A stretch of 64,000 nt of DNA from Microbispora hainanensis (GTDB lineage Bacteria > Actinomycetota > Actinomycetes > Streptosporangiales > Streptosporangiaceae). This document shows positions 1 to 64,000 of this stretch, piece after piece. Within the stretch, counting starts at the first letter, position 1; every line of letters starts with the position of its first letter. The DNA is taken from positions 1-64,000 of the forward strand of contig NZ_VIRM01000005.1 in NCBI RefSeq assembly GCF_006874475.1. Reading direction: 5' to 3'. A program made the position numbers and the translations under genes. A model generated the notes under the pieces. It saw only the letters and a list, made by a program, of their open reading frames with translations, did no database searches and was not told the DNA's origin.

Positions 1-75
1 CAAGGAAGCAAGGGACGGGACAAGCCCGGCAGTAACCGCCAGGGCTGCAAACCTTCGCAGGATCCTCGCTGCTCA

Positions 76-815
76 TCAGTTCCTGGACCTCCCCCTCGCC
101 GCCTCTTGGCGCGTCTTGCGGTCGTGACATGCCTGCCAGATGCAGGCGAGGTTGGACATGTCCCAGGAGCCGCCTTCGGCGACGGGGAGTTTGTGGTCCA
201 CGATTCGGCCTGGAAGGCCACGGACGTAACAGGTCTCTCGGTCCCGGTGTTCAAGTGCCGCGGGCGTCGTGACGGGCGCGGGCCAGGAGACCCTGACCAG
301 GTGGCCGGGCCCCGGCCGCAACGTGGCGCCGTAGCGGTCGAGCTCCCACAGCCACACGTCCTCCTGGGCAGGTTCCCCCGTCAGCCTCTCCACCGCCTCC
401 TTCAACTGCCGCGCGTGTGACTCGTTGACGTGGCGCACCATGCGTTCGGCCAGGGGGAGCGGCGGGTCGGGAGCCGAGGCGGGGTAGCTCTTGGCGTCGA
501 GGACGCCCGACTCCTTACCGATCAGGTAGATCAGTGGCAGACGTCGACGCGCAGCAGCGCGGGACAACCGCCCTCGACGGCCGCGAACAGGTCCTCGTCG
601 AGGCACGCCTCCGCGATGGCGACGGCGGTGGCGCGCGTCTCCGCCTCCGGCACGGGCTGCGTCCACCCGCGCACCTTCAGCAGGGCGCGCTGCCGCTCGA
701 CCCCACCGAGCTCCCTGCTCGCCGTTAGGTCGACCGTCACCAGGGTCTCCGCGGGCGCGCCGTGCAGGGCCTCGCCGGGCTTCACCAGCAGGACCGGCCG
801 GCCCGTGCCGTCCAC
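76..815 (-). pseudogene. HNH endonuclease, split by a frameshift
   Basis: Two reading frames together look like one protein. The upstream part (GTG at 815 to TGA at 531-533) reads as a normal globular N-terminal region. The downstream part continues in another frame from about 534 to the stop at 76 and carries an HNH nuclease motif near its end (VDHKLPVAEGGSWDMSNL, then CHDRKT), with the conserved His, Asn and His. No ATG or GTG starts the second part near the junction; the next is ATG at 443-441, without a Shine-Dalgarno. HNH proteins cut DNA with one metal ion. A frameshifted gene is the simplest reading; a sequencing error or two overlapping genes are alternatives. It is divergent from the S4-like gene. 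Confidence 0.55.
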
Positions 816-859
816 GCCGCCCCGGGCGGCGGGCGGGCGTCCCGCTCACCCGGAAGGCG

Positions 860-1297
860 GTGAAGTATTTCGAGGCTAGGCCCTACCCGCCGGGGCAGCA
901 CGGCCGCAAGACCAGCCGGCGCAACATCGGTGACTTCGGAGTGCGGCTGCTGGAGAAGCAGAAGCTCCGCTGGTATTACGACGTGTCGGAACGTCAGCTC
1001 CGCCGCTACTGGGACCTCGCCGTCCGCAGCCCCGGTCGCTCCGGGGAGGAACTGCTGACGCTGCTGGAGACCCGGCTCGACTCGCTCGTCCTGCGGGCCG
1101 GCCTGGCGCCGTCCATCTACGCCGCCCGGCAGTACGTGAACCACGGGCACATCACGGTCGACGACCGCAAGGTGGACATCCCGAGCTACCTGGTCAAGCC
1201 GGGCCAGTCGGTGGCCGTACGGGACCGGTCGGTCAGGATGCAGCCGTTCGTGGCCGCCGCCGAGGGCGCGACGGCCCGTCAGGCGGGGCGGTCGTGA
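860..1297 (+). CDS. rpsD: 30S ribosomal protein S4 paralog, N-terminus unclear
   Basis: The protein carries the S4 core: the YPPGQHGR segment, REKQ-like helices (LLEKQKLRWYYDVSERQ), and a C-terminal S4 RNA-binding domain (LLETRLDSLVLRAGL...ARQYVNHGHITVDDRKVDIPSYLVKPGQ). S4 binds 16S rRNA early in 30S assembly. From GTG 860 it is 145 residues, about 50-60 shorter than usual. The in-frame codons just upstream (AGVPLTRKA before VKYFEARPY) still match the S4 family, yet I find no in-frame ATG, GTG or TTG back to about 722. Either the start is unusual, the N-terminus is lost, or an indel is present. No other ribosomal protein genes lie nearby, so this is probably a secondary S4 copy rather than the housekeeping one. 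Confidence 0.75.
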   Translation: MKYFEARPYPPGQHGRKTSRRNIGDFGVRLLEKQKLRWYYDVSERQLRRYWDLAVRSPGRSGEELLTLLETRLDSLVLRAGLAPSIYAARQYVNHGHITVDDRKVDIPSYLVKPGQSVAVRDRSVRMQPFVAAAEGATARQAGRS

Positions 1298-1304
1298 TGG
1301 TGCG

Positions 1305-2030
1305 TCACGGGGTGCGGAACCCGCGGAACGTCACGCGCCTGCGTACCTTGAAGCCGAGCCGCTCGTAGAGCGCGATCGCGGCGACGTTGGCCTCGGCCAC
1401 GTGGAGGAACGGGCGCTCGCCGCGCGCCGTGATGTGCGCGACCAGGGCGCGCACCAGGCGGGAGGCGTGACCTCGCCCGCGGGCTTCGGGGGCGGCGCAG
1501 ACGGCGCTGATCTCGGTCCACCCGGGCGGGCGGAGCCGTTCGCCCGCCATGGCGACCAGGGCCCCGTTCTCGCGGACGCCCAGATAGGTGCCGAGCTCGT
1601 GGGTGCGGGGCCAGAACGGCTCCGGCCGGGTCCGGGCGGTGAGGTCGAGCATCTCGGGCACGTCGCCTGCGCCCAGCTCGACGATCCGCGTGCCGGGCTC
1701 GGCCTCTGCATGACCGGGTTCGGCCTCCATGAGACCGGGCTGGGCACCCGCGGGCCAGACCATCTGGAAGCCGTCGAGGGCGAACATCGGCTCCCAGTCC
1801 GCGGGTGGAATCGCCGGGGAGCTGAACAGATCGGCGAACCCGCCGCGGCCGAGCAGCCGTGCGAGGTCGTCCCACTCGGCCGGGCCGGGGTCGGCGGACA
1901 CCGTGGAGAAGGTCGCGACCTCCGGCGGATAAGCGGCCGCCCGGCCGAGCCGGCGGGCCAGGTGGGCGTGGTGGCCGCGAAGCGACTCGCCGACGGGATC
2001 GTCGAGTGTGACGGCGTCGCGGTCGACCAT
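1305..2030 (-). CDS. GNAT family N-acetyltransferase (FR47-like)
   Basis: A 241-residue protein whose C-terminal half (about 120-240) is a GNAT fold. It has the acetyl-CoA loop PEARGRGHASRL followed by an amphipathic helix, and the late motif AAIALYERLGFKVRRR typical of FR47-type members. Such enzymes move an acetyl group from acetyl-CoA to an amine; the substrate cannot be told. The start is ATG 2030, with a GAAAGG ribosome site about 8 bases upstream. The N-terminal half is not recognised and may be a diverged second GNAT lobe. It is convergent with the S4-like gene and divergent from the MerR regulator. Confidence 0.8.
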   Translation of the reverse strand: MVDRDAVTLDDPVGESLRGHHAHLARRLGRAAAYPPEVATFSTVSADPGPAEWDDLARLLGRGGFADLFSSPAIPPADWEPMFALDGFQMVWPAGAQPGLMEAEPGHAEAEPGTRIVELGAGDVPEMLDLTARTRPEPFWPRTHELGTYLGVRENGALVAMAGERLRPPGWTEISAVCAAPEARGRGHASRLVRALVAHITARGERPFLHVAEANVAAIALYERLGFKVRRRVTFRGFRTP

Positions 2031-2178
2031 CTGTCGTGCCTTTCGTATCCGGGCGTGAGAGCCCCCAGCCTTCGACAGGGGCGTGACCGGAGGTTCCGCA
2101 GCCGCAGTGTAGTCAGGCGGGTTCACGTCCTCGTCAGCGGAGGGGCGTCGCCCGCCGGTGACGGCCCGCTCGCGGGGC

Positions 2179-2210
2179 TTGAACCCTACGTGGCGGGAGG
2201 TCGTAGCGTT
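2179..2210 (+). promoter_or_regulatory. MerR-type promoter and operator dyad
   Basis: A -35 box TTGAAC (2179-2184) and -10 box TAGCGT (2204-2209) are separated by 19 bp, the stretched spacing typical of MerR-controlled promoters. Inside lies a nearly perfect dyad, AACCCTACG-N11-CGTAGCGTT (8 of 9 positions paired). The predicted transcript start falls on or next to GTG 2217. The arrangement suggests autoregulation by the MerR protein and a leaderless mRNA. Confidence 0.7.
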
Positions 2211-2216
2211 CCGAAC

Positions 2217-2990
2217 GTGATCGGGACAGACGACGCCGGACGGCGATGGTCGATCGGCGAGCTGGCGCGGGCGACCGGGATGACGGTGCGCGCGCTCTAC
2301 CACTACGACGAGATCGGGCTGCTGAGCGCGAGCGAGCGTACGCCCGCCGGGCACCGCCGCTACACCGAGCGGGACCTGCGGCGGCTGTACCGCGTCCGCA
2401 CCCTGCGGACTCTCGGCCTGTCGCTGGAGGAGATCGCGGGCGTTCTCGACGGCGCGGCGGACGATCCCGAGCCGATGCTCGATCTGCTGACGACGCAGTT
2501 GCGCAGGCTCGACGAGCACGCCGAGCTGATCGGGATGCTGCGTCAGCGGATCCGCGGCCTGCTCCGGCAGGCCGGCGACTCGTCCGGCCCCGATCCGGAC
2601 CAGTTGATGACCACATTGGAGTTGATGTCGGTGTTCGAGACCTACCTCACCGAAGAGCAGCGCGAGCGGCTGGCCGAGCGCAGGGCCGCGCTGGGCAGCG
2701 AGGGCGTCGAAGCGGCCAAGCACGAGTGGAAGGGGCTGGTCGAGGAGGGCCTGCGGCTCGTGGAGACCGGCGTGCCCGCGGAGGACGAGCGCGCCCGCGA
2801 CCTCGTACGCCGCTGGGACGCCCTCGCGGGCAGGTTCCACCCCGACGGGCCGGAGGGCGAGCGGACCAGGGCGGCGGCCCACAGGATGTGGCAGGACAAC
2901 AGCGCGGAGATCGGCCGGAGCCTGCCCTGGCCGGCCGAGCGGATCGCCGGCCTGGTGGCCTACCTGGAGCAGGCCCGGCAGGCCGGCTGA
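2217..2990 (+). CDS. MerR/TipA-family transcriptional regulator
   Basis: A 257-residue protein. Residues about 10-80 form the MerR winged helix (SIGELARATGMTVRALYHYDEIGLL, then GHRRYTERDLRRL). A dimerising coiled coil follows (about 85-130). The C-terminal region (about 150-255) resembles the TipAS ligand-binding domain, including SVFETYLTEEQRERLAERR and HRMWQDNSAEIG. TipA-like regulators sense ligands such as thiopeptide antibiotics and twist a stretched promoter into an active shape; the ligand here is unknown. GTG 2217 is chosen because translation from it begins exactly at the MerR domain and at the predicted transcript start. Confidence 0.88.
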   Translation: MIGTDDAGRRWSIGELARATGMTVRALYHYDEIGLLSASERTPAGHRRYTERDLRRLYRVRTLRTLGLSLEEIAGVLDGAADDPEPMLDLLTTQLRRLDEHAELIGMLRQRIRGLLRQAGDSSGPDPDQLMTTLELMSVFETYLTEEQRERLAERRAALGSEGVEAAKHEWKGLVEEGLRLVETGVPAEDERARDLVRRWDALAGRFHPDGPEGERTRAAAHRMWQDNSAEIGRSLPWPAERIAGLVAYLEQARQAG

Positions 2991-3467
2991 GCCCGTTCCG
3001 GCACCCTGGGCAGGGGGCCGGTCGCCGAGGCGGAGCCGACATGGTGAACCTTTCACCCGTTCCGCCGCGTCCAGCGAGCGCCGGGTCGAGCGGGGGACGG
3101 CGGACGTTGACCGGCGGGAAGGGCCGGCCTACCGTGCGGGTCGGCCGTCCGCGCCCCTGTCGTCAGCCGGGGGTTCCGTGTTCAGCACCGCCGCGGCGCG
3201 CCTCGTCCCCCTGGCCGCCGCCGTGAGGGCCCTCGTGCTGCGCTACTACGGGGTCAAGGCCCAGATCCGGCGACCGCGACACTGCCGTGCTACGGCTCCG
3301 GGAAGGTGACGTTCACGCCCGTGGCCGACAGGTGGACCGCCCGCCAGGCGACCGTCGTGGCCGACTACGTCGGCCAGCCCTGACGGCATCGCGTCGACGC
3401 CGTGCCGGGACCGCGGGCACCCGCGTATGAGTGCCCGCGGTCACGGGCGTGACACGCCCGCCGGTCA
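2991..3467. other. Gene-poor stretch with possible coding relics
   Basis: No convincing gene is seen. Codon-like sequence appears in two frames: about 3179-3270 reads as a hydrophobic Ala/Leu-rich segment from a GTG, and about 3285-3383 reads in another frame as a short C-terminus ending in VADYVGQP and TGA. This could be the remains of one frameshifted small gene between the MerR regulator and the kinase gene. I do not recognise a family. Confidence 0.3.
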
Positions 3468-6104
3468 CTACTTCGCCGGCTTGAAGGTGGAGGCGATGGT
3501 CTCGAAGAGCTCCTTCTTCTTCTTCCAGTCCTTGTCCTGGGTCTTGTAGAGCAGCGCGTAGCCGTTGTGCTTGTCGGTGACGAAGCCGCGGTCGATCACG
3601 CGTGACCGATAGCGGCTGTCGCCGAAGGTGAACTCCCAGTCGGCCGCGGTCTTCCAGAACCCCTTGACCTCGCGGATGTCCACGAGTTTGTAGCCGGGGA
3701 AGTTCCGGCTCATGCCCGGCACGTCGCGCCGCCAGACCTTCAGCGCGTCCGACTCGGGACTCGTGGTGTGGTGGACCTCCAGATAGGTGTGCGAGTCGCC
3801 GCGGAAGCGGACCTCGCCGTTGCCCCTGCCGTCGACGTGCCATCCCTTCGGCAGCGCGATGGAGAACCCGCTCGAGTGCTTGTACTTGTGCCAGCCGTCG
3901 GGGACGCCGGCGGGCTCGGAGGTCTCGGGGCTCGGGGAGGGCTCGGGGGACTTCGTCTCCTCTTCGGAGGCGGACGCGGTGGGCTCGGGGGAGTACGGCG
4001 CGTCCGAGGAGGGCTCCGAGGCGGAGGGCGTGTCGCCGCCCTTGCCCGTCGCGGCCGTGCCCGCGTCAGACCCGGCGGCGGGGTCGCTTCCCGAGCCGCC
4101 CTCACCCGCCCGCAGGCCGAGGTAGCCCGCCACGCCCGCGATGACCAGCAGCGCGGGAATGAGGATCAACGCGACCTTCAGCATGCTGTTCGACGACCGC
4201 GGCACGACCAGGCTGGTCGGCGACCCCTGCCATGCCGCCCCGCCCTGCGGGGACATCGCCGGGGACGCCTGCCGCAGCCCGGCGATCGGGCTCCCGGCGC
4301 CGGCGATCCCGCCCGCGGCCGAGGACTCCTGCGTGCGGTCGGCCGTGGCGGCGGGCCGCTCGTCGCCCGCGCCCGGTGTCGGCCTGTCGCTCGCGTAGGG
4401 CCGGGACGTACGGCTGTCGCCTCCGGAGCCCCCAGAGCCCGCGGAACCCCCAGAGCCCGCGGAGCCCCCGGAGCCGGTGGAACCGGAGGAGGCGAACGAG
4501 CCGGACGAGCCCGACGAGCCGGACGACGCGGACGAGGCCGAACCCGCCGCGCCCTTCGGCGCGGCGCTCCCCTCTGCGGTGCTGCCGTCCGCGGTGCTCT
4601 TCGGCGTCGCGCTCGCCCCGGAGGCCGTAGTGGCGGGACGCTCGCCGGAGGAGGCGCCGGAATCCTTCGCCTTCCCGGCGGCGGACGAGCCCTCCGGTCC
4701 CTTACGGCCCTCCCCGCCGGAAGCCGCAGAGGCGGCGGAGGCCACGGAGCCCGCGGAGGCGGCGGGAGCGATCCTGGTGGTGCCGTCGCCGGCGTCCGCC
4801 TCCGCCGCCCGGCCGCCCTCCTTCTCGGGCCTCCCCTTTGCGGAAGCGCCGGTCGAAGGCGTCGTACGGGCGGGCGGGGCGGCCTGCGCGCCGGTCTCCG
4901 GCATGGCCGCCTGCGCCTTCCCGGCCCGCTCCTGGGCCGTGCCGTCCGCCTGCCCGGGTGCCCCGTCGTCGCGTATGACCGGGAGGGGCGAGGTGATCTC
5001 GCCGGGGCCCGCGGCATCGCTCACGGCCCCGCCGCGCCCTGCCGTTCCTCCCTCGCCGGCGGCGGGGGTGCGCTCCGCCGCCTCGTCCCGCCGCCCGGAC
5101 CCGGACGCGGAGGACCCGGACGCGGAGGATCCGGGCGGAGAAGACGCGGGCGAGGGAGACGCGGGCGGGTAGGGCGCCGCGCCCCGGGACGCCTTGCCCT
5201 GCCGGGAGGCGGGCGTTCCGGGCTTCGCGGAGTCCGGCGCGGCCTGAGGGGAAACGGGTTCGGCGGCGGGCCGGGACGGCGGCGGGGCCTGCTCCCGCGA
5301 CGCCCGCTTGAGCAGCCGGATGAGCTCCTCGTAGCCGGGCCGGTCGGCGGGCTCCTTGGCGAGCATCCGGTGGAGGACGGAACCCAGCGCGCCCGCGCGC
5401 CGCGGCGGGGCCGGGTCGTCGTTCAGCACGGCGTGCATGGTGGCCATCGCCATGCCCCGGTCGTGCGGGGGCTTGCCCTCCACCGCCGTGTAGAGCGTGG
5501 CGCCGAGCGACCACAGGTCCGATTCGCGCTGGGCGGCCTCGCCGCGGAGCCGTTCGGGCGCGATGAAGGCGGGGGTGCCGACGAGGCCGGTGCGGGTCAT
5601 GGTGGAGTCGGCTTCGAGCCTGGCGATGCCGAAGTCGGTCAGGACCACCCGGCCGTCATCGGTGAGCAGCACGTTCTCGGGCTTGACGTCGCGGTGCAGC
5701 ACGCCCTGACGGTGGGCGGCGCGCAGCGCGTCGAGGATCTGCAGGCCGATCTCGACGGTGCGCTCGGGGGACAGCGGGCCGTCCTCCCTGATCACCTGCC
5801 CGAGCGACCGGGACGGCACGAGCTGCATGATGATCCAGGGGCGGTCGTCCTCCTCGATCACGTCGTGGACGACCACCACGTTGGGGTGGGTGAGGCGGCC
5901 CGCGGCCCGGGCCTCGCGCATGGTCCGGCGATTGAGGTCGCTGAGCTCGTCGCCCATGGCGCTGTCGTAGCGGACCTCCTTGACCGCGACCTCGCGGTCC
6001 AGCAACTGGTCGTGGGCTCGCCATACCACGCCCATGCCACCCCGGCCGATCGGCTCCACCAACTGGTACCGGCCTCCGACGAGCCGGCCTTCCGCACGCG
6101 ACAC
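3468..6104 (-). CDS. Transmembrane Ser/Thr protein kinase (PknB-like)
   Basis: An 878-residue Hanks-type kinase. The kinase domain spans about 12-270, with glycine loop GRGGMG (20-25), ATP-binding Lys42, catalytic HRDVKPEN (Asp139) and DFG (Asp157). A long Ala/Ser/Pro/Gly-rich linker (about 275-625) includes a run of Gly-Ser repeats. One membrane helix lies near 640-665 (ALILIPALLVIAGVAGYLGL). An extracellular domain of about 140 residues ends in the KKKKELFETIASTFKPAK motif, resembling the PsbP/LpqN-like sensory domains on other actinobacterial kinases. There are no PASTA repeats, so it is not a typical PknB of the division cluster. GTG 6104 is preceded by AGGAAGGGG. Confidence 0.9.
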   Translation of the reverse strand: MSRAEGRLVGGRYQLVEPIGRGGMGVVWRAHDQLLDREVAVKEVRYDSAMGDELSDLNRRTMREARAAGRLTHPNVVVVHDVIEEDDRPWIIMQLVPSRSLGQVIREDGPLSPERTVEIGLQILDALRAAHRQGVLHRDVKPENVLLTDDGRVVLTDFGIARLEADSTMTRTGLVGTPAFIAPERLRGEAAQRESDLWSLGATLYTAVEGKPPHDRGMAMATMHAVLNDDPAPPRRAGALGSVLHRMLAKEPADRPGYEELIRLLKRASREQAPPPSRPAAEPVSPQAAPDSAKPGTPASRQGKASRGAAPYPPASPSPASSPPGSSASGSSASGSGRRDEAAERTPAAGEGGTAGRGGAVSDAAGPGEITSPLPVIRDDGAPGQADGTAQERAGKAQAAMPETGAQAAPPARTTPSTGASAKGRPEKEGGRAAEADAGDGTTRIAPAASAGSVASAASAASGGEGRKGPEGSSAAGKAKDSGASSGERPATTASGASATPKSTADGSTAEGSAAPKGAAGSASSASSGSSGSSGSFASSGSTGSGGSAGSGGSAGSGGSGGDSRTSRPYASDRPTPGAGDERPAATADRTQESSAAGGIAGAGSPIAGLRQASPAMSPQGGAAWQGSPTSLVVPRSSNSMLKVALILIPALLVIAGVAGYLGLRAGEGGSGSDPAAGSDAGTAATGKGGDTPSASEPSSDAPYSPEPTASASEEETKSPEPSPSPETSEPAGVPDGWHKYKHSSGFSIALPKGWHVDGRGNGEVRFRGDSHTYLEVHHTTSPESDALKVWRRDVPGMSRNFPGYKLVDIREVKGFWKTAADWEFTFGDSRYRSRVIDRGFVTDKHNGYALLYKTQDKDWKKKKELFETIASTFKPAK

Positions 6105-6198
6105 TCGAACCCCTTCCTGGACCCATGAATCGTCCCACGGATGGCAAAGGGATCAACCGCGTACATGACAGGCGATCCCGGAATCCGAGACAAATCGG

Positions 6199-6227
6199 TT
6201 CGAGTCGTGGCCCGCCGCTGCTAAGGT
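6199..6227 (+). promoter_or_regulatory. Promoter of the leader/chorismate mutase transcript
   Basis: TTCGAG (6199-6204), a 17-bp spacer, and TAAGGT (6222-6227) fit the housekeeping sigma pattern of actinobacteria. The predicted start is at 6234-6235, coinciding with the ATG of the leader peptide, so the leader would be translated from a leaderless mRNA. Confidence 0.6.
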
Positions 6228-6234
6228 CCTTGTT

Positions 6235-6297
6235 ATGGGTAGGTACAGCTCGTTTACGAGGCCGGCTCCGGAGGGCCGGTCGCGTGACGTGAGCTAG
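6235..6297 (+). CDS. Putative leader peptide (20 residues)
   Basis: A short ORF from ATG 6235 to TAG 6295-6297. It begins MGRYSSFTR, so it contains one Tyr and one Phe near its start, the end products of the chorismate mutase branch. Its last codons lie between the two arms of a strong stem-loop, and a terminator follows before the chorismate mutase gene. This is the layout of a transcription attenuator controlled by leader translation. Only two aromatic codons are present, fewer than in classical phe leaders, so control by amino-acid starvation is inference. Confidence 0.5.
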   Translation: MGRYSSFTRPAPEGRSRDVS

Positions 6298-6315
6298 CGA
6301 CCATCCGGAGCCGGC
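6261..6315 (+). promoter_or_regulatory. Attenuator-like stem-loop overlapping the leader ORF
   Basis: GCCGGCTCCGGA (6261-6272) pairs perfectly with TCCGGAGCCGGC (6304-6315). The first arm is inside the leader ORF and the second lies just after its stop codon, so a ribosome in the leader would block the stem. It may act as a pause or antiterminator structure ahead of the terminator at 6319-6348. Confidence 0.55.
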
Positions 6316-6318
6316 TTG

Positions 6319-6348
6319 AGGCAGGGACGCCAGCGTCTCTGCCTTTTT
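6319..6348 (+). terminator. Intrinsic terminator in the leader region
   Basis: Arms 6319-6329 and 6334-6344 (AGGCAGGGACG with CGTCTCTGCCT, one G-T pair) are closed by a 4-base loop and followed by TTTTT (6344-6348). This is a textbook Rho-independent terminator, unusual in such GC-rich DNA. It sits 96 bases before the start of the downstream gene, as expected for attenuation. Confidence 0.75.
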
Positions 6349-6444
6349 CGTTTTCCGGACGTTCGTTTCCTCAGCCAGTCCCGATCTCAGCGAGTCCCCG
6401 TGGCGGACAGCCGGTTCCGCGGGGGCGCTCATGGAGGAGCCCAC

Positions 6445-7506
6445 ATGACGAAGGCAGCCCAACTCGACCGCGATGCCGTACGGATCGGCGACCTCGTGAT
6501 CGGCGACGGGCGCCCCGTTGTGGTCATCGGGGGCCGGGACGCCCGCTGGGTGCGCCTGCACGGCGACGGCGGCACCCCCGGCACCCCCGGCACTCCAGGA
6601 ACTCCCGGCACCCCCGGCGGTACTCCCGGTGGCGCTCCCGGGGACGGCGCGGGGCCCGTGCCGGGCACGCCGGGGGACGCTCCGGCGCTCGGCTCTTCCG
6701 GGGACGGTTCCTCTCGGAACGGGAGGACCGCCGAGGCGGGCCCGCTGCTGATGGAGCCCGCCACGGTCGCCGATCTGCCCGTCGTGGCCCGGCACGCCGA
6801 CGGAGTGGTGGTCGGGGCGGCCTGGGCGGCCGACCCCGATCTCGTCCGCGCCGCGGCCCGGCTCGGGCTTCCCGTCGTCCTCCAGCGGGGAATCGGCCGG
6901 CACGGGCGCGCGGTGACGCTGGAGGAGTGGCTGGCCGCGGTGGACGACTGCGCAGCCGAGGGCAACGAGGCGGTCGTGCTCTGCGAGAGCGGCGGCCGCG
7001 GCGAGCCGGAGGACGCGGCGCCCGATCTCGGGCTCATGCGCGCCGCGCGGGCCCGGGCCGGCCGCCCCGTGCTCGCCGGGCTGGGCGCCGACGGCGGGCT
7101 CGCGGGCGCGGCGGTGGTGGCGGGGGCGGACGGCCTGCTGGTCGGCCCTGGCGCGCCCGCGCCGACCCTCGCGGCGGCGCACGAGGCGGCGACCGTCATG
7201 GCGGCGCTCGTGCGGCGCGACGACCCCGAGACCCTCGGCGCGGCCCGGGCCGCGATCGACCGGGTGGACGCCGCCCTCGCCACGCTGCTCGAACGCCGGG
7301 CCGCGCTGGCCGGGCGCATCCAGCGGCTCAAGCCCGTCGGCGGGTTCCGGGGGCGCGACATGGAGCGCGAGCGGCGCCTCGTGGAGGCCATGGCCCGGCG
7401 CGCCCCCAGCCTCGGCGCGGGGCGGCTCGCCCCCATCATGAACGCCGTGATCGAAGCCGGGCTGCGCCTGTCGGAGGAGACGCGCGACGGCGAGGAACGG
7501 AGATGA
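6445..7506 (+). CDS. Chorismate mutase fused to a degenerate DAHP-synthase-like domain
   Basis: A 353-residue protein. The C-terminal 85 residues are an AroQ-type chorismate mutase (IDRVDAALATLLERRAALAGRIQRLK, then ERERRLVEAMA), which converts chorismate to prephenate for Phe and Tyr. The region about 85-260 aligns by eye with type I DAHP synthase (LPVVLQRGIGRHGRAVTLEEW, GNEAVVLCES, AGADGLLVGPGA). However, the family's catalytic Lys is replaced by Gln (KRG to QRG) and the Arg/Glu and Asp-Pro-Ser-His motifs are lost, so it is unlikely to make DAHP. A Gly-Thr-Pro repeat interrupts the N-terminal part near residues 42-65. ATG 6445 follows GGAGGAG. Confidence 0.8.
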   Translation: MTKAAQLDRDAVRIGDLVIGDGRPVVVIGGRDARWVRLHGDGGTPGTPGTPGTPGTPGGTPGGAPGDGAGPVPGTPGDAPALGSSGDGSSRNGRTAEAGPLLMEPATVADLPVVARHADGVVVGAAWAADPDLVRAAARLGLPVVLQRGIGRHGRAVTLEEWLAAVDDCAAEGNEAVVLCESGGRGEPEDAAPDLGLMRAARARAGRPVLAGLGADGGLAGAAVVAGADGLLVGPGAPAPTLAAAHEAATVMAALVRRDDPETLGAARAAIDRVDAALATLLERRAALAGRIQRLKPVGGFRGRDMERERRLVEAMARRAPSLGAGRLAPIMNAVIEAGLRLSEETRDGEERR

Positions 7507-7585
7507 ACTCTGTTTCACCTGAGTCCCACTGGTTGGCGATCACGGCGTAGGCTCTGACCCGCGGTCCGGTGACGATGGGGGTCTC

Positions 7586-10500
7586 ATGGGTGATTCGTTT
7601 GTTCATCTGCACGTCCACACCGAGTATTCGATGCTCGACGGAGCGGCGCGGCTGAAGCAGATGTTCAAACTCGTGGGCGAGCTGGAGATGCCCGCGATCG
7701 CGATCACCGACCACGGCAACATGCACGGCGCCTACGACTTCTACAAGCAGGCGACCGGCGCCGGGGTGAAGCCCATCCTCGGCATCGAGGCGTACGTCGC
7801 GCCCGAGTCGCGCATGCACAAGAAGCCGGTGCTGTGGGGCGAGCCGCACCAGAAGAGCGACGACGTCTCTGCGGGTGGCTACTACACCCACATGACCATC
7901 TGGGCGCGGAACAAGACCGGCCTGAAGAACCTGATGAAGCTCAGCTCGCGTGCCTACACCGAGGGCTTCGTCCGCAAGTGGGCCCGGATGGACGCCGACA
8001 TCCTCGCCGAGCACGCCGAGGGCCTGATGGCCACGACCGGATGCCCGTCCGGGGAGGTGCAGACCCGGCTGCGGCTCGGCCAGTACGACGAGGCGCTCAA
8101 GGCGGCCGCGAAGTTCCAGGACATCTTCGGGAAGGACAACTACTTCCTGGAGATCATGGACCACGGGCTCGACATCGAGCGCCGGGTCCGCGACGGCCTG
8201 ATCCGGATCAGCCGCGAGCTGGACATCCCCCCGGTGGTCACCAACGACTCCCACTACACGTACGAGTCGGACGCCGCCGGTCACGACGCCCTCCTGTGCA
8301 TCCAGACGGGCAAGCAGCTCAGCGACCCCGACCGGTTCCGGTTCGACGGCAGCGGCTACTACATCAAGACGGCCGACGAGATGCGGGCGGTCGACTCCTC
8401 CGACATCTGGCAGGAGGGCTGCCGCAACACGCTGCTGGTGGCCGAGAAGGTCGACCCCGAGGGCTTCTTCCCCTACCACAACCTGATGCCGACCTACCCG
8501 ATCCCGGAGGGGCAGACGGAGGAGGAGTACTTCCGGCAGCAGGTCTGGGAGGGCATGAAGCGCCGCTTCCCCGGTGGCGTGGACGAGGAGCACCGCGCCT
8601 GGGTCGAGAACGAGATCGGCGTCATCCTCCAGATGGGCTTCCCGAGCTACTTCCTCGTGGTCGCCGACTTCATCATGTGGGCCAAGAACAACGGCATCCG
8701 GGTGGGCCCCGGCCGTGGTTCGGCCGCCGGCTCGCTGGTCGCGTACGCGCTGGGCATCACCGACCTCGACCCGATCCCGCACGGCCTGATCTTCGAGCGG
8801 TTCCTCAACCCCGAGCGCGTCTCGATGCCCGACATCGACATCGACTTCGACGAGCGCCGGCGCGCCGACGTGATCCGCTACGTGACCGAGAAGTGGGGCG
8901 CCGACAAGGTGGCCATGATCGCCACGTTCGGCACCATCAAGGCGAAGGCGGCCGTGAAGGACGCCGGCCGCGTCCTCGGCTACCCGTACGCGCTGGGCGA
9001 CCGCATCTCCAAGGCGTTCCCCCCGGCGGTGATGGGCAAGGACATCCCGCTGTCGGGCATCTTCGACTCCGACCACCCGCGTTACAACGAGGCGGGCGAG
9101 CTGCGCAAGCTGTACGAGGAGGACGTCGACGTCAAGGCGACGATCGACCTCGGGCGCGGCCTGGAGGGCCTGATCCGGCAGACCGGCGTGCACGCCGCGG
9201 GCGTCATCATGTCGGCGGAGCCGCTGACCGACCACATCCCGATCATGCGCCGCGACTCCGACGGCGCGATCATCACGCAGTTCGACTACCCGACCTGCGA
9301 GACGCTCGGCCTGCTGAAGATGGACTTCCTGGGCCTGCGCAACCTCACGATCATCGACGACTGCCTGAAGATGATCGAGACGAACACCGGGAACAGGATC
9401 GAGCTGCTAGAGCTCCCGCTCGACGACAGCAGGACGTACGAGCTGCTGGCCAAGGGCGACACGCTCGGCATCTTCCAGCTGGACGGCGGCGGCATGCGCA
9501 CGCTGCTGCGGCTGATGAAGCCCGACAACTTCGAGGACATCTCCGCGGCCCTCGCGCTCTATCGGCCCGGCCCGATGGGCGCCAACTCGCACACCAACTA
9601 CGCGCTGCGCAAGAACGGCCAGCAGGAGATCAGCCCGATCCACCCGGAGCTGGAGGAGCCGCTCAAGGACATCCTCAGCACGACCTACGGCCTGATCGTC
9701 TATCAGGAGCAGGTCATGGCCATCGCCCAGAAGGTGGCCAACTACACGCTCGGCGGCGCCGACCTGCTCCGCCGCGCGATGGGCAAGAAGAAGAAGTCCG
9801 AGCTGGACAAGCAGTTCGAGTTCTTCGAGAAGGGCATGAAGGAGAACGGGTTCTCCGCCGCGGCCATCAAGGCCCTGTGGGACATCCTCCTGCCGTTCTC
9901 CGACTACGCCTTCAACAAGGCCCACACCGCCGGATACGGCCTGGTGTCCTACTGGACCGCCTATCTCAAGGCCAACTACCCGGCCGAATACATGGCGGCC
10001 CTGCTCACCAGCGTCAAGGACGACAAGGACAAGTCGGCCCTCTATCTCAACGAGTGCCGCCGCATGGGCATCAAGGTGCTCCCGCCGGACGTCAACGACT
10101 CCGACTTCGACTTCACCCCGCGCGGCACCGACATCCGGTTCGGCCTGTCGGCCATCCGCAACGTCGGCGCGAACGTCGTCGACGGGGTCATCGCGGCGCG
10201 CAAGGAGAAGGGCAGGTTCACCGACTTCAAGGACTTCCTGCGCAAGGTCCCCGCGATCGTCTGCAACAAGCGGGTCATCGAGTCGCTGATCAAGTCGGGT
10301 GCGTTCGACTCGTTCGGGCACGTGCGCAAGGGCCTGCTGATGGTGCACGAGCAGGCCGTCGACGCGATCATCGACATCAAGAAGAACGAGGCGATCGGCC
10401 AGGACTCGCTGTTCGGCGCGATCGACGGCGCCGAAGACCAGACCTTCGACGTGCAGATCCCGCCGGGGGAGTGGGACAAGACGACGCTGCTGCAGTTCGA

Positions 10501-11107
10501 GCGCGAGATGCTCGGCCTGTACGTCTCCGACCACCCGCTGTTCGGCGTCGAGCACATCCTGTCGGCGGGCGCCGACTGCTCGATCGCGGCCCTCCAGGAC
10601 GACAGCCGTCCCGACGGGCAGGTCGTCACGGTCGGCGGCATCCTGTCGGGCCTGCAGCGCAAGGTGACCAAGAAGGGCGACACCTGGGTCCTCACGATGC
10701 TGGAGGACCTGGAGGGCTCGATCGAGGTCATGATCTTCCCGTCGGCCTACCAGCTCTGCGCGACCGTGCTCGCCGAGGACGCGATCGTCTTCGTCAAGGG
10801 CAGGATCGACAAGCGGGAGGACGTCGCGAAGATCATCGCGATGGAGGTGACCGCGCCGGACCTCAGCGCCGAGAACGGCGGGCCGCTGGTGGTGAGCATG
10901 CCGATCAACCGCTGCACGCCGCCCGTCGTCGGCCGGCTCAAGGAGGTGCTGACCACCCACCCCGGGACCACGGAGGTCCACCTCCAGGTGCACAACGGGC
11001 CGCGTACGACGGTCATGCGGCTGGACGACCGGCTCCGGGTGACCCCCTCGCCCGCCCTGATGGGCGACCTCAAGCAACTGCTCGGCCCGGCCTGCCTGGC
11101 CGGTTGA
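7586..11107 (+). CDS. dnaE: DNA polymerase III subunit alpha
   Basis: A 1173-residue replicative polymerase catalytic subunit of the DnaE1 type. The N-terminal PHP domain starts with [16 protein letters not shown] and carries its His/Asp metal motifs. The polymerase core contains [12 protein letters not shown] near residues 415-423, with catalytic aspartates, and [10 protein letters not shown] in the fingers. A helix-hairpin-helix and an OB-fold follow in the C-terminal third (about 985-1065, [21 protein letters not shown]). Length is normal for the family. ATG 7586 lies 79 bases after the chorismate mutase gene on the same strand; a separate promoter is likely but only a weak TAGGCT -10 (7548-7553) is visible. 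Confidence 0.98.
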
Positions 11108-11153
11108 CCGGGCGCCCGGCCAGGGCCAGGGGATGAAGCGCAGGGCATGAGGG

Positions 11154-11927
11154 TCAGGGGATGAGCACGTCCCCCTGGCGTGCCACCTCCACCTCCTTGG
11201 CCAGCACGTCCAGCGCGTCGTCCGTACGGGCCGGGGCGTGGTGGGTGAGCACGAGGCGGCGGGCGCCGCAGCGGGCGGCGAAGGCGACGGCGTCGGCGAC
11301 CGTGGAGTGGCCGTAGGCGTCGGCCGTCGCCTGCTCCCCGGGCAGGAACTGGCCGTCGTGCAGCAGCAGGTCGACGCCGGCCGCCAGCTCGGCGGCGGCC
11401 GCGCACCCCGCCTGCGGCGCGTGGTCGGGCAGGTAGGCGATGGCGACTCCGTCACCCTCCACCCGGATGCCGTGGGTGGTGCCGCCCTTGTGGGAGATCT
11501 CGGCCACGGTGACGGCGTACCCCTCGATCACGCCGCAGGCGGAGGGGAGGAACCGCCAGGCGCCCGCGAGGCCGCCCGGGGTGATGGGGAAGTGCGGCGG
11601 GGACATGACCCGGGTCAGCGTCTCGAGCGGCCGCGGCGAGGGCAGGTAGAGATCGACCCGCGCGCCGGGGTGGTCGAGCGGCGGGCAGAACGGCAGCCCC
11701 TGCACGTGGTCCCAGTGAAGGTGGGTGACCAGGACGGAGCCGCGGAACGGCGCCCCGCCCAGCAGGGCGCCCAGCCCGCGCAGGCCGGTTCCCGCGTCCA
11801 GCACCAGGGCCGGGACGGTGGAGTCGTCGGGCAGCACGGCGACGCAACTCGTGTGACCGCCCCACCGCACGAACTCGGGGCCCGGCGCCGGGGTCGAGCC
11901 GCGGACGCCGAGCATCGCGAGCCTCAC
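11154..11927 (-). CDS. Metallo-beta-lactamase-fold hydrolase, phosphodiesterase-like
   Basis: A 257-residue MBL-fold protein. The start GVRGSTPAPGPEFVRWGGHTSC matches a subgroup of MBL hydrolases that begins with a conserved glycine-rich strand. The metal motif THLHWDHVQGLPF (HxHxDH) is intact, as are later ligand candidates (LLHDGQF, LTHHAPARTDD). The upstream cyclic-nucleotide-binding gene overlaps it by 4 bases (GTGA), so the two are translationally coupled. With a nucleotidyl cyclase just across the promoter region, a cyclic-nucleotide phosphodiesterase role is a reasonable inference, but other phosphoester or thioester substrates are possible. Confidence 0.8.
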   Translation of the reverse strand: MRLAMLGVRGSTPAPGPEFVRWGGHTSCVAVLPDDSTVPALVLDAGTGLRGLGALLGGAPFRGSVLVTHLHWDHVQGLPFCPPLDHPGARVDLYLPSPRPLETLTRVMSPPHFPITPGGLAGAWRFLPSACGVIEGYAVTVAEISHKGGTTHGIRVEGDGVAIAYLPDHAPQAGCAAAAELAAGVDLLLHDGQFLPGEQATADAYGHSTVADAVAFAARCGARRLVLTHHAPARTDDALDVLAKEVEVARQGDVLIP

Positions 11928-12922
11928 GTGAGCTGTTCCTCTCGCCGGTGCCCCTCGGCCAGCGCCGCCAGTGCCTTCCTGTCCACCGCGTCCGCGGCCG
12001 CCTCGGCCACCCTGACCGGCGTCAGCGCCGTCAGGGTCGCCGTGCGCAGGCCGCCTTCGAGCACCGCGCGCTCGCCGAGGATCGCGCCGGGGCCGAGCTC
12101 GGGCAGCGGCGTGCCGTCCACGTCCACCCCGAGCACGCCGTCGAGAAGCAGGAACAGGGAGGAACCCGGCTCGCCCTGCCGCACCAGCCGCGCGCCGGCG
12201 GGCAGCGAGCGGATGACCGGCCTGCGGGCGCCCCGCATGATCAGCAGGGACAGCTGGCGCTCCAGCGCCGTCTCGGCCGCGGTGACCAGCACCGGGGAGT
12301 CCTCGTCGCCCCACGGCGTGCGGCCGGGCCCCTCCTGGGCCGCCCACGCCGTGAAGTCGGTGAGGCCGGCCTTGAGCGTGAGCCGGTCGTCGGGCCCGTA
12401 GACCCAGTGGCGGGGGAACGGGCTCGCGCCCTCCAGCGTCCCCTCGGCCCGCCCGTCGGCGTGCAGCGTCACCGCGAGCGTGGTCCACACCAGCGGCGAC
12501 TGCATCCGCAGGTACGGCGGCCGCGAGACCCGCCGGGGGAACGGCAGCGCCGTGCGCCCGCCCGCGGTCTGCCTGAAGGTGATCCACCCGTCGCCGGTCT
12601 GGGGCGCGGGCCTCAGGTCGGGCAGGCCGTACGCGGCGAACCGCACGCCCAGCGGGCCCAGGCGGACGGTCGTGGCGCCCATGACGAGGCCGCCGTCCGC
12701 GCCGTGCGCGACCACCCGGTCGCCGTCGAACTCGGCCCAGACGCGCAGGCGGTTGGCGAACCGGAACGCGTCGCGGTCGCGCAGGCCGTCGACGTCGGTG
12801 ATCACGTCGGGCGGCGGATCGTCGTAGTGCGTGAGTCCCATCGTGAACGCGGGCTTGGTGTAGCCCTTGACCGCCTCGGACGGGATCCAGGAGATGGAAG
12901 TGATCTTCGATTCGACTCGCAT
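11924..12922 (-). CDS. Cyclic-nucleotide-binding domain protein
   Basis: A 332-residue protein. The C-terminal part (about 225-325) is a CRP-type cyclic-nucleotide-binding domain, with VIRSLPAGARLVRQGEPGSSLFLLLDGVLGV and a phosphate-binding cassette GPGAILGERAVLEGGLRTATL that keeps the Gly-Glu and the Arg. There is no helix-turn-helix, so it is not a transcription factor. The N-terminal about 220 residues are of unknown family and look beta-rich. ATG 12922 lies 6 bases after a TACGGT -10-like box, suggesting a leaderless mRNA. It is the likely receptor for the nucleotide made by the divergent cyclase and is coupled to the MBL hydrolase. Confidence 0.8.
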   Translation of the reverse strand: MRVESKITSISWIPSEAVKGYTKPAFTMGLTHYDDPPPDVITDVDGLRDRDAFRFANRLRVWAEFDGDRVVAHGADGGLVMGATTVRLGPLGVRFAAYGLPDLRPAPQTGDGWITFRQTAGGRTALPFPRRVSRPPYLRMQSPLVWTTLAVTLHADGRAEGTLEGASPFPRHWVYGPDDRLTLKAGLTDFTAWAAQEGPGRTPWGDEDSPVLVTAAETALERQLSLLIMRGARRPVIRSLPAGARLVRQGEPGSSLFLLLDGVLGVDVDGTPLPELGPGAILGERAVLEGGLRTATLTALTPVRVAEAAADAVDRKALAALAEGHRREEQLT

Positions 12923-13053
12923 GCTCTGACCGTAGGAACCGCGCGGGCCGGCTTCGAGGGCGTCAGCCTGCGAACGCGTGGGGGTGCCAGCACCCCCGGA
13001 CCGTCGTCCTGGCACCCTTTCCGCCCGCTCCTGCCGGATATGTAATTTCGCTT
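12923..13053. promoter_or_regulatory. Divergent promoter region with central palindrome
   Basis: GGGGGTGCCAGCACCCCC (12980-12997) has 8-bp arms around CA and lies at the midpoint between the two starts. Its centre is about 66 bases from ATG 12922 and from GTG 13054. A second, overlapping dyad pairs GGGTGCCAG (12982-12990) with CTGGCACCC (13009-13017). Each gene has a -10-like box 6-7 bases before its start (TACGGT at 12929-12934 on the minus strand, TGTAAT at 13041-13046 on the plus strand). Control of both directions by one regulator is likely. Confidence 0.65.
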
Positions 13054-14355
13054 GTGGAACGCATCACCGTGGTTCTCGCGGACGACAACCTGATCGTCCG
13101 CGAGGGTGTGCGCGCGCTGCTCGGCCGCGACGCCGCACTGGAGATCGTGGGGCTGGCCGCCGACTACGCCGAGGTGGTGGCCGCCGCGGTCCGCCTGCGC
13201 CCGCAGGTCGTCGTCACCGACATCCGGATGCCGCCGACCTACCAGGACGAGGGGATCGAGGCGGCGCGCGAGGTGCGCAAGCGCTTACCCGGCACGGGCG
13301 TCGTGGTGCTGAGCCAGTATGACGACCCCGACTACGCGATCCGGCTGCTCGACGAGGGCGCGGCCGGATACGCCTACCTTCTCAAGGACCGGGTCGCCGA
13401 CGCCGGCCTGCTCGGCAGGGCCATCCGGGAGGTCGCCGCCGGCGGCTCGCTCATCGACCCGGCGATCGTGCGCGAGCTGGTGACGCCCGCCCGCGACGAG
13501 GGACGGCTGTCGCCCGCCGAGGAGGACCTGCTCCGCCAGGTCGCCCAGGGCCGCACCGTTAAGGCGATCGCCGCGTCGCGGGGGGAGCCGCCCGAGGCGG
13601 TCAACGCCGAGATCGAGCGGCTCTTCCTCGTCCTCGCCAGGGGCGCGAGCGCGGGACTGCAGGGGGCGCTGCGCCGGCTGCGGATGCTGCACACCGCGAT
13701 CCTGCGCCGCGACGAGCAGGGCGAGACGCTGTCGCGCCTGCTCCCCGGCGGCCTCGCCGACAAGCTGCTGCGCGACCGCGACGCCGCCGGCCGCACGGAA
13801 CGGCTCGTCGTGACCGTGCTGATGTCCGACGTGCGCGGCTATTCGGCCATCGCGGAGGCCACCGACCCGGCGGTGCTCGCGGGCCAGCTCAACGCCCACC
13901 GGCGGGCCATGAACGCGGCGATCCTCAGCGCGGGCGGCACGGTCATGCAGTATGTGGGCGACGCCGTGATGGCCGTCTTCGGCGCCCCCGACCCCGCGCC
14001 CGACCACGCCGCGAGAGCCGTACGCGCGGCCTGTGAGATGCACGTCCGGCAGCGCGGGCTCGACGCCGAATGGGCAGGGCAGGGGCTCGTCCCCTTCGGC
14101 CTCGGCATCGGCCTTTCCACGGGCGAAGTAGCGGCGGCCCTCCTCGGAAGCGATGAACGGGTGGAGTACACCCTCGTGGGAGACACGGTGAACCTCGCCC
14201 AGCGCATGCAGGACCTGGCACGCCCCGCCGGCACGGTCGCGGCGGAGACGACCGTGCGCGCGGCCGGCGAGCGCTGGCCCTGGAAACCCCTCGGCCCGCG
14301 GCTCGTCAAGGGCCGCTCCACCCCCGTCAACGCCTATCACCTAGAGGTGAACTGA
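13054..14355 (+). CDS. Response regulator fused to a class III nucleotidyl cyclase
   Basis: A 433-residue protein with three parts. Residues 1-125 are a receiver domain with acidic DD (10-11) and phosphoacceptor Asp56 (VVTDIRMP). Residues about 150-195 resemble a weakened LuxR-type helix-turn-helix (LSPAEEDLLRQVAQGRTVKAIA). Residues about 245-433 are a class III adenylate/guanylate cyclase, with both metal aspartates (VLMSDVRGYS; VGDAVMAVFGAP) and the purine-contacting VGDTVNLAQRM. The position often filled by the adenine-specifying Lys is Gln here, so the product (cAMP or cGMP) is uncertain. It is the first gene of the operon and likely takes phosphate from the kinase encoded at 19900-21795. 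Confidence 0.88.
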   Translation: MERITVVLADDNLIVREGVRALLGRDAALEIVGLAADYAEVVAAAVRLRPQVVVTDIRMPPTYQDEGIEAAREVRKRLPGTGVVVLSQYDDPDYAIRLLDEGAAGYAYLLKDRVADAGLLGRAIREVAAGGSLIDPAIVRELVTPARDEGRLSPAEEDLLRQVAQGRTVKAIAASRGEPPEAVNAEIERLFLVLARGASAGLQGALRRLRMLHTAILRRDEQGETLSRLLPGGLADKLLRDRDAAGRTERLVVTVLMSDVRGYSAIAEATDPAVLAGQLNAHRRAMNAAILSAGGTVMQYVGDAVMAVFGAPDPAPDHAARAVRAACEMHVRQRGLDAEWAGQGLVPFGLGIGLSTGEVAAALLGSDERVEYTLVGDTVNLAQRMQDLARPAGTVAAETTVRAAGERWPWKPLGPRLVKGRSTPVNAYHLEVN

Positions 14356-14356
14356 G

Positions 14357-15076
14357 ATGTCCGCCCCCCAGCCGGCCGCCGCGATCGACGGCGCCACCAC
14401 GGAACCCGCGGCGGTGCGGGTCCGCGGCGCCCGGCGCACCTTCACCGCCGACCTCGCCCCGGTGCGCGCGCTGCGCGGGGTCGACCTCGACGTACGCCAA
14501 GGAGAGTTCCTCGCGGTCACCGGCCCCTCCGGCTGCGGCAAGTCGACACTGCTCAACGTCATCGCGGGCCTCGACGCGGTCGACGAGGGGACGATCGAGG
14601 TCGCGGGCGAGCGGGTGGACGGCAGGGACGAGGACTGGCTGGCCCGCTTCCGGCGCGGCCACATCGGGTTCGTGTTCCAGTTCTTCAACCTGCTCGACGG
14701 CGTGTCCGCACTGGACAACCTGATCATGCCCGGCGTGCTCGCCGGCATGAAGCGGCGGGCCGCCGAGTCGCGGGCCCGCGACGTGCTCGACCTGCTCGGG
14801 CTGAGCGACCGCGCGGAGCAGGTGCCCGCGGTGCTGTCCGGAGGCCAGCGCCAGCGCCCGGCGATCGCCCGCGCGCTCGTGAACGAGCCGACGCTGCTGC
14901 TCGCCGACGAGCCGACCGGCGCGCTCGACAGCGAGGGCGGCCTGGAGATCCTTGAACTGTTCCGCAGGCTCCACGGCGCCGGTCAGACGATCATCATGGT
15001 GACGCACTCGCCGGAGGTGGCCGCGGGCGCGGGCCGCACCGTGCGGATGCGCGACGGCCGGGTGGAGACGCCGTGA
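14357..15076 (+). CDS. ABC transporter ATP-binding protein (MacB/LolD type)
   Basis: A 239-residue ATPase with Walker A GPSGCGKST, signature LSGGQRQR, and Walker B LLLADEPTGAL, the last typical of the MacB/LolD/FtsE group that pairs with FtsX-like permeases. In the helix after the signature, the usual Val of QRVAIARAL is Pro (QRPAIARAL), which is uncommon. ATG 14357 is one base after the cyclase stop, and the 3' end overlaps the first permease by 4 bases. It probably energises the two permeases downstream; such systems move lipids or peptides, or transmit signals across the membrane. Confidence 0.9.
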   Translation: MSAPQPAAAIDGATTEPAAVRVRGARRTFTADLAPVRALRGVDLDVRQGEFLAVTGPSGCGKSTLLNVIAGLDAVDEGTIEVAGERVDGRDEDWLARFRRGHIGFVFQFFNLLDGVSALDNLIMPGVLAGMKRRAAESRARDVLDLLGLSDRAEQVPAVLSGGQRQRPAIARALVNEPTLLLADEPTGALDSEGGLEILELFRRLHGAGQTIIMVTHSPEVAAGAGRTVRMRDGRVETP

Positions 15077-17472
15077 GCCTCGTCAGCTTCTGGCTCCGGC
15101 TGGAGGCGCGCCGGCGGGCGCGGTCGCTGGCCGTGCTCGCGCTGCTCGTGGCCGTGGCGACCACCACGGTGCTGGCGGCCCTGGCCGGCGCGCGGCGGGG
15201 CGACGGCGCGATGGCCCGCCTGAGCGCCGTCACCCTGCCCGCCGACGCCGTCGTCCTGCCCAACCAGCCGGGATTCGACTGGGACGCGGTGCGCGCGCTG
15301 CCGGGCGTGGCGGCGGTGTCCGGCTTCGCCGTGGCCCCCTTCTTCGTCGAGCAGCTGCCCGGCTACTTCGGCTATCTCCCTCCGGTGGACCGTGACGCGT
15401 ACCGGACCGTCGAACGGCCCGTGGTGCTGGAGGGGCGGCTCGCCGACCCCGCCCGCCCGGACGAGGTCATGGTCTCCGGCTACTTCCCCGGCGCGTACGC
15501 ACTGCGCGTCGGCGACACCCTCACCCTGCGCCTGCCGTCCGAGCGGCAGGCCGGCGACTTCGATTTCAGCGACGAGCCGGGCGGTCCCCGCGTGCGGGTG
15601 CGCGTCGTCGGGGTCATCCGCTCCCCGTGGTACTCCGACAAGCTCGCCGACAAGGGCGCCTGGTTCTCCGTCTACCCCTCGCCCGCCCTCTTCGCCGCGC
15701 ATCCGAAGAACTTCCTCGGCGCCTCCTCGTCGGGCTTCGTCAACGCCCTGGTGCGGCTCGACCAGGGGGAGCGCGGTCTGCCCGCCTTCCGCGCCGGGCT
15801 GGCGAAGATCACCGGGCGTACGGACATCGAGATCTGGAACGCCGCCGACGTCGCCCGGCACCGTCAGCAGGTCAACGCCTACGAGAGCCTGTGTCTCGCC
15901 TTCTTCGCCCTGGCGGCCCTGGCCGCCGCGATCGTCCTCGTCGGCCAGTCCGTGGCCCGCTACGTCGCGGCCGGCGTCGGAGAGCTGCAGGCCCTGCGGG
16001 CGTCGGGGCTGACGACGCGGCAGTGCCTGGCCGCCGCCTGCGCCGGGCCGTTCCTCGCCTCGGTCGCCGGCTCGACGCTGGGGACCGCCGGCGCGGCGGC
16101 GGCCTCCAGGTGGACGCCGATCGGCGCGGCCTCCCTGGTCGAGCCCGCCCCCGGCTTCGACGCCGACCCGCTCGTGCTCGGCTGCGGCTGGGCCGCCGCC
16201 CCGCTGCTGGTCCTGGCCGGGGCGCTCGCCGCGGCCTGGCTCGCCGTCGTGTCGGCCCGGTCCGCGGCGGCACCGCTCCGCTCCGTGGTGGCGCGGGCGG
16301 CGGACCGCCTCGGGCTGCCCGTGCCCCTGGTGGCCGGCGCCCGGTTCGCCCTGGAACGCGGTCAGGGCGCCGGCGCGGTCCCGGTGCGCCCCGCGCTGGT
16401 GGCGGCGGTCGCGGGCGTGCTCGGCGTGCTCGCCTCCTTCACGTTCGCCGCGGGGGTCGCCGACGCGGCCGGCAATCCCACACGGTTCGGGCAGACCTTC
16501 CAGCTCACCGCCTTCCTCGGTGAGGGCGGCCAGGACTGGGCCGCGCCGGAGCAGATCATGACGGAGGTCGCCCGGGACCCCGACGTCGCGGGGGTGAACG
16601 ACGCCCGGGTGGCGGTCGCGGAGGCGGACGACGCCTCCGTCACGGTCTACCGGCACCGTCCGTTCGCCGGATCGGCCGACGTCGTGCTCCTGTCGGGGCG
16701 GATGCCCGAAGGCCCCGGCGAGGTCGTCCTGGCCCCCACGACCGCGCGCACCCTGGGCGCCGAGGTCGGCTCGTCCGTACGGCTCGCGGGCACGACCGGG
16801 CCGCGGGAGATGACGGTGCGGGGGATCGGCTTCGTCCCGCAGGGGTCGCACAACGACTACGACGCGGGCGCGTGGGCCACCGCCGCCGGATTCGAGGCGA
16901 TGTTCGGCGCGGACTTCAAGTATCACCTGGCGCTCGTCGCCCTGCGCCCGGGCGCGGATCCGCAGGCCGTCCTGGACCGCCTCACGAAGGCCATGGCCGG
17001 GATCGAGGGGGGCGACCGGATCTCCGTCGAGCCGGGGCAACCGCCCGAGCAGCTCGCCGAGGTGCAGGACGTGCAGATCCTTCCGCTCTTCCTCGGCGGC
17101 TTCCTGGCGCTGCTCGCCGTGGGCGCGGTGGGCCACGCGCTCGCCACCGCCGTACGGCGGCGCAGGCACGAGGTCGCCGTCATGCGGGCCCTCGGCATGA
17201 CCCGGGCGCAGTCACGGCTCGTCGTGTTCACCCAGGCGTCGCTGCTGGCGGTGGCCGGGCTGGCGTTCGGCGTGCCGCTCGGCGTGGCGCTGGGCCGCAC
17301 GCTGTGGCGCGTCGTCGCGGAGCGCACCCCGCTGTTCTACGAGCCGCCGGTCGCCCTCTGGGCGCTGCTGGCGATCGGGCCGGCGGCGGTCCTGGTCGCC
17401 AACCTCCTCGCGTTGTGGCCGGGGCGGCACGCCGCCCGGCTCCGCATCGGCCACATCCTCCGGACGGAGTGA
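15073..17472 (+). CDS. FtsX-like ABC transporter permease, copy 1
   Basis: A 799-residue membrane protein with the duplicated FtsX layout. An N-terminal helix near 15-35 is followed by a large extracellular domain (about 40-265) and a three-helix FtsX bundle (about 270-400). A second anchor, extracellular domain (about 450-675) and helix bundle (about 685-795) come next. The last bundle includes AVGHALATAVRRRRHEVAVMRALGMTRAQ, the usual permease coupling region. GTG 15073 overlaps the ATPase stop. It is closely similar to the next gene and probably forms a heterodimer with it. Confidence 0.88.
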   Translation: MSLVSFWLRLEARRRARSLAVLALLVAVATTTVLAALAGARRGDGAMARLSAVTLPADAVVLPNQPGFDWDAVRALPGVAAVSGFAVAPFFVEQLPGYFGYLPPVDRDAYRTVERPVVLEGRLADPARPDEVMVSGYFPGAYALRVGDTLTLRLPSERQAGDFDFSDEPGGPRVRVRVVGVIRSPWYSDKLADKGAWFSVYPSPALFAAHPKNFLGASSSGFVNALVRLDQGERGLPAFRAGLAKITGRTDIEIWNAADVARHRQQVNAYESLCLAFFALAALAAAIVLVGQSVARYVAAGVGELQALRASGLTTRQCLAAACAGPFLASVAGSTLGTAGAAAASRWTPIGAASLVEPAPGFDADPLVLGCGWAAAPLLVLAGALAAAWLAVVSARSAAAPLRSVVARAADRLGLPVPLVAGARFALERGQGAGAVPVRPALVAAVAGVLGVLASFTFAAGVADAAGNPTRFGQTFQLTAFLGEGGQDWAAPEQIMTEVARDPDVAGVNDARVAVAEADDASVTVYRHRPFAGSADVVLLSGRMPEGPGEVVLAPTTARTLGAEVGSSVRLAGTTGPREMTVRGIGFVPQGSHNDYDAGAWATAAGFEAMFGADFKYHLALVALRPGADPQAVLDRLTKAMAGIEGGDRISVEPGQPPEQLAEVQDVQILPLFLGGFLALLAVGAVGHALATAVRRRRHEVAVMRALGMTRAQSRLVVFTQASLLAVAGLAFGVPLGVALGRTLWRVVAERTPLFYEPPVALWALLAIGPAAVLVANLLALWPGRHAARLRIGHILRTE

Positions 17473-17478
17473 GCGGCG

Positions 17479-19896
17479 ATGACCATGACGGCTACCTGGC
17501 TGCGGCTGGAGTCACGCCGCCGCCGGCGGTCACTGGCGGTGCTGACCCTGCTCGTGGCCTTCGCCTCGGCCACCGTCCTGGCCTCGGTGGCCGGCGCACG
17601 GCGAGGCGGCACGGCGGTGGACCGGCTGACGCGGGAGACGATGCCCGCCACGATCTCGGTGCTGCCCAACCAGCCGGGCTTCGACTGGGACGCGGTACGC
17701 GCGCTTCCCGAGGTCGCGGCGCTGACGATGTTCGCGGTGTCGGGCGGCTTCTGGGTTGACGGCATCCCCGTGTCCGACAACATCTCCGTGTTTCCGCCTA
17801 CCGACGGGGAGTTTCTGCACACCGTCGAGCGGCCGGTCATTCTCGACGGACGGCTACCGGATCCGGGACGGGTCGCCGAGGTCGTGGTCACTCCGATGTT
17901 CACCTGGTCGTACCACCGCCGTGTGGGCGACCGGCTGGTCCTGCGGCTGATGTCCCCCGATCAGGCATCGGACCCGGACTACGACCCGTCGAACGGCGAG
18001 CCGCCGCGGGGACCGTCGGTTCCGGTCACGATCGTCGGCGTGGTCCGCGCGCCGTGGTTCGCCGATCGCGCCGGGGAGAAGGGCGCCCTCATCCCGTCGT
18101 ACGGACTGTTCGCGAAATATCGGGAGAACCTGATCGGGGAGGACGGCTTCGTCAACGCCATCGTCCGCCTGAAGCACGGCACGCGGGACATCCCCGCGTT
18201 CCGGGAGGGACTCGCCCGGGTCTCCCACCGCAACGACATCGACGTGTGGGACAACGAGACGAAGTTCGCCGAGCCCATCCGCCGGATGGCCGGCTTCGAG
18301 GCCGCCTGCCTGCTCGCCTTCGGGCTCGCCGCGCTGGCCGCGGCGATCGTGCTGATCGGGCAGTCGGTGGTGCGCTACACGGCGGCGACGGTCGCCGACC
18401 TGCAGGTGCTGCGGGCCGTCGGCCTGACACCGCGCCAGACGGTGTGGGCGGCCTCGGCAGGTCCGTTCCTCGCGGCGCTCGCCGGCGCGACCGCGGGGGC
18501 CGTCGCCGCGGCGGTGGCGTCCGCCTGGATGCCGATCGGCGCCGCCGCTCTGGTCGAGCCCGCCCCCGGCGTCGACCTGGACTGGCCCGTCCTGGCCGGC
18601 GGGCTGATCCTGATCCCCGCGCTCGTCCTCGCCGCGGCCGGGGGCGCGGCGGTCGTCACCCTGGCCATCGCCCGGCACGACCCGGCGGGACGCCGGTCCC
18701 TGGTGGCCCTCGCGGCGGCCCGCGCCGGTCTTCCCGTGCCGCTCGTGGTCGGTGCGCGGTTCGCCCTGGAGCCGGGCAGGGGCGCAGCCGCGGTCCCGGT
18801 CAGGCCGGCGCTGGCCGGCGCGGTCTCCGGAGTGCTCGGCGTGCTGGCGGCCTTCACGTTCTCCGCCGGAGTGCAGGACGCCTCCGCGCATCCGGAGCGG
18901 TTCGGGCTGACCTACCAGCTGTCGGCGTTCTTCGGCATGAACGGGACGGACTTCGGGCCGGCCGGCGAGGTGCTCCGCATCCTGGCGCGGGAGCCGGACG
19001 TCCAGGGGATCAACGACAGCCGGATCGCGGTCGCCGAGTCCGGAGACGTCTCCGTCACGATGGGCACGTACGCCCCGGTGGGCCGCCCGCTGCCGGTGGC
19101 GCTTCTCGCCGGCCGGATGCCGCGGACGGCGGGCGAGGTCACGCTCGCGCCCAAGAGCGCCGGCATGCTCGGCGCCGGCGTGGGCGACCGGATCCCGCTG
19201 CGGGGCGGCGCCACGCCGGTGACCATGACCGTCACGGGGATCGCGTTCGTGCCCGCGAGCCCGCACAACGACTTCGGCGACGGAGGCTGGGTCACCTCCG
19301 GCGGATACGACCGGATCTTCTCCGGGGCGCAGGCATTCAAGTTCCACGCGGCCGAGATCGCCCTGCGCCCCGGCAGCGACGTCGCCGCCGTGCGGGAGAG
19401 GCTGCAGGCCGTCGTCGCCGCGGTCGAGGGCGCCGAGAACCTGGAGTTCGGAGACCCCTGGCCGCTGCCCGAGGCGATGGTCCAGATCCGCGGCGTGGCC
19501 CGGCTGCCCGCCCTCCTGTCGGTCTTCATGGCGCTCCTGGCGGTCGGCGCCGTCGGGCACGCCCTCGCGACGGCGGTCCGGCGACGGCGGCACGACGTGG
19601 CGGTGCTGCGGGCGCTCGGCATGACGCGCGGGCAGGCCCGATGGACGGTGGTCGTGCAGGCCACGCTGCTGGCGGTGTTCGGGCTCTGCTTCGGGGTGCC
19701 GCTCGGGGTCGCGCTCGGGCGCACGCTGTGGAGGGTGGTGGCGGACACGATGCCGCTGATGTACGTGGCCCCCCTGGCGGTGACGGCGCTGCTCCTGGCC
19801 GGGCCGCTGACCGTCGCCGTCGCCAACCTGCTGGCCGTCCGGCCGGGGCGGCACGCCGCCCGGCTGCGCATCGGCCACGTCCTGCGGGCGGAGTAG
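17479..19896 (+). CDS. FtsX-like ABC transporter permease, copy 2
   Basis: An 805-residue permease with the same domain order as copy 1 and long near-identical stretches (TSVLPNQPGFDWDAVRALP-like segment, the AVGHALATAVRRRRH loop, and the C-terminal RPGRHAARLRIGHVLRAE). The two genes clearly arose by tandem duplication, then diverged most in the extracellular domains. ATG 17479 follows copy 1 after a 6-base gap and the gene ends 3 bases before the histidine kinase start, so it is in the same operon. A role in export or in sensing extracellular signals for the kinase is inferred. Confidence 0.88.
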   Translation: MTMTATWLRLESRRRRRSLAVLTLLVAFASATVLASVAGARRGGTAVDRLTRETMPATISVLPNQPGFDWDAVRALPEVAALTMFAVSGGFWVDGIPVSDNISVFPPTDGEFLHTVERPVILDGRLPDPGRVAEVVVTPMFTWSYHRRVGDRLVLRLMSPDQASDPDYDPSNGEPPRGPSVPVTIVGVVRAPWFADRAGEKGALIPSYGLFAKYRENLIGEDGFVNAIVRLKHGTRDIPAFREGLARVSHRNDIDVWDNETKFAEPIRRMAGFEAACLLAFGLAALAAAIVLIGQSVVRYTAATVADLQVLRAVGLTPRQTVWAASAGPFLAALAGATAGAVAAAVASAWMPIGAAALVEPAPGVDLDWPVLAGGLILIPALVLAAAGGAAVVTLAIARHDPAGRRSLVALAAARAGLPVPLVVGARFALEPGRGAAAVPVRPALAGAVSGVLGVLAAFTFSAGVQDASAHPERFGLTYQLSAFFGMNGTDFGPAGEVLRILAREPDVQGINDSRIAVAESGDVSVTMGTYAPVGRPLPVALLAGRMPRTAGEVTLAPKSAGMLGAGVGDRIPLRGGATPVTMTVTGIAFVPASPHNDFGDGGWVTSGGYDRIFSGAQAFKFHAAEIALRPGSDVAAVRERLQAVVAAVEGAENLEFGDPWPLPEAMVQIRGVARLPALLSVFMALLAVGAVGHALATAVRRRRHDVAVLRALGMTRGQARWTVVVQATLLAVFGLCFGVPLGVALGRTLWRVVADTMPLMYVAPLAVTALLLAGPLTVAVANLLAVRPGRHAARLRIGHVLRAE

Positions 19897-19899
19897 CCC

Positions 19900-21795
19900 A
19901 TGATCGCCGCCTGTGCGCTCGTCGCCGCCGCCTGGCTCGCCGCCACGGTGGCCGCCTTCTTCGCCGGCCGCCCGGCGCTGGCCCGCGTGGCCGGGCTCGT
20001 CGCCGTGACACAGGCGGTGGCCGTCGTGGTGCCCCGGGCCGCGCCGCTGGTCGTGGCGGCCTGGCTGATCTGCGGACTCGGCCTGCCGGACGGCCCGCTC
20101 GGATCCCCGGCCCGGCGGCTGCTCGCGGCCGGAGCGGCGGCGGGCGCGCTCGTGTGGACGGCGGCGCTGCCGGTCACCACGGGATCCGTCCTCGCCGCCG
20201 CGGCCGCCGCCGCGGCCGTGGCGCTCGGAGGTGTGGCCGTCCGCTGTCCCAGGGCGCCCGCCGCGCGCCGCCGCACCCTGCAGTGGATCGCCGCGGCCAC
20301 GGTGGTGACGGCCGCTGTCGACGCCGTGCTGGTGGCGGTCAACGCCCTGCTCGACACCCCGCACGACCTGCTGCCCTGGATGCTCGGCGCGATGGCGGTC
20401 ATGCCCGTGGGCCTGCTGCTCGGCCAGGTGAAGGCGACCGCGCGCCTGGCGGAGCGGGCCCTGGTCGAGGCGGTGGTGATCGCGGGCCTGACCATGCTCG
20501 TGGTCGCGGTCTACCTGGTCGTGGTCATCGGGCTGGCCCGCCGTCCCGTCGCCGCCGAGCGCGACGTGCTGGTCGCCAGCGTCGCAGCCTCCCTCGCGGC
20601 GGTGCTGCTCGCCCTGCCCGTACGGTTCCGCCTGGTCTCGGTGGGGATGTCGTTGCTGGGACGGCGCGGGCAGACGCCGGAGGAGGCGCTCGCGTCGTTC
20701 GGCGCCCGGATGAGCCGAGCGGTGCCGTTCGACGAGCTGCTGCTCCAGCTCGTGGAATCGCTGCGGGCCGCGCTCGGCCAGGCCGGCGCCGAGGTGTGGG
20801 TGGGCGCGGACGGCACGCTCCACCGCCAGGTCAGCGTGCCGGAACGCCCGGCCGACGTGATCGCCCTCACCGACAAGGAACGGCTCGTCATCGGGGGCAC
20901 CCGCATCGGCGGCACCGCCTGGACGTCGGTCTGGCTGCCCGCGCTGCTCGACGACCGCGAGGCGCCGATCCGGGTGGCGCCCGCCGCCCACCTGGGCGAC
21001 CTGCTGGGCCTGCTCGTCGTGCGGCGGCCACGCGAGGGCGTCGAGTTCTCCGAGGAGGACGACAGCGTGCTCATCCAGCTCGCCCGCCAGGTGGGGCTGG
21101 CCCTGCACAACATGCGCCTGGACACCGCGCTGCAGGCGTCGCTGGAGGAGCTGCGGCAGCGCAACGAGGAGCTGCAGGCGTCCCGGCTGCGCATCGTCAC
21201 GGCCGCGGACGCCTCCCGGCGGGCCATCGAGCGCGACCTGCACGACGGCGCACAGCAGCATCTCGTCGCGCTCGCGGTCAAGCTCGGCCTCGTCCGCGAG
21301 ATCATCAAGGATGATGTGGCCATGGCCGCCGGGCTCCTCGACGAACTGCGTGGCGACGTGCAGCAGGCCAACGCCGCGTTCCGCGAGCTCGCCCACGGCA
21401 TCTATCCGCCCCTGCTGCGCGACCACGGGCTCGGCGAGGCCCTGCGCTCGGCCGGCCGCCGGGTGGCGCTGCCGTACCGGGTGGAGGTGGACCTGGCGGA
21501 ACGCTATCCGGAGCAGGTCGAGGCCGCGGTGTACTTCTGCTGCCTGGAGGCGATCCAGAACGCGGGCAAGTACGCGGGCCCCGGCGCGTCCGTGGAGGTG
21601 CGCATCCACGCCGAGGACGGCGTGCTGCACTTCAGCGTGCGCGACGACGGCGCGGGCTTCACGCCGGGCGGCGTCCAGGGGCATGGTTTCGTCAACATGA
21701 CCGACCGGCTCGGCGCGATCGGCGGGCGGCTGCACGTCGAGTCCGCGCCCGGGGCCGGGACGACGATCAGGGGAGAGGTGCCGGTGCATGGCTGA
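19900..21795 (+). CDS. NarL-type sensor histidine kinase
   Basis: A 631-residue membrane kinase. Residues 1-250 hold about six to eight hydrophobic helices. A GAF-like region follows (about 265-405), then a coiled coil (QASLEELRQRNEELQASRL). The HisKA_3 motif ASRRAIERDLHDGAQQHL carries phosphoacceptor His448. The ATP-binding domain ends the protein (DDGAGFTPGGVQGHGFVNM, then GTTIRGEVP). ATG 19900 is 3 bases after the permease gene. Likely partners in this window are the receiver-cyclase, the stand-alone receiver and two NarL-type regulators. The 3' end overlaps the oxidoreductase gene by 8 bases. Confidence 0.93.
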   Translation: MIAACALVAAAWLAATVAAFFAGRPALARVAGLVAVTQAVAVVVPRAAPLVVAAWLICGLGLPDGPLGSPARRLLAAGAAAGALVWTAALPVTTGSVLAAAAAAAAVALGGVAVRCPRAPAARRRTLQWIAAATVVTAAVDAVLVAVNALLDTPHDLLPWMLGAMAVMPVGLLLGQVKATARLAERALVEAVVIAGLTMLVVAVYLVVVIGLARRPVAAERDVLVASVAASLAAVLLALPVRFRLVSVGMSLLGRRGQTPEEALASFGARMSRAVPFDELLLQLVESLRAALGQAGAEVWVGADGTLHRQVSVPERPADVIALTDKERLVIGGTRIGGTAWTSVWLPALLDDREAPIRVAPAAHLGDLLGLLVVRRPREGVEFSEEDDSVLIQLARQVGLALHNMRLDTALQASLEELRQRNEELQASRLRIVTAADASRRAIERDLHDGAQQHLVALAVKLGLVREIIKDDVAMAAGLLDELRGDVQQANAAFRELAHGIYPPLLRDHGLGEALRSAGRRVALPYRVEVDLAERYPEQVEAAVYFCCLEAIQNAGKYAGPGASVEVRIHAEDGVLHFSVRDDGAGFTPGGVQGHGFVNMTDRLGAIGGRLHVESAPGAGTTIRGEVPVHG

Positions 21796-23230
21796 CGGCT
21801 TCGACGCCGTGGTGGTCGGTTCGGGCCCGAACGGGCTGGTGGCGGCGGTCACCATGGCCGAGGCGGGCAGGCGGGTCCTGCTGCTGGAGGCGGCGGACGC
21901 GTTCGGCGGCGGGCTGCGCACCGCGGAGGTGACACTGCCCGGGTTCCGGCACGACCTGTGCGCGACCGTGCTGCCGCTGGCGCTGGCCTCACCCGCCTTC
22001 CGCCGGGACCGCTTCTGGCAGGACCTGGGAGTCGAGTGGGCGCATCCCGCCATACCGGCCGCGCATCCGCTGGACAAACGCCCGGCGGTGCTCGTCCACC
22101 GCTCGCTCGGCGAGACCGCGCGGGGGCTCGGCCGCGACGGCCCGGCCTGGCGGGCCACGGTGGGGATGATCACGCGCGGGGGCGACCGGCTCGTCGACAC
22201 GCTGCTCGCCCCTCTGTCGGTGCCGCGCGCGCCCCTGCGGGCCGCCGGGTTCGGTGCGGTGGCCGCGCTGCCCGCGACCGCGCTCGCCCGCGCCGTGTTC
22301 CGTACGGCCGGGGCGCGGGCGGCGCTCGCCGGGATGGCCGCGCACTCGATGCTCGACCTGCGCGCGCCGATCACCGGCGGATATGGGCTGATGCTGGCCG
22401 GGCTCGCGCACCATGTGGGGTGGCCCCTGGTGCGCGGCGGCTCCCAGCGGCTCGCCGACGCGCTCGTCCGCCGCATCAGGGACCTCGGCGGCGAGGCGCA
22501 CACCGGACACCGGGTGCGGAGCCTCGACGAGGTGCCCGCGGCCGCGTCGATCCTCCTGGACCTCACGCCACGCCAGGTGCTGGCCGTGGCGGGCCGCCGG
22601 CTGCCCCCGGCCTACCGGGCGCGGCTGGGCCGGTTCCGCTACGGCCCCGGCGTGTTCAAGCTCGACTGGGCGCTGTCGGGACCGGTGCCGTGGGCCGACC
22701 CCGCCGTGGGCATGGCCGCGACCGTGCACCTCGGCGGCGCCATGGAGGAGATCGCGCACGCGGAGGCGGAGGTGAGCCGGGGGCGGCATCCGGACCGGCC
22801 CTACGTGCTGCTCGTCCAGCCCGGCGTGGCCGACCCCACCCGGGCTCCCGAGGGCGGGCACGTTTTGTGGGCCTACTGCCACGTGCCGAACGGCTCACGG
22901 GTGGACATGACCGATGCGGTCGAAGCGCAGATCGAGCGGTTCGCCCCCGGGTTCCGGGACCTCGTGCTGGCCCGCGCCACCATGGACACGCGGGCCTTGG
23001 AGGCGCACAACCCCAACAACGTGGGCGGCGACATCGGCGGAGGGGCGGGCGACCTGGGCCAGTTCGCCGGGCGTCCGGTCTACTCCCCGCACCCCTGGGC
23101 GACCCCCGTGCCCGGCCTCTACATCTGTTCCGCCGCCACTCCGCCCGGGCCCGGAGTGCACGGCATGGGCGGCCTGCAGGCCGCCCGCCTGGCGCTCAGA
23201 CGGGAAGCGCGCGCAGCAGGGCGGGAGTGA
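21788..23230 (+). CDS. FAD-dependent oxidoreductase, phytoene dehydrogenase-like
   Basis: A 480-residue protein with an N-terminal FAD/NAD(P)-binding Rossmann motif (AVVVGSGPNGLVAAVTMAEAGRRVLLLE, GxGxxG) and the C-terminal FAD signature VPGLYICSAATPPGPGVHGMGG of the phytoene dehydrogenase/amine oxidase superfamily. Members desaturate or oxidise isoprenoids and other hydrophobic substrates; the substrate here is unknown and no carotenoid genes are nearby. ATG 21788 overlaps the kinase stop by 8 bases, so translation is coupled. Its 3' end overlaps the convergent receiver gene by 35 bases. A metabolic enzyme tightly coupled to a sensor kinase is unusual. Confidence 0.85.
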   Translation: MADGFDAVVVGSGPNGLVAAVTMAEAGRRVLLLEAADAFGGGLRTAEVTLPGFRHDLCATVLPLALASPAFRRDRFWQDLGVEWAHPAIPAAHPLDKRPAVLVHRSLGETARGLGRDGPAWRATVGMITRGGDRLVDTLLAPLSVPRAPLRAAGFGAVAALPATALARAVFRTAGARAALAGMAAHSMLDLRAPITGGYGLMLAGLAHHVGWPLVRGGSQRLADALVRRIRDLGGEAHTGHRVRSLDEVPAAASILLDLTPRQVLAVAGRRLPPAYRARLGRFRYGPGVFKLDWALSGPVPWADPAVGMAATVHLGGAMEEIAHAEAEVSRGRHPDRPYVLLVQPGVADPTRAPEGGHVLWAYCHVPNGSRVDMTDAVEAQIERFAPGFRDLVLARATMDTRALEAHNPNNVGGDIGGGAGDLGQFAGRPVYSPHPWATPVPGLYICSAATPPGPGVHGMGGLQAARLALRREARAAGRE

Positions 23231-23555
23231 GGTCGTCCTTGCGGATGTAGGCGAGCGCCCCGCACGCGCCGGCGTCGGGCGGCAGATCGTCGGCGGCGTA
23301 CGTCGACACCAGCACGACCTTCACGTCGGGCGACTCGGCCAGGATGCGGCGGGTCGCCTCGATGCCGTTGATCCCCGGCAGGTTGATGTCCATCAGGATC
23401 ATGGTGGGCCGGCCGCCGATCACCAGGTCGAGGGCGTCCTCGCCCGTCGCCGCCTCGCCCACCACCCGCCATCCCGGCAGCAGCCGGATCAACGCCCGGG
23501 CGACCGACCGGAACGGAGCCTGGTCGTCCACGATGATCACGTCGACCACTCGCAT
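23196..23555 (-). CDS. Stand-alone response-regulator receiver domain
   Basis: A 119-residue protein that is a receiver domain and nothing else: acidic pair Asp10-Asp11, phosphoacceptor Asp56 (ILMDINLPG), the VSTY switch strand and the conserved Lys in YIRKDDL. It has no output domain, so it may act as a phosphate sink, a phosphorelay intermediate or a protein-binding switch. ATG 23555 is 6 bases after a GATCCT -10-like box with TTGGAC 17 bp further upstream, implying a leaderless mRNA. The island palindrome lies about 65 bases upstream. Confidence 0.88.
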   Translation of the reverse strand: MRVVDVIIVDDQAPFRSVARALIRLLPGWRVVGEAATGEDALDLVIGGRPTMILMDINLPGINGIEATRRILAESPDVKVVLVSTYAADDLPPDAGACGALAYIRKDDLTPALLRALPV

Positions 23556-23561
23556 GTCCCC

Positions 23562-23626
23562 AGGATCCCGGAAGCCGGCGCCGCGTCCAAGGGCGTGACC
23601 ACCACGATCAGCGGGTGCTAGCACCC
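23562..23626 (-). promoter_or_regulatory. Promoter and palindromic operator of the receiver gene
   Basis: On the minus strand, TTGGAC (23585-23590), a 17-bp spacer and GATCCT (23562-23567) lie just ahead of the start codon. The perfect palindrome GGGTGCTAGCACCC (23613-23626) is centred about 64.5 bases upstream of the start, the same distance and nearly the same sequence as the palindrome at 12980-12997. It overlaps the end of the upstream response-regulator gene. Confidence 0.65.
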
Positions 23627-24288
23627 CCGTGCTCGGACAGGTACATCAGCACGGCCATCACCCGGCGGTTCATGTCGGGCTCGGCGCCCAGCCCGAGCTT
23701 GGCGAACAGCGCGTTGATGTGCTTTTCCACCGCCCGCTCGGTGAGGAACAACGCGGCCCCGACCGCGGCGTTGCTCTTGCCCTGCGCGATCTGGGCCAGC
23801 ACGTCCCGCTCGCGCGAGGTGAGCTGGGCCAGCGGCGACGACCGCGCGTGCACGGTGTCGGCCACGAGCGCCTCCACCACCGCCGGGTCGATCACCGAGC
23901 CGCCCCGGGCCACCGTGCGGACCGCCTCGATCAGGTCGTGCGCGTCGCTCACCCGCTCCTTGAGGAGGTAGGCCCGGCCGCTGCTGCCCCCCGCCAGCAG
24001 CGGCGTCGCGTACGCGGGCTCGGCGTACTGGGAGAGCACCACGACCCCCACCCGCGGGTGGGACTCGCGCAGCCTGACGGCGGCCTGGACCCCCTCGTCG
24101 GACGCCGTGGGGGGCATCCTGATGTCGGTCACCACGACGTCGGGATCGTGCTCGCCCACCGCCGCCATCAGCCCGGGGAGATCGCCGCAGGTGGCGACCA
24201 CCTCCAGATCGGGCTGGAGATCCAGGACCCGCCGCACGCCCTCGCGCACGAGCAGCGAGTCCTCAGCGATCACGATTCTGATGGGCAC
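23608..24288 (-). CDS. NarL/LuxR-family response regulator, copy 1
   Basis: A 226-residue regulator with a receiver (acidic Asp10, phosphoacceptor Asp55 in VVTDIRMPP, Lys in YLLKERV) and a C-terminal LuxR helix-turn-helix ([45 protein letters not shown]). GTG 24288 is chosen because GGAGGGG precedes it and translation begins exactly at the receiver. It overlaps the upstream regulator gene by 26 bases. It probably answers to the island's histidine kinase or to one elsewhere, and may bind the palindromes in this island. Confidence 0.9.
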
Positions 24289-24940
24289 CTGTCCCCTCCA
24301 TACGCAGCCACGTGAGCACCGCGAGGACACGGCGGTTGTCGTCCGGGGTCTGGCTCAGGCCGAGCTTGGTGAGCACGGCCGCGATGTGCGCCTCGACCGT
24401 CTTCGTGCCGAGGAACAGCGCCCTGGCGATCGCCGCGTTCGACCTGCCCTCGGCCATCAGGCGCAGCACATCCCGCTCGCGCGCGGTGAGCCGGTCGGCG
24501 AGCGACTCCTCCTGCCGCAGCCGGAACAGCATGCTGACGACCTCGGGGTCCACCGCGACGCCGCCGGCGGCGACCCGCTCCAGCGCGTCCCGGAGTGCGG
24601 ACGCGTCGTCGACCCGGTCCTTCAGCAGATAGCCGACGCCGCGCGGGCTCGATTCGAGCAGCCGCGCGGCCAACGCGCCCTCGGCGTACGTGGACAGGAC
24701 CAGCACGCCGAGTGCGGGAAAGCGTTTCTTCAGCTCCGTCGCCGCCACCAGCCCCTCGTCGGTGAAGGTGGGAGGCATCCGCACGTCGAGGATGACGGCG
24801 TCGGCGGGCCGCGTCTCCAGCAGGGCGGTGAGTTCGGAGGTGTCGGCGGCCTGCGCCACGACGGTCACGCCGACGCGGTCGAGCAGCAGAGCCAGTCCCT
24901 TACGGAACAGGGCCGAGTCGTCACAGATCACCACCCGCAT
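24263..24940 (-). CDS. NarL/LuxR-family response regulator, copy 2
   Basis: A 225-residue regulator: receiver domain with Asp7-Asp8 and phosphoacceptor Asp52 (VILDVRMPP), Lys in YLLKDRV, and a LuxR helix-turn-helix (LTARERDVLRLMAEGRSNAAIARALFLGTKTVEAHIAAVLTKLGL). It is the first gene of a two-regulator operon and overlaps the next by 26 bases. The 217 bases beyond its start, up to the end of the penicillin-binding protein gene, hold no visible gene. The two regulators are clearly paralogous and could compete for sites or form heterodimers (inference). Confidence 0.9.
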   Translation of the reverse strand: MRVVICDDSALFRKGLALLLDRVGVTVVAQAADTSELTALLETRPADAVILDVRMPPTFTDEGLVAATELKKRFPALGVLVLSTYAEGALAARLLESSPRGVGYLLKDRVDDASALRDALERVAAGGVAVDPEVVSMLFRLRQEESLADRLTARERDVLRLMAEGRSNAAIARALFLGTKTVEAHIAAVLTKLGLSQTPDDNRRVLAVLTWLRMEGTGAHQNRDR

Positions 24941-25157
24941 GCATGTCAGTGTGACACGGCTCGCACACCCACCGAGACCGGCAGCGGGCGGCCCTGACGG
25001 CCGGTGGCCGTGGACGGCAGGTGCCGGATGCCCCCGCCGGGGAACGGCGAGAGCGGCCGGTGTGCGCCAGGGCGAGTCGTGAAGCGTCGCGGCATCGCGG
25101 TGTCAGCGCGGGACGGGTGTTCGCCCGGTGGCGGGGATGGCGGCTCCGGGCGCTTTG

Positions 25158-28013
25158 TCAGCGCTGGGGGTGGCTGTTGGCCCGGTGGCGCGGATGGCGG
25201 CTCCGGTCGTGGTGCTTCTTCTCGCGGTGCTCGCCCGCCCCGCGCCCGGTCTGGCGGGCCGCCCGGCCGCGGTGCCCGTCTTGCGCGGTGCCCTGGCGTG
25301 TCCGCCGCGCCTCGTTCTTCCGGGCCTCGTTCTTCCGGGCCTGGCTCTTCTGCGCCTTGCTCTTGGGTGCCTTGTTCTGCCGGGCCTTGGCGTGCTGGGT
25401 GGTGGCCTTCCGGGCCTTGGCGTGCTGGGGTGGGCCGCCTCGGGCGGAGGAGCGCTGGGCGGCGGGAGCCGATGCCGGAGGAGCGGCGGCGCGGGGGCGG
25501 GTGAGACTGGCCCAGTCCACCGGTCGCGCCGCCGGCGGCACACCGGCCGAGCCCGTACGCGGCGCACGGGGAGAGGAGCCGCGGACCGCCGGGCGAGTTG
25601 CGGAGAAGAGCGGACGGCTGGGTGTCCGCGCGCCCGAAACGGCGGACGAGTGCCGGGCGGAGACGCCGCCGGTCACGGGAGGGCGGATCACAGGGAGAGC
25701 GGGTGCGGCCCCGGCGCCGGTGGGAGTGGTCATGCGGCCCGCGGCCAGGGGGCTGGTCGCGGCGCCGCCGGAAGCCCCCGCAACGCCGCTCGCCGCGCCG
25801 TTCGACACGTCCTGCGCGGTGGCCGAGGCGTCGTCGTCGTGCTTTTTGCGCTCGGCCTCCCGCTTCTTCTTCTCCTTCTTGCGCTGCTTCTCCAGCGCCT
25901 CCTTCAGGCCCGGGGTGAACCCGCCGCCGAACCGGGCCATGTCCGGCGGGACGAAGCCGTACGCCGGGATGTCCCGCAGGGCCGCGCGCATCGAGTCCAC
26001 CCAGATCGGGCCGGGCAGCGAGGCGCCCTGCACCGAGCCGTAATAACGGCCGCCGATGGTGACGCCGGTGAGCGGATAGCGGTAGGAGCCGCGGATGTCG
26101 CCCACGCTGACGGCGGCGGCGAGGCCGGGGGTGTATCCGGCGAACCAGGCCGAGGTGTAGCCGTTGTTCGTGCCGGTCTTGCCCGCGGCGGGCCTGCCGA
26201 TGGACTGACCGCGCATCGTGCCCTTGGTGAAGACTCCCGTGAGCACGTGGCTCACCGCGTCGGCGACCGCGGGTTCGATCGCGGTCCCGCAGGCGGGCGG
26301 TATGTCGGTGCGGGTGCCGTCGCGCTCCACGACGGCGGTGATGGCCATCGGCCGGCAGTAGCGGCCGCGGGCGGCGAGCGCCGCGTACGCCGCCGCCACG
26401 GTCGTCGGGTCCATCTCGTTGGCGCCCAGCGTGAACGTCGGCACCTCGTGGAGCGGCGTGCCGTCCGCCCGCCTGATGCCCAGCGACTTGGCCGTCTGCA
26501 CGACGTCGCACAGGCCGACCTCGCGCTCCAGCCGCATGTAGAAGATGTTCACCGACTGCCAGGTGCCCATCTCCAGGCTGTACGGCCCGCCGCCGCCCTC
26601 GCCGCCCGCGTTGTGGATGACCGTGTGCGGGTCGTTGACGGCCCTGCCCGAGCAGTCGCGGTAGCCGTACGACGGGACGTACGCGCCGGGGATCGTGAAG
26701 CCGTCGCCGAACCGCATGCCCTGCTTCAGCGCGGTGGCCAGCGTGAACACCTTGAAGGTGGATCCCGCCTGCAGGCCGAGCCCGCCACCGTGGGCGGTGT
26801 CGGCCGCCAGGTTGTAGGTGGTGCCGGGCCCGAGGTCGCGGTCGTGCGGGTTGCGCCCGTAGCGCTTGCTCACGGCCATCGCGCGGATGTGCCCGGTGCC
26901 CGGCTCGATCATCGTCTCCGACGCCACCTGGTTGTCGCGCGGCTTGACCCGCGCGGAGATGGCACGCTCGGCGGCCCGCTGCGCGACCGGGTCGATGGTC
27001 GTCCAGATGGTCAGCCCGCCCCGCTGCAGGCGCCGCTCCCGATCGGCCCTGCTGTAGCCGAAGGCGGGATTGGTGAGCACCTCGCGCTCCACGTACACAC
27101 AGAAGAAGGGGTGGGCGCTGCCCGCGCAGCCGCCGGGCTCGGGACTCAGGCGCAACCCCAGCGGCGCGGCCGCGGCGGTGCGCGCCGCGTCGTTGCCGAT
27201 CTTGCCGAGCTCCGCCATCCGGCCGAGGATCAGGTCGCGCCGGGTGCGCAGCCGGTCGCGGTGCTCGTCGCCCAGCGAGGGATCGGTGTCGTACGGCGTG
27301 CGCACGGCGCCGGCGAGCGTCGCGGCCTGCGTGAGCGTGAGGTCGGCGGCGTCGACGCCGAAGAACCGCTTGGCCGCCGCCTGGACGCCGAAGGCCCCGG
27401 CCCCGAAGTAGGCGATGTTGAGGTAACGCTCGAGGATCTGGTCCTTGGTGTATTTACGCTCCAGCGCCAGGGCATACCGCAGCTCGTCGAACTTGCGGCG
27501 GAACGAGCGGACGAGGGCCTGCGCCCGCTCCTGCTCCGACTCGGCCTGGCTCACCATGATGTTCTTGACGAGCTGCTGGGTGATGGACGAGCCGCCCTGC
27601 CGGATCCCGCCGGCCCGCGTGTTGGTGACGAAGGCGCGCAGCGTGCCCTTGATGTCCAGGCCGCCGTGCTCGTAGAACCGGGCGTCCTCGATGGCCACGA
27701 TGGCCTGCCGCATGACCGGGGCGACCGCGCTCAGCGGCACCGACTGCCGGTTCTGGTAGTAGAACTGGGCGATCTGGCGTCCGTTGCGGTCGAGCAGCCG
27801 CGTCACCTCGGGCAGCGGCTCCTCGCGCAGGGGCGCGGGCAGGTAGGTGAGGGTGGACGCGGCGCTCCTGGCCGCCAGGCCGGCCCCGCCCACGAAGGGC
27901 ATCACCAGCCCGGCGACCAGGGTGCCCCCGGCCGCGCCGCACATGCCCAGGGCGAGGACGGCGCGCCCGAGACTGACGCGCCCGAGACTGACGCCGAGAA
28001 GACGAGAGGTCAC
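25158..28013 (-). CDS. Class A penicillin-binding protein with a basic C-terminal tail
   Basis: A 951-residue bifunctional peptidoglycan synthase. A membrane anchor lies near 17-43. The glycosyltransferase domain has catalytic Glu109 (AIVAIEDARFYEHGG) and RQGGSSITQQLVKN. The transpeptidase domain has Ser418 in STFK, an SVN motif (GTWQSVNIFYM) and KTGT (AAGKTGTNNGYTSAW). About 290 residues follow the catalytic core, low in complexity. The last 80 or so are strongly basic, rich in Lys, Arg, Ala and Gln (ARKNEARKNEARRTR), and would bind anionic polymers. It builds and cross-links the cell wall outside the membrane. Confidence 0.95.
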   Translation of the reverse strand: MTSRLLGVSLGRVSLGRAVLALGMCGAAGGTLVAGLVMPFVGGAGLAARSAASTLTYLPAPLREEPLPEVTRLLDRNGRQIAQFYYQNRQSVPLSAVAPVMRQAIVAIEDARFYEHGGLDIKGTLRAFVTNTRAGGIRQGGSSITQQLVKNIMVSQAESEQERAQALVRSFRRKFDELRYALALERKYTKDQILERYLNIAYFGAGAFGVQAAAKRFFGVDAADLTLTQAATLAGAVRTPYDTDPSLGDEHRDRLRTRRDLILGRMAELGKIGNDAARTAAAAPLGLRLSPEPGGCAGSAHPFFCVYVEREVLTNPAFGYSRADRERRLQRGGLTIWTTIDPVAQRAAERAISARVKPRDNQVASETMIEPGTGHIRAMAVSKRYGRNPHDRDLGPGTTYNLAADTAHGGGLGLQAGSTFKVFTLATALKQGMRFGDGFTIPGAYVPSYGYRDCSGRAVNDPHTVIHNAGGEGGGGPYSLEMGTWQSVNIFYMRLEREVGLCDVVQTAKSLGIRRADGTPLHEVPTFTLGANEMDPTTVAAAYAALAARGRYCRPMAITAVVERDGTRTDIPPACGTAIEPAVADAVSHVLTGVFTKGTMRGQSIGRPAAGKTGTNNGYTSAWFAGYTPGLAAAVSVGDIRGSYRYPLTGVTIGGRYYGSVQGASLPGPIWVDSMRAALRDIPAYGFVPPDMARFGGGFTPGLKEALEKQRKKEKKKREAERKKHDDDASATAQDVSNGAASGVAGASGGAATSPLAAGRMTTPTGAGAAPALPVIRPPVTGGVSARHSSAVSGARTPSRPLFSATRPAVRGSSPRAPRTGSAGVPPAARPVDWASLTRPRAAAPPASAPAAQRSSARGGPPQHAKARKATTQHAKARQNKAPKSKAQKSQARKNEARKNEARRTRQGTAQDGHRGRAARQTGRGAGEHREKKHHDRSRHPRHRANSHPQR

Positions 28014-28065
28014 GGGATATCAGTGCGACCTCTGGCGTTTCTCCAAACCCAGGGGCCGCAAAGCT

Positions 28066-29370
28066 TTACGTAAGCCTGTTGATCTTCAACCCGAGGGAGG
28101 TGAACTGTTCGAACGGCCTGTGGTAACCGCGTTCGATGTGGTTGACGCCGCGCAGGGTCGAGGTGCCCTCGGCCACGGCGGCTGCCAGCACCGCGGAGAA
28201 CCCGGCGCGGATGTCGGGGAGCGTGACGTCGGCCCCGCGCAGGTTGGAGACCCCGCGGACCACCGCCGAGTGCTTGGCGTTGGTGTCGTGGTAGCGGCAC
28301 GCCGGTCCGCCCAGGCACTGGGCGAACACCTCGATCTCGCATCCCATCTTCTGCAGGGCGGGAACGTACACGAGCCGGTTCTCGAACACCGTCTCGTGCA
28401 GCACCGACATGCCCTCGGCGCGGGTGAACAGCACCATCAGCGGCGTCTGCCAGTCCGTCATGAAACCGGGGTGGGTGTCGGTCTGCACCGCCGCGGCACG
28501 CAGGCCCTCCGGGGCGGAGGCGCACAGCCACTCGTCGGTGATCTCGAACCGCGCGCCCATCCTCGCCAGTGTGGTGATGGCGGTGACGAGCCGGTCCTGG
28601 GGGCAGCCGTGCACGCGCACCTCGCCGCCGGTCACGAGGCCCGCCACGAGGTAGGAGAACGCCTCGATGCGGTCGCCGGCCAGCCAGGTGGAGGCGCCGT
28701 GCAGCCGTTCGACACCCTCGATCACGATGCGCCGGTCGGGGCTCAGCTCGATCATCGCGCCCATGCGCTGGAGGAACAGCGCCAGCTCCACCACCTCGGG
28801 CTCCATCGCCGCGCCCTTGATGACGGTCTTGCCCTCCGCCAGCACCGCGGTCATGAGGATCGTCTCGGTGGCGCCCACGCTGGGGTAGGGGAGCGTGATG
28901 CGGCTGCCGCGCAGCCGGGCCGCCTTGGCGGTGATGCCGTTGTCGCCCACCTCGATCTCCGCGCCCATGGACCGCAGCGCCTCGACGTGGAAGTTGACCG
29001 GCCTCCTGCCGATCGGGTCGCCGCCGACGAGGGGGACGAACGCCTCGCCCGCCAGGTGCAGCAGCGGGCCGAGCATCAGGATCGGGATGCGGTTGAGCCC
29101 GGTGTACTCCTCCGGCACCCGCGGCCGTATCTCGGTGCCCCGCTCGATGGTGATCTCACCCGGGGTGATCTCCACGTGGATGCCGAGGGCTTCGAGCATG
29201 GCGGCGGTGAGCCCCACCTCGCCGACCTCGGGGGCGTTGTGCAGCGTGCTCGGACCCGTGCCGAGCATCGCCGCCACCATGTGTTTCGAGACCGCGTTCT
29301 TCGATCCACGGACCTCCACGTCCCCCCGCAGGGGGCCGGACGGGTCGATCTGCCATACCTCTTCGCTCAC
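28066..29370 (-). CDS. murA: UDP-GlcNAc 1-carboxyvinyltransferase (MurA-like), Asp variant
   Basis: A 434-residue EPSP-synthase-fold enzyme that transfers enolpyruvate from PEP to UDP-GlcNAc, the first step of peptidoglycan synthesis. The Lys-Asn pair (Lys24-Asn25) and later motifs (DRIEAFSYLVAGL, THPGFMTDWQTPL) match MurA. The loop residue that is Cys in most MurA enzymes, the fosfomycin target, is Asp118 here (VGGDPIGRRP). This substitution is known from mycobacteria to give intrinsic fosfomycin resistance. GTG 29370 follows AGGAGG. It is an actinobacterial MurA-like clade, and some such paralogs may have another acceptor. The penicillin-binding protein gene lies 52 bases downstream. Confidence 0.85.
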   Translation of the reverse strand: MSEEVWQIDPSGPLRGDVEVRGSKNAVSKHMVAAMLGTGPSTLHNAPEVGEVGLTAAMLEALGIHVEITPGEITIERGTEIRPRVPEEYTGLNRIPILMLGPLLHLAGEAFVPLVGGDPIGRRPVNFHVEALRSMGAEIEVGDNGITAKAARLRGSRITLPYPSVGATETILMTAVLAEGKTVIKGAAMEPEVVELALFLQRMGAMIELSPDRRIVIEGVERLHGASTWLAGDRIEAFSYLVAGLVTGGEVRVHGCPQDRLVTAITTLARMGARFEITDEWLCASAPEGLRAAAVQTDTHPGFMTDWQTPLMVLFTRAEGMSVLHETVFENRLVYVPALQKMGCEIEVFAQCLGGPACRYHDTNAKHSAVVRGVSNLRGADVTLPDIRAGFSAVLAAAVAEGTSTLRGVNHIERGYHRPFEQFTSLGLKINRLT

Positions 29371-29471
29371 TCGGCCTCCTTGGCCCACACCGATGCCGTG
29401 TGTCCCCTGCACGCGGCTCAGGCAAGCGTAACGGGACCGGACCCGATCACCACGTGGGTACTATCGGGACG

Positions 29472-29990
29472 GTGCGGCATCTGAGGGGCAATCTGGCGGC
29501 GATCGGGGTAACCGTCCTCGTACTCGCCGTCCTCGGGGTGGTCGCGGGCTACGTCTGGTCGGCGCTCGCCCCCGCCGCGCGATACGTGCTGATCGACGGG
29601 ACGCCGCATCTGGCCGATCCCGAGTCGCAGTCGCTCATCGAGGCCGACGGCTGGTTCGCCGTGGTCACCGGCGCGTCCGGCCTGGCCTGCGGGATCGCGG
29701 GGTACGTGCTGTCGCGCAAACGGCCGGTCGAGGTCCTCGTGGGGCTCGCCGCCGGCGGGCTGCTCGCCGGATATGTCGCCATGCTGGTCGGCAGTACGGC
29801 CAAGGGCGGGGTCCAGGCGGCGGGACCGGACGGCTACACCACCACGACCTCGCTGGACCTGACCGCGCACGGCGTGCTGTTCGCCTGGCCGCTCATGGCC
29901 ACCGCGGTCTTCTGGGTCATCGAGTTCGCCGTGACCTACAACCAGCGGGGCAGCGCAACCCAGGCCCTGCCGCCGGGGCCTAAGCTCTGA
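29472..29990 (+). CDS. DUF2567-like membrane protein
   Basis: A 172-residue protein with four hydrophobic helices (about 10-30, 60-80, 88-108, 142-162). The loop between helices 1 and 2 (LAPAARYVLIDGTPHLADPESQSLIEADGWFA) resembles actinobacterial DUF2567 proteins; function unknown. GTG 29472 is chosen because a TACTAT -10 box (29459-29464) lies 7 bases before it, suggesting a leaderless transcript. It is divergent from murA and convergent with the amidase gene, overlapping it by 11 bases. Confidence 0.7.
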   Translation: MRHLRGNLAAIGVTVLVLAVLGVVAGYVWSALAPAARYVLIDGTPHLADPESQSLIEADGWFAVVTGASGLACGIAGYVLSRKRPVEVLVGLAAGGLLAGYVAMLVGSTAKGGVQAAGPDGYTTTTSLDLTAHGVLFAWPLMATAVFWVIEFAVTYNQRGSATQALPPGPKL

Positions 29991-31380
29991 CGAGGCCCGG
30001 CTCGGTCCGCCAGAAGCCGGTCGCCTGTTCGAAGGCGTGCCCGAGGCGCAGGACGTCCATGTCGGCCCACGGCCTGCCCACGATCTGCAGGCCGACCGGG
30101 AGGCCGTCGGGCGTGAACCCGCACGGCACCGACATCGCGGGCGCGTGCAGCACGCTGATCCAGTAGCACGACCGCATCCACGCCAGGTAGTCGGGCATCT
30201 CCACCCCGGCCACCTCCGTGACGTACGGCTGCTCGACCGGGAACGGCGGCACCTGGCTGACGGGCGCGACCAGGAAGTCGTAGCGGCCGAAGAAGTCCCG
30301 CATGCGGTGGAACAGGCCGGTGCGCAGCCGCTCGGCCCTGGCGAGGTCGGCCCCGGTGACCTTCCGGCCCTGTTCGATGTTCCAGGCCACGTTGGGGCCC
30401 ACATCGGGGAGGTCGCCGAAGTTGAGCGCGTAATACCACGACCGGTAGACGCGGAACGCCTCCTCGGCGCCGGACAGGTCCAGGTCCACCCGCTCGACCT
30501 TGGCCCCCAGCGCGGCCAGCGTCTCGGCCGCCCGCGCCGTCGCGGCGGCCGTGCGGGGGTCGACCGGCAGGCCGCCGAGGTCGGGGCTGAAGGCGACCCG
30601 GACCCCGGCGAGCTCCATGTCGAGCGACCCCGCGAACGCCGAGCCGTCCTCGCGGATCGAGAACGGCGAGACCGGGTCGAACCCGGCGATGGCCGACATG
30701 AACAGCGCCAGGTCGCCCGCGGTGCGGGCCATCGGCCCCGGCACGCTGAGCGTGTACCAGGCCGCCGTCGCCGACTTCGCCGGCACCCGCCCGGGGGTGG
30801 GGCGCAGACCGGCCACGTTGCAGAACGACGCGGGGTTGCGCAGCGAGCCGCCCATGTCGGAGCCGTCGGCCAGCGGCACCATCCGGCAGGCCAGCGCCGC
30901 CGCCGCGCCGCCGCTGCTGCCGCCCGCGCTCTTCGACAGGTCGTACGGGTTGCGGGTCGCCCCGAACACCTCGTTGACCGTGTGCGAGCCGGTGCCGAAC
31001 TCCGGGGTGTTCGTCTTGCCCAGCGCGATCCCGCCCGCCTCGCGGATGCGCCGCACGAGCGGGTCGTCCTCCGTCGGCACGTGGTCGGCGAACGCCCGCG
31101 AGCCGTACGTGGTGCGGACGCCCGCGGTGTCGGCGAGGTCCTTGTGCGCGACCGGGATGCCGTGCAGCGGGCCGCGCAGCAGGCCGCGCCGCAGGTCCTC
31201 GTCGGCGCGCGCGGCCTGGTCGAGCGCACGCTCGGCGGTCAGCGTCACGACGGCGTTGACCCGCGGGTTCGTCTCCTCCACGCGGCGCAGGCACGCCTCG
31301 GTCAGCTCGGCCGCGCTCACCTCGCGCGCTCGCAGCAGCGCGGCCATCTCCGTCGCGGTGAGATCGGCCAGCTCGTTCAC
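29980..31380 (-). CDS. Amidase signature family enzyme
   Basis: A 466-residue serine hydrolase with the Ser-cisSer-Lys triad: Lys80 (VAHKDLADTAG), the GGSSGG loop (153-158), and nucleophile Ser178 (DMGGSLRNPASF). These enzymes hydrolyse amide bonds; the substrate is not evident. It is not GatA, since no gatB or gatC is nearby and the C-terminal region is different. GTG 31380 has GGGGGAG upstream at short spacing. No operon partner is apparent. Confidence 0.88.
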   Translation of the reverse strand: MNELADLTATEMAALLRAREVSAAELTEACLRRVEETNPRVNAVVTLTAERALDQAARADEDLRRGLLRGPLHGIPVAHKDLADTAGVRTTYGSRAFADHVPTEDDPLVRRIREAGGIALGKTNTPEFGTGSHTVNEVFGATRNPYDLSKSAGGSSGGAAAALACRMVPLADGSDMGGSLRNPASFCNVAGLRPTPGRVPAKSATAAWYTLSVPGPMARTAGDLALFMSAIAGFDPVSPFSIREDGSAFAGSLDMELAGVRVAFSPDLGGLPVDPRTAAATARAAETLAALGAKVERVDLDLSGAEEAFRVYRSWYYALNFGDLPDVGPNVAWNIEQGRKVTGADLARAERLRTGLFHRMRDFFGRYDFLVAPVSQVPPFPVEQPYVTEVAGVEMPDYLAWMRSCYWISVLHAPAMSVPCGFTPDGLPVGLQIVGRPWADMDVLRLGHAFEQATGFWRTEPGLVRA

Positions 31381-31457
31381 AGCTCCCCCGTTCGGTGTGG
31401 CTTCCGGCCAGTCTTACGGCCGGTGAGCCGTACGGGCGATGGCAACAGTAGACAGGC

Positions 31458-31955
31458 TCAGAGCTTCGCGATGGGGGCGGTCACCGCCTGGGCGAGCCGG
31501 ACGAGGTTGCCCGGCGCGGTCTCGATCTGCAGGCCGCGCCGCCCGGCGGAGAAGTAGATCGTCTCGAAGCCGAGCGCGGACTCGTCCACCACGGTCGGCA
31601 GCCGCTTGCGCTGGCCGAGCGGGCTGATGCCGCCGACGACGTAGCCGGTGACCCGCTCCACCTTGGCCGCCTCGGCCATCGCCGCCCGCTTGCCCTTCAG
31701 CGCCGCCGCGAACGCCTTGAGGTCGAGCTTGCCCGCCACCGGCACGACCGCGACCGCGAGACCCGCCTCGGTCTCCGCCACCAGCGTCTTGAAGATCCGC
31801 TCGTACGGCAGCCCGAGCGCGTCGGCCGCCTCCTCGCCGTACGCCTGGGCGTTCGGATCGTGGTCGTAGGGGTGAAGGGTGAACTCCGCCTTCGCCTGCG
31901 TGAGGGCGACCGTCGCCGGAGTGCTCTGGCCGCCCTTGCTCTTGGTCTTGCTCAC
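31458..31955 (-). CDS. YbaK/EbsC-type Cys-tRNA(Pro) deacylase
   Basis: A 165-residue protein of the YbaK/ProX editing family, which removes Cys mischarged onto tRNA-Pro. It has the family's central Lys (PVAGKLDLKAFA) and the GYVVGGISPLGQRKRLPTVVD loop. GTG 31955 is preferred over an upstream in-frame ATG because a TAAGCT -10 box lies 7 bases before it, implying a leaderless mRNA. That -10 is inside the first copy of a 25-bp tandem repeat. The gene stands alone. Confidence 0.88.
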   Translation of the reverse strand: MSKTKSKGGQSTPATVALTQAKAEFTLHPYDHDPNAQAYGEEAADALGLPYERIFKTLVAETEAGLAVAVVPVAGKLDLKAFAAALKGKRAAMAEAAKVERVTGYVVGGISPLGQRKRLPTVVDESALGFETIYFSAGRRGLQIETAPGNLVRLAQAVTAPIAKL

Positions 31956-31959
31956 GACG

Positions 31960-32034
31960 GCAAGCTTAGGGTCGCTCCGCTCCGGCAAGCTTGAGGTCGC
32001 TCCGCTCCGGCAAGCTTGAGGTCGCTCCGCTCCC
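31960..32034. repeat. Three tandem copies of a 25-bp repeat
   Basis: Copies at 31960-31984, 31985-32009 and 32010-32034 share the core GCAAGCTTGAGGTCGCTCCG. The first differs by TTAGGG for TTGAGG, which creates the TAAGCT -10 box of the deacylase gene on the minus strand; the third ends CCC. The array fills the gap between the deacylase and ArsC-like genes. Copy-number change could alter expression. Confidence 0.85.
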
Positions 32035-32048
32035 GGCGGGCGACCGCG

Positions 32049-32405
32049 TCAGGGGAGGACGGAGCGTACGGCCTCGGGGGAGCGGGCCACCACGGCGGTG
32101 CCGTCGTCGGCGGTGATGATCGGCCGCTGGATCAGGATCGGGTGGGCGGCCATGGCGTCGATCCACCGTCCGCGGGCCGCCTCGTCGCGTGGCCACGACT
32201 CGAGGCCCAGCTCGGCCGCGACGGGCTCGCCGAGGCGGGCGACGTCCCAGGGCTCCAGGCCGAGGCGGCCGAGCACCTCGGTCAGCTCCTCCGCGCTCGG
32301 CGGGTCCTCCAGGTAGTGCCGCACGGTGTATCCGGCGCCCTCGGCGTCGAGCAGCGACAGGGCCGACCGGCACTTCGAGCAGGCCGGGTTGATCCAGATC
32401 TCCAT
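32049..32405 (-). CDS. ArsC/Spx-family thioredoxin-like protein
   Basis: A 118-residue protein of the arsenate reductase (ArsC) family, with a thioredoxin-like fold and a CSKC motif at residues 9-12 (INPACSKCRSALSLL), followed by an ArsC-type helical insertion and HPILIQRPIITAD, the usual ArsC signature. True ArsC enzymes reduce arsenate with glutaredoxin or a mycothiol system; many family members have other redox roles. No ars operon genes are nearby, so the substrate is uncertain. Confidence 0.88.
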   Translation of the reverse strand: MEIWINPACSKCRSALSLLDAEGAGYTVRHYLEDPPSAEELTEVLGRLGLEPWDVARLGEPVAAELGLESWPRDEAARGRWIDAMAAHPILIQRPIITADDGTAVVARSPEAVRSVLP

Positions 32406-32536
32406 GCGGCCATTGTCCCGCCGGCGGAGCGCAAACAGGCCTTCATGCCCACCCGGCGAATGGCAAAACGATCTAAAGGGGACAATTTCTTCACGTGGCC
32501 TTTATCGACGGGAGCGGCCGGGGGGAAGGGCAGTCG

Positions 32537-33175
32537 ATGGGAACGGTCAGTGGTGTCGCGGGTGACGTCGCGAAAGGACAGGCGTGCCTGTTCGGCGGGC
32601 TCGGGGTGTGCGTCACGCTCCGGCCGGAGGGTTTGGCGGTCAACCACGGCATGAGTTACTTCGGGGTCCACTGGCAGACCCTGCTGCCGTACGCCGCGGG
32701 TCTCGCGGGCGCCGCGCTGTTCACCAGCCGGGCGCTGCGCGACGCGGCGGCCCGCACGCCGCACCCCGCCCACCTGCGGCGGATGGCCGGCTCGTTCGCC
32801 GTGCTGCTGGCCGGGATCGTGCTGACGCCCTACACGCTGGGCGGGGCGGTCGACTGGGCGCACCGGGGGCTGGGCGCGGCCCTGTTCGTGCTCCAGCTCC
32901 TGCTGGCCGTGCGGCTCGTCGCGTGGGCCCGCGGTGACGCGGTCGGCGTCGCGTTCTTCCTCGTCCAGCTCGGCGGGGGCGTCCTCGCCGCGGTGTACGT
33001 GCTCCAGACCGAGGGGCTGCTCATCCACGGCGAGGCGACGTTCCAGCTCGGATTCGCCCTGGTGCTGGCCAGGACGCTCCCGCTGCTCGCGCCTCCGGTC
33101 GCCACGGCGTCCCCGGCCTCGGGCGGCGCGCCCGCCGCCGCGCCCGGCTCCCCGGCGACGGTCTCATGCCAGTGA
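32537..33175 (+). CDS. Polytopic membrane protein, unknown function
   Basis: A 212-residue protein with about six hydrophobic helices (VPYAAGLAGAALF-like second helix, SFAVLLAGIVLTPYTLGG, FVLQLLLAVRLVAW, VAFFLVQLGGGVLAAVYVL, and others) and a Pro/Ala/Gly-rich tail. I do not recognise the family. ATG 32537 follows a purine-rich GGGGGAAGGG; an in-frame GTG at 32495 is an alternative. It is convergent with the FAD oxidoreductase gene and overlaps it by 12 bases. Confidence 0.65.
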   Translation: MGTVSGVAGDVAKGQACLFGGLGVCVTLRPEGLAVNHGMSYFGVHWQTLLPYAAGLAGAALFTSRALRDAAARTPHPAHLRRMAGSFAVLLAGIVLTPYTLGGAVDWAHRGLGAALFVLQLLLAVRLVAWARGDAVGVAFFLVQLGGGVLAAVYVLQTEGLLIHGEATFQLGFALVLARTLPLLAPPVATASPASGGAPAAAPGSPATVSCQ

Positions 33176-34399
33176 GACGGTGATCGGCCCGCCGTGCGGG
33201 TCCGCGCCGGACAGCAGCGACGACGGCACCCGGAACACCCGGCCGGGGGAGACCGGCCACGGCAGCGTGCGGCGGGCGATCTCGCGGCCGTCCTGCGTCA
33301 CCATCACCCTGGCGACGGCGCGGTGCTCGTCCGGCCACAGCAGGATCCGGCGCCGGGGCGGCGCGCCCGCACCCGGCCTGACCAGGCCGGGGGAGACCCA
33401 TCGGAACGGTGCCCCGGCCCGCAGCGGGATCGCCTCCGCGCCGGTGGGCGTGCCGCCGAGGTAGGCCAGGACGTGCCGCACCACGTGACGGCCGTCGAGG
33501 GCCGCCACGTCGGCGGTGTCCACGGGGTGGACCAGGTTGCCGACGGCGAACACGCCGGGGCGGCTGGTGGCCAGGGCGTTGTCCACGACCGGGCTCCTGC
33601 TGCCCGGGTCCATCGCCAGCCCGGCGGCCCGGGCCAGCTCGTGGTCCGGGATCCAGCCGCCGGTGAACACCACCGTGTCGCAGGGCACCGTGCGGCGCTC
33701 GCCCGTGCGCAGGTCCTCGATCTCGACCGACTCCACGGTGTCGCGCCCGTTGATCCGTACGACCCGGGTGGCGGTGGCGACGGGCACGCGCAGCACGGCC
33801 CGCCCCGGCACGCTGAACGCCGCGTACGACTCGGCGCGATCGTGCTCGCTGGTCATCAGCACGGTGCGGCAGCCCGCCGTGCGCAGGGTGAGCGCGGCCG
33901 ACCAGCTCACCAGCTCGGCGCCGACGATGACGGCCCGCGTCCCGACCTTGCCGTGGTGCAGGTGGACCACGTTCTGGAGCTGCCCTGTCGTCAGCACGCC
34001 CGCCGGGCGGTCGCCCGGCACCATCCGGGCCGTACGGGGACGCTCCCTGGCGCCGGTCGCCAGGACGACGGCGCGGGCGTCCACCCGCAGGCGGCCCTCC
34101 GGGGTGGTGACGTCGAGGGCGTGCTCCCCGGCCCATCCGGTGACCATGGCCGAGGTGCGCACCAGCGCCCCGGCCTCCAGCGCGCGGTTGGCCAGCAGGC
34201 GGGCGTACGCCGGGCCGGTCATCACCGTACGCAGGTCGCGCAGGCCGTAGCCGGTGTGGTCGCTGTGCCGGGGGATGCCCCCCGCCTCGCGCTCGCGGTC
34301 GAGCACCAGGACACGCAGGCCGGCCGCCGCGAGACCGGCGGCGGCGGTCAGCCCGGAGGGGCCGCCGCCCACGACGGCGACGTCGGTGGTGAGGTTCAT
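33164..34399 (-). CDS. Pyridine nucleotide-disulfide-type FAD oxidoreductase
   Basis: A 411-residue flavoprotein with an N-terminal FAD motif (VAVVGGGPSGLTAAAGLAAAGLRVLVLD), a second dinucleotide motif (RAVIVGAELVSWSAALTL), and VFAVGNLVHPVD as the C-terminal FAD contact. It resembles the small oxidoreductase subunits paired with GlpA-like proteins, such as hydrogen-cyanide-synthase B or sarcosine/octopine-oxidase subunits. It is last in a four-gene operon and overlaps the GlpA-like gene by 4 bases. It likely passes electrons from the partner's FAD/Fe-S centre. The substrate is inferred only from context. Confidence 0.82.
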   Translation of the reverse strand: MNLTTDVAVVGGGPSGLTAAAGLAAAGLRVLVLDREREAGGIPRHSDHTGYGLRDLRTVMTGPAYARLLANRALEAGALVRTSAMVTGWAGEHALDVTTPEGRLRVDARAVVLATGARERPRTARMVPGDRPAGVLTTGQLQNVVHLHHGKVGTRAVIVGAELVSWSAALTLRTAGCRTVLMTSEHDRAESYAAFSVPGRAVLRVPVATATRVVRINGRDTVESVEIEDLRTGERRTVPCDTVVFTGGWIPDHELARAAGLAMDPGSRSPVVDNALATSRPGVFAVGNLVHPVDTADVAALDGRHVVRHVLAYLGGTPTGAEAIPLRAGAPFRWVSPGLVRPGAGAPPRRRILLWPDEHRAVARVMVTQDGREIARRTLPWPVSPGRVFRVPSSLLSGADPHGGPITVSLA

Positions 34400-35841
34400 C
34401 GTGACTCCTCCACAGAATCCGGCACGGGAGCGAGGCGACGGCCGACCTCGGCTCCGCAGAAGAAGCCCTGGCAGCGGCCCATCATGGCGCGGGTGCGACG
34501 GCGCAGGCCGTCGATGTCGGCCGGGGGGAGCGGGGAGGCCAGGGCGTCCCTGATCTCCCCGGCGGTGACCCGCTCGCAGAAGCAGACGACGGTCCCGTAC
34601 GCCGGGTCCCCGGCGATGAGGTCGTCGCACATGTACGGCCGGGGGAAGGCCTCGCCGATGTTGGGCATCCGGGGCGGCTCAGGCAGCTCGTCGCGTACGG
34701 AGGTGACCAGGCCCGCCTCGGCCAGCAGCCCGGCGGCGTGCTCGGCGAGCGCCATGGACGAGGTCAGCCCGGTGGACCGGATGCCGCCGAGCACGAGGTA
34801 GCGCTCCGCGCCGTCGAGGTGGACCTGGTAGTCGCCGTGCTCGGTGGCGGCCCGCAGTCCGGCGTAGGAGGCCGTGACCTCCTCCTTCAGCAGCTCGGGC
34901 ATGAGCGCGAGGCCCTTGTCCACCAGGAACGCGAACCCCTCCTCCGAGGTGGAGGTGTCGGCGCGGTCGCGCAGGTCCTCGGCGGTCGGGCCGAGCATCA
35001 CGTTGCCGTAGATCGTCGGGCTGATCAGCACGCCCTTGCCGCGCGAGCTGGGCACGGGCAGCACGATGCGGTTCGCCAGCGGCCTGGCCATCTTGTCGAA
35101 GACCAGCAGCTCGCCCCGGCGCGGCGTGACCGTGAACCGCTCGTGCCCGAACAGGCGGTCGACGGCGTCGGAGCCCAGCCCCGCGGCGTTGACGACCCAG
35201 CGGGCCCGCAGCGGGCCCCTGTTCGTCAGCAGCACGGTCTCCTCGCCGCCGTCGCGCTGGACGCCCTCGACCCGCGTGTTCAGCAGCACGCCGGCGCCCC
35301 GCGCCAGCGCCTCGGTGGCGAACGCGAGCGTGGTGGTCCACGGGCAGATGATCGACTCCCCGGGCACGGTCAGCCCGCCGAGCGCGCCGGGGCCGAGGGC
35401 CGGGACCAGCCCGTAGACCTCGTCCGCACCGACGATCTCGCACTGCCGGTAGCCGTTCTTCACCGCCTTGTCCGCCAGAGCGGGGAGCGCGGCCAGCTCC
35501 TCGCCGGTCCAGGCGACCAGCAGGGCGCCGGTGCGCTCGACCGGGATGCCGGCGCGCTCGGCGTACCCGCCGAGCAGTTCGTATCCCCGCCGCACCAGGC
35601 GCGACTCCAGCGTCCCCGGCGTCGCGTCGAAGCCGGTGTGCAGGATCGCGGTGTTGGCCTTGCTGGTGCCGTCGCCGACGTCCGGACGCGCCTCGACCAG
35701 CGCGACCGACAGGGCGCGGCCGTCGTGCTCACGTCCGGCCAGCTCGCGGGCCACGGCGGCGCCCACCACGCCGCCGCCGACCACCGCCACGTCGACCGTC
35801 CCGTCCGGCAGCGGCCCGGACCTGCTGACTCCCCCGGTCAT
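34396..35841 (-). CDS. GlpA-like FAD dehydrogenase with BFD-type [2Fe-2S] domain
   Basis: A 481-residue protein. Residues about 15-385 are a DAO-fold FAD domain (VDVAVVGGGVVGAAVARELAG; LVLGGIRSTGLTSSMALAEH). The C-terminal domain has four cysteines in the BFD pattern (VCFCERVTAGEI, then MMGRCQGFFC), which bind a [2Fe-2S] cluster. The layout matches anaerobic glycerol-3-phosphate dehydrogenase subunit A and 2-hydroxy- or amino-acid-type relatives. It overlaps both neighbours by 4 bases. With the kinase upstream, oxidation of a phosphorylated polyol or amino alcohol is likely. Confidence 0.88.
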   Translation of the reverse strand: MTGGVSRSGPLPDGTVDVAVVGGGVVGAAVARELAGREHDGRALSVALVEARPDVGDGTSKANTAILHTGFDATPGTLESRLVRRGYELLGGYAERAGIPVERTGALLVAWTGEELAALPALADKAVKNGYRQCEIVGADEVYGLVPALGPGALGGLTVPGESIICPWTTTLAFATEALARGAGVLLNTRVEGVQRDGGEETVLLTNRGPLRARWVVNAAGLGSDAVDRLFGHERFTVTPRRGELLVFDKMARPLANRIVLPVPSSRGKGVLISPTIYGNVMLGPTAEDLRDRADTSTSEEGFAFLVDKGLALMPELLKEEVTASYAGLRAATEHGDYQVHLDGAERYLVLGGIRSTGLTSSMALAEHAAGLLAEAGLVTSVRDELPEPPRMPNIGEAFPRPYMCDDLIAGDPAYGTVVCFCERVTAGEIRDALASPLPPADIDGLRRRTRAMMGRCQGFFCGAEVGRRLAPVPDSVEESR

Positions 35842-37277
35842 GCGTCCCTCCCCGTATCGATCGCCGCGCGGACACCCCGCCGCCAGCGCGTCATGAACTC
35901 CTCCGACCGCTCCGCCGGCCAGCGCGGCTCGTACGTCGTCGCCGGGGCCCACGCGGGTACGGCGTCAGCCACCGCGAGCGAGGGGGTCACCGCGAGGCGG
36001 GCCAGCGCGGCGGCGCCGAGTGCGGTCGCGTGCGGCGACGGGTAGACGTCCACCGGCGCCTGCAGCAGGTCCGCCTGGGCCTGCATGAGAGCGGCCGACC
36101 GGGTGAGCCCGCCGTCCACCCGCAGGCGGGCCAGCGGGCGGCCGAGGTCGGCCGCGACGACCGCGGCCAGGTCGGCCACCTGGGCGGCGATGCCCTCCAG
36201 GACGGCCCGGATCAGGTGCCCGGGCCGGGTGGACAGCGTCATGCCGAGGAACGCGCCGGTCGCGTCCGGCCGCCACCAGGGCGCGGCCAGCCCGGCCAGC
36301 CCGGGGACGAACAGCGCGCCCTCCGCGTCCGGCGCGGCCAGTGCGTCCAGGTCGGAGGCGTCGCCGACGAGGCCGAGGCCGTTCAGCCACCGCACCGCGG
36401 AGGCCGCCGTGTAGACCTGCCCGTCCACGCAGTAGGGCGTGGCCCCCCTGGCCCGCCACGCCACCGACGTGGTCAGGCCGGAGGCCGAGCGCACCGGCCG
36501 CTCGCCGGTGTTGGCGAGCAGGAACGCTCCGGTGCCGTACGTGCACTTGGCCTCGCCGGCCGACAGGCAGCCCTCCGCCAGCAGCGCGGCCTGCTGGTCG
36601 ACGACCAGGCCGCCGACCGGGATCTCCCCGCCGAAGGCCCGGGTCGTCCCGACGACCTCGTCGCAGGCGACGATGGCGGGCAGGCGCTCGCCGTCCAGGC
36701 CGAACAGGCCGAGCAGTTCCCCGCTCCACTCGACCGCGTCGAGGTCGAGCAGCGCCGACCTGCTCGCGGTCGCCGCGTCGGTGACGAACTCGCCGGTCAG
36801 GCGGTGGACGAGCCAGGTGTCGCTGGTCGTCACCACCCCCTCACGGGTGAGGTTGCGGCGGATCCAGGCCATCTTGGGCGCGGAGAAGTACGGGTCGAGC
36901 ACGAGCCCGGTCAGCTCGGCGACCCTCTCGGCGTGCCCGGAGAGATCGGCGCACACCTCCTCGGCCCGCCGGTCCTGCCACACCAGCGCGGTGGTCAGCG
37001 GCTCGCCGGTCGCCGGGTCCCAGGCCAGCACGGTCTCGCCCTGGTTGGCCAGCGTGACCGCGCCGACGGGCACCTCCGCCGCCGCGACGGCCTCCCGCCC
37101 GGCGGCCAGCACCGAGTCGAGCAGTTCCCGCGGGTCCTGCTCCACCCGCCCGCCCGGGAGGTACGCCGGACGGACCGGCGCCTCGGCCGTCGCGAGGACC
37201 GCGCCGTCGCCGTCCACCACGAGCGCCTTGGTGCCCGAGGTGCCCTGGTCGATCGCCAGTACGGCCGGCGCGCTCAC
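35838..37277 (-). CDS. FGGY-family carbohydrate kinase (glycerol kinase-like)
   Basis: A 479-residue kinase of the FGGY family: N-terminal phosphate loop VLAIDQGTSGTKALVVD, glycerol-kinase-like active site GRVEQDPRELLDSV and VWQDRR, and C-terminal ATP site LRVDGGLTRSAALMQAQADLL. The family phosphorylates sugars and polyols with ATP. Sequence motifs are closest to glycerol kinase, but the operon carries an amino-acid-type permease rather than GlpF, so another polyol or amino alcohol is possible. GTG 37277 overlaps the permease stop by 4 bases. Confidence 0.9.
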   Translation of the reverse strand: MSAPAVLAIDQGTSGTKALVVDGDGAVLATAEAPVRPAYLPGGRVEQDPRELLDSVLAAGREAVAAAEVPVGAVTLANQGETVLAWDPATGEPLTTALVWQDRRAEEVCADLSGHAERVAELTGLVLDPYFSAPKMAWIRRNLTREGVVTTSDTWLVHRLTGEFVTDAATASRSALLDLDAVEWSGELLGLFGLDGERLPAIVACDEVVGTTRAFGGEIPVGGLVVDQQAALLAEGCLSAGEAKCTYGTGAFLLANTGERPVRSASGLTTSVAWRARGATPYCVDGQVYTAASAVRWLNGLGLVGDASDLDALAAPDAEGALFVPGLAGLAAPWWRPDATGAFLGMTLSTRPGHLIRAVLEGIAAQVADLAAVVAADLGRPLARLRVDGGLTRSAALMQAQADLLQAPVDVYPSPHATALGAAALARLAVTPSLAVADAVPAWAPATTYEPRWPAERSEEFMTRWRRGVRAAIDTGRDA

Positions 37278-38782
37278 AGGAGCTCCGCGGAGTCGCCGGT
37301 CTCGCGGGTCAGGCGGTCCCGGCCGCGCACCCACACGACGGCGAACACGACGGCGCCGAGCACGAGCGAGCCCAGGGCGTACACCTGCGCGGTGCGGAAG
37401 TCGGACGGGATGAGGAAGATGGCCAGTTCGATCACCAGCCAGATCACCGCGCCCGCCACGACCAGCGGCTCCCACTTCCCGAGGCGGAAGTCGTCGGGCC
37501 GCGGCCGGTGCCGGCGACGGGTGCCGAGGTAGAGCGCGACCGTGCCGGCGTACAGCAGGGCCGGCATGAGCGTGCCCGCCCCGAGGAGCTGTGACAGGGC
37601 GTCGGCGTTGCCGGAGAAGGCGAGCACGATGGCGATCGACGCGCCGGCCGCGAGCACGGTGGCCCAGGTCGGGCCGCCGGTGGCGCGCGGCACCCGGCTC
37701 AGCGCCGCGGAGAACGGCAGCCGGCCGTCGCGGGCCATCGAGTGGACCAGGCGGCTGCAGCTCACCATGATGACCAGGCCGCAGGCGAAGATCGCGAGGC
37801 TCACGACGACGAGGAAGGCCCGCGCCACCCCGGCGCCGAGGACGTTCTCGACCACCTGGGCGACGGGCGCGGAGGAGGCGGTGATCGACGCCACGTCGTT
37901 CCCGAGGGCGGCGGTGACCACGACGAGGAACAGCATGCCGAGGGCGACGCTGAGCAGGATCGCGCGGACCATGGCCCGGGGCACCACCTGCTTGGGGTTG
38001 ATCGTCTCCTCGGCGAGGTTGGCCGCCGACTCCCAGCCGACCAGCGTGAACGCGCCGAGCAGGGCCGACAGCATGAACGGCCCGAGCCAGCCGAAGTAGC
38101 CGTCGCCGGAGACGGCGCCGGTGGAGGTGAGGTTGGACCACTCGGCGTGGCCGCCGAAGATCGCGAACCCGGCGATCAGCAGGGTCAGCCCGATCATCGC
38201 GATCACCTCGGCGCTCACCGCGAGGTTGTTGATCTTCGTGGTGATCGGGGTGGACCAGATGATCAGGACCATCTGGACGACCAGCACGACGAGCGTGGTG
38301 AGCGCGCCGGCCATGGGCGTGTACTCCCAGCCGAACAGCGGGAACAGCGCCACCTGGGCGAGGCCGTAGTCGACCGCCACCGCGACGATCGCGAGGAACG
38401 CGAACGACACCCAGCCGAACCACCAGCCCAGCACCGGCGAGGCGAGCCTGCTCGCCCACTGGTAGCTGTAGCCCGACAGCGGGATGCGGCTGGCCAGCGC
38501 GCCGTACAGGAGGGCGACCGCGACCGTGCCCGCGCCGACGATCGGCCAGGTCCAGATGCCCGCGGGCCCGCCCGAGTTGAGCACGGTGCCGTACGTGGTG
38601 AACAGGCCGGTGGTGATCGAGATGAAGGAGAACGCGACGGCGAAGGACTCGAACGACTTCAGCGTGCGCGAGAACTGCTGGGCGTACCCGGCGTGGGAGA
38701 TGGCCGCGTCGGCCTGATCTGCGCCGTTGTCATGAATGCTGTTTCGATCATGCGATGGCGGGCGCGTGGAAGGATGGGTCAT
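37274..38782 (-). CDS. APC-superfamily amino acid/amine permease
   Basis: A 502-residue permease with about 12 membrane helices. The start of the transport core (SFAVAFSFISITTGLFTTYGTVLNSGGPAGIWTWP) shows the APC glycine-rich first helix. The pattern SYQWASRL and GWESAANLAEETINPKQVVPRAM is typical of the amino acid/choline/GABA permease group. It likely imports an amine-containing substrate for the kinase and dehydrogenase that follow. ATG 38782 has AGGAG 8 bases upstream. It is the first structural gene after the DeoR regulator. Confidence 0.9.
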   Translation of the reverse strand: MTHPSTRPPSHDRNSIHDNGADQADAAISHAGYAQQFSRTLKSFESFAVAFSFISITTGLFTTYGTVLNSGGPAGIWTWPIVGAGTVAVALLYGALASRIPLSGYSYQWASRLASPVLGWWFGWVSFAFLAIVAVAVDYGLAQVALFPLFGWEYTPMAGALTTLVVLVVQMVLIIWSTPITTKINNLAVSAEVIAMIGLTLLIAGFAIFGGHAEWSNLTSTGAVSGDGYFGWLGPFMLSALLGAFTLVGWESAANLAEETINPKQVVPRAMVRAILLSVALGMLFLVVVTAALGNDVASITASSAPVAQVVENVLGAGVARAFLVVVSLAIFACGLVIMVSCSRLVHSMARDGRLPFSAALSRVPRATGGPTWATVLAAGASIAIVLAFSGNADALSQLLGAGTLMPALLYAGTVALYLGTRRRHRPRPDDFRLGKWEPLVVAGAVIWLVIELAIFLIPSDFRTAQVYALGSLVLGAVVFAVVWVRGRDRLTRETGDSAELL

Positions 38783-38824
38783 GGATCGTCTCCTGGCTGG
38801 AACTGGGGAGAGTGCAACGGTCCG

Positions 38825-38854
38825 GGCCCGGCGGCGTGGCCGCGCCGCCGGGCC
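38825..38854 (-). terminator. GC-rich stem-loop between regulator and permease
   Basis: GGCCCGGCGGCG (38825-38836) and CGCCGCCGGGCC (38843-38854) pair perfectly around a 6-base loop, directly after the DeoR-type gene. There is no T-run. In GC-rich actinobacteria such hairpins can terminate or attenuate transcription, which would let the regulator and operon be expressed at different levels. Confidence 0.55.
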
Positions 38855-38857
38855 ACC

Positions 38858-39622
38858 CTACGGGTTGATCACCTCGGCACCCGCCCTGACCAGGGCGGAC
38901 GCCAGTGGTTGCGGGGGTTCCGCGTCGGTGATGAGACCGGACAGGCCGTCCAGGGGGCACACCCGGTAGGCGGCGACCCTGCCGTGCTTCGATGTGTCGG
39001 CGAGCACGTACGTCCTGGCGGTGTTGGCGAGGATCACGCGCTTGGTCGCGACCTCGTCCAGGAAGTAGTCGGTGAGCCCGGCTTCGGCGTCCACCCCGCC
39101 CGAGCCGAGGAACGCCACGTCGGCCCGCAGGTCCTGGAAGAACCCCAGCGTGCAGGCGTTGGAGACGGCGAGGTCGCCCTGCCGGACCCGCCCGCCCGCC
39201 ACGAGCACCTCGACGCCGGGGCGGCCCGCGAGCTCGGCCGCCACCAGCAGCGAGCAGGTGGCGACCACCCCCCGGAAGGACGGGGGGACGGCCCTGGCGA
39301 CGTGGACGGCCGTGGTGCCGACGTCGATGACCACGGTCTGGCCCGGCCGCAGGAGCTGCGCCGCGAGCTCGCCGATCACGGCCTTCGCCTCCGACTGGCT
39401 GGTCGAGCGCTCAAGGTAGGACAGCTCCTCGCCGGTGCCGGACGGCGCCGAGGTCGCCCCGCCGTGGACGCGGACGAGCAGCGCCCGGCGCTCCAGGATC
39501 GCCAGGTCGCGCCGGACGGTCTCGTGGGAGACGCCGAGCAGCGCGGCCAGGTCCTCGGTGCGCACGGTCCCCTTCCGCCCGAGGGCTTCGATGATCCGCT
39601 GGTGGCGCTGTGCCGGAAGCAA
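38858..39622 (-). CDS. DeoR/GlpR-family transcriptional repressor
   Basis: A 254-residue regulator. The N-terminal DeoR helix-turn-helix reads QRHQRIIEALGRKGTVRTEDLAALLGVSHETVRRDLAILE. The C-terminal effector domain (about 75-250) has the ribose-5-phosphate-isomerase-like motifs VVIDVGTTAVHVARAV and FLGSGGVDAEAGLTDY, which sense phosphorylated sugars or polyols. It starts at TTG 39622 with AAGGCGGA upstream. Its position makes it the likely repressor of the permease-kinase-dehydrogenase operon, with a phosphorylated intermediate as inducer (inference from the family). Confidence 0.9.
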   Translation of the reverse strand: MLPAQRHQRIIEALGRKGTVRTEDLAALLGVSHETVRRDLAILERRALLVRVHGGATSAPSGTGEELSYLERSTSQSEAKAVIGELAAQLLRPGQTVVIDVGTTAVHVARAVPPSFRGVVATCSLLVAAELAGRPGVEVLVAGGRVRQGDLAVSNACTLGFFQDLRADVAFLGSGGVDAEAGLTDYFLDEVATKRVILANTARTYVLADTSKHGRVAAYRVCPLDGLSGLITDAEPPQPLASALVRAGAEVINP

Positions 39623-39809
39623 GAGATCCGCCTTTGACCGAATGTGACTGGTATTGCCCGAGAGTGTGGATTAGTGCCCGGAAACCTGTCAAGAGCCGGG
39701 CCGGCGAAACGTGCGGGGGAGCAGATTCCCCAGCTCCCGAGGGGTGCGGCCGCCGGTGAAACGCCCGTCCCGAATGCTGGACACACGCGGATCCGTCCCT
39801 GGTCATCCG

Positions 39810-39821
39810 TAGACTGGGACG
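39810..39821 (+). promoter_or_regulatory. hisD -10 box, leaderless start
   Basis: TAGACT at 39810-39815 is followed by 6 bases and then GTG 39822, so transcription and translation probably begin at the same base. No good -35 box is visible and no riboswitch-like or leader-peptide structure is seen in the 199 bases between the DeoR-type gene and hisD. Confidence 0.55.
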
Positions 39822-42803
<2,982 letters not shown>

Positions 42804-42804
<1 letters not shown>

Positions 42805-42956
42805 TGACCTTCGCGTCCGGGGGGATGATCTTCATCGGTCTCTTCCTGATCGGCGGGGTCATCTCGGGCATCCGGCAGGGCCTCAAGCTGCTGGCGGCGC
42901 TCGCCGGCGTCGGGGCCGTCATGGCGATCACAGCGGGGGTGATGTGGTGGCAGTGA
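42804..42956 (+). CDS. 50-residue membrane peptide inside the his operon
   Basis: An ORF of 50 codons, ATG 42804 to TGA 42954-42956, fills the hisB-hisH gap exactly. It overlaps the hisB stop by one base and the hisH start region by up to 13 bases. It is strongly hydrophobic, with two predicted helices ([15 protein letters not shown] and [21 protein letters not shown]) split by a short basic turn (IRQGLK). Coupled position and clean membrane pattern support a real gene. Function is unknown. Confidence 0.7.
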
Positions 42957-43585
42957 GCAGGCGGGTCGTCGTCCTCGACTACGGCTCGGGCAACCTCCGC
43001 TCGGCCGAGCGGGCGCTGGCCCGCGTCGGGGCGGACGTCACCGTCACCGCCGACTTCGACGCGGCCCTTGAGGCGGACGGGCTCGTCGTGCCCGGTGTCG
43101 GCGCGTTCGCGGCGTGCATGGAAGGGCTCAAGGGCGTGCGCGGCGACCAGATCGTCGGCCGCCGCCTGGCCGGCGGGCGCCCGGTGCTCGGGATCTGCGT
43201 CGGCATGCAGATCCTGTTCGAGGAGGGCGTCGAGCACGGCGTCCACACCGAGGGCTGCGGCGAGTGGCCCGGCACGGTCGAGCGGCTCGACGCGCCCGTG
43301 CTGCCCCACATGGGGTGGAACACCGTGACCGCGCCCGAGGGCAGCGTGCTGTTCCGCGGTATGGAGGAGGGCACGCGCTTCTACTTCGTCCACTCCTACG
43401 GGGTGCGCGAATGGCGGCTGCAGGCCGGCGACGGCTTTCAGCAGCCGCTGGTCGCCTGGGCCGAGCACGGCGTGCCGTTCGTGGCCGCCGCCGAGAACGG
43501 CCCCCTCATGGCCACCCAGTTCCACCCGGAGAAGTCCGGGGACGCGGGGGCCGTGCTGCTGTCCAACTGGCTGAGCACGTTGTGA
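42944..43585 (+). CDS. hisH: Imidazole glycerol phosphate synthase, glutaminase subunit
   Basis: A class I glutamine amidotransferase that feeds ammonia to HisF. Cysteine nucleophile in [14 protein letters not shown], His-Glu pair in [10 protein letters not shown]-terminal [13 protein letters not shown] is typical. Several in-frame GTG starts exist (42944, 42947, 42953). 42953 would give a GTGA overlap with the small membrane gene, and 42944 has a GGGGGTGAT ribosome site. From 42944 it is 213 residues, normal length. Confidence 0.96.
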
Positions 43586-43699
43586 GCGTGTCCGGCAGGC
43601 GAAATCTCGAGGCAGCGGTGCGACACTGGGAACCGGCGGGGCCGCGGCGCGTACGGCCGGCCAGGCCGAGGCCGTGACCGGACCTGAGCGGGAGGCCCG

Positions 43700-44071
43700 A
43701 TGAGCAAGGAACGGGCCCGTCGGAGGGCAGAGCGGGAAGCCGAGCGCGAACGCCTCGCGGCGGCCCGGGCCGAGCGCGAGGCGAGGGCCGCCAGGCGGCG
43801 CGAGATGCGCGAGCGGCTCGTGGGGCCCCTCGCCGGAGCCGTGACAGCGGTGCTGCCGCGACCGGCGAGGCCGGTGCGGGTGGCCCGGCAGCGCGGCTAT
43901 CTCGCCCGCCGCCGCCGCACGGAGAACGGCGTCGTCGTCGTGCTGTGGTTCCTCGTCCAGGTGCTCGCCTGGATCCTGCTCGACTCGTGGATGGCCCGCC
44001 TGGGCGTGTTCCTCGGCTCGATCCTGCTGCTCCCGGTGTTCGTCACCATCGTTTTCGACCGGAGGTCATGA
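43700..44071 (+). CDS. Small basic membrane protein, unknown function
   Basis: A 123-residue protein. Its first 45 residues are a charged helix of Arg, Glu and Ala ([26 protein letters not shown]), probably a coiled coil. About 30 further residues are basic, and the end has two membrane helices ([17 protein letters not shown] and [19 protein letters not shown]). It lies between hisH and priA, with GGGAGG before ATG 43700 and 4 bases before priA. I do not recognise it; similar placed genes of unknown role are known in other actinobacterial his operons. Confidence 0.75.
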
Positions 44072-44075
44072 CCAA

Positions 44076-44801
44076 ATGTCGCTCGTATTGCTCCCAGCCG
44101 TCGACGTCGCCGACGGCCAAGCCGTCCGCCTCGTGCAGGGCGAGGCGGGGACGGAGACCTCGTACGGGGATCCGCTCGCCGCCGCCCTCGCCTGGCAGAA
44201 GGCCGGCGCGGAGTGGATCCATCTGGTCGATCTCGACGCGGCGTTCGGCCGGGGGAACAACCGCGAGCTGCTCGCCTCCGTCGTCGGCGCGCTGGACGTG
44301 GACGTCGAGTTGTCCGGCGGGATCCGTGACGACGCCTCGCTTGAGGCCGCGCTGAGCACCGGCTGCCGCCGGGTCAACATCGGCACGGCGGCGCTGGAGA
44401 ACCCGGAGTGGTGTGCCAGGGCGATCGCCGAGCACGGCGACCGCATCGCCGTGGGGCTCGACGTGCGCGGCACCACGCTGGCCGCCCGCGGCTGGACCCA
44501 GGAGGGCGGCGACCTGTGGGACGTGCTCGACCGGCTGGAGTCGGAGGGCTGCCCGCGTTATGTCGTCACCGACGTGACCAAGGACGGCACGCTGCGCGGT
44601 CCCAACCTCGACCTGCTCCGTGAGGTGTGCGCGCGGACCGACCGCCCGGTGATCGCCAGCGGGGGGGTGTCCTCGCTCGACGACCTGCGCGCGATCGCGA
44701 CGCTCGTGCCGGACGGCGTCGAGGGCGCCATCGTGGGCAAGGCGCTGTACGCCCAGGCGTTCACCCTGGAAGAGGCGCTCGCGGCGGTGAAGTCCGCATG
44801 A
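44076..44801 (+). CDS. priA: Phosphoribosyl isomerase A (bifunctional HisA/TrpF)
   Basis: A 241-residue (beta-alpha)8 barrel that isomerises ProFAR in histidine synthesis. In actinobacteria the same enzyme usually also does the TrpF step. Catalytic aspartates are in [15 protein letters not shown] (first strand) and [18 protein letters not shown]; phosphate loops are ELSGGIRDD and VIASGGVSS. No trpF is seen next to trpC and trpB in this window, which supports the dual role. ATG 44076; its stop overlaps a 19-codon mini-ORF. Confidence 0.95.
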
Positions 44802-44857
44802 GCGAGCGCGACACCTGGCGCATGCCGTTCGGGGCCGAAGGAGAGGAGGCGGCATGA
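44798..44857 (+). CDS. 19-codon mini-ORF linking priA and ridA
   Basis: The [22 protein letters not shown] starts at ATG 44798, overlapping the priA stop (ATGA), and ends at TGA 44855-44857, overlapping the ridA start (ATGA). Its last codons (GAA GGA GAG GAG GCG) form the ribosome site of ridA. A similar 19-codon ORF precedes trpC at 61825-61884, with 9 of 18 residues after the start identical. It may pass ribosomes from one gene to the next. Whether the peptide itself matters is unknown. Confidence 0.5.
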
Positions 44858-45273
44858 GCACGCAGATGCCCGAAGGGCGGATCTCCTCCGGCGGCCCGTG
44901 GGAGGACCGTTACGGCTACGCCCGCGCGGTCGTGGCCGGGCCGCACGTGCTCGTGTCCGGCTGCACCGCCACCGTGGGCGGTGAGGTCCAGCACCTGGGC
45001 GACGCCTACCAGCAGACGCTCACCGCCTTCTCCATCGCGCTGGACGCCGTGGAGAAGGCCGGCATCACCCGGGCCGACGTGGTGCGGACCCGCCTGTACG
45101 TGGTGAACGCCGGCGACTTCGACGCCGTCGGCAAGGCCCACGGCGAGATCTTCGGCGACGTGCGGCCCGCCTGCACGAGCGTGCAGGTCGCCGGGCTGGT
45201 CGACGAGCGCATGCTGGTCGAGGTCGAGGTCGAGGCCTATCGGCCGGTGGAACACGGCAACGGCGGAGGCTGA
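44854..45273 (+). CDS. RidA-family enamine/imine deaminase
   Basis: A 139-residue YjgF/YER057c/UK114-type protein. It has VVAGPHVLVSGCTA, a Gln-rich strand HLGDAYQQTLTAF, and the C-terminal VRTRLYVVNAGDF and CTSVQVAGLVDERMLVEVEVEAYRP regions, with the conserved Arg. RidA proteins hydrolyse reactive 2-aminoacrylate and similar enamines to protect PLP enzymes. Placement in the his operon next to the PLP enzyme HisC fits that role but is inference. Confidence 0.88.
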   Translation: MSTQMPEGRISSGGPWEDRYGYARAVVAGPHVLVSGCTATVGGEVQHLGDAYQQTLTAFSIALDAVEKAGITRADVVRTRLYVVNAGDFDAVGKAHGEIFGDVRPACTSVQVAGLVDERMLVEVEVEAYRPVEHGNGGG

Positions 45274-45276
45274 GCG

Positions 45277-46047
<771 letters not shown>

Positions 46048-46048
46048 C

Positions 46049-46081
46049 CGCCTGCCGGGGGCCGGACTCCGGCCCCCGGCA
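46049..46081. terminator. Bidirectional terminator after hisF
   Basis: CCTGCCGGGGGCCGG (46049-46063) and CCGGCCCCCGGCAGG (46067-46081) pair perfectly over 15 bp with a 3-base loop. It begins 2 bases after hisF and ends 10 bases before the stop of the convergent secreted-protein gene. It lacks a T-run but its strength and place support termination in both directions. Confidence 0.75.
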
Positions 46082-46090
46082 GGTGGGTTC

Positions 46091-46330
46091 TCAGTCGATG
46101 TCGATGATCGCCGTGGGGTAGGCGTCCGGGCCCGTCCCGAGCGACGACGACGCCATCGACTGGTATTGCCACTGTCCCTGGAAGGCGCCGCCGTGGCCGC
46201 CGTGGCCGCACCAGTCGTCCCCCCAGCACGTCGTGGCGGCGGACGCCTCGTGAGCGGGCTGGGCCGCCGCGAGACCGAAGGCGGCGAGGAACGCCAGGCC
46301 CAGCAGGCTCGGGAAACGCTTGGCACGCAT
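46091..46330 (-). CDS. Small secreted protein
   Basis: A 79-residue precursor with a signal peptide (basic MRAKRF, hydrophobic LLGLAFLAAFGLAAA, likely cleavage after the Ala-rich stretch near residue 31). The mature part of about 48 residues has two cysteines in TTCWGDDWCGHGGHGG, a Gly-His motif that might bind metal, and a Ser/Gln-rich middle. CAGGAG precedes ATG 46330. I do not recognise a family. Confidence 0.7.
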   Translation of the reverse strand: MRAKRFPSLLGLAFLAAFGLAAAQPAHEASAATTCWGDDWCGHGGHGGAFQGQWQYQSMASSSLGTGPDAYPTAIIDID

Positions 46331-46606
46331 AGCTGTCTCCTGTCCGTCAAAGGATCACGCGGCGCTCCGGAGTCCGCCCTCCTCAAATGGTCAGCCGGAC
46401 ACCGCACAACCGTCCATCCCAATCACCGCAAATAGGACGATAGTGGGCGAAAACCGGCATACATGATTGTGTGTTCTTTATCGGGACTTCGGCCGGATGG
46501 GAGCGATCGGGGAACGCACGGGGCGCGGGCTCGAGCGCCGGAGTGGATGTGCGGTTCCGTGCCCTAGAGTTGCGGGTGATCATCGACTCGCCGCCCGGAG
46601 GAGCAC

Positions 46607-46894
46607 GTGTCCGACCCCGCCTCGCTCGACGACGTCCGCCGCCGGATCGACGAGCTCGACGCCCGTCTGACGGCACTGCTGGCCGAGCGGCAGCGTCTCG
46701 TGCGCGCCGCGGCCGCCTTCAAGACGGACGAGCAGGCCGTACGGGCTCCTGGCCGGGTGGAGCGGGTCGTGGCGGCGGCACGCGAGCGCGCGGAGCGCGA
46801 GGGGCTGTCCCCGGAGGTCGCCGAGGCCGTCTGGCGGGCGATGATCGGGGCGTTCGTGGAGTATGAGCTCACGGAGCACCGGCGGCGCGGGTAG
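46607..46894 (+). CDS. Chorismate mutase, AroQ type
   Basis: A 95-residue all-helical chorismate mutase: IDELDARLTALLAERQRLVRAAAAFK carries the conserved Arg and Lys of the first helix, and VERVVAAARERAEREGL the second. It is cytosolic, with no signal peptide. GTG 46607 has GGAGGAG upstream. This is a second AroQ domain in the window, besides the fusion at 6445. It stands alone, so regulation and pathway use are unclear; some AroQ homologs act on isochorismate in other pathways. Confidence 0.85.
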   Translation: MSDPASLDDVRRRIDELDARLTALLAERQRLVRAAAAFKTDEQAVRAPGRVERVVAAARERAEREGLSPEVAEAVWRAMIGAFVEYELTEHRRRG

Positions 46895-47092
46895 CCCGGG
46901 CAACGTGGGGTCGCGGCCGGTCACGCGGGGATGCGAAAGGAGAGGCCGGCGGAGCAAGGCGGATGCCCTGCCGGCCTGTGCGCGGAGAGCCTCGGGGCTC
47001 TGGCTGTCAGTGTGGTTCGTTAGTGGTTCGTCGCTGCCTGTGGTGGTGATCGGGGGTACCTGAGGGGGAGCGGGGGCGGGCGGCCCGCGGTC

Positions 47093-47254
47093 TCAACTCA
47101 GCACCGAGGTGAAGAAGGTCGCCAATCTGCTGGCTCCGGTGTTGACCGTGTCGAACACGCCTCGCACGGCTCCTGCCGCCGCTTGCGGCTGGCTGTAGAG
47201 GTAGAAGACCACGAACGCGATGGCCGCGTACGTAAGAACCTTCTTCGCCTTCAT
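47093..47254 (-). CDS. 53-residue membrane peptide, paralog 1
   Basis: ATG 47254 follows a strong AGGAGG ribosome site. The peptide starts MKAKKVLTYAAIAFVVFYLY, one membrane helix with a basic N-terminus, followed by an amphipathic tail GAVRGVFDTVNTGASRL and FFTSVLS. A second, clearly related peptide is encoded at 47693-47857 on the same strand. Function unknown; the small size, single helix and amphipathic tail would also fit a membrane-remodelling or toxin-like peptide, with no direct evidence. Confidence 0.75.
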   Translation of the reverse strand: MKAKKVLTYAAIAFVVFYLYSQPQAAAGAVRGVFDTVNTGASRLATFFTSVLS

Positions 47255-47399
47255 CGGGGGGCCTCCTGCAGTCGGTATCCCGGTCGTTTGTACCCGGCGG
47301 CAGTAATGATCATAACTAGCCGAGAGGACATGAGGCCGTTCCGCCCTCATAGTGAGACGGCGGGATGCACCGGCTCGTCGCGGCGCGATACCGGCCACC

Positions 47400-47692
47400 T
47401 GCGGGCCTGTCCGAACTCCGCCGGCCCGCCCTGGAAAGAGCGGGGCCCGGCCCCTGAAACATGCGGGATCGGCCTTGGAACGAGCGCGGTTCAGGCCCGC
47501 GGCCGGCGGGGTCCGGACCCGCGCCGAAGGGGGTTCGAACCCGCGCCGAGCGGGGCTCCGCCCGAAACGAGCCAGGGGGCTACGCCCCTGATGAGCAGGG
47601 CGCTCCGCCCCCCAATGAGCAGCGGCGCTGCTCCGAATGAGCAGGGCGCTCCGCTCCGCATGAGCAGCGGCGCTGCTCCGAATGGGCGCGGC
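47400..47692. repeat. Array of short GC hairpin repeats
   Basis: The spacer between the two small membrane peptides consists of successive short palindromes (GGGGCTCCGCCC, GGGGGCTACGCCCC, GGGCGCTCCGCCC) joined by linkers such as AATGAGCA or GAAACGAGCC, with a period of about 22-24 bases. At 47590-47682 a two-part unit is present twice: ATGAGCAGGGCGCTCCGC then ATGAGCAGCGGCGCTGCTCC. Left copies are more diverged. No spacers of CRISPR type and no coding signal are seen. Confidence 0.65.
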
Positions 47693-47857
47693 TCAGCCCG
47701 AGAGGAGCGAGGTGAAGAACGCGGACAGGCGTTCGGCTCCCGTGCCGATCCCCCCGAACAGGTTCTTGACCGCGCCCGCCGCGTTCGCCGGCTGCGTGAA
47801 CAAATAGAAGACCACGAACGCGATGGCCAGATAGGTCAGGACCTTTTTGAGGTTCAT
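47693..47857 (-). CDS. 54-residue membrane peptide, paralog 2
   Basis: ATG 47857 to TGA 47693-47695. It begins MNLKKVLTYLAIAFVVFYLF and continues TQPANAAGAVKNLF, with GTGAERLSAFFTSLLSG at the end. About 60 percent of positions match the peptide at 47093-47254, including KKVLTY, AIAFVVFYL, AAGAV and the RL..FFTS end. The pair is a local duplication. Function unknown. Confidence 0.75.
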   Translation of the reverse strand: MNLKKVLTYLAIAFVVFYLFTQPANAAGAVKNLFGGIGTGAERLSAFFTSLLSG

Positions 47858-47960
47858 CCGGGGCTCCCAAACGCTCCCACACGTCGTGCGCTGGTCTCAC
47901 ATGCTGCCCCATTGCACGAGGTTTACGTAGAGAATTCCGGACAACTCCCGTGATTCATCC

Positions 47961-48596
47961 TCATGGCCCCAAACGGGCTTCCTGGAGCCGGGCGACCGCC
48001 GCGCCGTCCCCGTCGTACGTGACCCGGGCGTGCGCCTGCCTGCCGAACGCGAACAGCAGCAGCTCCGACGGCTCGCCGGTGACCACCACGGCGGGCTCGG
48101 CCATCCGCCCGGCGGTCTTCGCGCCGTCGGGACGGCGGAGCACGACCCCCACCGGAGCCTTGCGCAGGAAGAGCCGGGCGCCGCCGCGCAGCCGCTTCCA
48201 GAACGTCTCCTGGAGGTCGCGCGGGATGACGCGGGGCTCCCAGCCGTCCTGCGCCCGCCGTACGTCCTCGTGGTGGACGAAGAACTCCGCCGTGTTGACG
48301 ATCTCGTCCAGGCCGGGGACCAGCCCGTACGGCGTCCAGCGCGGCGGGCCCTGACGGACGAGCCCGACCAGCTCGGGATAGGGGTGGCGGCGCTTGACGC
48401 GCTCCTGCACGGCGGCGGTGTAGCCCGCCATGAACGGCAGCGCGATGCCGGGCGCGGCGTCGAGCCGGCGCTCGCGCAGGACGAGGTGGGCCGTGAGGTC
48501 CGCCGTCGCCCATCCCTCGCACAGCGTGGGCGCCTCGGGGCCGAGGCGGTCGAGCAGGTCGCAGAGCGCCGCGCGCTCTGTCTGGGCGTGTGTCAC
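47961..48596 (-). CDS. TIGR03085-family metal-binding protein (DinB-like fold)
   Basis: A 211-residue protein resembling the actinobacterial TIGR03085 group, related to the mycothiol-dependent maleylpyruvate isomerase N-terminal domain. The N-terminus TERAALCDLLDRLGPEAPTLCEGWATADLTAHLVLRERRL has the helix and His that usually ligates metal; VNTAEFFVHHEDVRRAQ carries two more His. These proteins are thought to be thiol-dependent enzymes, but the reaction is not known. It stands alone. Confidence 0.82.
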   Translation of the reverse strand: MTHAQTERAALCDLLDRLGPEAPTLCEGWATADLTAHLVLRERRLDAAPGIALPFMAGYTAAVQERVKRRHPYPELVGLVRQGPPRWTPYGLVPGLDEIVNTAEFFVHHEDVRRAQDGWEPRVIPRDLQETFWKRLRGGARLFLRKAPVGVVLRRPDGAKTAGRMAEPAVVVTGEPSELLLFAFGRQAHARVTYDGDGAAVARLQEARLGP

Positions 48597-48818
48597 GCGA
48601 TCAGCCTATGCGTCCCCCGTCCCGCCCGGACCGGCCGCCGCGCGTGTCCGAGGAATAAACCGGTTGATCAGGATGATAGGGAGTAACTAGGACCAAGGGC
48701 TCGGGCGGCGTCGGTCCGGTGACCGATCCGGTGGCGTCCCCGAGTGAGTAACGTCCCCCTTCGGGGCGCTCGCAGGGAGCGGCCCCGGCAGGTCCCCCGA
48801 TCGGAAGGAACGCACCGC

Positions 48819-50642
48819 GTGCCGACGAAGGAGTCACCCGCGCGGCCCGGCAGCTCAGTCATGCTCCAGGGTCTCAAGGTCATCGGCGTGGCGATCAGAA
48901 CCGAGCCGAAGATCTTCACCGGCGCGGTCGTCGCCAGCGCCGTCTACGGCGCGATGACCGTCGCCGCGTCCTGGGCGCTCGGCTGGGCGACCGACAACGC
49001 GGTGCTGCCCGCGTTCCGGGACGGCGCGGCGAGCACGGGCACGCTGGTCGTGGCGGCCCTGCTGATCGTGGGCGTGGCGGTGCTCAAGGCCGCGGGGATC
49101 ATGGGCCGGCGCATCATGGCCGGGATCCACCAATACCGCATGCAGGCCCACTCCCGCCGCGCCGTCACCCGGCAGTACCTGCGGCTGCCCCTCGCCTGGC
49201 ACCACCGCCACCCGACCGGGCAGCTGCTGTCCAACGCCAACTCCGACGTCGAGGCGGCCTGGGCGCCGCTCGCCCCGCTGCCGATGGCGGTGGGCGTGGT
49301 CGTGATGCTGGTGACGGCCGCCGTGGCGATCGTGCTGGTCGACCCGGTGCTCGCCGTCGTCGGCTTCCTGATCTTCCCGGCCGTGGCCGTGCTCAACCTG
49401 GTCTACCAGCGCAGGCTCTCCCCGCTCGCGATGCGGGCCCAGCAGCTGCGGGCCGAGGTGAGCGAGGTCGCCCATGAGAGCTTCGACGGCGCGCTCGTCG
49501 TCAAGACCCTCGGCCGCGAGGACGCGGAGACCGCGCGCTTCCAGGCGAAGGCCGACGCGCTGCGGGACGCCAACGTCGCCGTCGGCCGGGTCCGCGGGCT
49601 GTTCGACCCCATGCTGGAGGCGCTGCCCACGCTCGGCGTGCTCGCCGTGCTGCTCGTCGGGTCGCTGCGGCTGGAGTCGGGCGGCGTCGCGGCGGGCGAC
49701 CTGATCCAGGTGGCCTACCTGTTCACCCTCCTCGCCTTCCCGATCCGGGCGCTCGGCTGGGTGCTGGCCGAGCTGCCGCGCAGCGTCGTCGGCTGGACGC
49801 GGGTCAGGGACGTCCTCGACGCCACCGGCTCGATGGAGTACGGCACCGCCCGCCTGGACGACTCCGGCCCGGCCCGGGTGGAGGCCGGGGGCGTGTCCTA
49901 CGCGTACGTGCCGGGGAGCCCGGTGCTGAAGGACGTGAGCTTCGCCGTGGCGCCGGGCCGTACGATCGCGCTCGTCGGGCCGACGGGGGCGGGCAAGTCG
50001 ACGCTCACCCAGCTGCTCGCGCGCCTGATCGACCCCGGCGAGGGCGTCGTCCGCGTCGACGGCGTCGACCTGCGCGAGGTGGCCAGGGGCGAGGTGAGCG
50101 CGTCGGTGGCGCTCGTGCCGCAGCAGACGTTCCTGTTCGACGACACCGTGCGCGGCAACATCGACCTCGGCGGCCAGGTGCCGGACGAGCGGGTCTGGGC
50201 CGCGCTGCGGCTCGCGCAGGCCGACGGCTTCGTCAGCGCGCTGCCGTCCGGCCTGGACACCCGGATCGGCGAGCGCGGCGCGACGCTGTCGGGCGGCCAG
50301 CGCCAGCGGCTCGCCCTCGCCCGCGCGCTCGTGCGCGAGCCCCGGCTGCTCATCCTCGACGACGCCACCTCCAGCGTCGACCCGCAGGTCGAAAAGCGCA
50401 TCCTGTACGGCCTGCGCGACAGCGCCGCGGAGGCCACGGTGATCGTGGTCGCCTACCGGATGGCGACGATCGCGCTGGCCGACGAGGTCGTTTACCTGGA
50501 GCAGGGCGTGGTCGCCGACCACGGCACCCACGAGCAGCTCCTGGCCCGCTGCGCGGGCTATCGCGACCTCGTCACCGCCTACGAGCGCGAGGAGGCCGAA
50601 CGCGCCGCGCTCGAAGACACCGATGAGGAGGTCGTGGCATGA
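48819..50642 (+). CDS. ABC exporter half-transporter, degenerate ATP site
   Basis: A 607-residue half-transporter: six-helix membrane domain (about 10-325) and ATPase domain (about 350-600). Walker A is VGPTGAGKSTL and the signature LSGGQRQRL, but the catalytic Glu after Walker B is Asp (LLILDDATSSVDP) and the H-loop His is Tyr (VIVVAYRMATIA). This pattern marks the non-catalytic partner of a heterodimeric type IV exporter. GTG 48819 is chosen for the GGAAGGAA ribosome site. Such exporters move drugs, lipids or peptides. Confidence 0.92.
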   Translation: MPTKESPARPGSSVMLQGLKVIGVAIRTEPKIFTGAVVASAVYGAMTVAASWALGWATDNAVLPAFRDGAASTGTLVVAALLIVGVAVLKAAGIMGRRIMAGIHQYRMQAHSRRAVTRQYLRLPLAWHHRHPTGQLLSNANSDVEAAWAPLAPLPMAVGVVVMLVTAAVAIVLVDPVLAVVGFLIFPAVAVLNLVYQRRLSPLAMRAQQLRAEVSEVAHESFDGALVVKTLGREDAETARFQAKADALRDANVAVGRVRGLFDPMLEALPTLGVLAVLLVGSLRLESGGVAAGDLIQVAYLFTLLAFPIRALGWVLAELPRSVVGWTRVRDVLDATGSMEYGTARLDDSGPARVEAGGVSYAYVPGSPVLKDVSFAVAPGRTIALVGPTGAGKSTLTQLLARLIDPGEGVVRVDGVDLREVARGEVSASVALVPQQTFLFDDTVRGNIDLGGQVPDERVWAALRLAQADGFVSALPSGLDTRIGERGATLSGGQRQRLALARALVREPRLLILDDATSSVDPQVEKRILYGLRDSAAEATVIVVAYRMATIALADEVVYLEQGVVADHGTHEQLLARCAGYRDLVTAYEREEAERAALEDTDEEVVA

Positions 50643-50679
50643 CGTCCGGCCCGAAGACCCTGACGAGGAGCGTGACGCG

Positions 50680-52497
50680 GTGACCGCCGTGACCGACCCT
50701 GCGACCGACACGGCCACAGGAGAGACCTCGTCCCTGCGGTCGGCCGACCGGAGCGCCCTGGAGACGCTCAGGCAGGGCCTGCGGCTGTCGCCGGAGTTCC
50801 GCCGCGGGCTCGCCGGCACGCTCGTGCTGGCCGTGCTGGCGACGCTGGGCAAGGTCGTCGTGCCGATCGCCGTGCAGCAGGTGATCGACCGCGGCCTGGG
50901 ATCGGGCACGCCCGACCTGCCGTTCATCCGGAACGCGGTCGTCCTGTGCGCGCTCGCCGTCGTGCTGACCGCGCTGTGCGGCTACCTGATGAACGTCCGG
51001 CTCTACCGCTCCACCGAGTCGGGCCTGGCGGCCCTGCGCGGCAAGGGCTTCCGCCACGTGCACGACCTGTCGGTGCTGACGCAGAACACCGAGCGGCGCG
51101 GCGGCCTGGTGTCCCGCGTGACCGGCGACGTCGACCAGATCAGCACGTTCATGCAGTGGGGCGGGCTGATGGTCATCGTGTCCGCCGGCCAGCTCGTGGT
51201 GGCGACCGTGCTCATGGCCGTCTACTCCTGGCAGCTCACGCTGATCGTGTGGGCCTGCTTCCTGCCGCTGGTGCTGGCCCTGCCCCGCTTCCAGCGCCTG
51301 GTGGCCAGGGCGTACACCAAGGTGCGCGAGCGCGCCGGCGACGTCCTCGCCGCCGTCAGCGAGTCGGTCGTCGGCAGCGCGGTGATCCGGGCGTACGGCT
51401 CGGAGGACCGCACGGCCGAGCGGATCGACACGGCGGTGGACGGGATGCGCGCGGCGCAGACCCGGGCCCAGAAGATCGTCGGCTTCACGTTCCCGGTCAC
51501 CGAGCTGGTCGCCTCGATCACGGTCGCGCTGGTGGTCGTGGCCGGGGTCTGGCTGGGCATCGCCGACTCGATCACGGCCGGGCGGCTCATCGCGTTCCTG
51601 TTCCTGATCACGCTGTTCATCAGCCCGCTGCAGACCGCGACCGAGGTGCTGAACGAGGCGCAGAACGCGATCGCCGGGTGGCGGCGCATCCTGGGCGTGC
51701 TCGACACCCCGGCCGACGTGGCCGACCCCGAGAACGGCGCGACGCTGCCGCGCGGCCCGATCTCGGTCCGCTTCGACGGCGTGGGCTTCGCCTACCCGGG
51801 CGGGCCGCCGGTGCTCCACGACGTGTCGGTCGAGATCCCGCCGCGCACGCGGGTCGCCGTCGTGGGGGAGACCGGGTCGGGCAAGACGACCTTCGCCAAG
51901 CTGCTCACCCGGCTCATGGACCCGACCTCCGGCCGGATCCTCGTGGACGGCACCGACCTGAGCACGGTGAGCTTCTCCTCGCTCAGGGAGCGGATCGTCA
52001 TGGTCCCGCAGGACGGGTTCCTGTTCGACTCGACGCTTGAGGAGAACATCCGCTTCGGACGGCCCTCGGCGACCCGGGAGGAGATCACCAGGGCCCTGAC
52101 CGAGCTCGGCCTGGCCGACTGGCTCGACGGCCTGCCCGCCGGGCTGGACAGCCCGGTCGGCCAGCGGGGCGAGTCGCTGTCGGCCGGCGAGCGCCAGCTC
52201 GTCGCGCTGGCCCGCGCCTACCTCGCCGACCCCGACCTGCTGCTGCTCGACGAGGCCACCTCCGCCGTGGACCCGGCCACCGAGGTGCGCCTCGCCCGCG
52301 CCCTCGACGGCATCACCCGTGGTCGTACGGCCGTCTCGATCGCCCACCGCCTGTCCACCGCCCAGGCGGCCGACGAGGTCCTGGTGTTCGAGCACGGCCG
52401 GATCGTCCAGCGCGGCCCCCACGCCGTCCTGGTCGAGCAGCCCGGCGTGTACGCCGACCTCTACGCCTCCTGGACCACCGCCACCACCGTCCGCTGA
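50680..52497 (+). CDS. ABC exporter half-transporter, catalytic partner
   Basis: A 605-residue partner of the preceding gene with a complete catalytic set: Walker [12 protein letters not shown], signature LSAGERQLV, Walker B with Glu ([13 protein letters not shown]) and H-loop His (VSIAHRLST). The membrane domain has six helices (about 35-330). GTG 50680 has GAGGAG upstream; an in-frame ATG at 50623 would overlap the previous gene by 20 bases. Together the two genes form a heterodimeric exporter with one working ATP site. Substrate unknown. Confidence 0.92.
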
Positions 52498-53223
52498 AGG
52501 CCACGTCACTTACGAAGGACGTCACGGACAGCCCGCTCCTGCTGATCCTCGACGTGTGGGAGATGCAGGAATATCGGGAGCCTCTCTACGGGCGGTTCGA
52601 CCTGGCCCTGCAGGTGCATCCGTTCCGGCCACATGAGGCGGCCATGATGCTGCCGGATCTGGCCCCGGCCGACCGCGCGGTGGTGTACGGCGTCGTCGGC
52701 GGAACGCCTCTTTACCTGAGTTGGTGGAGGCAGGAGCTGACGATCGAGCAGAACCTGCTCCGCCTGGCGGGCCGGCCGGGGCGCCGCTGCTCACCGAAGG
52801 CGAGCTCGTGCTGGCCACGGAGGCGGAGGCCGGCGAATATCCGGCGGCCGTCCTGCAGGCCGTGGCGAACGGCAACCGCTTCGCCGACCCCTTCCTCGCC
52901 TTCTACCTGGGCCCGCTCTCGCGTTATCGCGCCGACATCGAGCCGGGCGCCGGGCCGGACGTCGTCCAGGCTCTGTACGAGGCGATGAGCGAGCATCTCG
53001 GGCAGGTCTACGAGGAGGCGTTCCGCGACCACCTGCGGCGGCGCGCCGCGGCGGGCGCCGCACCGTGGACGCGGAACGGCTGCGGGCGCGGCTGTCGCGC
53101 AAGGCGGCGGACCTCACCGGCGACGTGGACGCGCTCACCTACGCGGTGTGCGCCCGCGAGGAGGTCACGCACGTACGCGAGGGCGTGCTGCAGATCACCG
53201 CGGCCGACATCTTCCGGCCCTGA
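52498..53223 (+). pseudogene. Decayed AAA-family ATPase gene (DUF234-like)
   Basis: Three frames in turn read as parts of one ATPase. About 52520-52785 reads [20 protein letters not shown] and [16 protein letters not shown]. About 52785-53040 reads [34 protein letters not shown]. About 53040-53223 reads LTYAVCAREEVTHVREGVLQITAADIF then TGA. These match the middle and end of archaeal-type AAA ATPases with a DUF234 nuclease-like tail. The Walker region is missing and at least two frameshifts are present. It abuts the exporter operon, and may be a decayed foreign gene. Confidence 0.75.
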
Positions 53224-53235
53224 TCAGCGCGCTCC

Positions 53236-54036
53236 TCAGCGGGTCTGGGGGTCACCGCCGGACAGGCGCTGGGCCAGGTAGATCGGGATCACCGACAGCA
53301 GGATCAGCGCGGCGGCGACCACGTTGACCACCGGCGCCTGGTTGGGCCGGAACAGGTTCTCGAAGATCCAGATCGGCAGCGTGCGGACGCCGGCCCCGGC
53401 GGTGAACGTCGTGACGATGATCTCGTCGAACGACAGCGCGAAGGCGAGCAGCCCGCCCGCGAGCAGCGCCGAGCGCATCATCGGGAACGTCACCAGGCGG
53501 AACGTGGTGAACGTGTCCGCCCCGAGGTCGGCCGACGCCTCCTCCAGGTTCAGGCCCATGCGGCGCAGCCGGGCCAGCACGTTGTTGTAGACGGTGACCA
53601 CGCAGAACGTCGCGTGGCCGACGATCACGGTCAGCAGCCCGAGAGGCAGGCCGAGCACCGTGTGGAAGGTGTTGCTCAGCGCGATGCCGGTCACGATGCC
53701 GGGCAGGGCGATGGGCAGCACGATCACCAGCGAGACCGTCTCCCGGCCGAAGAACCGGTAGCGCTGCACCGCGAAGGCGGCCATCGTGCCGAGCACGAGC
53801 GCGATCGCGGTCGCGCCGAGACCCGCCTGGACCGAGGTCCACAGCGCGTCGCGCAGCCCGGCCGAGTCCCAGGCGGCGCCCCACCAGCGCAGCGTGAAGC
53901 CGGCCGGCGGCCAGGAGAAGGTCCGGTCGGAGTTGAACGAGTTGAGCAGCACCACGGCCAGCGGCACGTAGATCACGGCAAGGCCGGCCACCAGCGCCGC
54001 CCGCAGCAGCGTCCGGGCCGTACGAGACAGGTTCAC
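53236..54036 (-). CDS. potC: Polyamine-type ABC transporter permease (PotC-like)
   Basis: A 266-residue inner-membrane permease with six helices and the EAA coupling loop (LEEASADLGADTFTTFRLVTFP). It matches PotC of spermidine/putrescine importers. GTG 54036 is overlapped by a 23-codon mini-ORF that connects it to potB. It works with the PotA ATPase, PotB and the PotD binding protein. The exact substrate among polyamines and related amines cannot be told. Confidence 0.92.
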   Translation of the reverse strand: MNLSRTARTLLRAALVAGLAVIYVPLAVVLLNSFNSDRTFSWPPAGFTLRWWGAAWDSAGLRDALWTSVQAGLGATAIALVLGTMAAFAVQRYRFFGRETVSLVIVLPIALPGIVTGIALSNTFHTVLGLPLGLLTVIVGHATFCVVTVYNNVLARLRRMGLNLEEASADLGADTFTTFRLVTFPMMRSALLAGGLLAFALSFDEIIVTTFTAGAGVRTLPIWIFENLFRPNQAPVVNVVAAALILLSVIPIYLAQRLSGGDPQTR

Positions 54037-54104
54037 CGGGCCTCCTTCGCCGGCCGGTGCATCAGGTCGCCGTGCTTGCCGGTTCGTTCGCTTCGCTCTC
54101 TCAC
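54033..54104 (-). CDS. 23-codon mini-ORF linking potB and potC
   Basis: GTG 54104 overlaps the potB stop (GTGA), and TGA 54033-54035 overlaps the potC start (GTGA). The peptide begins VRERSERTG and ends KEAR, where the codons AAG GAG GCC supply the potC ribosome site. The SERTG segment also occurs in the mini-ORF upstream of trpC (61825-61884). Its role is probably to pass ribosomes from potB to potC. Confidence 0.45.
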   Translation of the reverse strand: MRERSERTGKHGDLMHRPAKEAR

Positions 54105-54970
54105 AGGTTCTCCAGCGCGCCGGTGCGGCGTACGGCCGCGAGGTAGACCAGCATGATCACAACGGGGACGGTGGCGACGGCGGCGGCGAAGGGCAGGTTG
54201 TTGGCCGCGCCGATGTTGTCGTAGACCACGTTGCCGATGAGCTGGGTCTTGCCGCCGACGATCTTCACGGTGATGTAGTCGCCCAGGGAGAGCGAGAAGG
54301 TGAAGATCGACCCCGCCACGGCGGCGGGGAAGGTCAGCGGCCAGACCACCGTGCGGAAGGTCCGCCACCCGCGCGCGCCGAGATCGCCGGCCGCGTCGAG
54401 CAGCGAGTCGGGCAGCCGTTCGAGTCCCGCGTAGATCGGCAGGATCATGTACGGCAGCCACAGGTACGACAGGGTCACCACGGTGGCGGTCAGGCCGTAA
54501 CCCCAGCCGAGCACGCCGTCCGACGACAGCATCACCCGCCACGCGTACGCCTTGACCAGGTAGGACGCCCACAGCGGGGTGAGCACGGCGATCACCAGCC
54601 AGCGCTGGGCCCGCGGCGAGGCCAGCTTGGCCATCGCGAACGCCATGGGGAAGGCCACCACCAGGTCGATCAGCGTGACCGCCGCGGCCACGCCGAGCGA
54701 GCGCAGGGCGACCGTGCGATAGACCTCGCCGGTGACCAGATCGGTGAAGTTCGCCCAGGTGAACACCTTGACCACGTCGCCGGTGAACACGTCCGTCGAC
54801 CAGAACGCGGTGACGAGAAGGGCGGCGAGCGCGCCCAGGTAGGCGAGCCCCAGCCAGGCCAGGGGCGCCGACAGCAGCAGCGACAGCCGCACCCCGGCGT
54901 GCCGGTGCAGGAATGAGGCGGCCCGCCTCCGCATCCCGGGGGAGGCGGCCGTCGTCGTGAGGGTCGTCAT
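54101..54970 (-). CDS. potB: Polyamine-type ABC transporter permease (PotB-like)
   Basis: A 289-residue permease with six helices and the EAA loop (LLDAAGDLGARGWRTFRTVVWPLTFP). It matches PotB. ATG 54970 has GGAGAG upstream. A tiny ATG-to-TGA frame (54996-54967, nine residues) overlaps its start by 4 bases, and a perfect hairpin lies further up, between potD and potB. It pairs with PotC in the membrane. Confidence 0.92.
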   Translation of the reverse strand: MTTLTTTAASPGMRRRAASFLHRHAGVRLSLLLSAPLAWLGLAYLGALAALLVTAFWSTDVFTGDVVKVFTWANFTDLVTGEVYRTVALRSLGVAAAVTLIDLVVAFPMAFAMAKLASPRAQRWLVIAVLTPLWASYLVKAYAWRVMLSSDGVLGWGYGLTATVVTLSYLWLPYMILPIYAGLERLPDSLLDAAGDLGARGWRTFRTVVWPLTFPAAVAGSIFTFSLSLGDYITVKIVGGKTQLIGNVVYDNIGAANNLPFAAAVATVPVVIMLVYLAAVRRTGALENL

Positions 54971-55004
54971 CGTCTTCTCTCCGTAGGGCTGCTCATGCGG
55001 CCGA

Positions 55005-55030
55005 GGGGGACGGCCGGGCGGCCGTCCCCC
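55005..55030 (-). promoter_or_regulatory. Intercistronic stem-loop between potD and potB
   Basis: GGGGGACGGCC (55005-55015) and GGCCGTCCCCC (55020-55030) pair perfectly with a 4-base loop, just after the potD stop. Such hairpins after a binding-protein gene often protect its mRNA end or reduce read-through, so the binding protein is made in excess of the permeases. Confidence 0.6.
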
Positions 55031-55041
55031 CGGGGGAGCGC

Positions 55042-56274
55042 TCAGCCCTTGATCTCGGTCCAGGCCCGGGTCCACTCGGAGTAGTCGGTGCACTTGACGT
55101 CGGTGCGCCCGTCGAGGCACTGCGTGATCGGCGTGGTCCAGTAGTGGACCTTGGAGAAGTACTCCTCGTCGGTCGCGTGGTAGATGTCGCAGAAGGACCT
55201 GTCGGAGGTCTGCTCGCACGCCTTGGCGTTGGCCGGCGCCTCGCCGAACCACTCGGCCACCTGCGCGTTGGCCGTGGGGGAGATGATCCAGTCGAGCCAC
55301 TTGTAGGCGCAGTTGGGGTGCTTGGCCTGCGCGGCGACCATCCACGTGTCCGACCAGCCGGTGGAGCCCTCCTTGGGCAGCGTCGTCTTCACCGGCGCCT
55401 TGTCGGCCTCCACCAGGTTGGCGATCACCTGCCAGGTCGTGCCCACGACCGTGTCGCCGGACTTGAACGACTGCACCGCCTTGGTGTAGTCGGACCAGTA
55501 TTCGCCGATGTTCTGCTTCTGCTGCTTGAGCAGGTCGACCGCGGCCTTGAGCTGCGTGTCGTCCAGCGCGTACGGGTCCTTGATCCCCAGCTTGGGCTTC
55601 GCCGACATGAGGTAGAGCGCCGCGTCGGCGATGTAGATGGGGGAGTCGTAGGCCGTCACCTTGCCCTTGTAGGGCGAGGCGGGGTCGAAGACGACGCCCC
55701 AGGAGTCGGGGGCCGGATTCACCGTGTCCGTGCGCCACATGAGCAGGTTCGCGCCACGGCCGTGCGGGATGCCGTACGCGACCCCGTTGACCGAGTTCCA
55801 CGGCTTGAGCTTCAGCCCGTCGAACACGTCCTTGTAGTTGGGCACGAGGTCGGTGTTGACCGGCGCGACCGTGCCCGAGGCGATCAGGCGCAGTGAGGCG
55901 TCGCCGGAGGCCGACACCGCGTCGTACTCGCCGGTCTTCATCAGGTTGACCATCTCGTCGGACGTGCCTGCGGTCTTGGTGTTGACCGTGCAGCCGGTGG
56001 CCTTCTCGAACGGGTGGACCCAGTCGACCTTGGGGTCGTTGGAGCCGTCTTCCGCGTAGCCGGCCCAGGCGACGAGGTTGACCTGTCCCTCGCCGGGGCC
56101 GAGGGACTTCAGGGCCTCGATCTTCGGCGGGGTGAAGGCGCCGCCGCCGGGGGCGGCGGCCGAGCCGCCGCCGTCGGTGGACGACCCGCCGCCGCAGCCC
56201 GCGACGGCCGCGAGGGCGAGCGCGGCGGTGAGGACGAGAGACGGCCTGGCGAAACGCGGACGGGGGGACCGCAT
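55042..56274 (-). CDS. potD: Polyamine-type substrate-binding lipoprotein (PotD-like)
   Basis: A 410-residue lipoprotein. The signal peptide runs to the lipobox AAVAGC, and a Gly/Ser-rich tether follows. The binding domain matches PotD/PotF: VNLVAWAGYAEDG, TKTAGTSDEMVNLMKTGEYDAVSASGD, and a C-terminal lobe with WLDWIISPTANAQVAEWFGEAP. It captures substrate outside the membrane and delivers it to PotBC. ATG 56274 is preferred over an upstream in-frame start because the signal peptide begins there. Confidence 0.92.
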   Translation of the reverse strand: MRSPRPRFARPSLVLTAALALAAVAGCGGGSSTDGGGSAAAPGGGAFTPPKIEALKSLGPGEGQVNLVAWAGYAEDGSNDPKVDWVHPFEKATGCTVNTKTAGTSDEMVNLMKTGEYDAVSASGDASLRLIASGTVAPVNTDLVPNYKDVFDGLKLKPWNSVNGVAYGIPHGRGANLLMWRTDTVNPAPDSWGVVFDPASPYKGKVTAYDSPIYIADAALYLMSAKPKLGIKDPYALDDTQLKAAVDLLKQQKQNIGEYWSDYTKAVQSFKSGDTVVGTTWQVIANLVEADKAPVKTTLPKEGSTGWSDTWMVAAQAKHPNCAYKWLDWIISPTANAQVAEWFGEAPANAKACEQTSDRSFCDIYHATDEEYFSKVHYWTTPITQCLDGRTDVKCTDYSEWTRAWTEIKG

Positions 56275-56354
56275 CGTGGTTCTCCTTGCTGTGAACGGTG
56301 CCGGGGCGCCGGGTGGTGTGGGGCGCCGGGTGGTGTGGGGGCGCGGTGGCGGAG

Positions 56355-57407
56355 TCAGCCGGCGGCGACCGGCTCGGCGGGGGTGTCGACGGGGAACTCG
56401 TGCCGCCGGTTCCACACGAGGCGGACGCGGGCGCCGCGCAGGCCCGTCACGTCCATGGAGGACGCCTGCAGGTTCTGCTGGAGGGCGATCAGGCGCCCGC
56501 CCGCGTCGAGGTCCACGACGAACCGGGTCGCCGGGCCGGCGTACACGACCTCGCGGATCACACCGGCGGCCTCGTGCTCGTCCGGTGCCGGCGGCTCCTC
56601 GCCGAGCACGACGCGCAGCTTCTCGGGCCGGACGCTGAAGGTGCCCTCCCTGCCCAGCACGGCCCGCGCGGCCTCGCCGGAGACGAGGTTGGAGGTGCCC
56701 ACGAACGAGGCGACGAAGGCGGTGGCCGGGCGCTCGTACACCTCGGCGGGGGTGCCGATCTGCTCGATCCTGCCCTGGTTGAACACCGCGATCCGGTCGC
56801 TCATCGTCAGCGCCTCCTCCTGGTCGTGGGTCACGAACAGGAACGTGATGCCGACCTCCCGCTGGATCGCCTTCAGCTCGACCTGCATCTCCTCGCGGAG
56901 CTTGAGGTCGAGCGCGCCGAGCGGCTCGTCGAGCAGCAGCACGCGCGGCCGGTTGACCAGCGCGCGGGCCAGCGCGACCCGCTGGCGCTGGCCGCCGGAC
57001 AGCTGGGCCGGGCGCCGCTTCTCGAAGCCCTCAAGCCGCACCGAGCGCAGCGCGGCGAGCGCCCGCTCGCGCCGCTCCGCTCGCGGCACCTTCTTGACCC
57101 GCAGGCCGTACTCGACGTTGTCCAGCACGCTCATGTGGGGGAACAGCGCGTAGTCCTGGAAGACCGTGTTCACGTCCCGCTCGAAGGGCGCGAGCCGCGT
57201 GACGTCACGCCCGCCCAGCTCGACGGTGCCCGCCGTGGGCGACTCGAACCCGGCGATCATGCGCAGCACGGTGGTCTTCCCCGACCCTGACGGCCCGAGC
57301 ATCGCGAAGAACTCCCCGTCGGCGACGTCGAGGTCGATCCCGGCCACCGCCTCGACCGGCCCGAAGTTCTTGCGCAGGCCGCGAAGACTGACTGCTTGGT
57401 CTGGCAT
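56355..57407 (-). CDS. potA: Polyamine-type ABC transporter ATPase (PotA-like)
   Basis: A 350-residue ATPase with Walker [12 protein letters not shown], signature [15 protein letters not shown], Walker [14 protein letters not shown]-loop [12 protein letters not shown], and a C-terminal TOBE regulatory domain ([12 protein letters not shown]). This set is typical of PotA-type importers. ATG 57407 is at or next to the predicted transcript start; ATG 57419 is an in-frame alternative lying inside the operator arm. It is the first gene of the potADBC-like operon. Confidence 0.93.
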
Positions 57408-57413
57408 GACGTA

Positions 57414-57443
57414 AAACATATGGAGTTAAATGTTTCGCGTAAA
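57414..57443. promoter_or_regulatory. potA promoter with dyad operator
   Basis: The dyad AAACAT-N10-ATGTTT (57414-57435) is AT-rich against a GC-rich background. On the minus strand TTTACG (57438-57443), 17 bp and TATGTT (57415-57420) form a likely potA promoter, so the dyad covers the -10 box and spacer. It is a good candidate operator for the divergent GntR regulator. Confidence 0.6.
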
Positions 57444-57534
57444 GACCCGATCCGGTATCACTGTTGCGAACTTCCGCGGATGCCCGATTTTTCGCGACGG
57501 CGCGGGCGAACAGCGGGCGAACAGGAGTGCGACC

Positions 57535-58284
57535 GTGAACATGGCCCGCCTGGCCGTCTTCTCACCCGTGGACAGCACCGCCCGGGTGGACGCCGTGGTC
57601 CGGCGGCTCGCCGACGCGATCGCGGTCGGCCTGCTCGCCGACGGGGAGCAGCTGCCCAGCGAGGCCGAGCTCGCGGGCCGGCTCGGCGTCTCCACCGTGA
57701 CCCTGCGGGAGGCGCTCATGGCGCTGCGCCAGCAGGGGATGGTCGAGACGCGGCGCGGCCGGGGCGGCGGCAGCTTCGTGCGGCGCCCCGCCGGGTTCGA
57801 CCCTCTGGCGCGGCTGCGCGCGTTCGCCCCCGATGAGCTGCGCGACTTCGGCGACCACTACGCGGCCGTCGCGGGGGCGGCGGCCCGGCTCGCCGCCGAG
57901 CGCTCGCTGCCCTCGGACGTCGCGCCCCTGCGGCGCACGCTGGACGAGATGGACGCCGTCGCCGCCGCGCCGGGGGCGGCCGGGTCCGCGGAGGCGTGCG
58001 CCCGGCTGCGCCGGCTCGACGGCCGGTTCCACATCGAGGTCGCGGCGGCCTCGCAGTCGGCTCGCCTCACTCAGGAGGAGATCCGGTTACAGGCTGACAT
58101 CGGAGCGTTGCTCTGGCTTCCGCACGAGGGCCTGGGCGGGCACCATGAGACGGCGGCACAGCATCGCGCCATCGCCGGGGCCGTCGAGCGCGGCGACGGC
58201 GAGCAGGCCAGGGCCGTCGCCGAGCGGCACGTGCTCGACGCGACACGACACCTCATCGAGCTTCGGCTGCGTCTGCGGGAGTGA
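57535..58284 (+). CDS. GntR-family regulator (FadR/VanR type)
   Basis: A 249-residue regulator with an N-terminal GntR winged helix (VRRLADAIAVGLLADGEQLPSEAELAGRLGVSTVTLREALMALRQQGMVETRRGRGGGSFV) and an all-helical FCD effector domain (about 100-245), with metal-binding-type His in RFHIEVA and HHETAAQHRAI. GTG 57535 follows AGGAG. It is divergent from the polyamine importer and overlaps the Cache-like gene by 4 bases, so it likely represses the importer until its ligand is present. Confidence 0.9.
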   Translation: MNMARLAVFSPVDSTARVDAVVRRLADAIAVGLLADGEQLPSEAELAGRLGVSTVTLREALMALRQQGMVETRRGRGGGSFVRRPAGFDPLARLRAFAPDELRDFGDHYAAVAGAAARLAAERSLPSDVAPLRRTLDEMDAVAAAPGAAGSAEACARLRRLDGRFHIEVAAASQSARLTQEEIRLQADIGALLWLPHEGLGGHHETAAQHRAIAGAVERGDGEQARAVAERHVLDATRHLIELRLRLRE

Positions 58285-59093
58285 CAGGCATGAGCACAAT
58301 GGCGTCTCTTGCGCAGGCCGGGCACGACCGTGCCGCCGCGGCCGTGACGCGCGTGCGCGAGGCCGCCGAGGGCGTCTTCGAGGCGCTGCGCGAGGTCCGC
58401 GACGCCGCCGTCGCCTGCGTCCTGCCCGCGGGGGGCACGCGCCGCCCGGTGGCGGCCGACCTCGCGGCGCTGCGCCCGCTGCTGTGGGCCCGGCTGCGCG
58501 GCGGCGCGCTGCCCGCCCGTATGCCCGCCCATTTGCCGGCCCATCTTCCGGCCCATCTGCCGGCCCATTTGCCGGCGCTGATCGCGGGGATCGGCTTCAT
58601 CGCCGCGCCCGGCCTCCTGGCTGATGCGCCGTGGTACCTGGAGTGGTGGCAGGAGAACCCCTCCGGAGATCCCGTGCGGCTCCTGCGGGACATGGACCCG
58701 GCGAGCAGCGCCTTCTACGACTACACCCACTGGGACTGGTACGCCGGCCCGTCGTCCGGCGCGGAGCGCACGATCTGCGGACCGTACGTCGACTACCTGT
58801 GCACCGACGAGTACAGCCTCACGCTGTCGGTGCCCGTGCTGGCCGGCGGGACCTTCGCCGGGGTGGCCGCGGCCGACGTGTTCGTCCGGCGGTTCGAGGC
58901 CGCGGTGCTCCCGGCGCTGCGCGCGATCCCGGGCCCGGCGTTCCTCGTCAACGACGAGGGCCGGGTCGTCGCGTCCAACACCGCGAGCCGGGTCACGGGA
59001 TCGGTCTACCGGGGCGGCTCGCACGACGGGGAGCACGCCGTACGCCGGGTGGGCGATCTTCCGCTGTCGCTGGTGACCACGGCGCCCGCATAG
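58281..59093 (+). CDS. Cache-domain-like ligand sensor protein
   Basis: A 270-residue protein with no membrane helix or signal peptide. The centre (about 95-215) resembles a Cache ligand-binding domain, with [31 protein letters not shown] and [20 protein letters not shown]. Cache domains bind amines and amino acids. A fourfold Leu-Pro-Ala-His repeat precedes it (about 80-97). GTG 58281 overlaps the GntR stop; ATG 58290 is an alternative. It may bind the imported amine and tune the regulator, an inference from the pair's coupling. Confidence 0.7.
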
Positions 59094-59155
59094 CGCGGCG
59101 GCGGACCGCCATAGCGGCGGCGGGGGCGGCCGGGGCCTGCGGCAGAATTGGCCCC

Positions 59156-59506
59156 ATGGCCCTCGACCCCAAGATCGCCGACCGGCTGAAGCGCACGCCG
59201 GACGGCCTGGTGCCCGCGATCGTCCAGCAGCACGACACCGGAGAGGTGCTCATGCTCGCCTGGATGGACGACGAGGCGCTGCACCGCACGCTCACCACCG
59301 GCCGGGCGACCTACTGGTCCCGCAGCCGGGGGGAGTACTGGGTGAAGGGCGACACCTCCGGCCACGTGCAGTGGGTCAAGCACGTGGCGCTCGACTGCGA
59401 CGGCGACACGATCCTGCTCAAGGTCGACCAGGTGGGGGCGGCCTGCCACACCGGCGACCGCACCTGCTTCGACGCCGACGTCCTCGACGTGAGCGGCGCG
59501 CCGTGA
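59156..59506 (+). CDS. hisI: Phosphoribosyl-AMP cyclohydrolase
   Basis: A 116-residue monofunctional HisI (no HisE domain) that opens the ring of phosphoribosyl-AMP. It has [31 protein letters not shown] and the metal-binding [28 protein letters not shown] with its conserved cysteines and aspartates. ATG 59156 has no ribosome site; CAGAAT 7 bases upstream may be a -10, so it may be leaderless. It overlaps the TIGR02234 gene by 4 bases. Confidence 0.96.
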
Positions 59507-60141
59507 CCGCCCCCGCCCCCGCCCGCGATCAGGCGCGTACGGCGCGGCGCTCGCTGCTGGTGTGGCTGGCCGCCAGCGCCGTGGGCGGCGGGCTCGCGCT
59601 GCTGGCCGCGGGCCGCGTGTGGGTCACGCTCGGCACCTCGGGCAACACGGCGGGAGGCCCCGCGGGGGCGGGCAGCGGCTCCCTCACGGGCAACGACCTG
59701 GTCGCCTGGCTCACCCCCGCCGTGCTGGCCGCGCTCGCCGCCGTTCTGGCCGTGCTGGCGACCCGGGGGGTCGCGCGGCGCGTGACGAGCGTGGTGGTCG
59801 CCCTCCTCGGCGTCGCGGCCGCGGCCGGGGCCTGGGACGGCACGCGCGAGGCGACGATCCTGTCCGTGGCCGCGCGGCACATGACGACCGCGGTGACGTC
59901 CTCCGGTCACATCTCCGTGGAGTCGCGCGCCTGGGTCTGGCCGCTGCTGACCGCCGCGGGCGGCCTCGTCCTCGCCGGGGCGGGCGTGGTGGCGGCGATC
60001 CTGAGCGTGCGCTGGCCCGGCATGTCGAGCAGGTACGAGCGGGGGGCCGGGAGCGCCGGCACGGGCGGCACCGCCCGGGTCAAGGACGCCGACAGGGCCA
60101 TGTGGGACGCCATCGACGAGGGCGAGGACCCCACCGCGTAG
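59503..60141 (+). CDS. TIGR02234-family Trp-operon-associated membrane protein
   Basis: A 212-residue protein with four membrane helices and the family features [32 protein letters not shown], and a cytoplasmic tail ending [19 protein letters not shown]. This family sits in actinobacterial trp operons, usually between trpE and trpC; its function is unknown. Here it overlaps the hisI stop (GTGA), and no trpE is present between them. Confidence 0.9.
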
Positions 60142-60293
60142 CCCGTCCGCCGGCCGGGGAGACCCCTCTCCGTGTGTGCTGGAGCGTTCACACCTCGATT
60201 ACAAATTGTCCACAAAGCCGATCAGCGGCCCGACGGGCCACGCTGCTGCCGATAGGCTTCCCGCCGACCTCTGATCGTCGCACGGGAGACCGA

Positions 60294-60555
60294 ATGAGCC
60301 ACGGGAGCGGGCTGGGTGGCACAGGCGGCCACGGCCGCCGGCCCAGCCGGGGTGACCGGCCGCCGGTGTCCGGCGTCCGTCGCCATCCCCTCCGTCCGGT
60401 CCGCACCGGCGCCGGCCACCTTCCGGCGCGGGCGGCAACGGCGTGGTCGTCGCGTCACTCCTCTCCGGCATCCCCGGCCCGTCTCCATGCGGCGCTCCGC
60501 GGATTCTCGGGGCCGTCTCCGGTCTTGTCGCGCTGAGCAGATCCGAGACCCCTTT
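60294..60555 (+). pseudogene. Decayed DUF4190-like gene
   Basis: The 439 bases between the TIGR02234 gene and the RDD gene contain, in the frame of the RDD gene, [19 protein letters not shown] and [18 protein letters not shown]. This is the first helix pair of DUF4190-type membrane proteins with a Pro-rich lead-in. A start with a good CGGGAGA ribosome site (ATG 60294) is in another frame and runs to a stop at 60536. A frameshifted, C-terminally deleted gene is likely. Nothing else is seen in this gap. Confidence 0.45.
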
Positions 60556-60580
60556 TCCCCCACTCACGCAGGAGCATTCC

Positions 60581-61300
60581 ATGACGTACGGCAACGACCC
60601 GGGCTACAACCCGGGTGGTTACCCGCAGAACCAGCCCGGCCCGCAGGGCGGCGGTTACCCGCCCCCGCAGGGTGGTTACCCGCCTCCTCAGGGCGGCTAC
60701 CCCCAGGGCGGCGGCTACCCGCCCCCGCAGGGCTCGTACCCGTCCGCGCCCGCCGGTGACCAGTACGGCGGTCAGTACGGCGGTCAGTACGGCGGTCAGT
60801 ACGGCGCCCAGTACGGCGGCGCCTACGGCCAGCCCGGGGGCTACCCGGCTCCCGAGCTCGCGCACTGGGGCCTGCGCGTCGGCGCGACGCTGATCGACGG
60901 CCTCATCGTCGGCGTCCCCACCTGGATCCTGAGCATCATCGGCAGCGCCATGAGCGCCGGCTCGGTGGACCCGGAGACCGGCGAGGTCGGCTCCGGCTTC
61001 GGGATCGGGCTGGTGCTCTCCCTCGTGGCGATCGTCGTCGCCCTCGGCCTGACCCTGTGGCTGAAGCACAAGGAGGGCACCACCGGCCAGACCGTCGGCA
61101 AGAAGGTCGTCGGCATCCAGACGGTCAAGGAGCAGACCGGCGAGTACATCGGCTTCGGCATGGCCGTCGTCCGGGGCATCTGCCACATCGTGGACGGCCT
61201 GCCCTGCTACATCGGCTACCTGTGGCCGCTCTGGGACGCCAAGCGGCAGACCTTCGCCGACAAGATCGTCGGCACCGTGGTCGTGCGCGCCCCGCGTTAG
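60581..61300 (+). CDS. RDD-family membrane protein with Pro/Gly/Tyr-rich N-terminus
   Basis: A 239-residue protein. Residues 1-90 are built of repeats such as GGYPPPQ and QYGG, with no fixed fold expected. Residues 95-235 are an RDD domain: [18 protein letters not shown] (the Arg and Asp of the name), two further helices, and [16 protein letters not shown] and [20 protein letters not shown] proteins often have transport-linked roles that are poorly known. CAGGAG precedes ATG 60581. Confidence 0.85.
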
Positions 61301-61310
61301 GCTGACCTCC

Positions 61311-61736
61311 ATGGAAGTCACCGGACGGCGCGCGCGCGACCGGGTGCGGTCGCTGTGCGCGCCGTTCGGCGCCGCGGCCGTTCTGGCCGCGGCGGTGACA
61401 TGCCTGGCGGTGGTCGACCCGCACGAACCGGGTCACTACCCCGTCTGCCCCCTCTACTACCTGACCGGCCTCTACTGCCCCGGGTGCGGCGCGCTGCGCG
61501 CCGTGCACGACCTCGCCCACGCCGACATCGCCGGGGCGGCGCGGATGAACCTGCTCTTTGTCTTCTGCGTTCCTGTCGTAATCACCTTGTGGGCCCGATG
61601 GGCGTTACGATCATGGCAGGGACGGCCCACGCGCCCGGACGGCGCGCGCCCCGCATACCTGTGGGGACTCCTCGCCGTCGCGGCCGTCTTCGCGGTGGTG
61701 CGTAATGCGCCTTTCGGGCAATTCCTCGCACCGTGA
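61311..61736 (+). CDS. DUF2752 membrane protein
   Basis: A 141-residue protein with the DUF2752 signature CPLYYLTGLYCPGCGALRAVHDLAHAD (three cysteines, then Arg and His) between hydrophobic helices. The cysteine pattern suggests metal or disulfide chemistry at the membrane, but the role is unknown. ATG 61311 lies 10 bases after the RDD gene. DUF2752 genes often lie close to trpC in actinobacteria. Confidence 0.85.
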   Translation: MEVTGRRARDRVRSLCAPFGAAAVLAAAVTCLAVVDPHEPGHYPVCPLYYLTGLYCPGCGALRAVHDLAHADIAGAARMNLLFVFCVPVVITLWARWALRSWQGRPTRPDGARPAYLWGLLAVAAVFAVVRNAPFGQFLAP

Positions 61737-61824
61737 ATCGACCCGGTGGCGGCCCGACGCGAGATGGGCCGATACCATCGCAGGGCAGGACACGCAGAGC
61801 AGCCGACCGGAGGGACCCTTACGC

Positions 61825-61884
61825 GTGAGCGAGCGGACAGGCAGATCGCGTGAGCTCCGAGCCGAAGGCGAGGAGGACGCGTGA
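61825..61884 (+). CDS. 19-codon mini-ORF upstream of trpC
   Basis: [19 protein letters not shown] runs from GTG 61825 to TGA 61882-61884, which overlaps the trpC start (GTGA). It has its own GGAGGG ribosome site 10 bases upstream. It has the same length as the priA-ridA mini-ORF at 44798-44857, with the same SER start and AEGEE end, whose codons form the trpC ribosome site. It has no Trp codons, so it is not a classical Trp attenuator peptide. Confidence 0.5.
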
Positions 61885-62705
61885 GTGTTCTTGAGGACAT
61901 CATCTCGGGCGTCCGGGAGGACCTTGAGGAGCGGCAGCGCGACGTGCCGATCGAGGAGCTCAAGCGGCTGGCCGCCCGCGCACCCGAGCCCCGGGACGCC
62001 TACGCCGCGCTCGGTGGCGACCGGGTGTCGGTCATCGCGGAGGTGAAGCGGTCGAGCCCCTCGAAGGGCGCGCTCGCCGCCATCGCCGACCCCGCCGCCC
62101 TCGCGGCGGACTACGAGGAGGGCGGCGCCCACGTCATCAGCGTGCTCACGGAGCGGCGCAGGTTCGGCGGCACACTCGCCGACCTCGCGGCCGTGCGCGC
62201 GGCCGTGGACATCCCCATCCTGCGCAAGGACTTCATCGTCACCTCCTACCAGCTGTGGGAGGCCAGGGCGCACGGCGCCGACCTCGCCCTGCTCATCGTG
62301 GCGGCCCTCGACCAGCAGGCGCTCGTCTCGCTGATCGAGCGGGCCGAGTCGATCGGGCTCGCCCCGCTCGTCGAGGTGCACACCGAGGAGGAGCTGGCCC
62401 GGGCGGCCGACGCCGGCGCCAAGATCATCGGGGTGAACGCCCGCGACCTCAAGACCCTTGAGGTGGACCGCGAGGTGTTCGCCAAGCTCGCGCCCAAGGT
62501 GCCGGACGGCGTCATCAAGGTCGCCGAGTCCGGGGTGCGCGGCCCGCACGACCTGCTCGCGTACGCGCGGGCGGGGGCGGACGCCGTGCTGGTGGGCGAG
62601 AGCCTGGTCACCGGCAGGGACCCTAAGGCCGCGGTCAACGACCTCGTGACCGCGGGCGCCCACCCGGCCTCCCGGCAGGACACCGGCTCCGAGAGGCACT
62701 CGTGA
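61881..62705 (+). CDS. trpC: Indole-3-glycerol-phosphate synthase
   Basis: A 274-residue (beta-alpha)8 barrel that makes indole-3-glycerol phosphate in tryptophan synthesis. Catalytic Lys and Glu are in [21 protein letters not shown] and VEVHTEEEL; the phosphate site is VGESLVTG. It is monofunctional, with no TrpF domain, consistent with PriA doing that step. GTG 61881; its stop overlaps trpB by 4 bases. Confidence 0.97.
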
Positions 62706-63976
62706 ACGACAGCGCATCGGAAGGAGGCCACGTGACCGCGACGGAGGGGAGCATCCTCACCCCCGCGGACCTGGCCGGCAACGGCGTCCACGGAAACGAC
62801 CCGGACATCCACGGCAAGTTCGGCATATTCGGCGGCAGGTACGTGCCCGAGGCGCTCATCCCGGCCCTCGACGAGGTCGCCGCGGAGTATGAGAAGGCCA
62901 AGACCGACCTGGCCTTCCTGCGCGAGTTCGACCACCTGCTGCGCACGTACGCCGGTCGTCCCACGACGCTGACCGAGGTGCCGCGCTTCGCCGAGCACGC
63001 GGGCGGCGCGCGGATCCTGCTCAAGCGCGAGGACCTGACCCACACGGGCGCACACAAGATCAACAATGTGCTCGGCCAGGCGCTGCTGACCAAGCGGCTG
63101 GGCAAGCGGCGCGTCATCGCGGAGACCGGGGCGGGCCAGCACGGCGTCGCCACCGCCACCGCCGCGGCGCTCATGGGCCTGGAGTGCGTCATCTACATGG
63201 GCGCCGTCGACTGCGAGCGCCAGGCGCTCAACGTCGCCAGGATGAAGCTCCTCGGCGCGACGGTCGTGCCGGTCACCAACGGCAGCCAGACCCTCAAGGA
63301 CGCCATCAACGAGGCGTTCCGCGACTGGGTCACCAACGTCGACCACACCCACTACCTGTTCGGCACCGTCGCCGGTCCGCACCCGTTCCCGGAGATCGTG
63401 CGCGACTTCGCCAGGATCATCGGCGTGGAGGCCCGCCGCCAGGTCCAGGAGCTCACCGGCAGGCTGCCCGACGCCGTCTGCGCCGCCGTCGGCGGCGGCT
63501 CCAACGCGATCGGCGTCTTCCACGCCTTCGTCGAGGACGAGAACGTCCGGCTGTACGGCTACGAGGCCGGCGGCCGTGGCGCGGAGACCGGCGAGCACGC
63601 GCTGACCCTGACCGAGGGCAGTGTCGGCGTGCTGCACGGCGCCCGCACCTACGTCCTCCAGGACGAGGAGGGCCAGACGATCGAGTCCCACTCGATCTCG
63701 GCCGGCCTCGACTACCCGGGCGTGGGCCCGGAGCACGCGTGGCTCAAGGACACCGGCCGTGCCACCTACGAGGGCGTGACCGACGCGGAGGCCATGGAGG
63801 CCTTCGCCCTGCTCGCCCGCACCGAGGGCATCATCCCGGCCATCGAGTCCTCGCACGCGCTCGCGGGCGCGCTGCGGCTGGGCCGCGAGCTCGGCCCGGA
63901 CGCTCTCATCCTGGTGAACCTGTCGGGCCGCGGTGACAAGGACATGGGCACCGCCATGAAGTACTTCAACCTCTGA
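62702..63976 (+). CDS. trpB: Tryptophan synthase beta chain
   Basis: A 424-residue PLP enzyme (TrpB1 type) that joins indole and serine. PLP Lys is in [12 protein letters not shown], the phosphate loop is VGGGSNAIG, and catalytic Glu lies in [13 protein letters not shown] 62702 overlaps the trpC stop. An in-frame GTG at 62732 has a much better GGAAGGAGG ribosome site and may be the true start, giving 414 residues. trpA would be expected just beyond the window; the remaining 24 bases show no start. Confidence 0.97.
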
Positions 63977-64000
63977 TCAGCATCGATAGGGCATCCCGAT

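Follow-up and report, generated by a model that had tools for sequence, protein, structure and literature searches.

A conserved actinomycete gene island that may join a two-component system to its own cyclic-mononucleotide circuit

Bacterial cAMP is usually regarded as a global signal. The eleven-gene block at 11154-24940 of the window (the whole 64,000-nucleotide stretch analyzed here, from the actinomycete Microbispora hainanensis) raises the question of whether a cyclic nucleotide can instead be wired locally, with a class III cyclase, a receptor with a cyclic-nucleotide-binding domain (CNBD) and a candidate hydrolase encoded beside a sensor kinase and its regulators. We favor, with moderate confidence, the view that the island is a self-contained signaling unit, with a cyclic-mononucleotide circuit placed under the control of a two-component system. 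All of the genes named in the initial annotation were recovered with their proposed domains when open reading frames, Pfam and NCBIfam were consulted (Table 1), the domain assignment of regulator K coming from NCBIfam alone. A simple composition-based gene caller recovered most of the block but missed the MBL gene and chose a false minus-strand frame across the second FtsX permease, kinase and FAD genes; these four genes were accepted because domain matches and relatives support them. The GTG start of the MBL gene overlaps the stop codon of the CNBD gene (GTGA), a feature absent from the initial annotation, as are the HTH-like remnant of the cyclase and the two palindromes (Table 1). Eight hydrophobic stretches were found in the kinase by a crude scan, and the top NCBIfam match of the FAD oxidoreductase was CrtO, at a score far under the CrtO cut-off.

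Table 1. Genes and operator-like sites of the island, in window coordinates.
Feature	Position	Strand	Description
MBL-fold hydrolase	11154..11927	-	257 aa; Pfam Lactamase_B_2
CNBD receptor	11924..12922	-	332 aa; Pfam cNMP_binding; N-domain 1-217, CNBD about 235-320
Operator-like palindrome GGGTGCCAGCACCC	12982..12995	.	Between CNBD and cyclase genes (divergent), at the midpoint of the gap
Receiver - HTH-like remnant - class III nucleotide cyclase	13054..14355	+	433 aa; Pfam Response_reg, Guanylate_cyc; candidate receiver D56
MacB/LolD/FtsE-type ABC ATPase	14357..15076	+	Pfam, NCBIfam
FtsX/MacB-type permease 1	15073..17472	+	Pfam
FtsX permease 2	17479..19896	+	Pfam
NarL-type sensor kinase	19900..21795	+	631 aa; Pfam HisKA_3, HATPase_c; His448
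FAD oxidoreductase (CrtO/phytoene-desaturase-like), accessory	21788..23230	+	Pfam, NCBIfam
Lone receiver	23196..23555	-	119 aa; Pfam; candidate D56
NarL-type response regulator J	23608..24288	-	Pfam, GerE HTH; candidate D55 (counted from the GTG at 24288); palindrome-binder candidate
Second operator-like palindrome GGGTGCTAGCACCC	23613..23626	.	Lies within gene J, at its 3' end
Second NarL-type response regulator K	24263..24940	-	Candidate D52; NCBIfam

Conserved synteny had been set beforehand as a test that could refute the proposed grouping, and the neighborhood was found to be kept in the loci of relatives. At least 77 distinct cyclase-bearing loci were examined after the removal of eight repeats of known loci, and five near-duplicate pairs with cyclases more than 97% identical, including the window and L024, were left among them. 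Among the matches listed, the neighborhood is kept in at least Actinomycetota, Dormibacterota and Chloroflexota, a spread that is a lower bound; loci L040-L118 were found by a scan with two peptide patterns. Partners were counted in the 35 listed loci with at least 3 kb of sequence upstream and 9.9 kb downstream: the CNBD gene and the kinase were each present in 32 and a J-type regulator in 28, while the more variable partners were FtsX (28), ABC (27), MBL (23) and the FAD enzyme (20). FtsX, ABC and MBL are thus dispensable in the locus. The receptor was missing from three of the 35 (L056, L063, L077) and from three further loci with flanks just below the limit (L059, L088, L089), the last two of which, from Parafrankia, have the cyclase without any partner. 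Because relatives show the same neighbors wherever the contig allows, we consider the gene set to be more than a chance assembly. Outside the genus, regulator K was found in L028 alone, many loci ending before its position. A weaker-matching cyclase subfamily (L138-L147) occurs with kinases and regulators and without the receptor.

Counterparts covering the whole cyclase, at 62-98% identity, were found in 15 of 119 related genomes in addition to its own. Within the genus the block is present in 4 of 15 genomes, and the six congeners that could be aligned lack it as a single segment next to dnaE. A separate, independent sample of 296 genomes from the phylum, each scored on its top 5 to 10 candidates, gave a close cyclase match in 18 (17 at 500 bits or more and one split over two contigs). 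On the same scoring the receptor was detected in 16 of these 18 genomes, in none of the 16 genomes with a weaker cyclase match and in 11 of the 262 without a match. Its position in the 16 was within about 1 kb of the cyclase in ten, 7 kb away in one and on another contig in five. The two close-match genomes in which no receptor match was found, G307 and G259, offered contig stretches of 4 kb and 15 kb, respectively. Distances between cyclases and partner proteins also correlate (Spearman 0.45-0.70), a figure that is uncorrected for the species tree and hence carries little weight.

In addition to its gene order, the island has what looks like a control site of its own. The palindrome GGGTGCYRGCACCC lies about 65 bp ahead of the cyclase gene, the CNBD gene and the lone receiver gene, the second copy being 64.5 bp before the last of these. 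Across loci, with windows anchored on profile-derived gene starts that fall a few codons inside the true starts, it was found upstream of the cyclase in 16 of 75 windows (shuffles: mean 0.19, maximum 2) and upstream of the lone receiver in 16 of 57 (mean 0.06, maximum 1); it was missing from the other 59 and 41. None of the 48 MBL, 46 ABC or 29 FAD windows of the loci compared carried it. In the 8.7-Mb genome GGGTGCNAGCACCC matches four places, two of them inside the island. Copies with three mismatches (14 in the window against 24 expected from shuffles) and the 9-base half (2 against 1.3) were not above chance there, so that the case for the palindrome rests on its fixed places across loci. 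A search for another shared dyad in loci lacking the strict palindrome gave half-site-like words only, and a search of the open-access literature for its letters returned, by title, unrelated papers only. The sites probably form one regulon run by the NarL regulator J, which is our candidate binder. The Ile of its recognition helix (EKHI) was present in 23 of 23 J proteins from palindrome-bearing loci, whereas 34 rows from other loci comprised 21 with Ile, 12 with Thr or Ser and one cyclase fragment. Since a copy at any of the cyclase, lone receiver or J genes was enough for a locus to be scored as palindrome-bearing, and related loci count repeatedly, this association is suggestive and confounded by relatedness.

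The catalytic and substrate positions of the cyclase read D259, Q299, D303, T373, N380 and R384. As in class III nucleotide cyclases, D259 and D303 are the metal-binding residues and N380 and R384 the transition-state residues; the former pair was present in 77/77 aligned rows and the latter in 75, the other two rows being gaps. The acid pair and phospho-Asp of the receiver (D10, D11, D56) were invariant in 13 rows, the protein being a response regulator with a cyclase output. Its residues 4-204 are 48% identical to J, which outscored every other listed place in the genome as a match to the N-terminal part, and the HTH region is a remnant only, with no GerE match in Pfam. We infer that the receiver-cyclase descends from a J-like NarL regulator whose HTH decayed and which acquired a cyclase domain.

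The CNBD protein is predicted to belong to a receptor family that has no name as yet. Its phosphate-binding motif (GERA..RT) is intact: across 59 rows G283 and E284 never vary and R293 hardly does. Structure prediction gave a mean pLDDT of 87.2 for the whole receptor and 89.5 for the N-domain alone, and the latter gave one strong fold match, to BAS0735 (PDB 3c5p; Z 12.9, rmsd 3.5, 171 residues aligned, 17% identity), the next-best scoring Z 4.2. The solved BAS0735 chain has 194 residues and lacks a CNBD. A sequence profile of the N-domain run against solved structures did not recover this match; an antibody match in that search (E 0.048) was taken as chance. Pfam returned only weak, scattered matches for 58 N-domain rows (nine families at E ≤1, best E 0.019), a search of a viral structure library had no match at E ≤0.001, and the open-access literature on BAS0735 or 3c5p, judged by title and start of abstract, held nothing relevant. 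Invariant polar and aromatic residues of the N-domain include H32, D34, R54, Q118, R123, W146, R171, H172, W193 and W204. In the genome survey (top 5 to 10 candidates in each genome) this domain was found only fused to a CNBD. From the 11 genomes with a receptor but no cyclase match 17 receptor places were retrieved, and in ten of them Pfam confirmed a class III cyclase within the retrieved sequence. We tentatively propose, while thinking it somewhat less probable than its opposite, that the receptor founds a new class of cyclic-nucleotide-gated effectors in which a BAS0735-like enzyme or binding module is switched by a CNBD, a shared output of several class III cyclase types. On this reading, the island's link from the two-component kinase to the receptor would run through a cyclase of the Gln type, which may make something other than cAMP.

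One residue of the cyclase bears on the identity of the messenger. The base-selecting position of class III cyclases is Lys for ATP and Glu for GTP, according to the available text of PMC4215837. In the island cyclase it is Gln299, four residues before the second metal Asp, and not the ATP-specific Lys. Gln occupied it in 77/77 aligned rows, a count biased in L040-L118 because one of the search patterns contains Gln, though it includes 16/16 rows found without that pattern. The best match among three aligned solved cyclases, which we take to be a guanylyl cyclase, has Glu there, and in sequence comparison with solved structures the CNBD scored best against cGMP-dependent kinases, with scores that sum several CNBDs per chain. 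A Gln-type cyclase read by a PKG-like CNBD could therefore make cGMP or another cyclic mononucleotide, but we consider this unlikely. The second selectivity site is Thr in 57 and Ser in 18 of the 77 rows and is compatible with either nucleotide, and the cyclases near receptor relatives have Lys in five loci (L119, L121, L125, L127, L133) and Gln in two (L120, L123), which favors cAMP as the ligand of the receptor family. With catalytic residues kept and Gln in place of Lys, cAMP is the likely rather than the proven product. The MBL protein is harder to place. Its metal motif HLHWDH (H66, H68, D70, H71; HxHxDH) is invariant across 35 aligned relatives, and the same fold and motif are common to YhfI, Apyc1 (PMC9117128) and RNase Z. 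RNase Z models were matched by 35/35 relatives and a cyclic-nucleotide phosphodiesterase model by 30/35 (both E ≤1e-5). For the window protein the best model is RNase Z, and the protein lies far under the family cut-offs of class II phosphodiesterases, reaching 37.7 bits against a curated 400 for NF041851. It is therefore a real possibility that the protein is a phosphoesterase, of the RNase Z type or another kind, with no action on the messenger; we nevertheless give this reading less weight than a messenger hydrolase, given the phosphodiesterase matches, the overlap with the receptor gene and the adjacency of MBL and receptor genes in L133 and L135, from genomes without a close receiver-cyclase match.

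The island could also be two unrelated neighbors, an envelope-response unit of ABC/FtsX, kinase and regulators next to a cyclic-nucleotide unit of cyclase, receptor and MBL. The ABC/FtsX, MBL and FAD genes do differ from locus to locus, and in L036 the receptor-MBL pair is on the opposite side of the regulators. However, the moved pair is still inside the locus, congeners either have the entire block or lack it, and the same palindrome precedes the cyclase/receptor genes and the lone receiver. The cyclase moreover carries a receiver, the best match to its N-terminal part among the listed places of the genome is the neighboring J, and loci without ABC/FtsX retain the kinase beside cyclase and receptor, so that this division seems to us improbable. 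Still less credible is a Pycsar-like anti-phage system with the MBL protein as an Apyc1-like brake. Pycsar likewise pairs a cyclase with a CNBD effector (PMC11224242, as far as its accessible text goes), the PADLOC PycC and PycTIR models were matched, and the MBL fold is that of class II phosphodiesterases. The PADLOC matches were limited to the cyclase and CNBD domains, though; no TIR or transmembrane effector family was among the Pfam matches of the 58 N-domains at E ≤1, and the cyclase bears a receiver and neighbors a kinase. The CTP-selecting residues of EaPycC given in that source (F100, R142, Q144) are replaced here by M257, Q299 and V301 when mapped by offset from the metal Asp only.

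In the single unit that we prefer, the membrane kinase would sense a cue, here perhaps linked to ABC/FtsX, and phosphorylate four receivers, among them that of the receiver-cyclase, whose class III dimer would then be switched on. The product, most likely cAMP, would bind the receptor CNBD and change the N-terminal domain as the output, in keeping with the conserved residues, and the MBL protein would remove the messenger. J, by the shared sites, would bind the palindrome separating the receptor and cyclase genes as well as the one ahead of the lone receiver, giving the circuit control over its own level, while the lone receiver may compete for phosphate. The kinase-to-messenger link is probably real because distant bacteria carry related gene sets, in some cases with the control site in common. 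The single signal path of the initial annotation is borne out in part, by conserved synteny, the genus-wide block, the shared operator-like site and the intact cyclase and CNBD motifs. Gating by ABC/FtsX does not hold as a general feature, because several long-flank loci (L062, L066, L071, L092) keep cyclase, CNBD protein, kinase and J, at the thresholds used, without ABC or FtsX. If correct, the model describes a widespread, locally wired circuit with its own control site, where the cyclase, receptor and likely eraser belong to the histidine kinase that drives them, and the occurrence of the receptor family near several kinds of class III cyclase would provide an entry to the roles of some actinobacterial cyclases.

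A response regulator with a class III cyclase output is found in cyanobacterial CyaC. No paper describing the gene set of the island was found in the open-access collection searched, and the accessible text of an actinobacterial cyclase survey (PMC2447327) has no occurrence of receiver or response regulator. The Xanthomonas cGMP pathway XC_0250/XC_0249 likewise has a class III cyclase with a linked CNBD-effector gene, but its effector domain is GGDEF in place of a BAS0735-like domain, and a receiver, kinase and MBL partner, all present in the island, are not mentioned in the available portion of PMC3770947. Receivers joined to an adenylate/guanylate cyclase domain, as in the island, constitute response-regulator class CyC-C (PMC9953108, Table 5). 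Unlike that class, as far as the table describes it, the island protein carries an HTH-like remnant akin to the neighboring NarL regulator after its receiver, and its gene neighbors a receptor, an MBL gene and a kinase.

The initial annotation had read 11154-24940 as a two-component island with its own cyclic-nucleotide synthesis, receptor and candidate hydrolase, and all eleven claimed genes proved real by open reading frames, Pfam and NCBIfam. Gene content, motifs and order, like the block presence and shared sites described below, were observed directly; from them we infer every biochemical step. Receiver-cyclases are already known from Table 5 of PMC9953108, as are pairs of a cyclase and a cyclic-nucleotide-binding domain (CNBD) from PMC3770947. 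No name for the gene combination, the receptor N-domain or the shared site was found in Pfam, NCBIfam, PADLOC or the open-access literature searched, as applicable to each.

Genes and palindromic sites of the island
Feature	Position	Strand	Remark
MBL-fold hydrolase	11154-11927	minus	start overlaps CNBD gene stop as GTGA
CNBD protein (receptor)	11924-12922	minus	divergent from plus-strand genes
Palindrome GGGTGCCAGCACCC	12982-12995		halfway from receptor to cyclase; its centre is 66.5 bp from the receptor start and 65.5 bp from the cyclase start
Receiver-cyclase	13054-14355	plus	first gene after divergence point
ABC ATPase, two FtsX permeases, kinase, FAD oxidoreductase		plus	follow the cyclase in this order
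Lone receiver	23196-23555	minus	far end of island
Palindrome GGGTGCTAGCACCC	23613-23626		64.5 bp from lone receiver
NarL-type regulator J	23608-24288	minus	far end of island
NarL-type regulator K	24263-24940	minus	far end of island

A full-length cyclase was found in 16 of 120 genomes in one search, own genome counted. Among the matches listed, a pattern scan gave loci from Microbispora, Planotetraspora, Acrocarpospora, Herbidospora, Streptacidiphilus, Jiangella, Pseudofrankia and Parafrankia, and from MAGs labelled Acidimicrobiia, Nitriliruptorales, Dormiibacterota and Chloroflexi. Long flanks (at least 3 kb upstream and at least 9.9 kb downstream) were available for 35 of 77 distinct loci, again among the matches listed. 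The conserved synteny that the annotation called for was borne out in this set: the receptor and the kinase were each present in 32 of the 35, FtsX genes and a J-type regulator in 28 each, the ABC gene in 27, MBL in 23 and FAD in 20. The J count is too low where three or four FtsX genes place J past the fetched stretch (seen in L113, for the contig of L046). Loci differ in FtsX copy number, with a single gene in some and at least four in others (L025, L034, L045, L144), a range that suggests repeated duplication. The receptor was not found in three of the 35 (L056, L063, L077) or in three loci just outside the flank limit (L059, L088, L089), and none of the partners was found in L088 and L089. 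The own genome has further class III cyclase genes; the stretches around two of them (L001, L003) showed no partners and, at 3.5 kb each, are a weak control. In an independent draw, 18 genomes had a close cyclase match and 16 of these had the receptor; it occurred in 0 of 16 genomes whose cyclase match was weaker and in 11 of 262 that had none. Receptor and cyclase were on different contigs in 5 of the 16 genomes that had both, where only co-occurrence, not adjacency, is seen.

Within the genus, 4 of 15 genomes carried the receptor, the same four that carried the cyclase, and 10 of 15 had the dnaE of the island's place at 95% or above. In six island-free genomes (L152-L157, on which the dnaE-site comparison rests, L158 and L159 being left out), alignment to the window ends at 11110-11122 and restarts at 25438-25863, with the two aligned parts almost touching in L153. 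Other genes occupy the island's place in L157, so the site is variable. As judged by eye, the L157 insert encodes NTPase-like, ABC-transporter-like and ATP-grasp-like proteins, and the variable interval (window 11.1-25.4 kb) lies between dnaE and penicillin-binding-protein-like/murA-like genes; in L152-L157 it is nearly empty, short or filled with other genes. Five genomes (G001, G005, G007, G010, G012) matched only a 61% dnaE paralogue, and two (G003, G004) had both.

The operator-like palindrome is shared within the island. The pattern GGGTGCNAGCACCC matches four places genome-wide, two of them the island sites, and its backward control matched none in the whole genome. Across loci, 37 of 49 relaxed sites adjoin the cyclase, receptor, lone receiver or J. 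Compared with 100 shuffles, sites were found in 16 of 75 cyclase windows (shuffle mean 0.19), 13 of 69 receptor windows (0.13; mostly the same sites as for the cyclase), 16 of 57 lone-receiver windows (0.06), 4 of 55 J windows (0.07) and 1 of 57 kinase windows (0.12), each of several related loci being counted, so that the effective number is smaller. MBL, ABC and FAD windows had none. Both sites were present in the window and in the Streptacidiphilus (L051) and Jiangella (L055) loci. K was not seen in L044, L051 or L055, all of which have J and both sites, which makes J the candidate binder. In Acrocarpospora- and Herbidospora-type loci (L031, L032, L045-L049) the palindrome is absent upstream of the cyclase, where the loci have GAGGGTTA/TAACCCTC words in common instead.

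The cyclase has D10, D11 and D56 in its receiver and D259, D303, N380 and R384 in its class III domain. Its middle part can be aligned to J's LuxR-type HTH but has no GerE match in Pfam. Residues 4-204 share 48% identity with J (150 bits), the best other own-genome match among those listed; the next (123 bits) lies at another place. From this likeness we infer that the cyclase derives from a NarL regulator resembling J. The base-selecting residue, four before the second metal Asp, is Gln299. Gln was found in 16 of 16 orthologues recovered without a sequence pattern and in 77 of 77 aligned rows (partly from a scan biased toward Gln), and Glu or Lys in the three solved relatives shown aligned. 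Lys goes with ATP and Glu with GTP in PMC4215837, and the CTP user EaPycC (PMC11224242) has Arg four residues before the second metal Asp, a position obtained by counting. Gln299 is none of these, and the product is thus not readable from sequence. A weaker-matching receiver-cyclase subfamily (L138-L147) is without the CNBD receptor; kinases, J-type regulators or lone receivers occur in most of its ten loci, and ABC/FtsX genes in L144 and L145.

Across 35 aligned rows of the MBL protein, HLHWDH does not vary, nor do further His and Asp residues at positions that hold metal ligands in RNase Z. Its closest solved structures by profile are RNase Z, and YhfI (6kns) matches less well (E 0.00022). 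PMC9117128 shows cleavage of cyclic mononucleotides by some enzymes with this fold. The protein is a plausible candidate eraser of the messenger.

The receptor has a conserved CNBD motif, GERA..RT (59 rows), and an N-domain (residues 1-217) with 23 invariant positions (58 rows). The predicted N-domain model (mean pLDDT 89.5) matched solved structure 3c5p with Z 12.9 and rmsd 3.5 over 171 residues, the second-best match having Z 4.2. Profiles of the N-domain and of the whole protein found the same 27 genomes and 34 places among 296 genomes of the phylum; within this draw, therefore, the N-domain is seen only with the CNBD. The 11 of 262 surveyed genomes that had the receptor and no cyclase match at the limit used gave 17 receptor places (L119-L135). 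A Pfam-confirmed class III cyclase lies near the receptor in 10 of these (L119-L123, L125-L127, L132, L133), and the only hit in L124, where the contig ends, is a weaker match by profile (87 bits). None was seen in the fetched stretches of L128-L131, L134 and L135; an MBL gene adjoins the receptor in L135. The neighbouring cyclases have at least three other designs: zinc ribbon-cyclase-AAA-TPR, cyclase-NB-ARC-TPR and GAF-cyclase. Among the seven readable by motif search, the base-selecting residue is Lys in L119, L121, L125, L127 and L133 and Gln in L120 and L123. No palindrome stood out at the receptor's other loci (L119-L137). Receptor relatives in L119-L133 lie near STAND-like cyclases (zinc ribbon, cyclase, AAA/NB-ARC, TPR), and G131, G145 and G158 have three receptor copies apiece.
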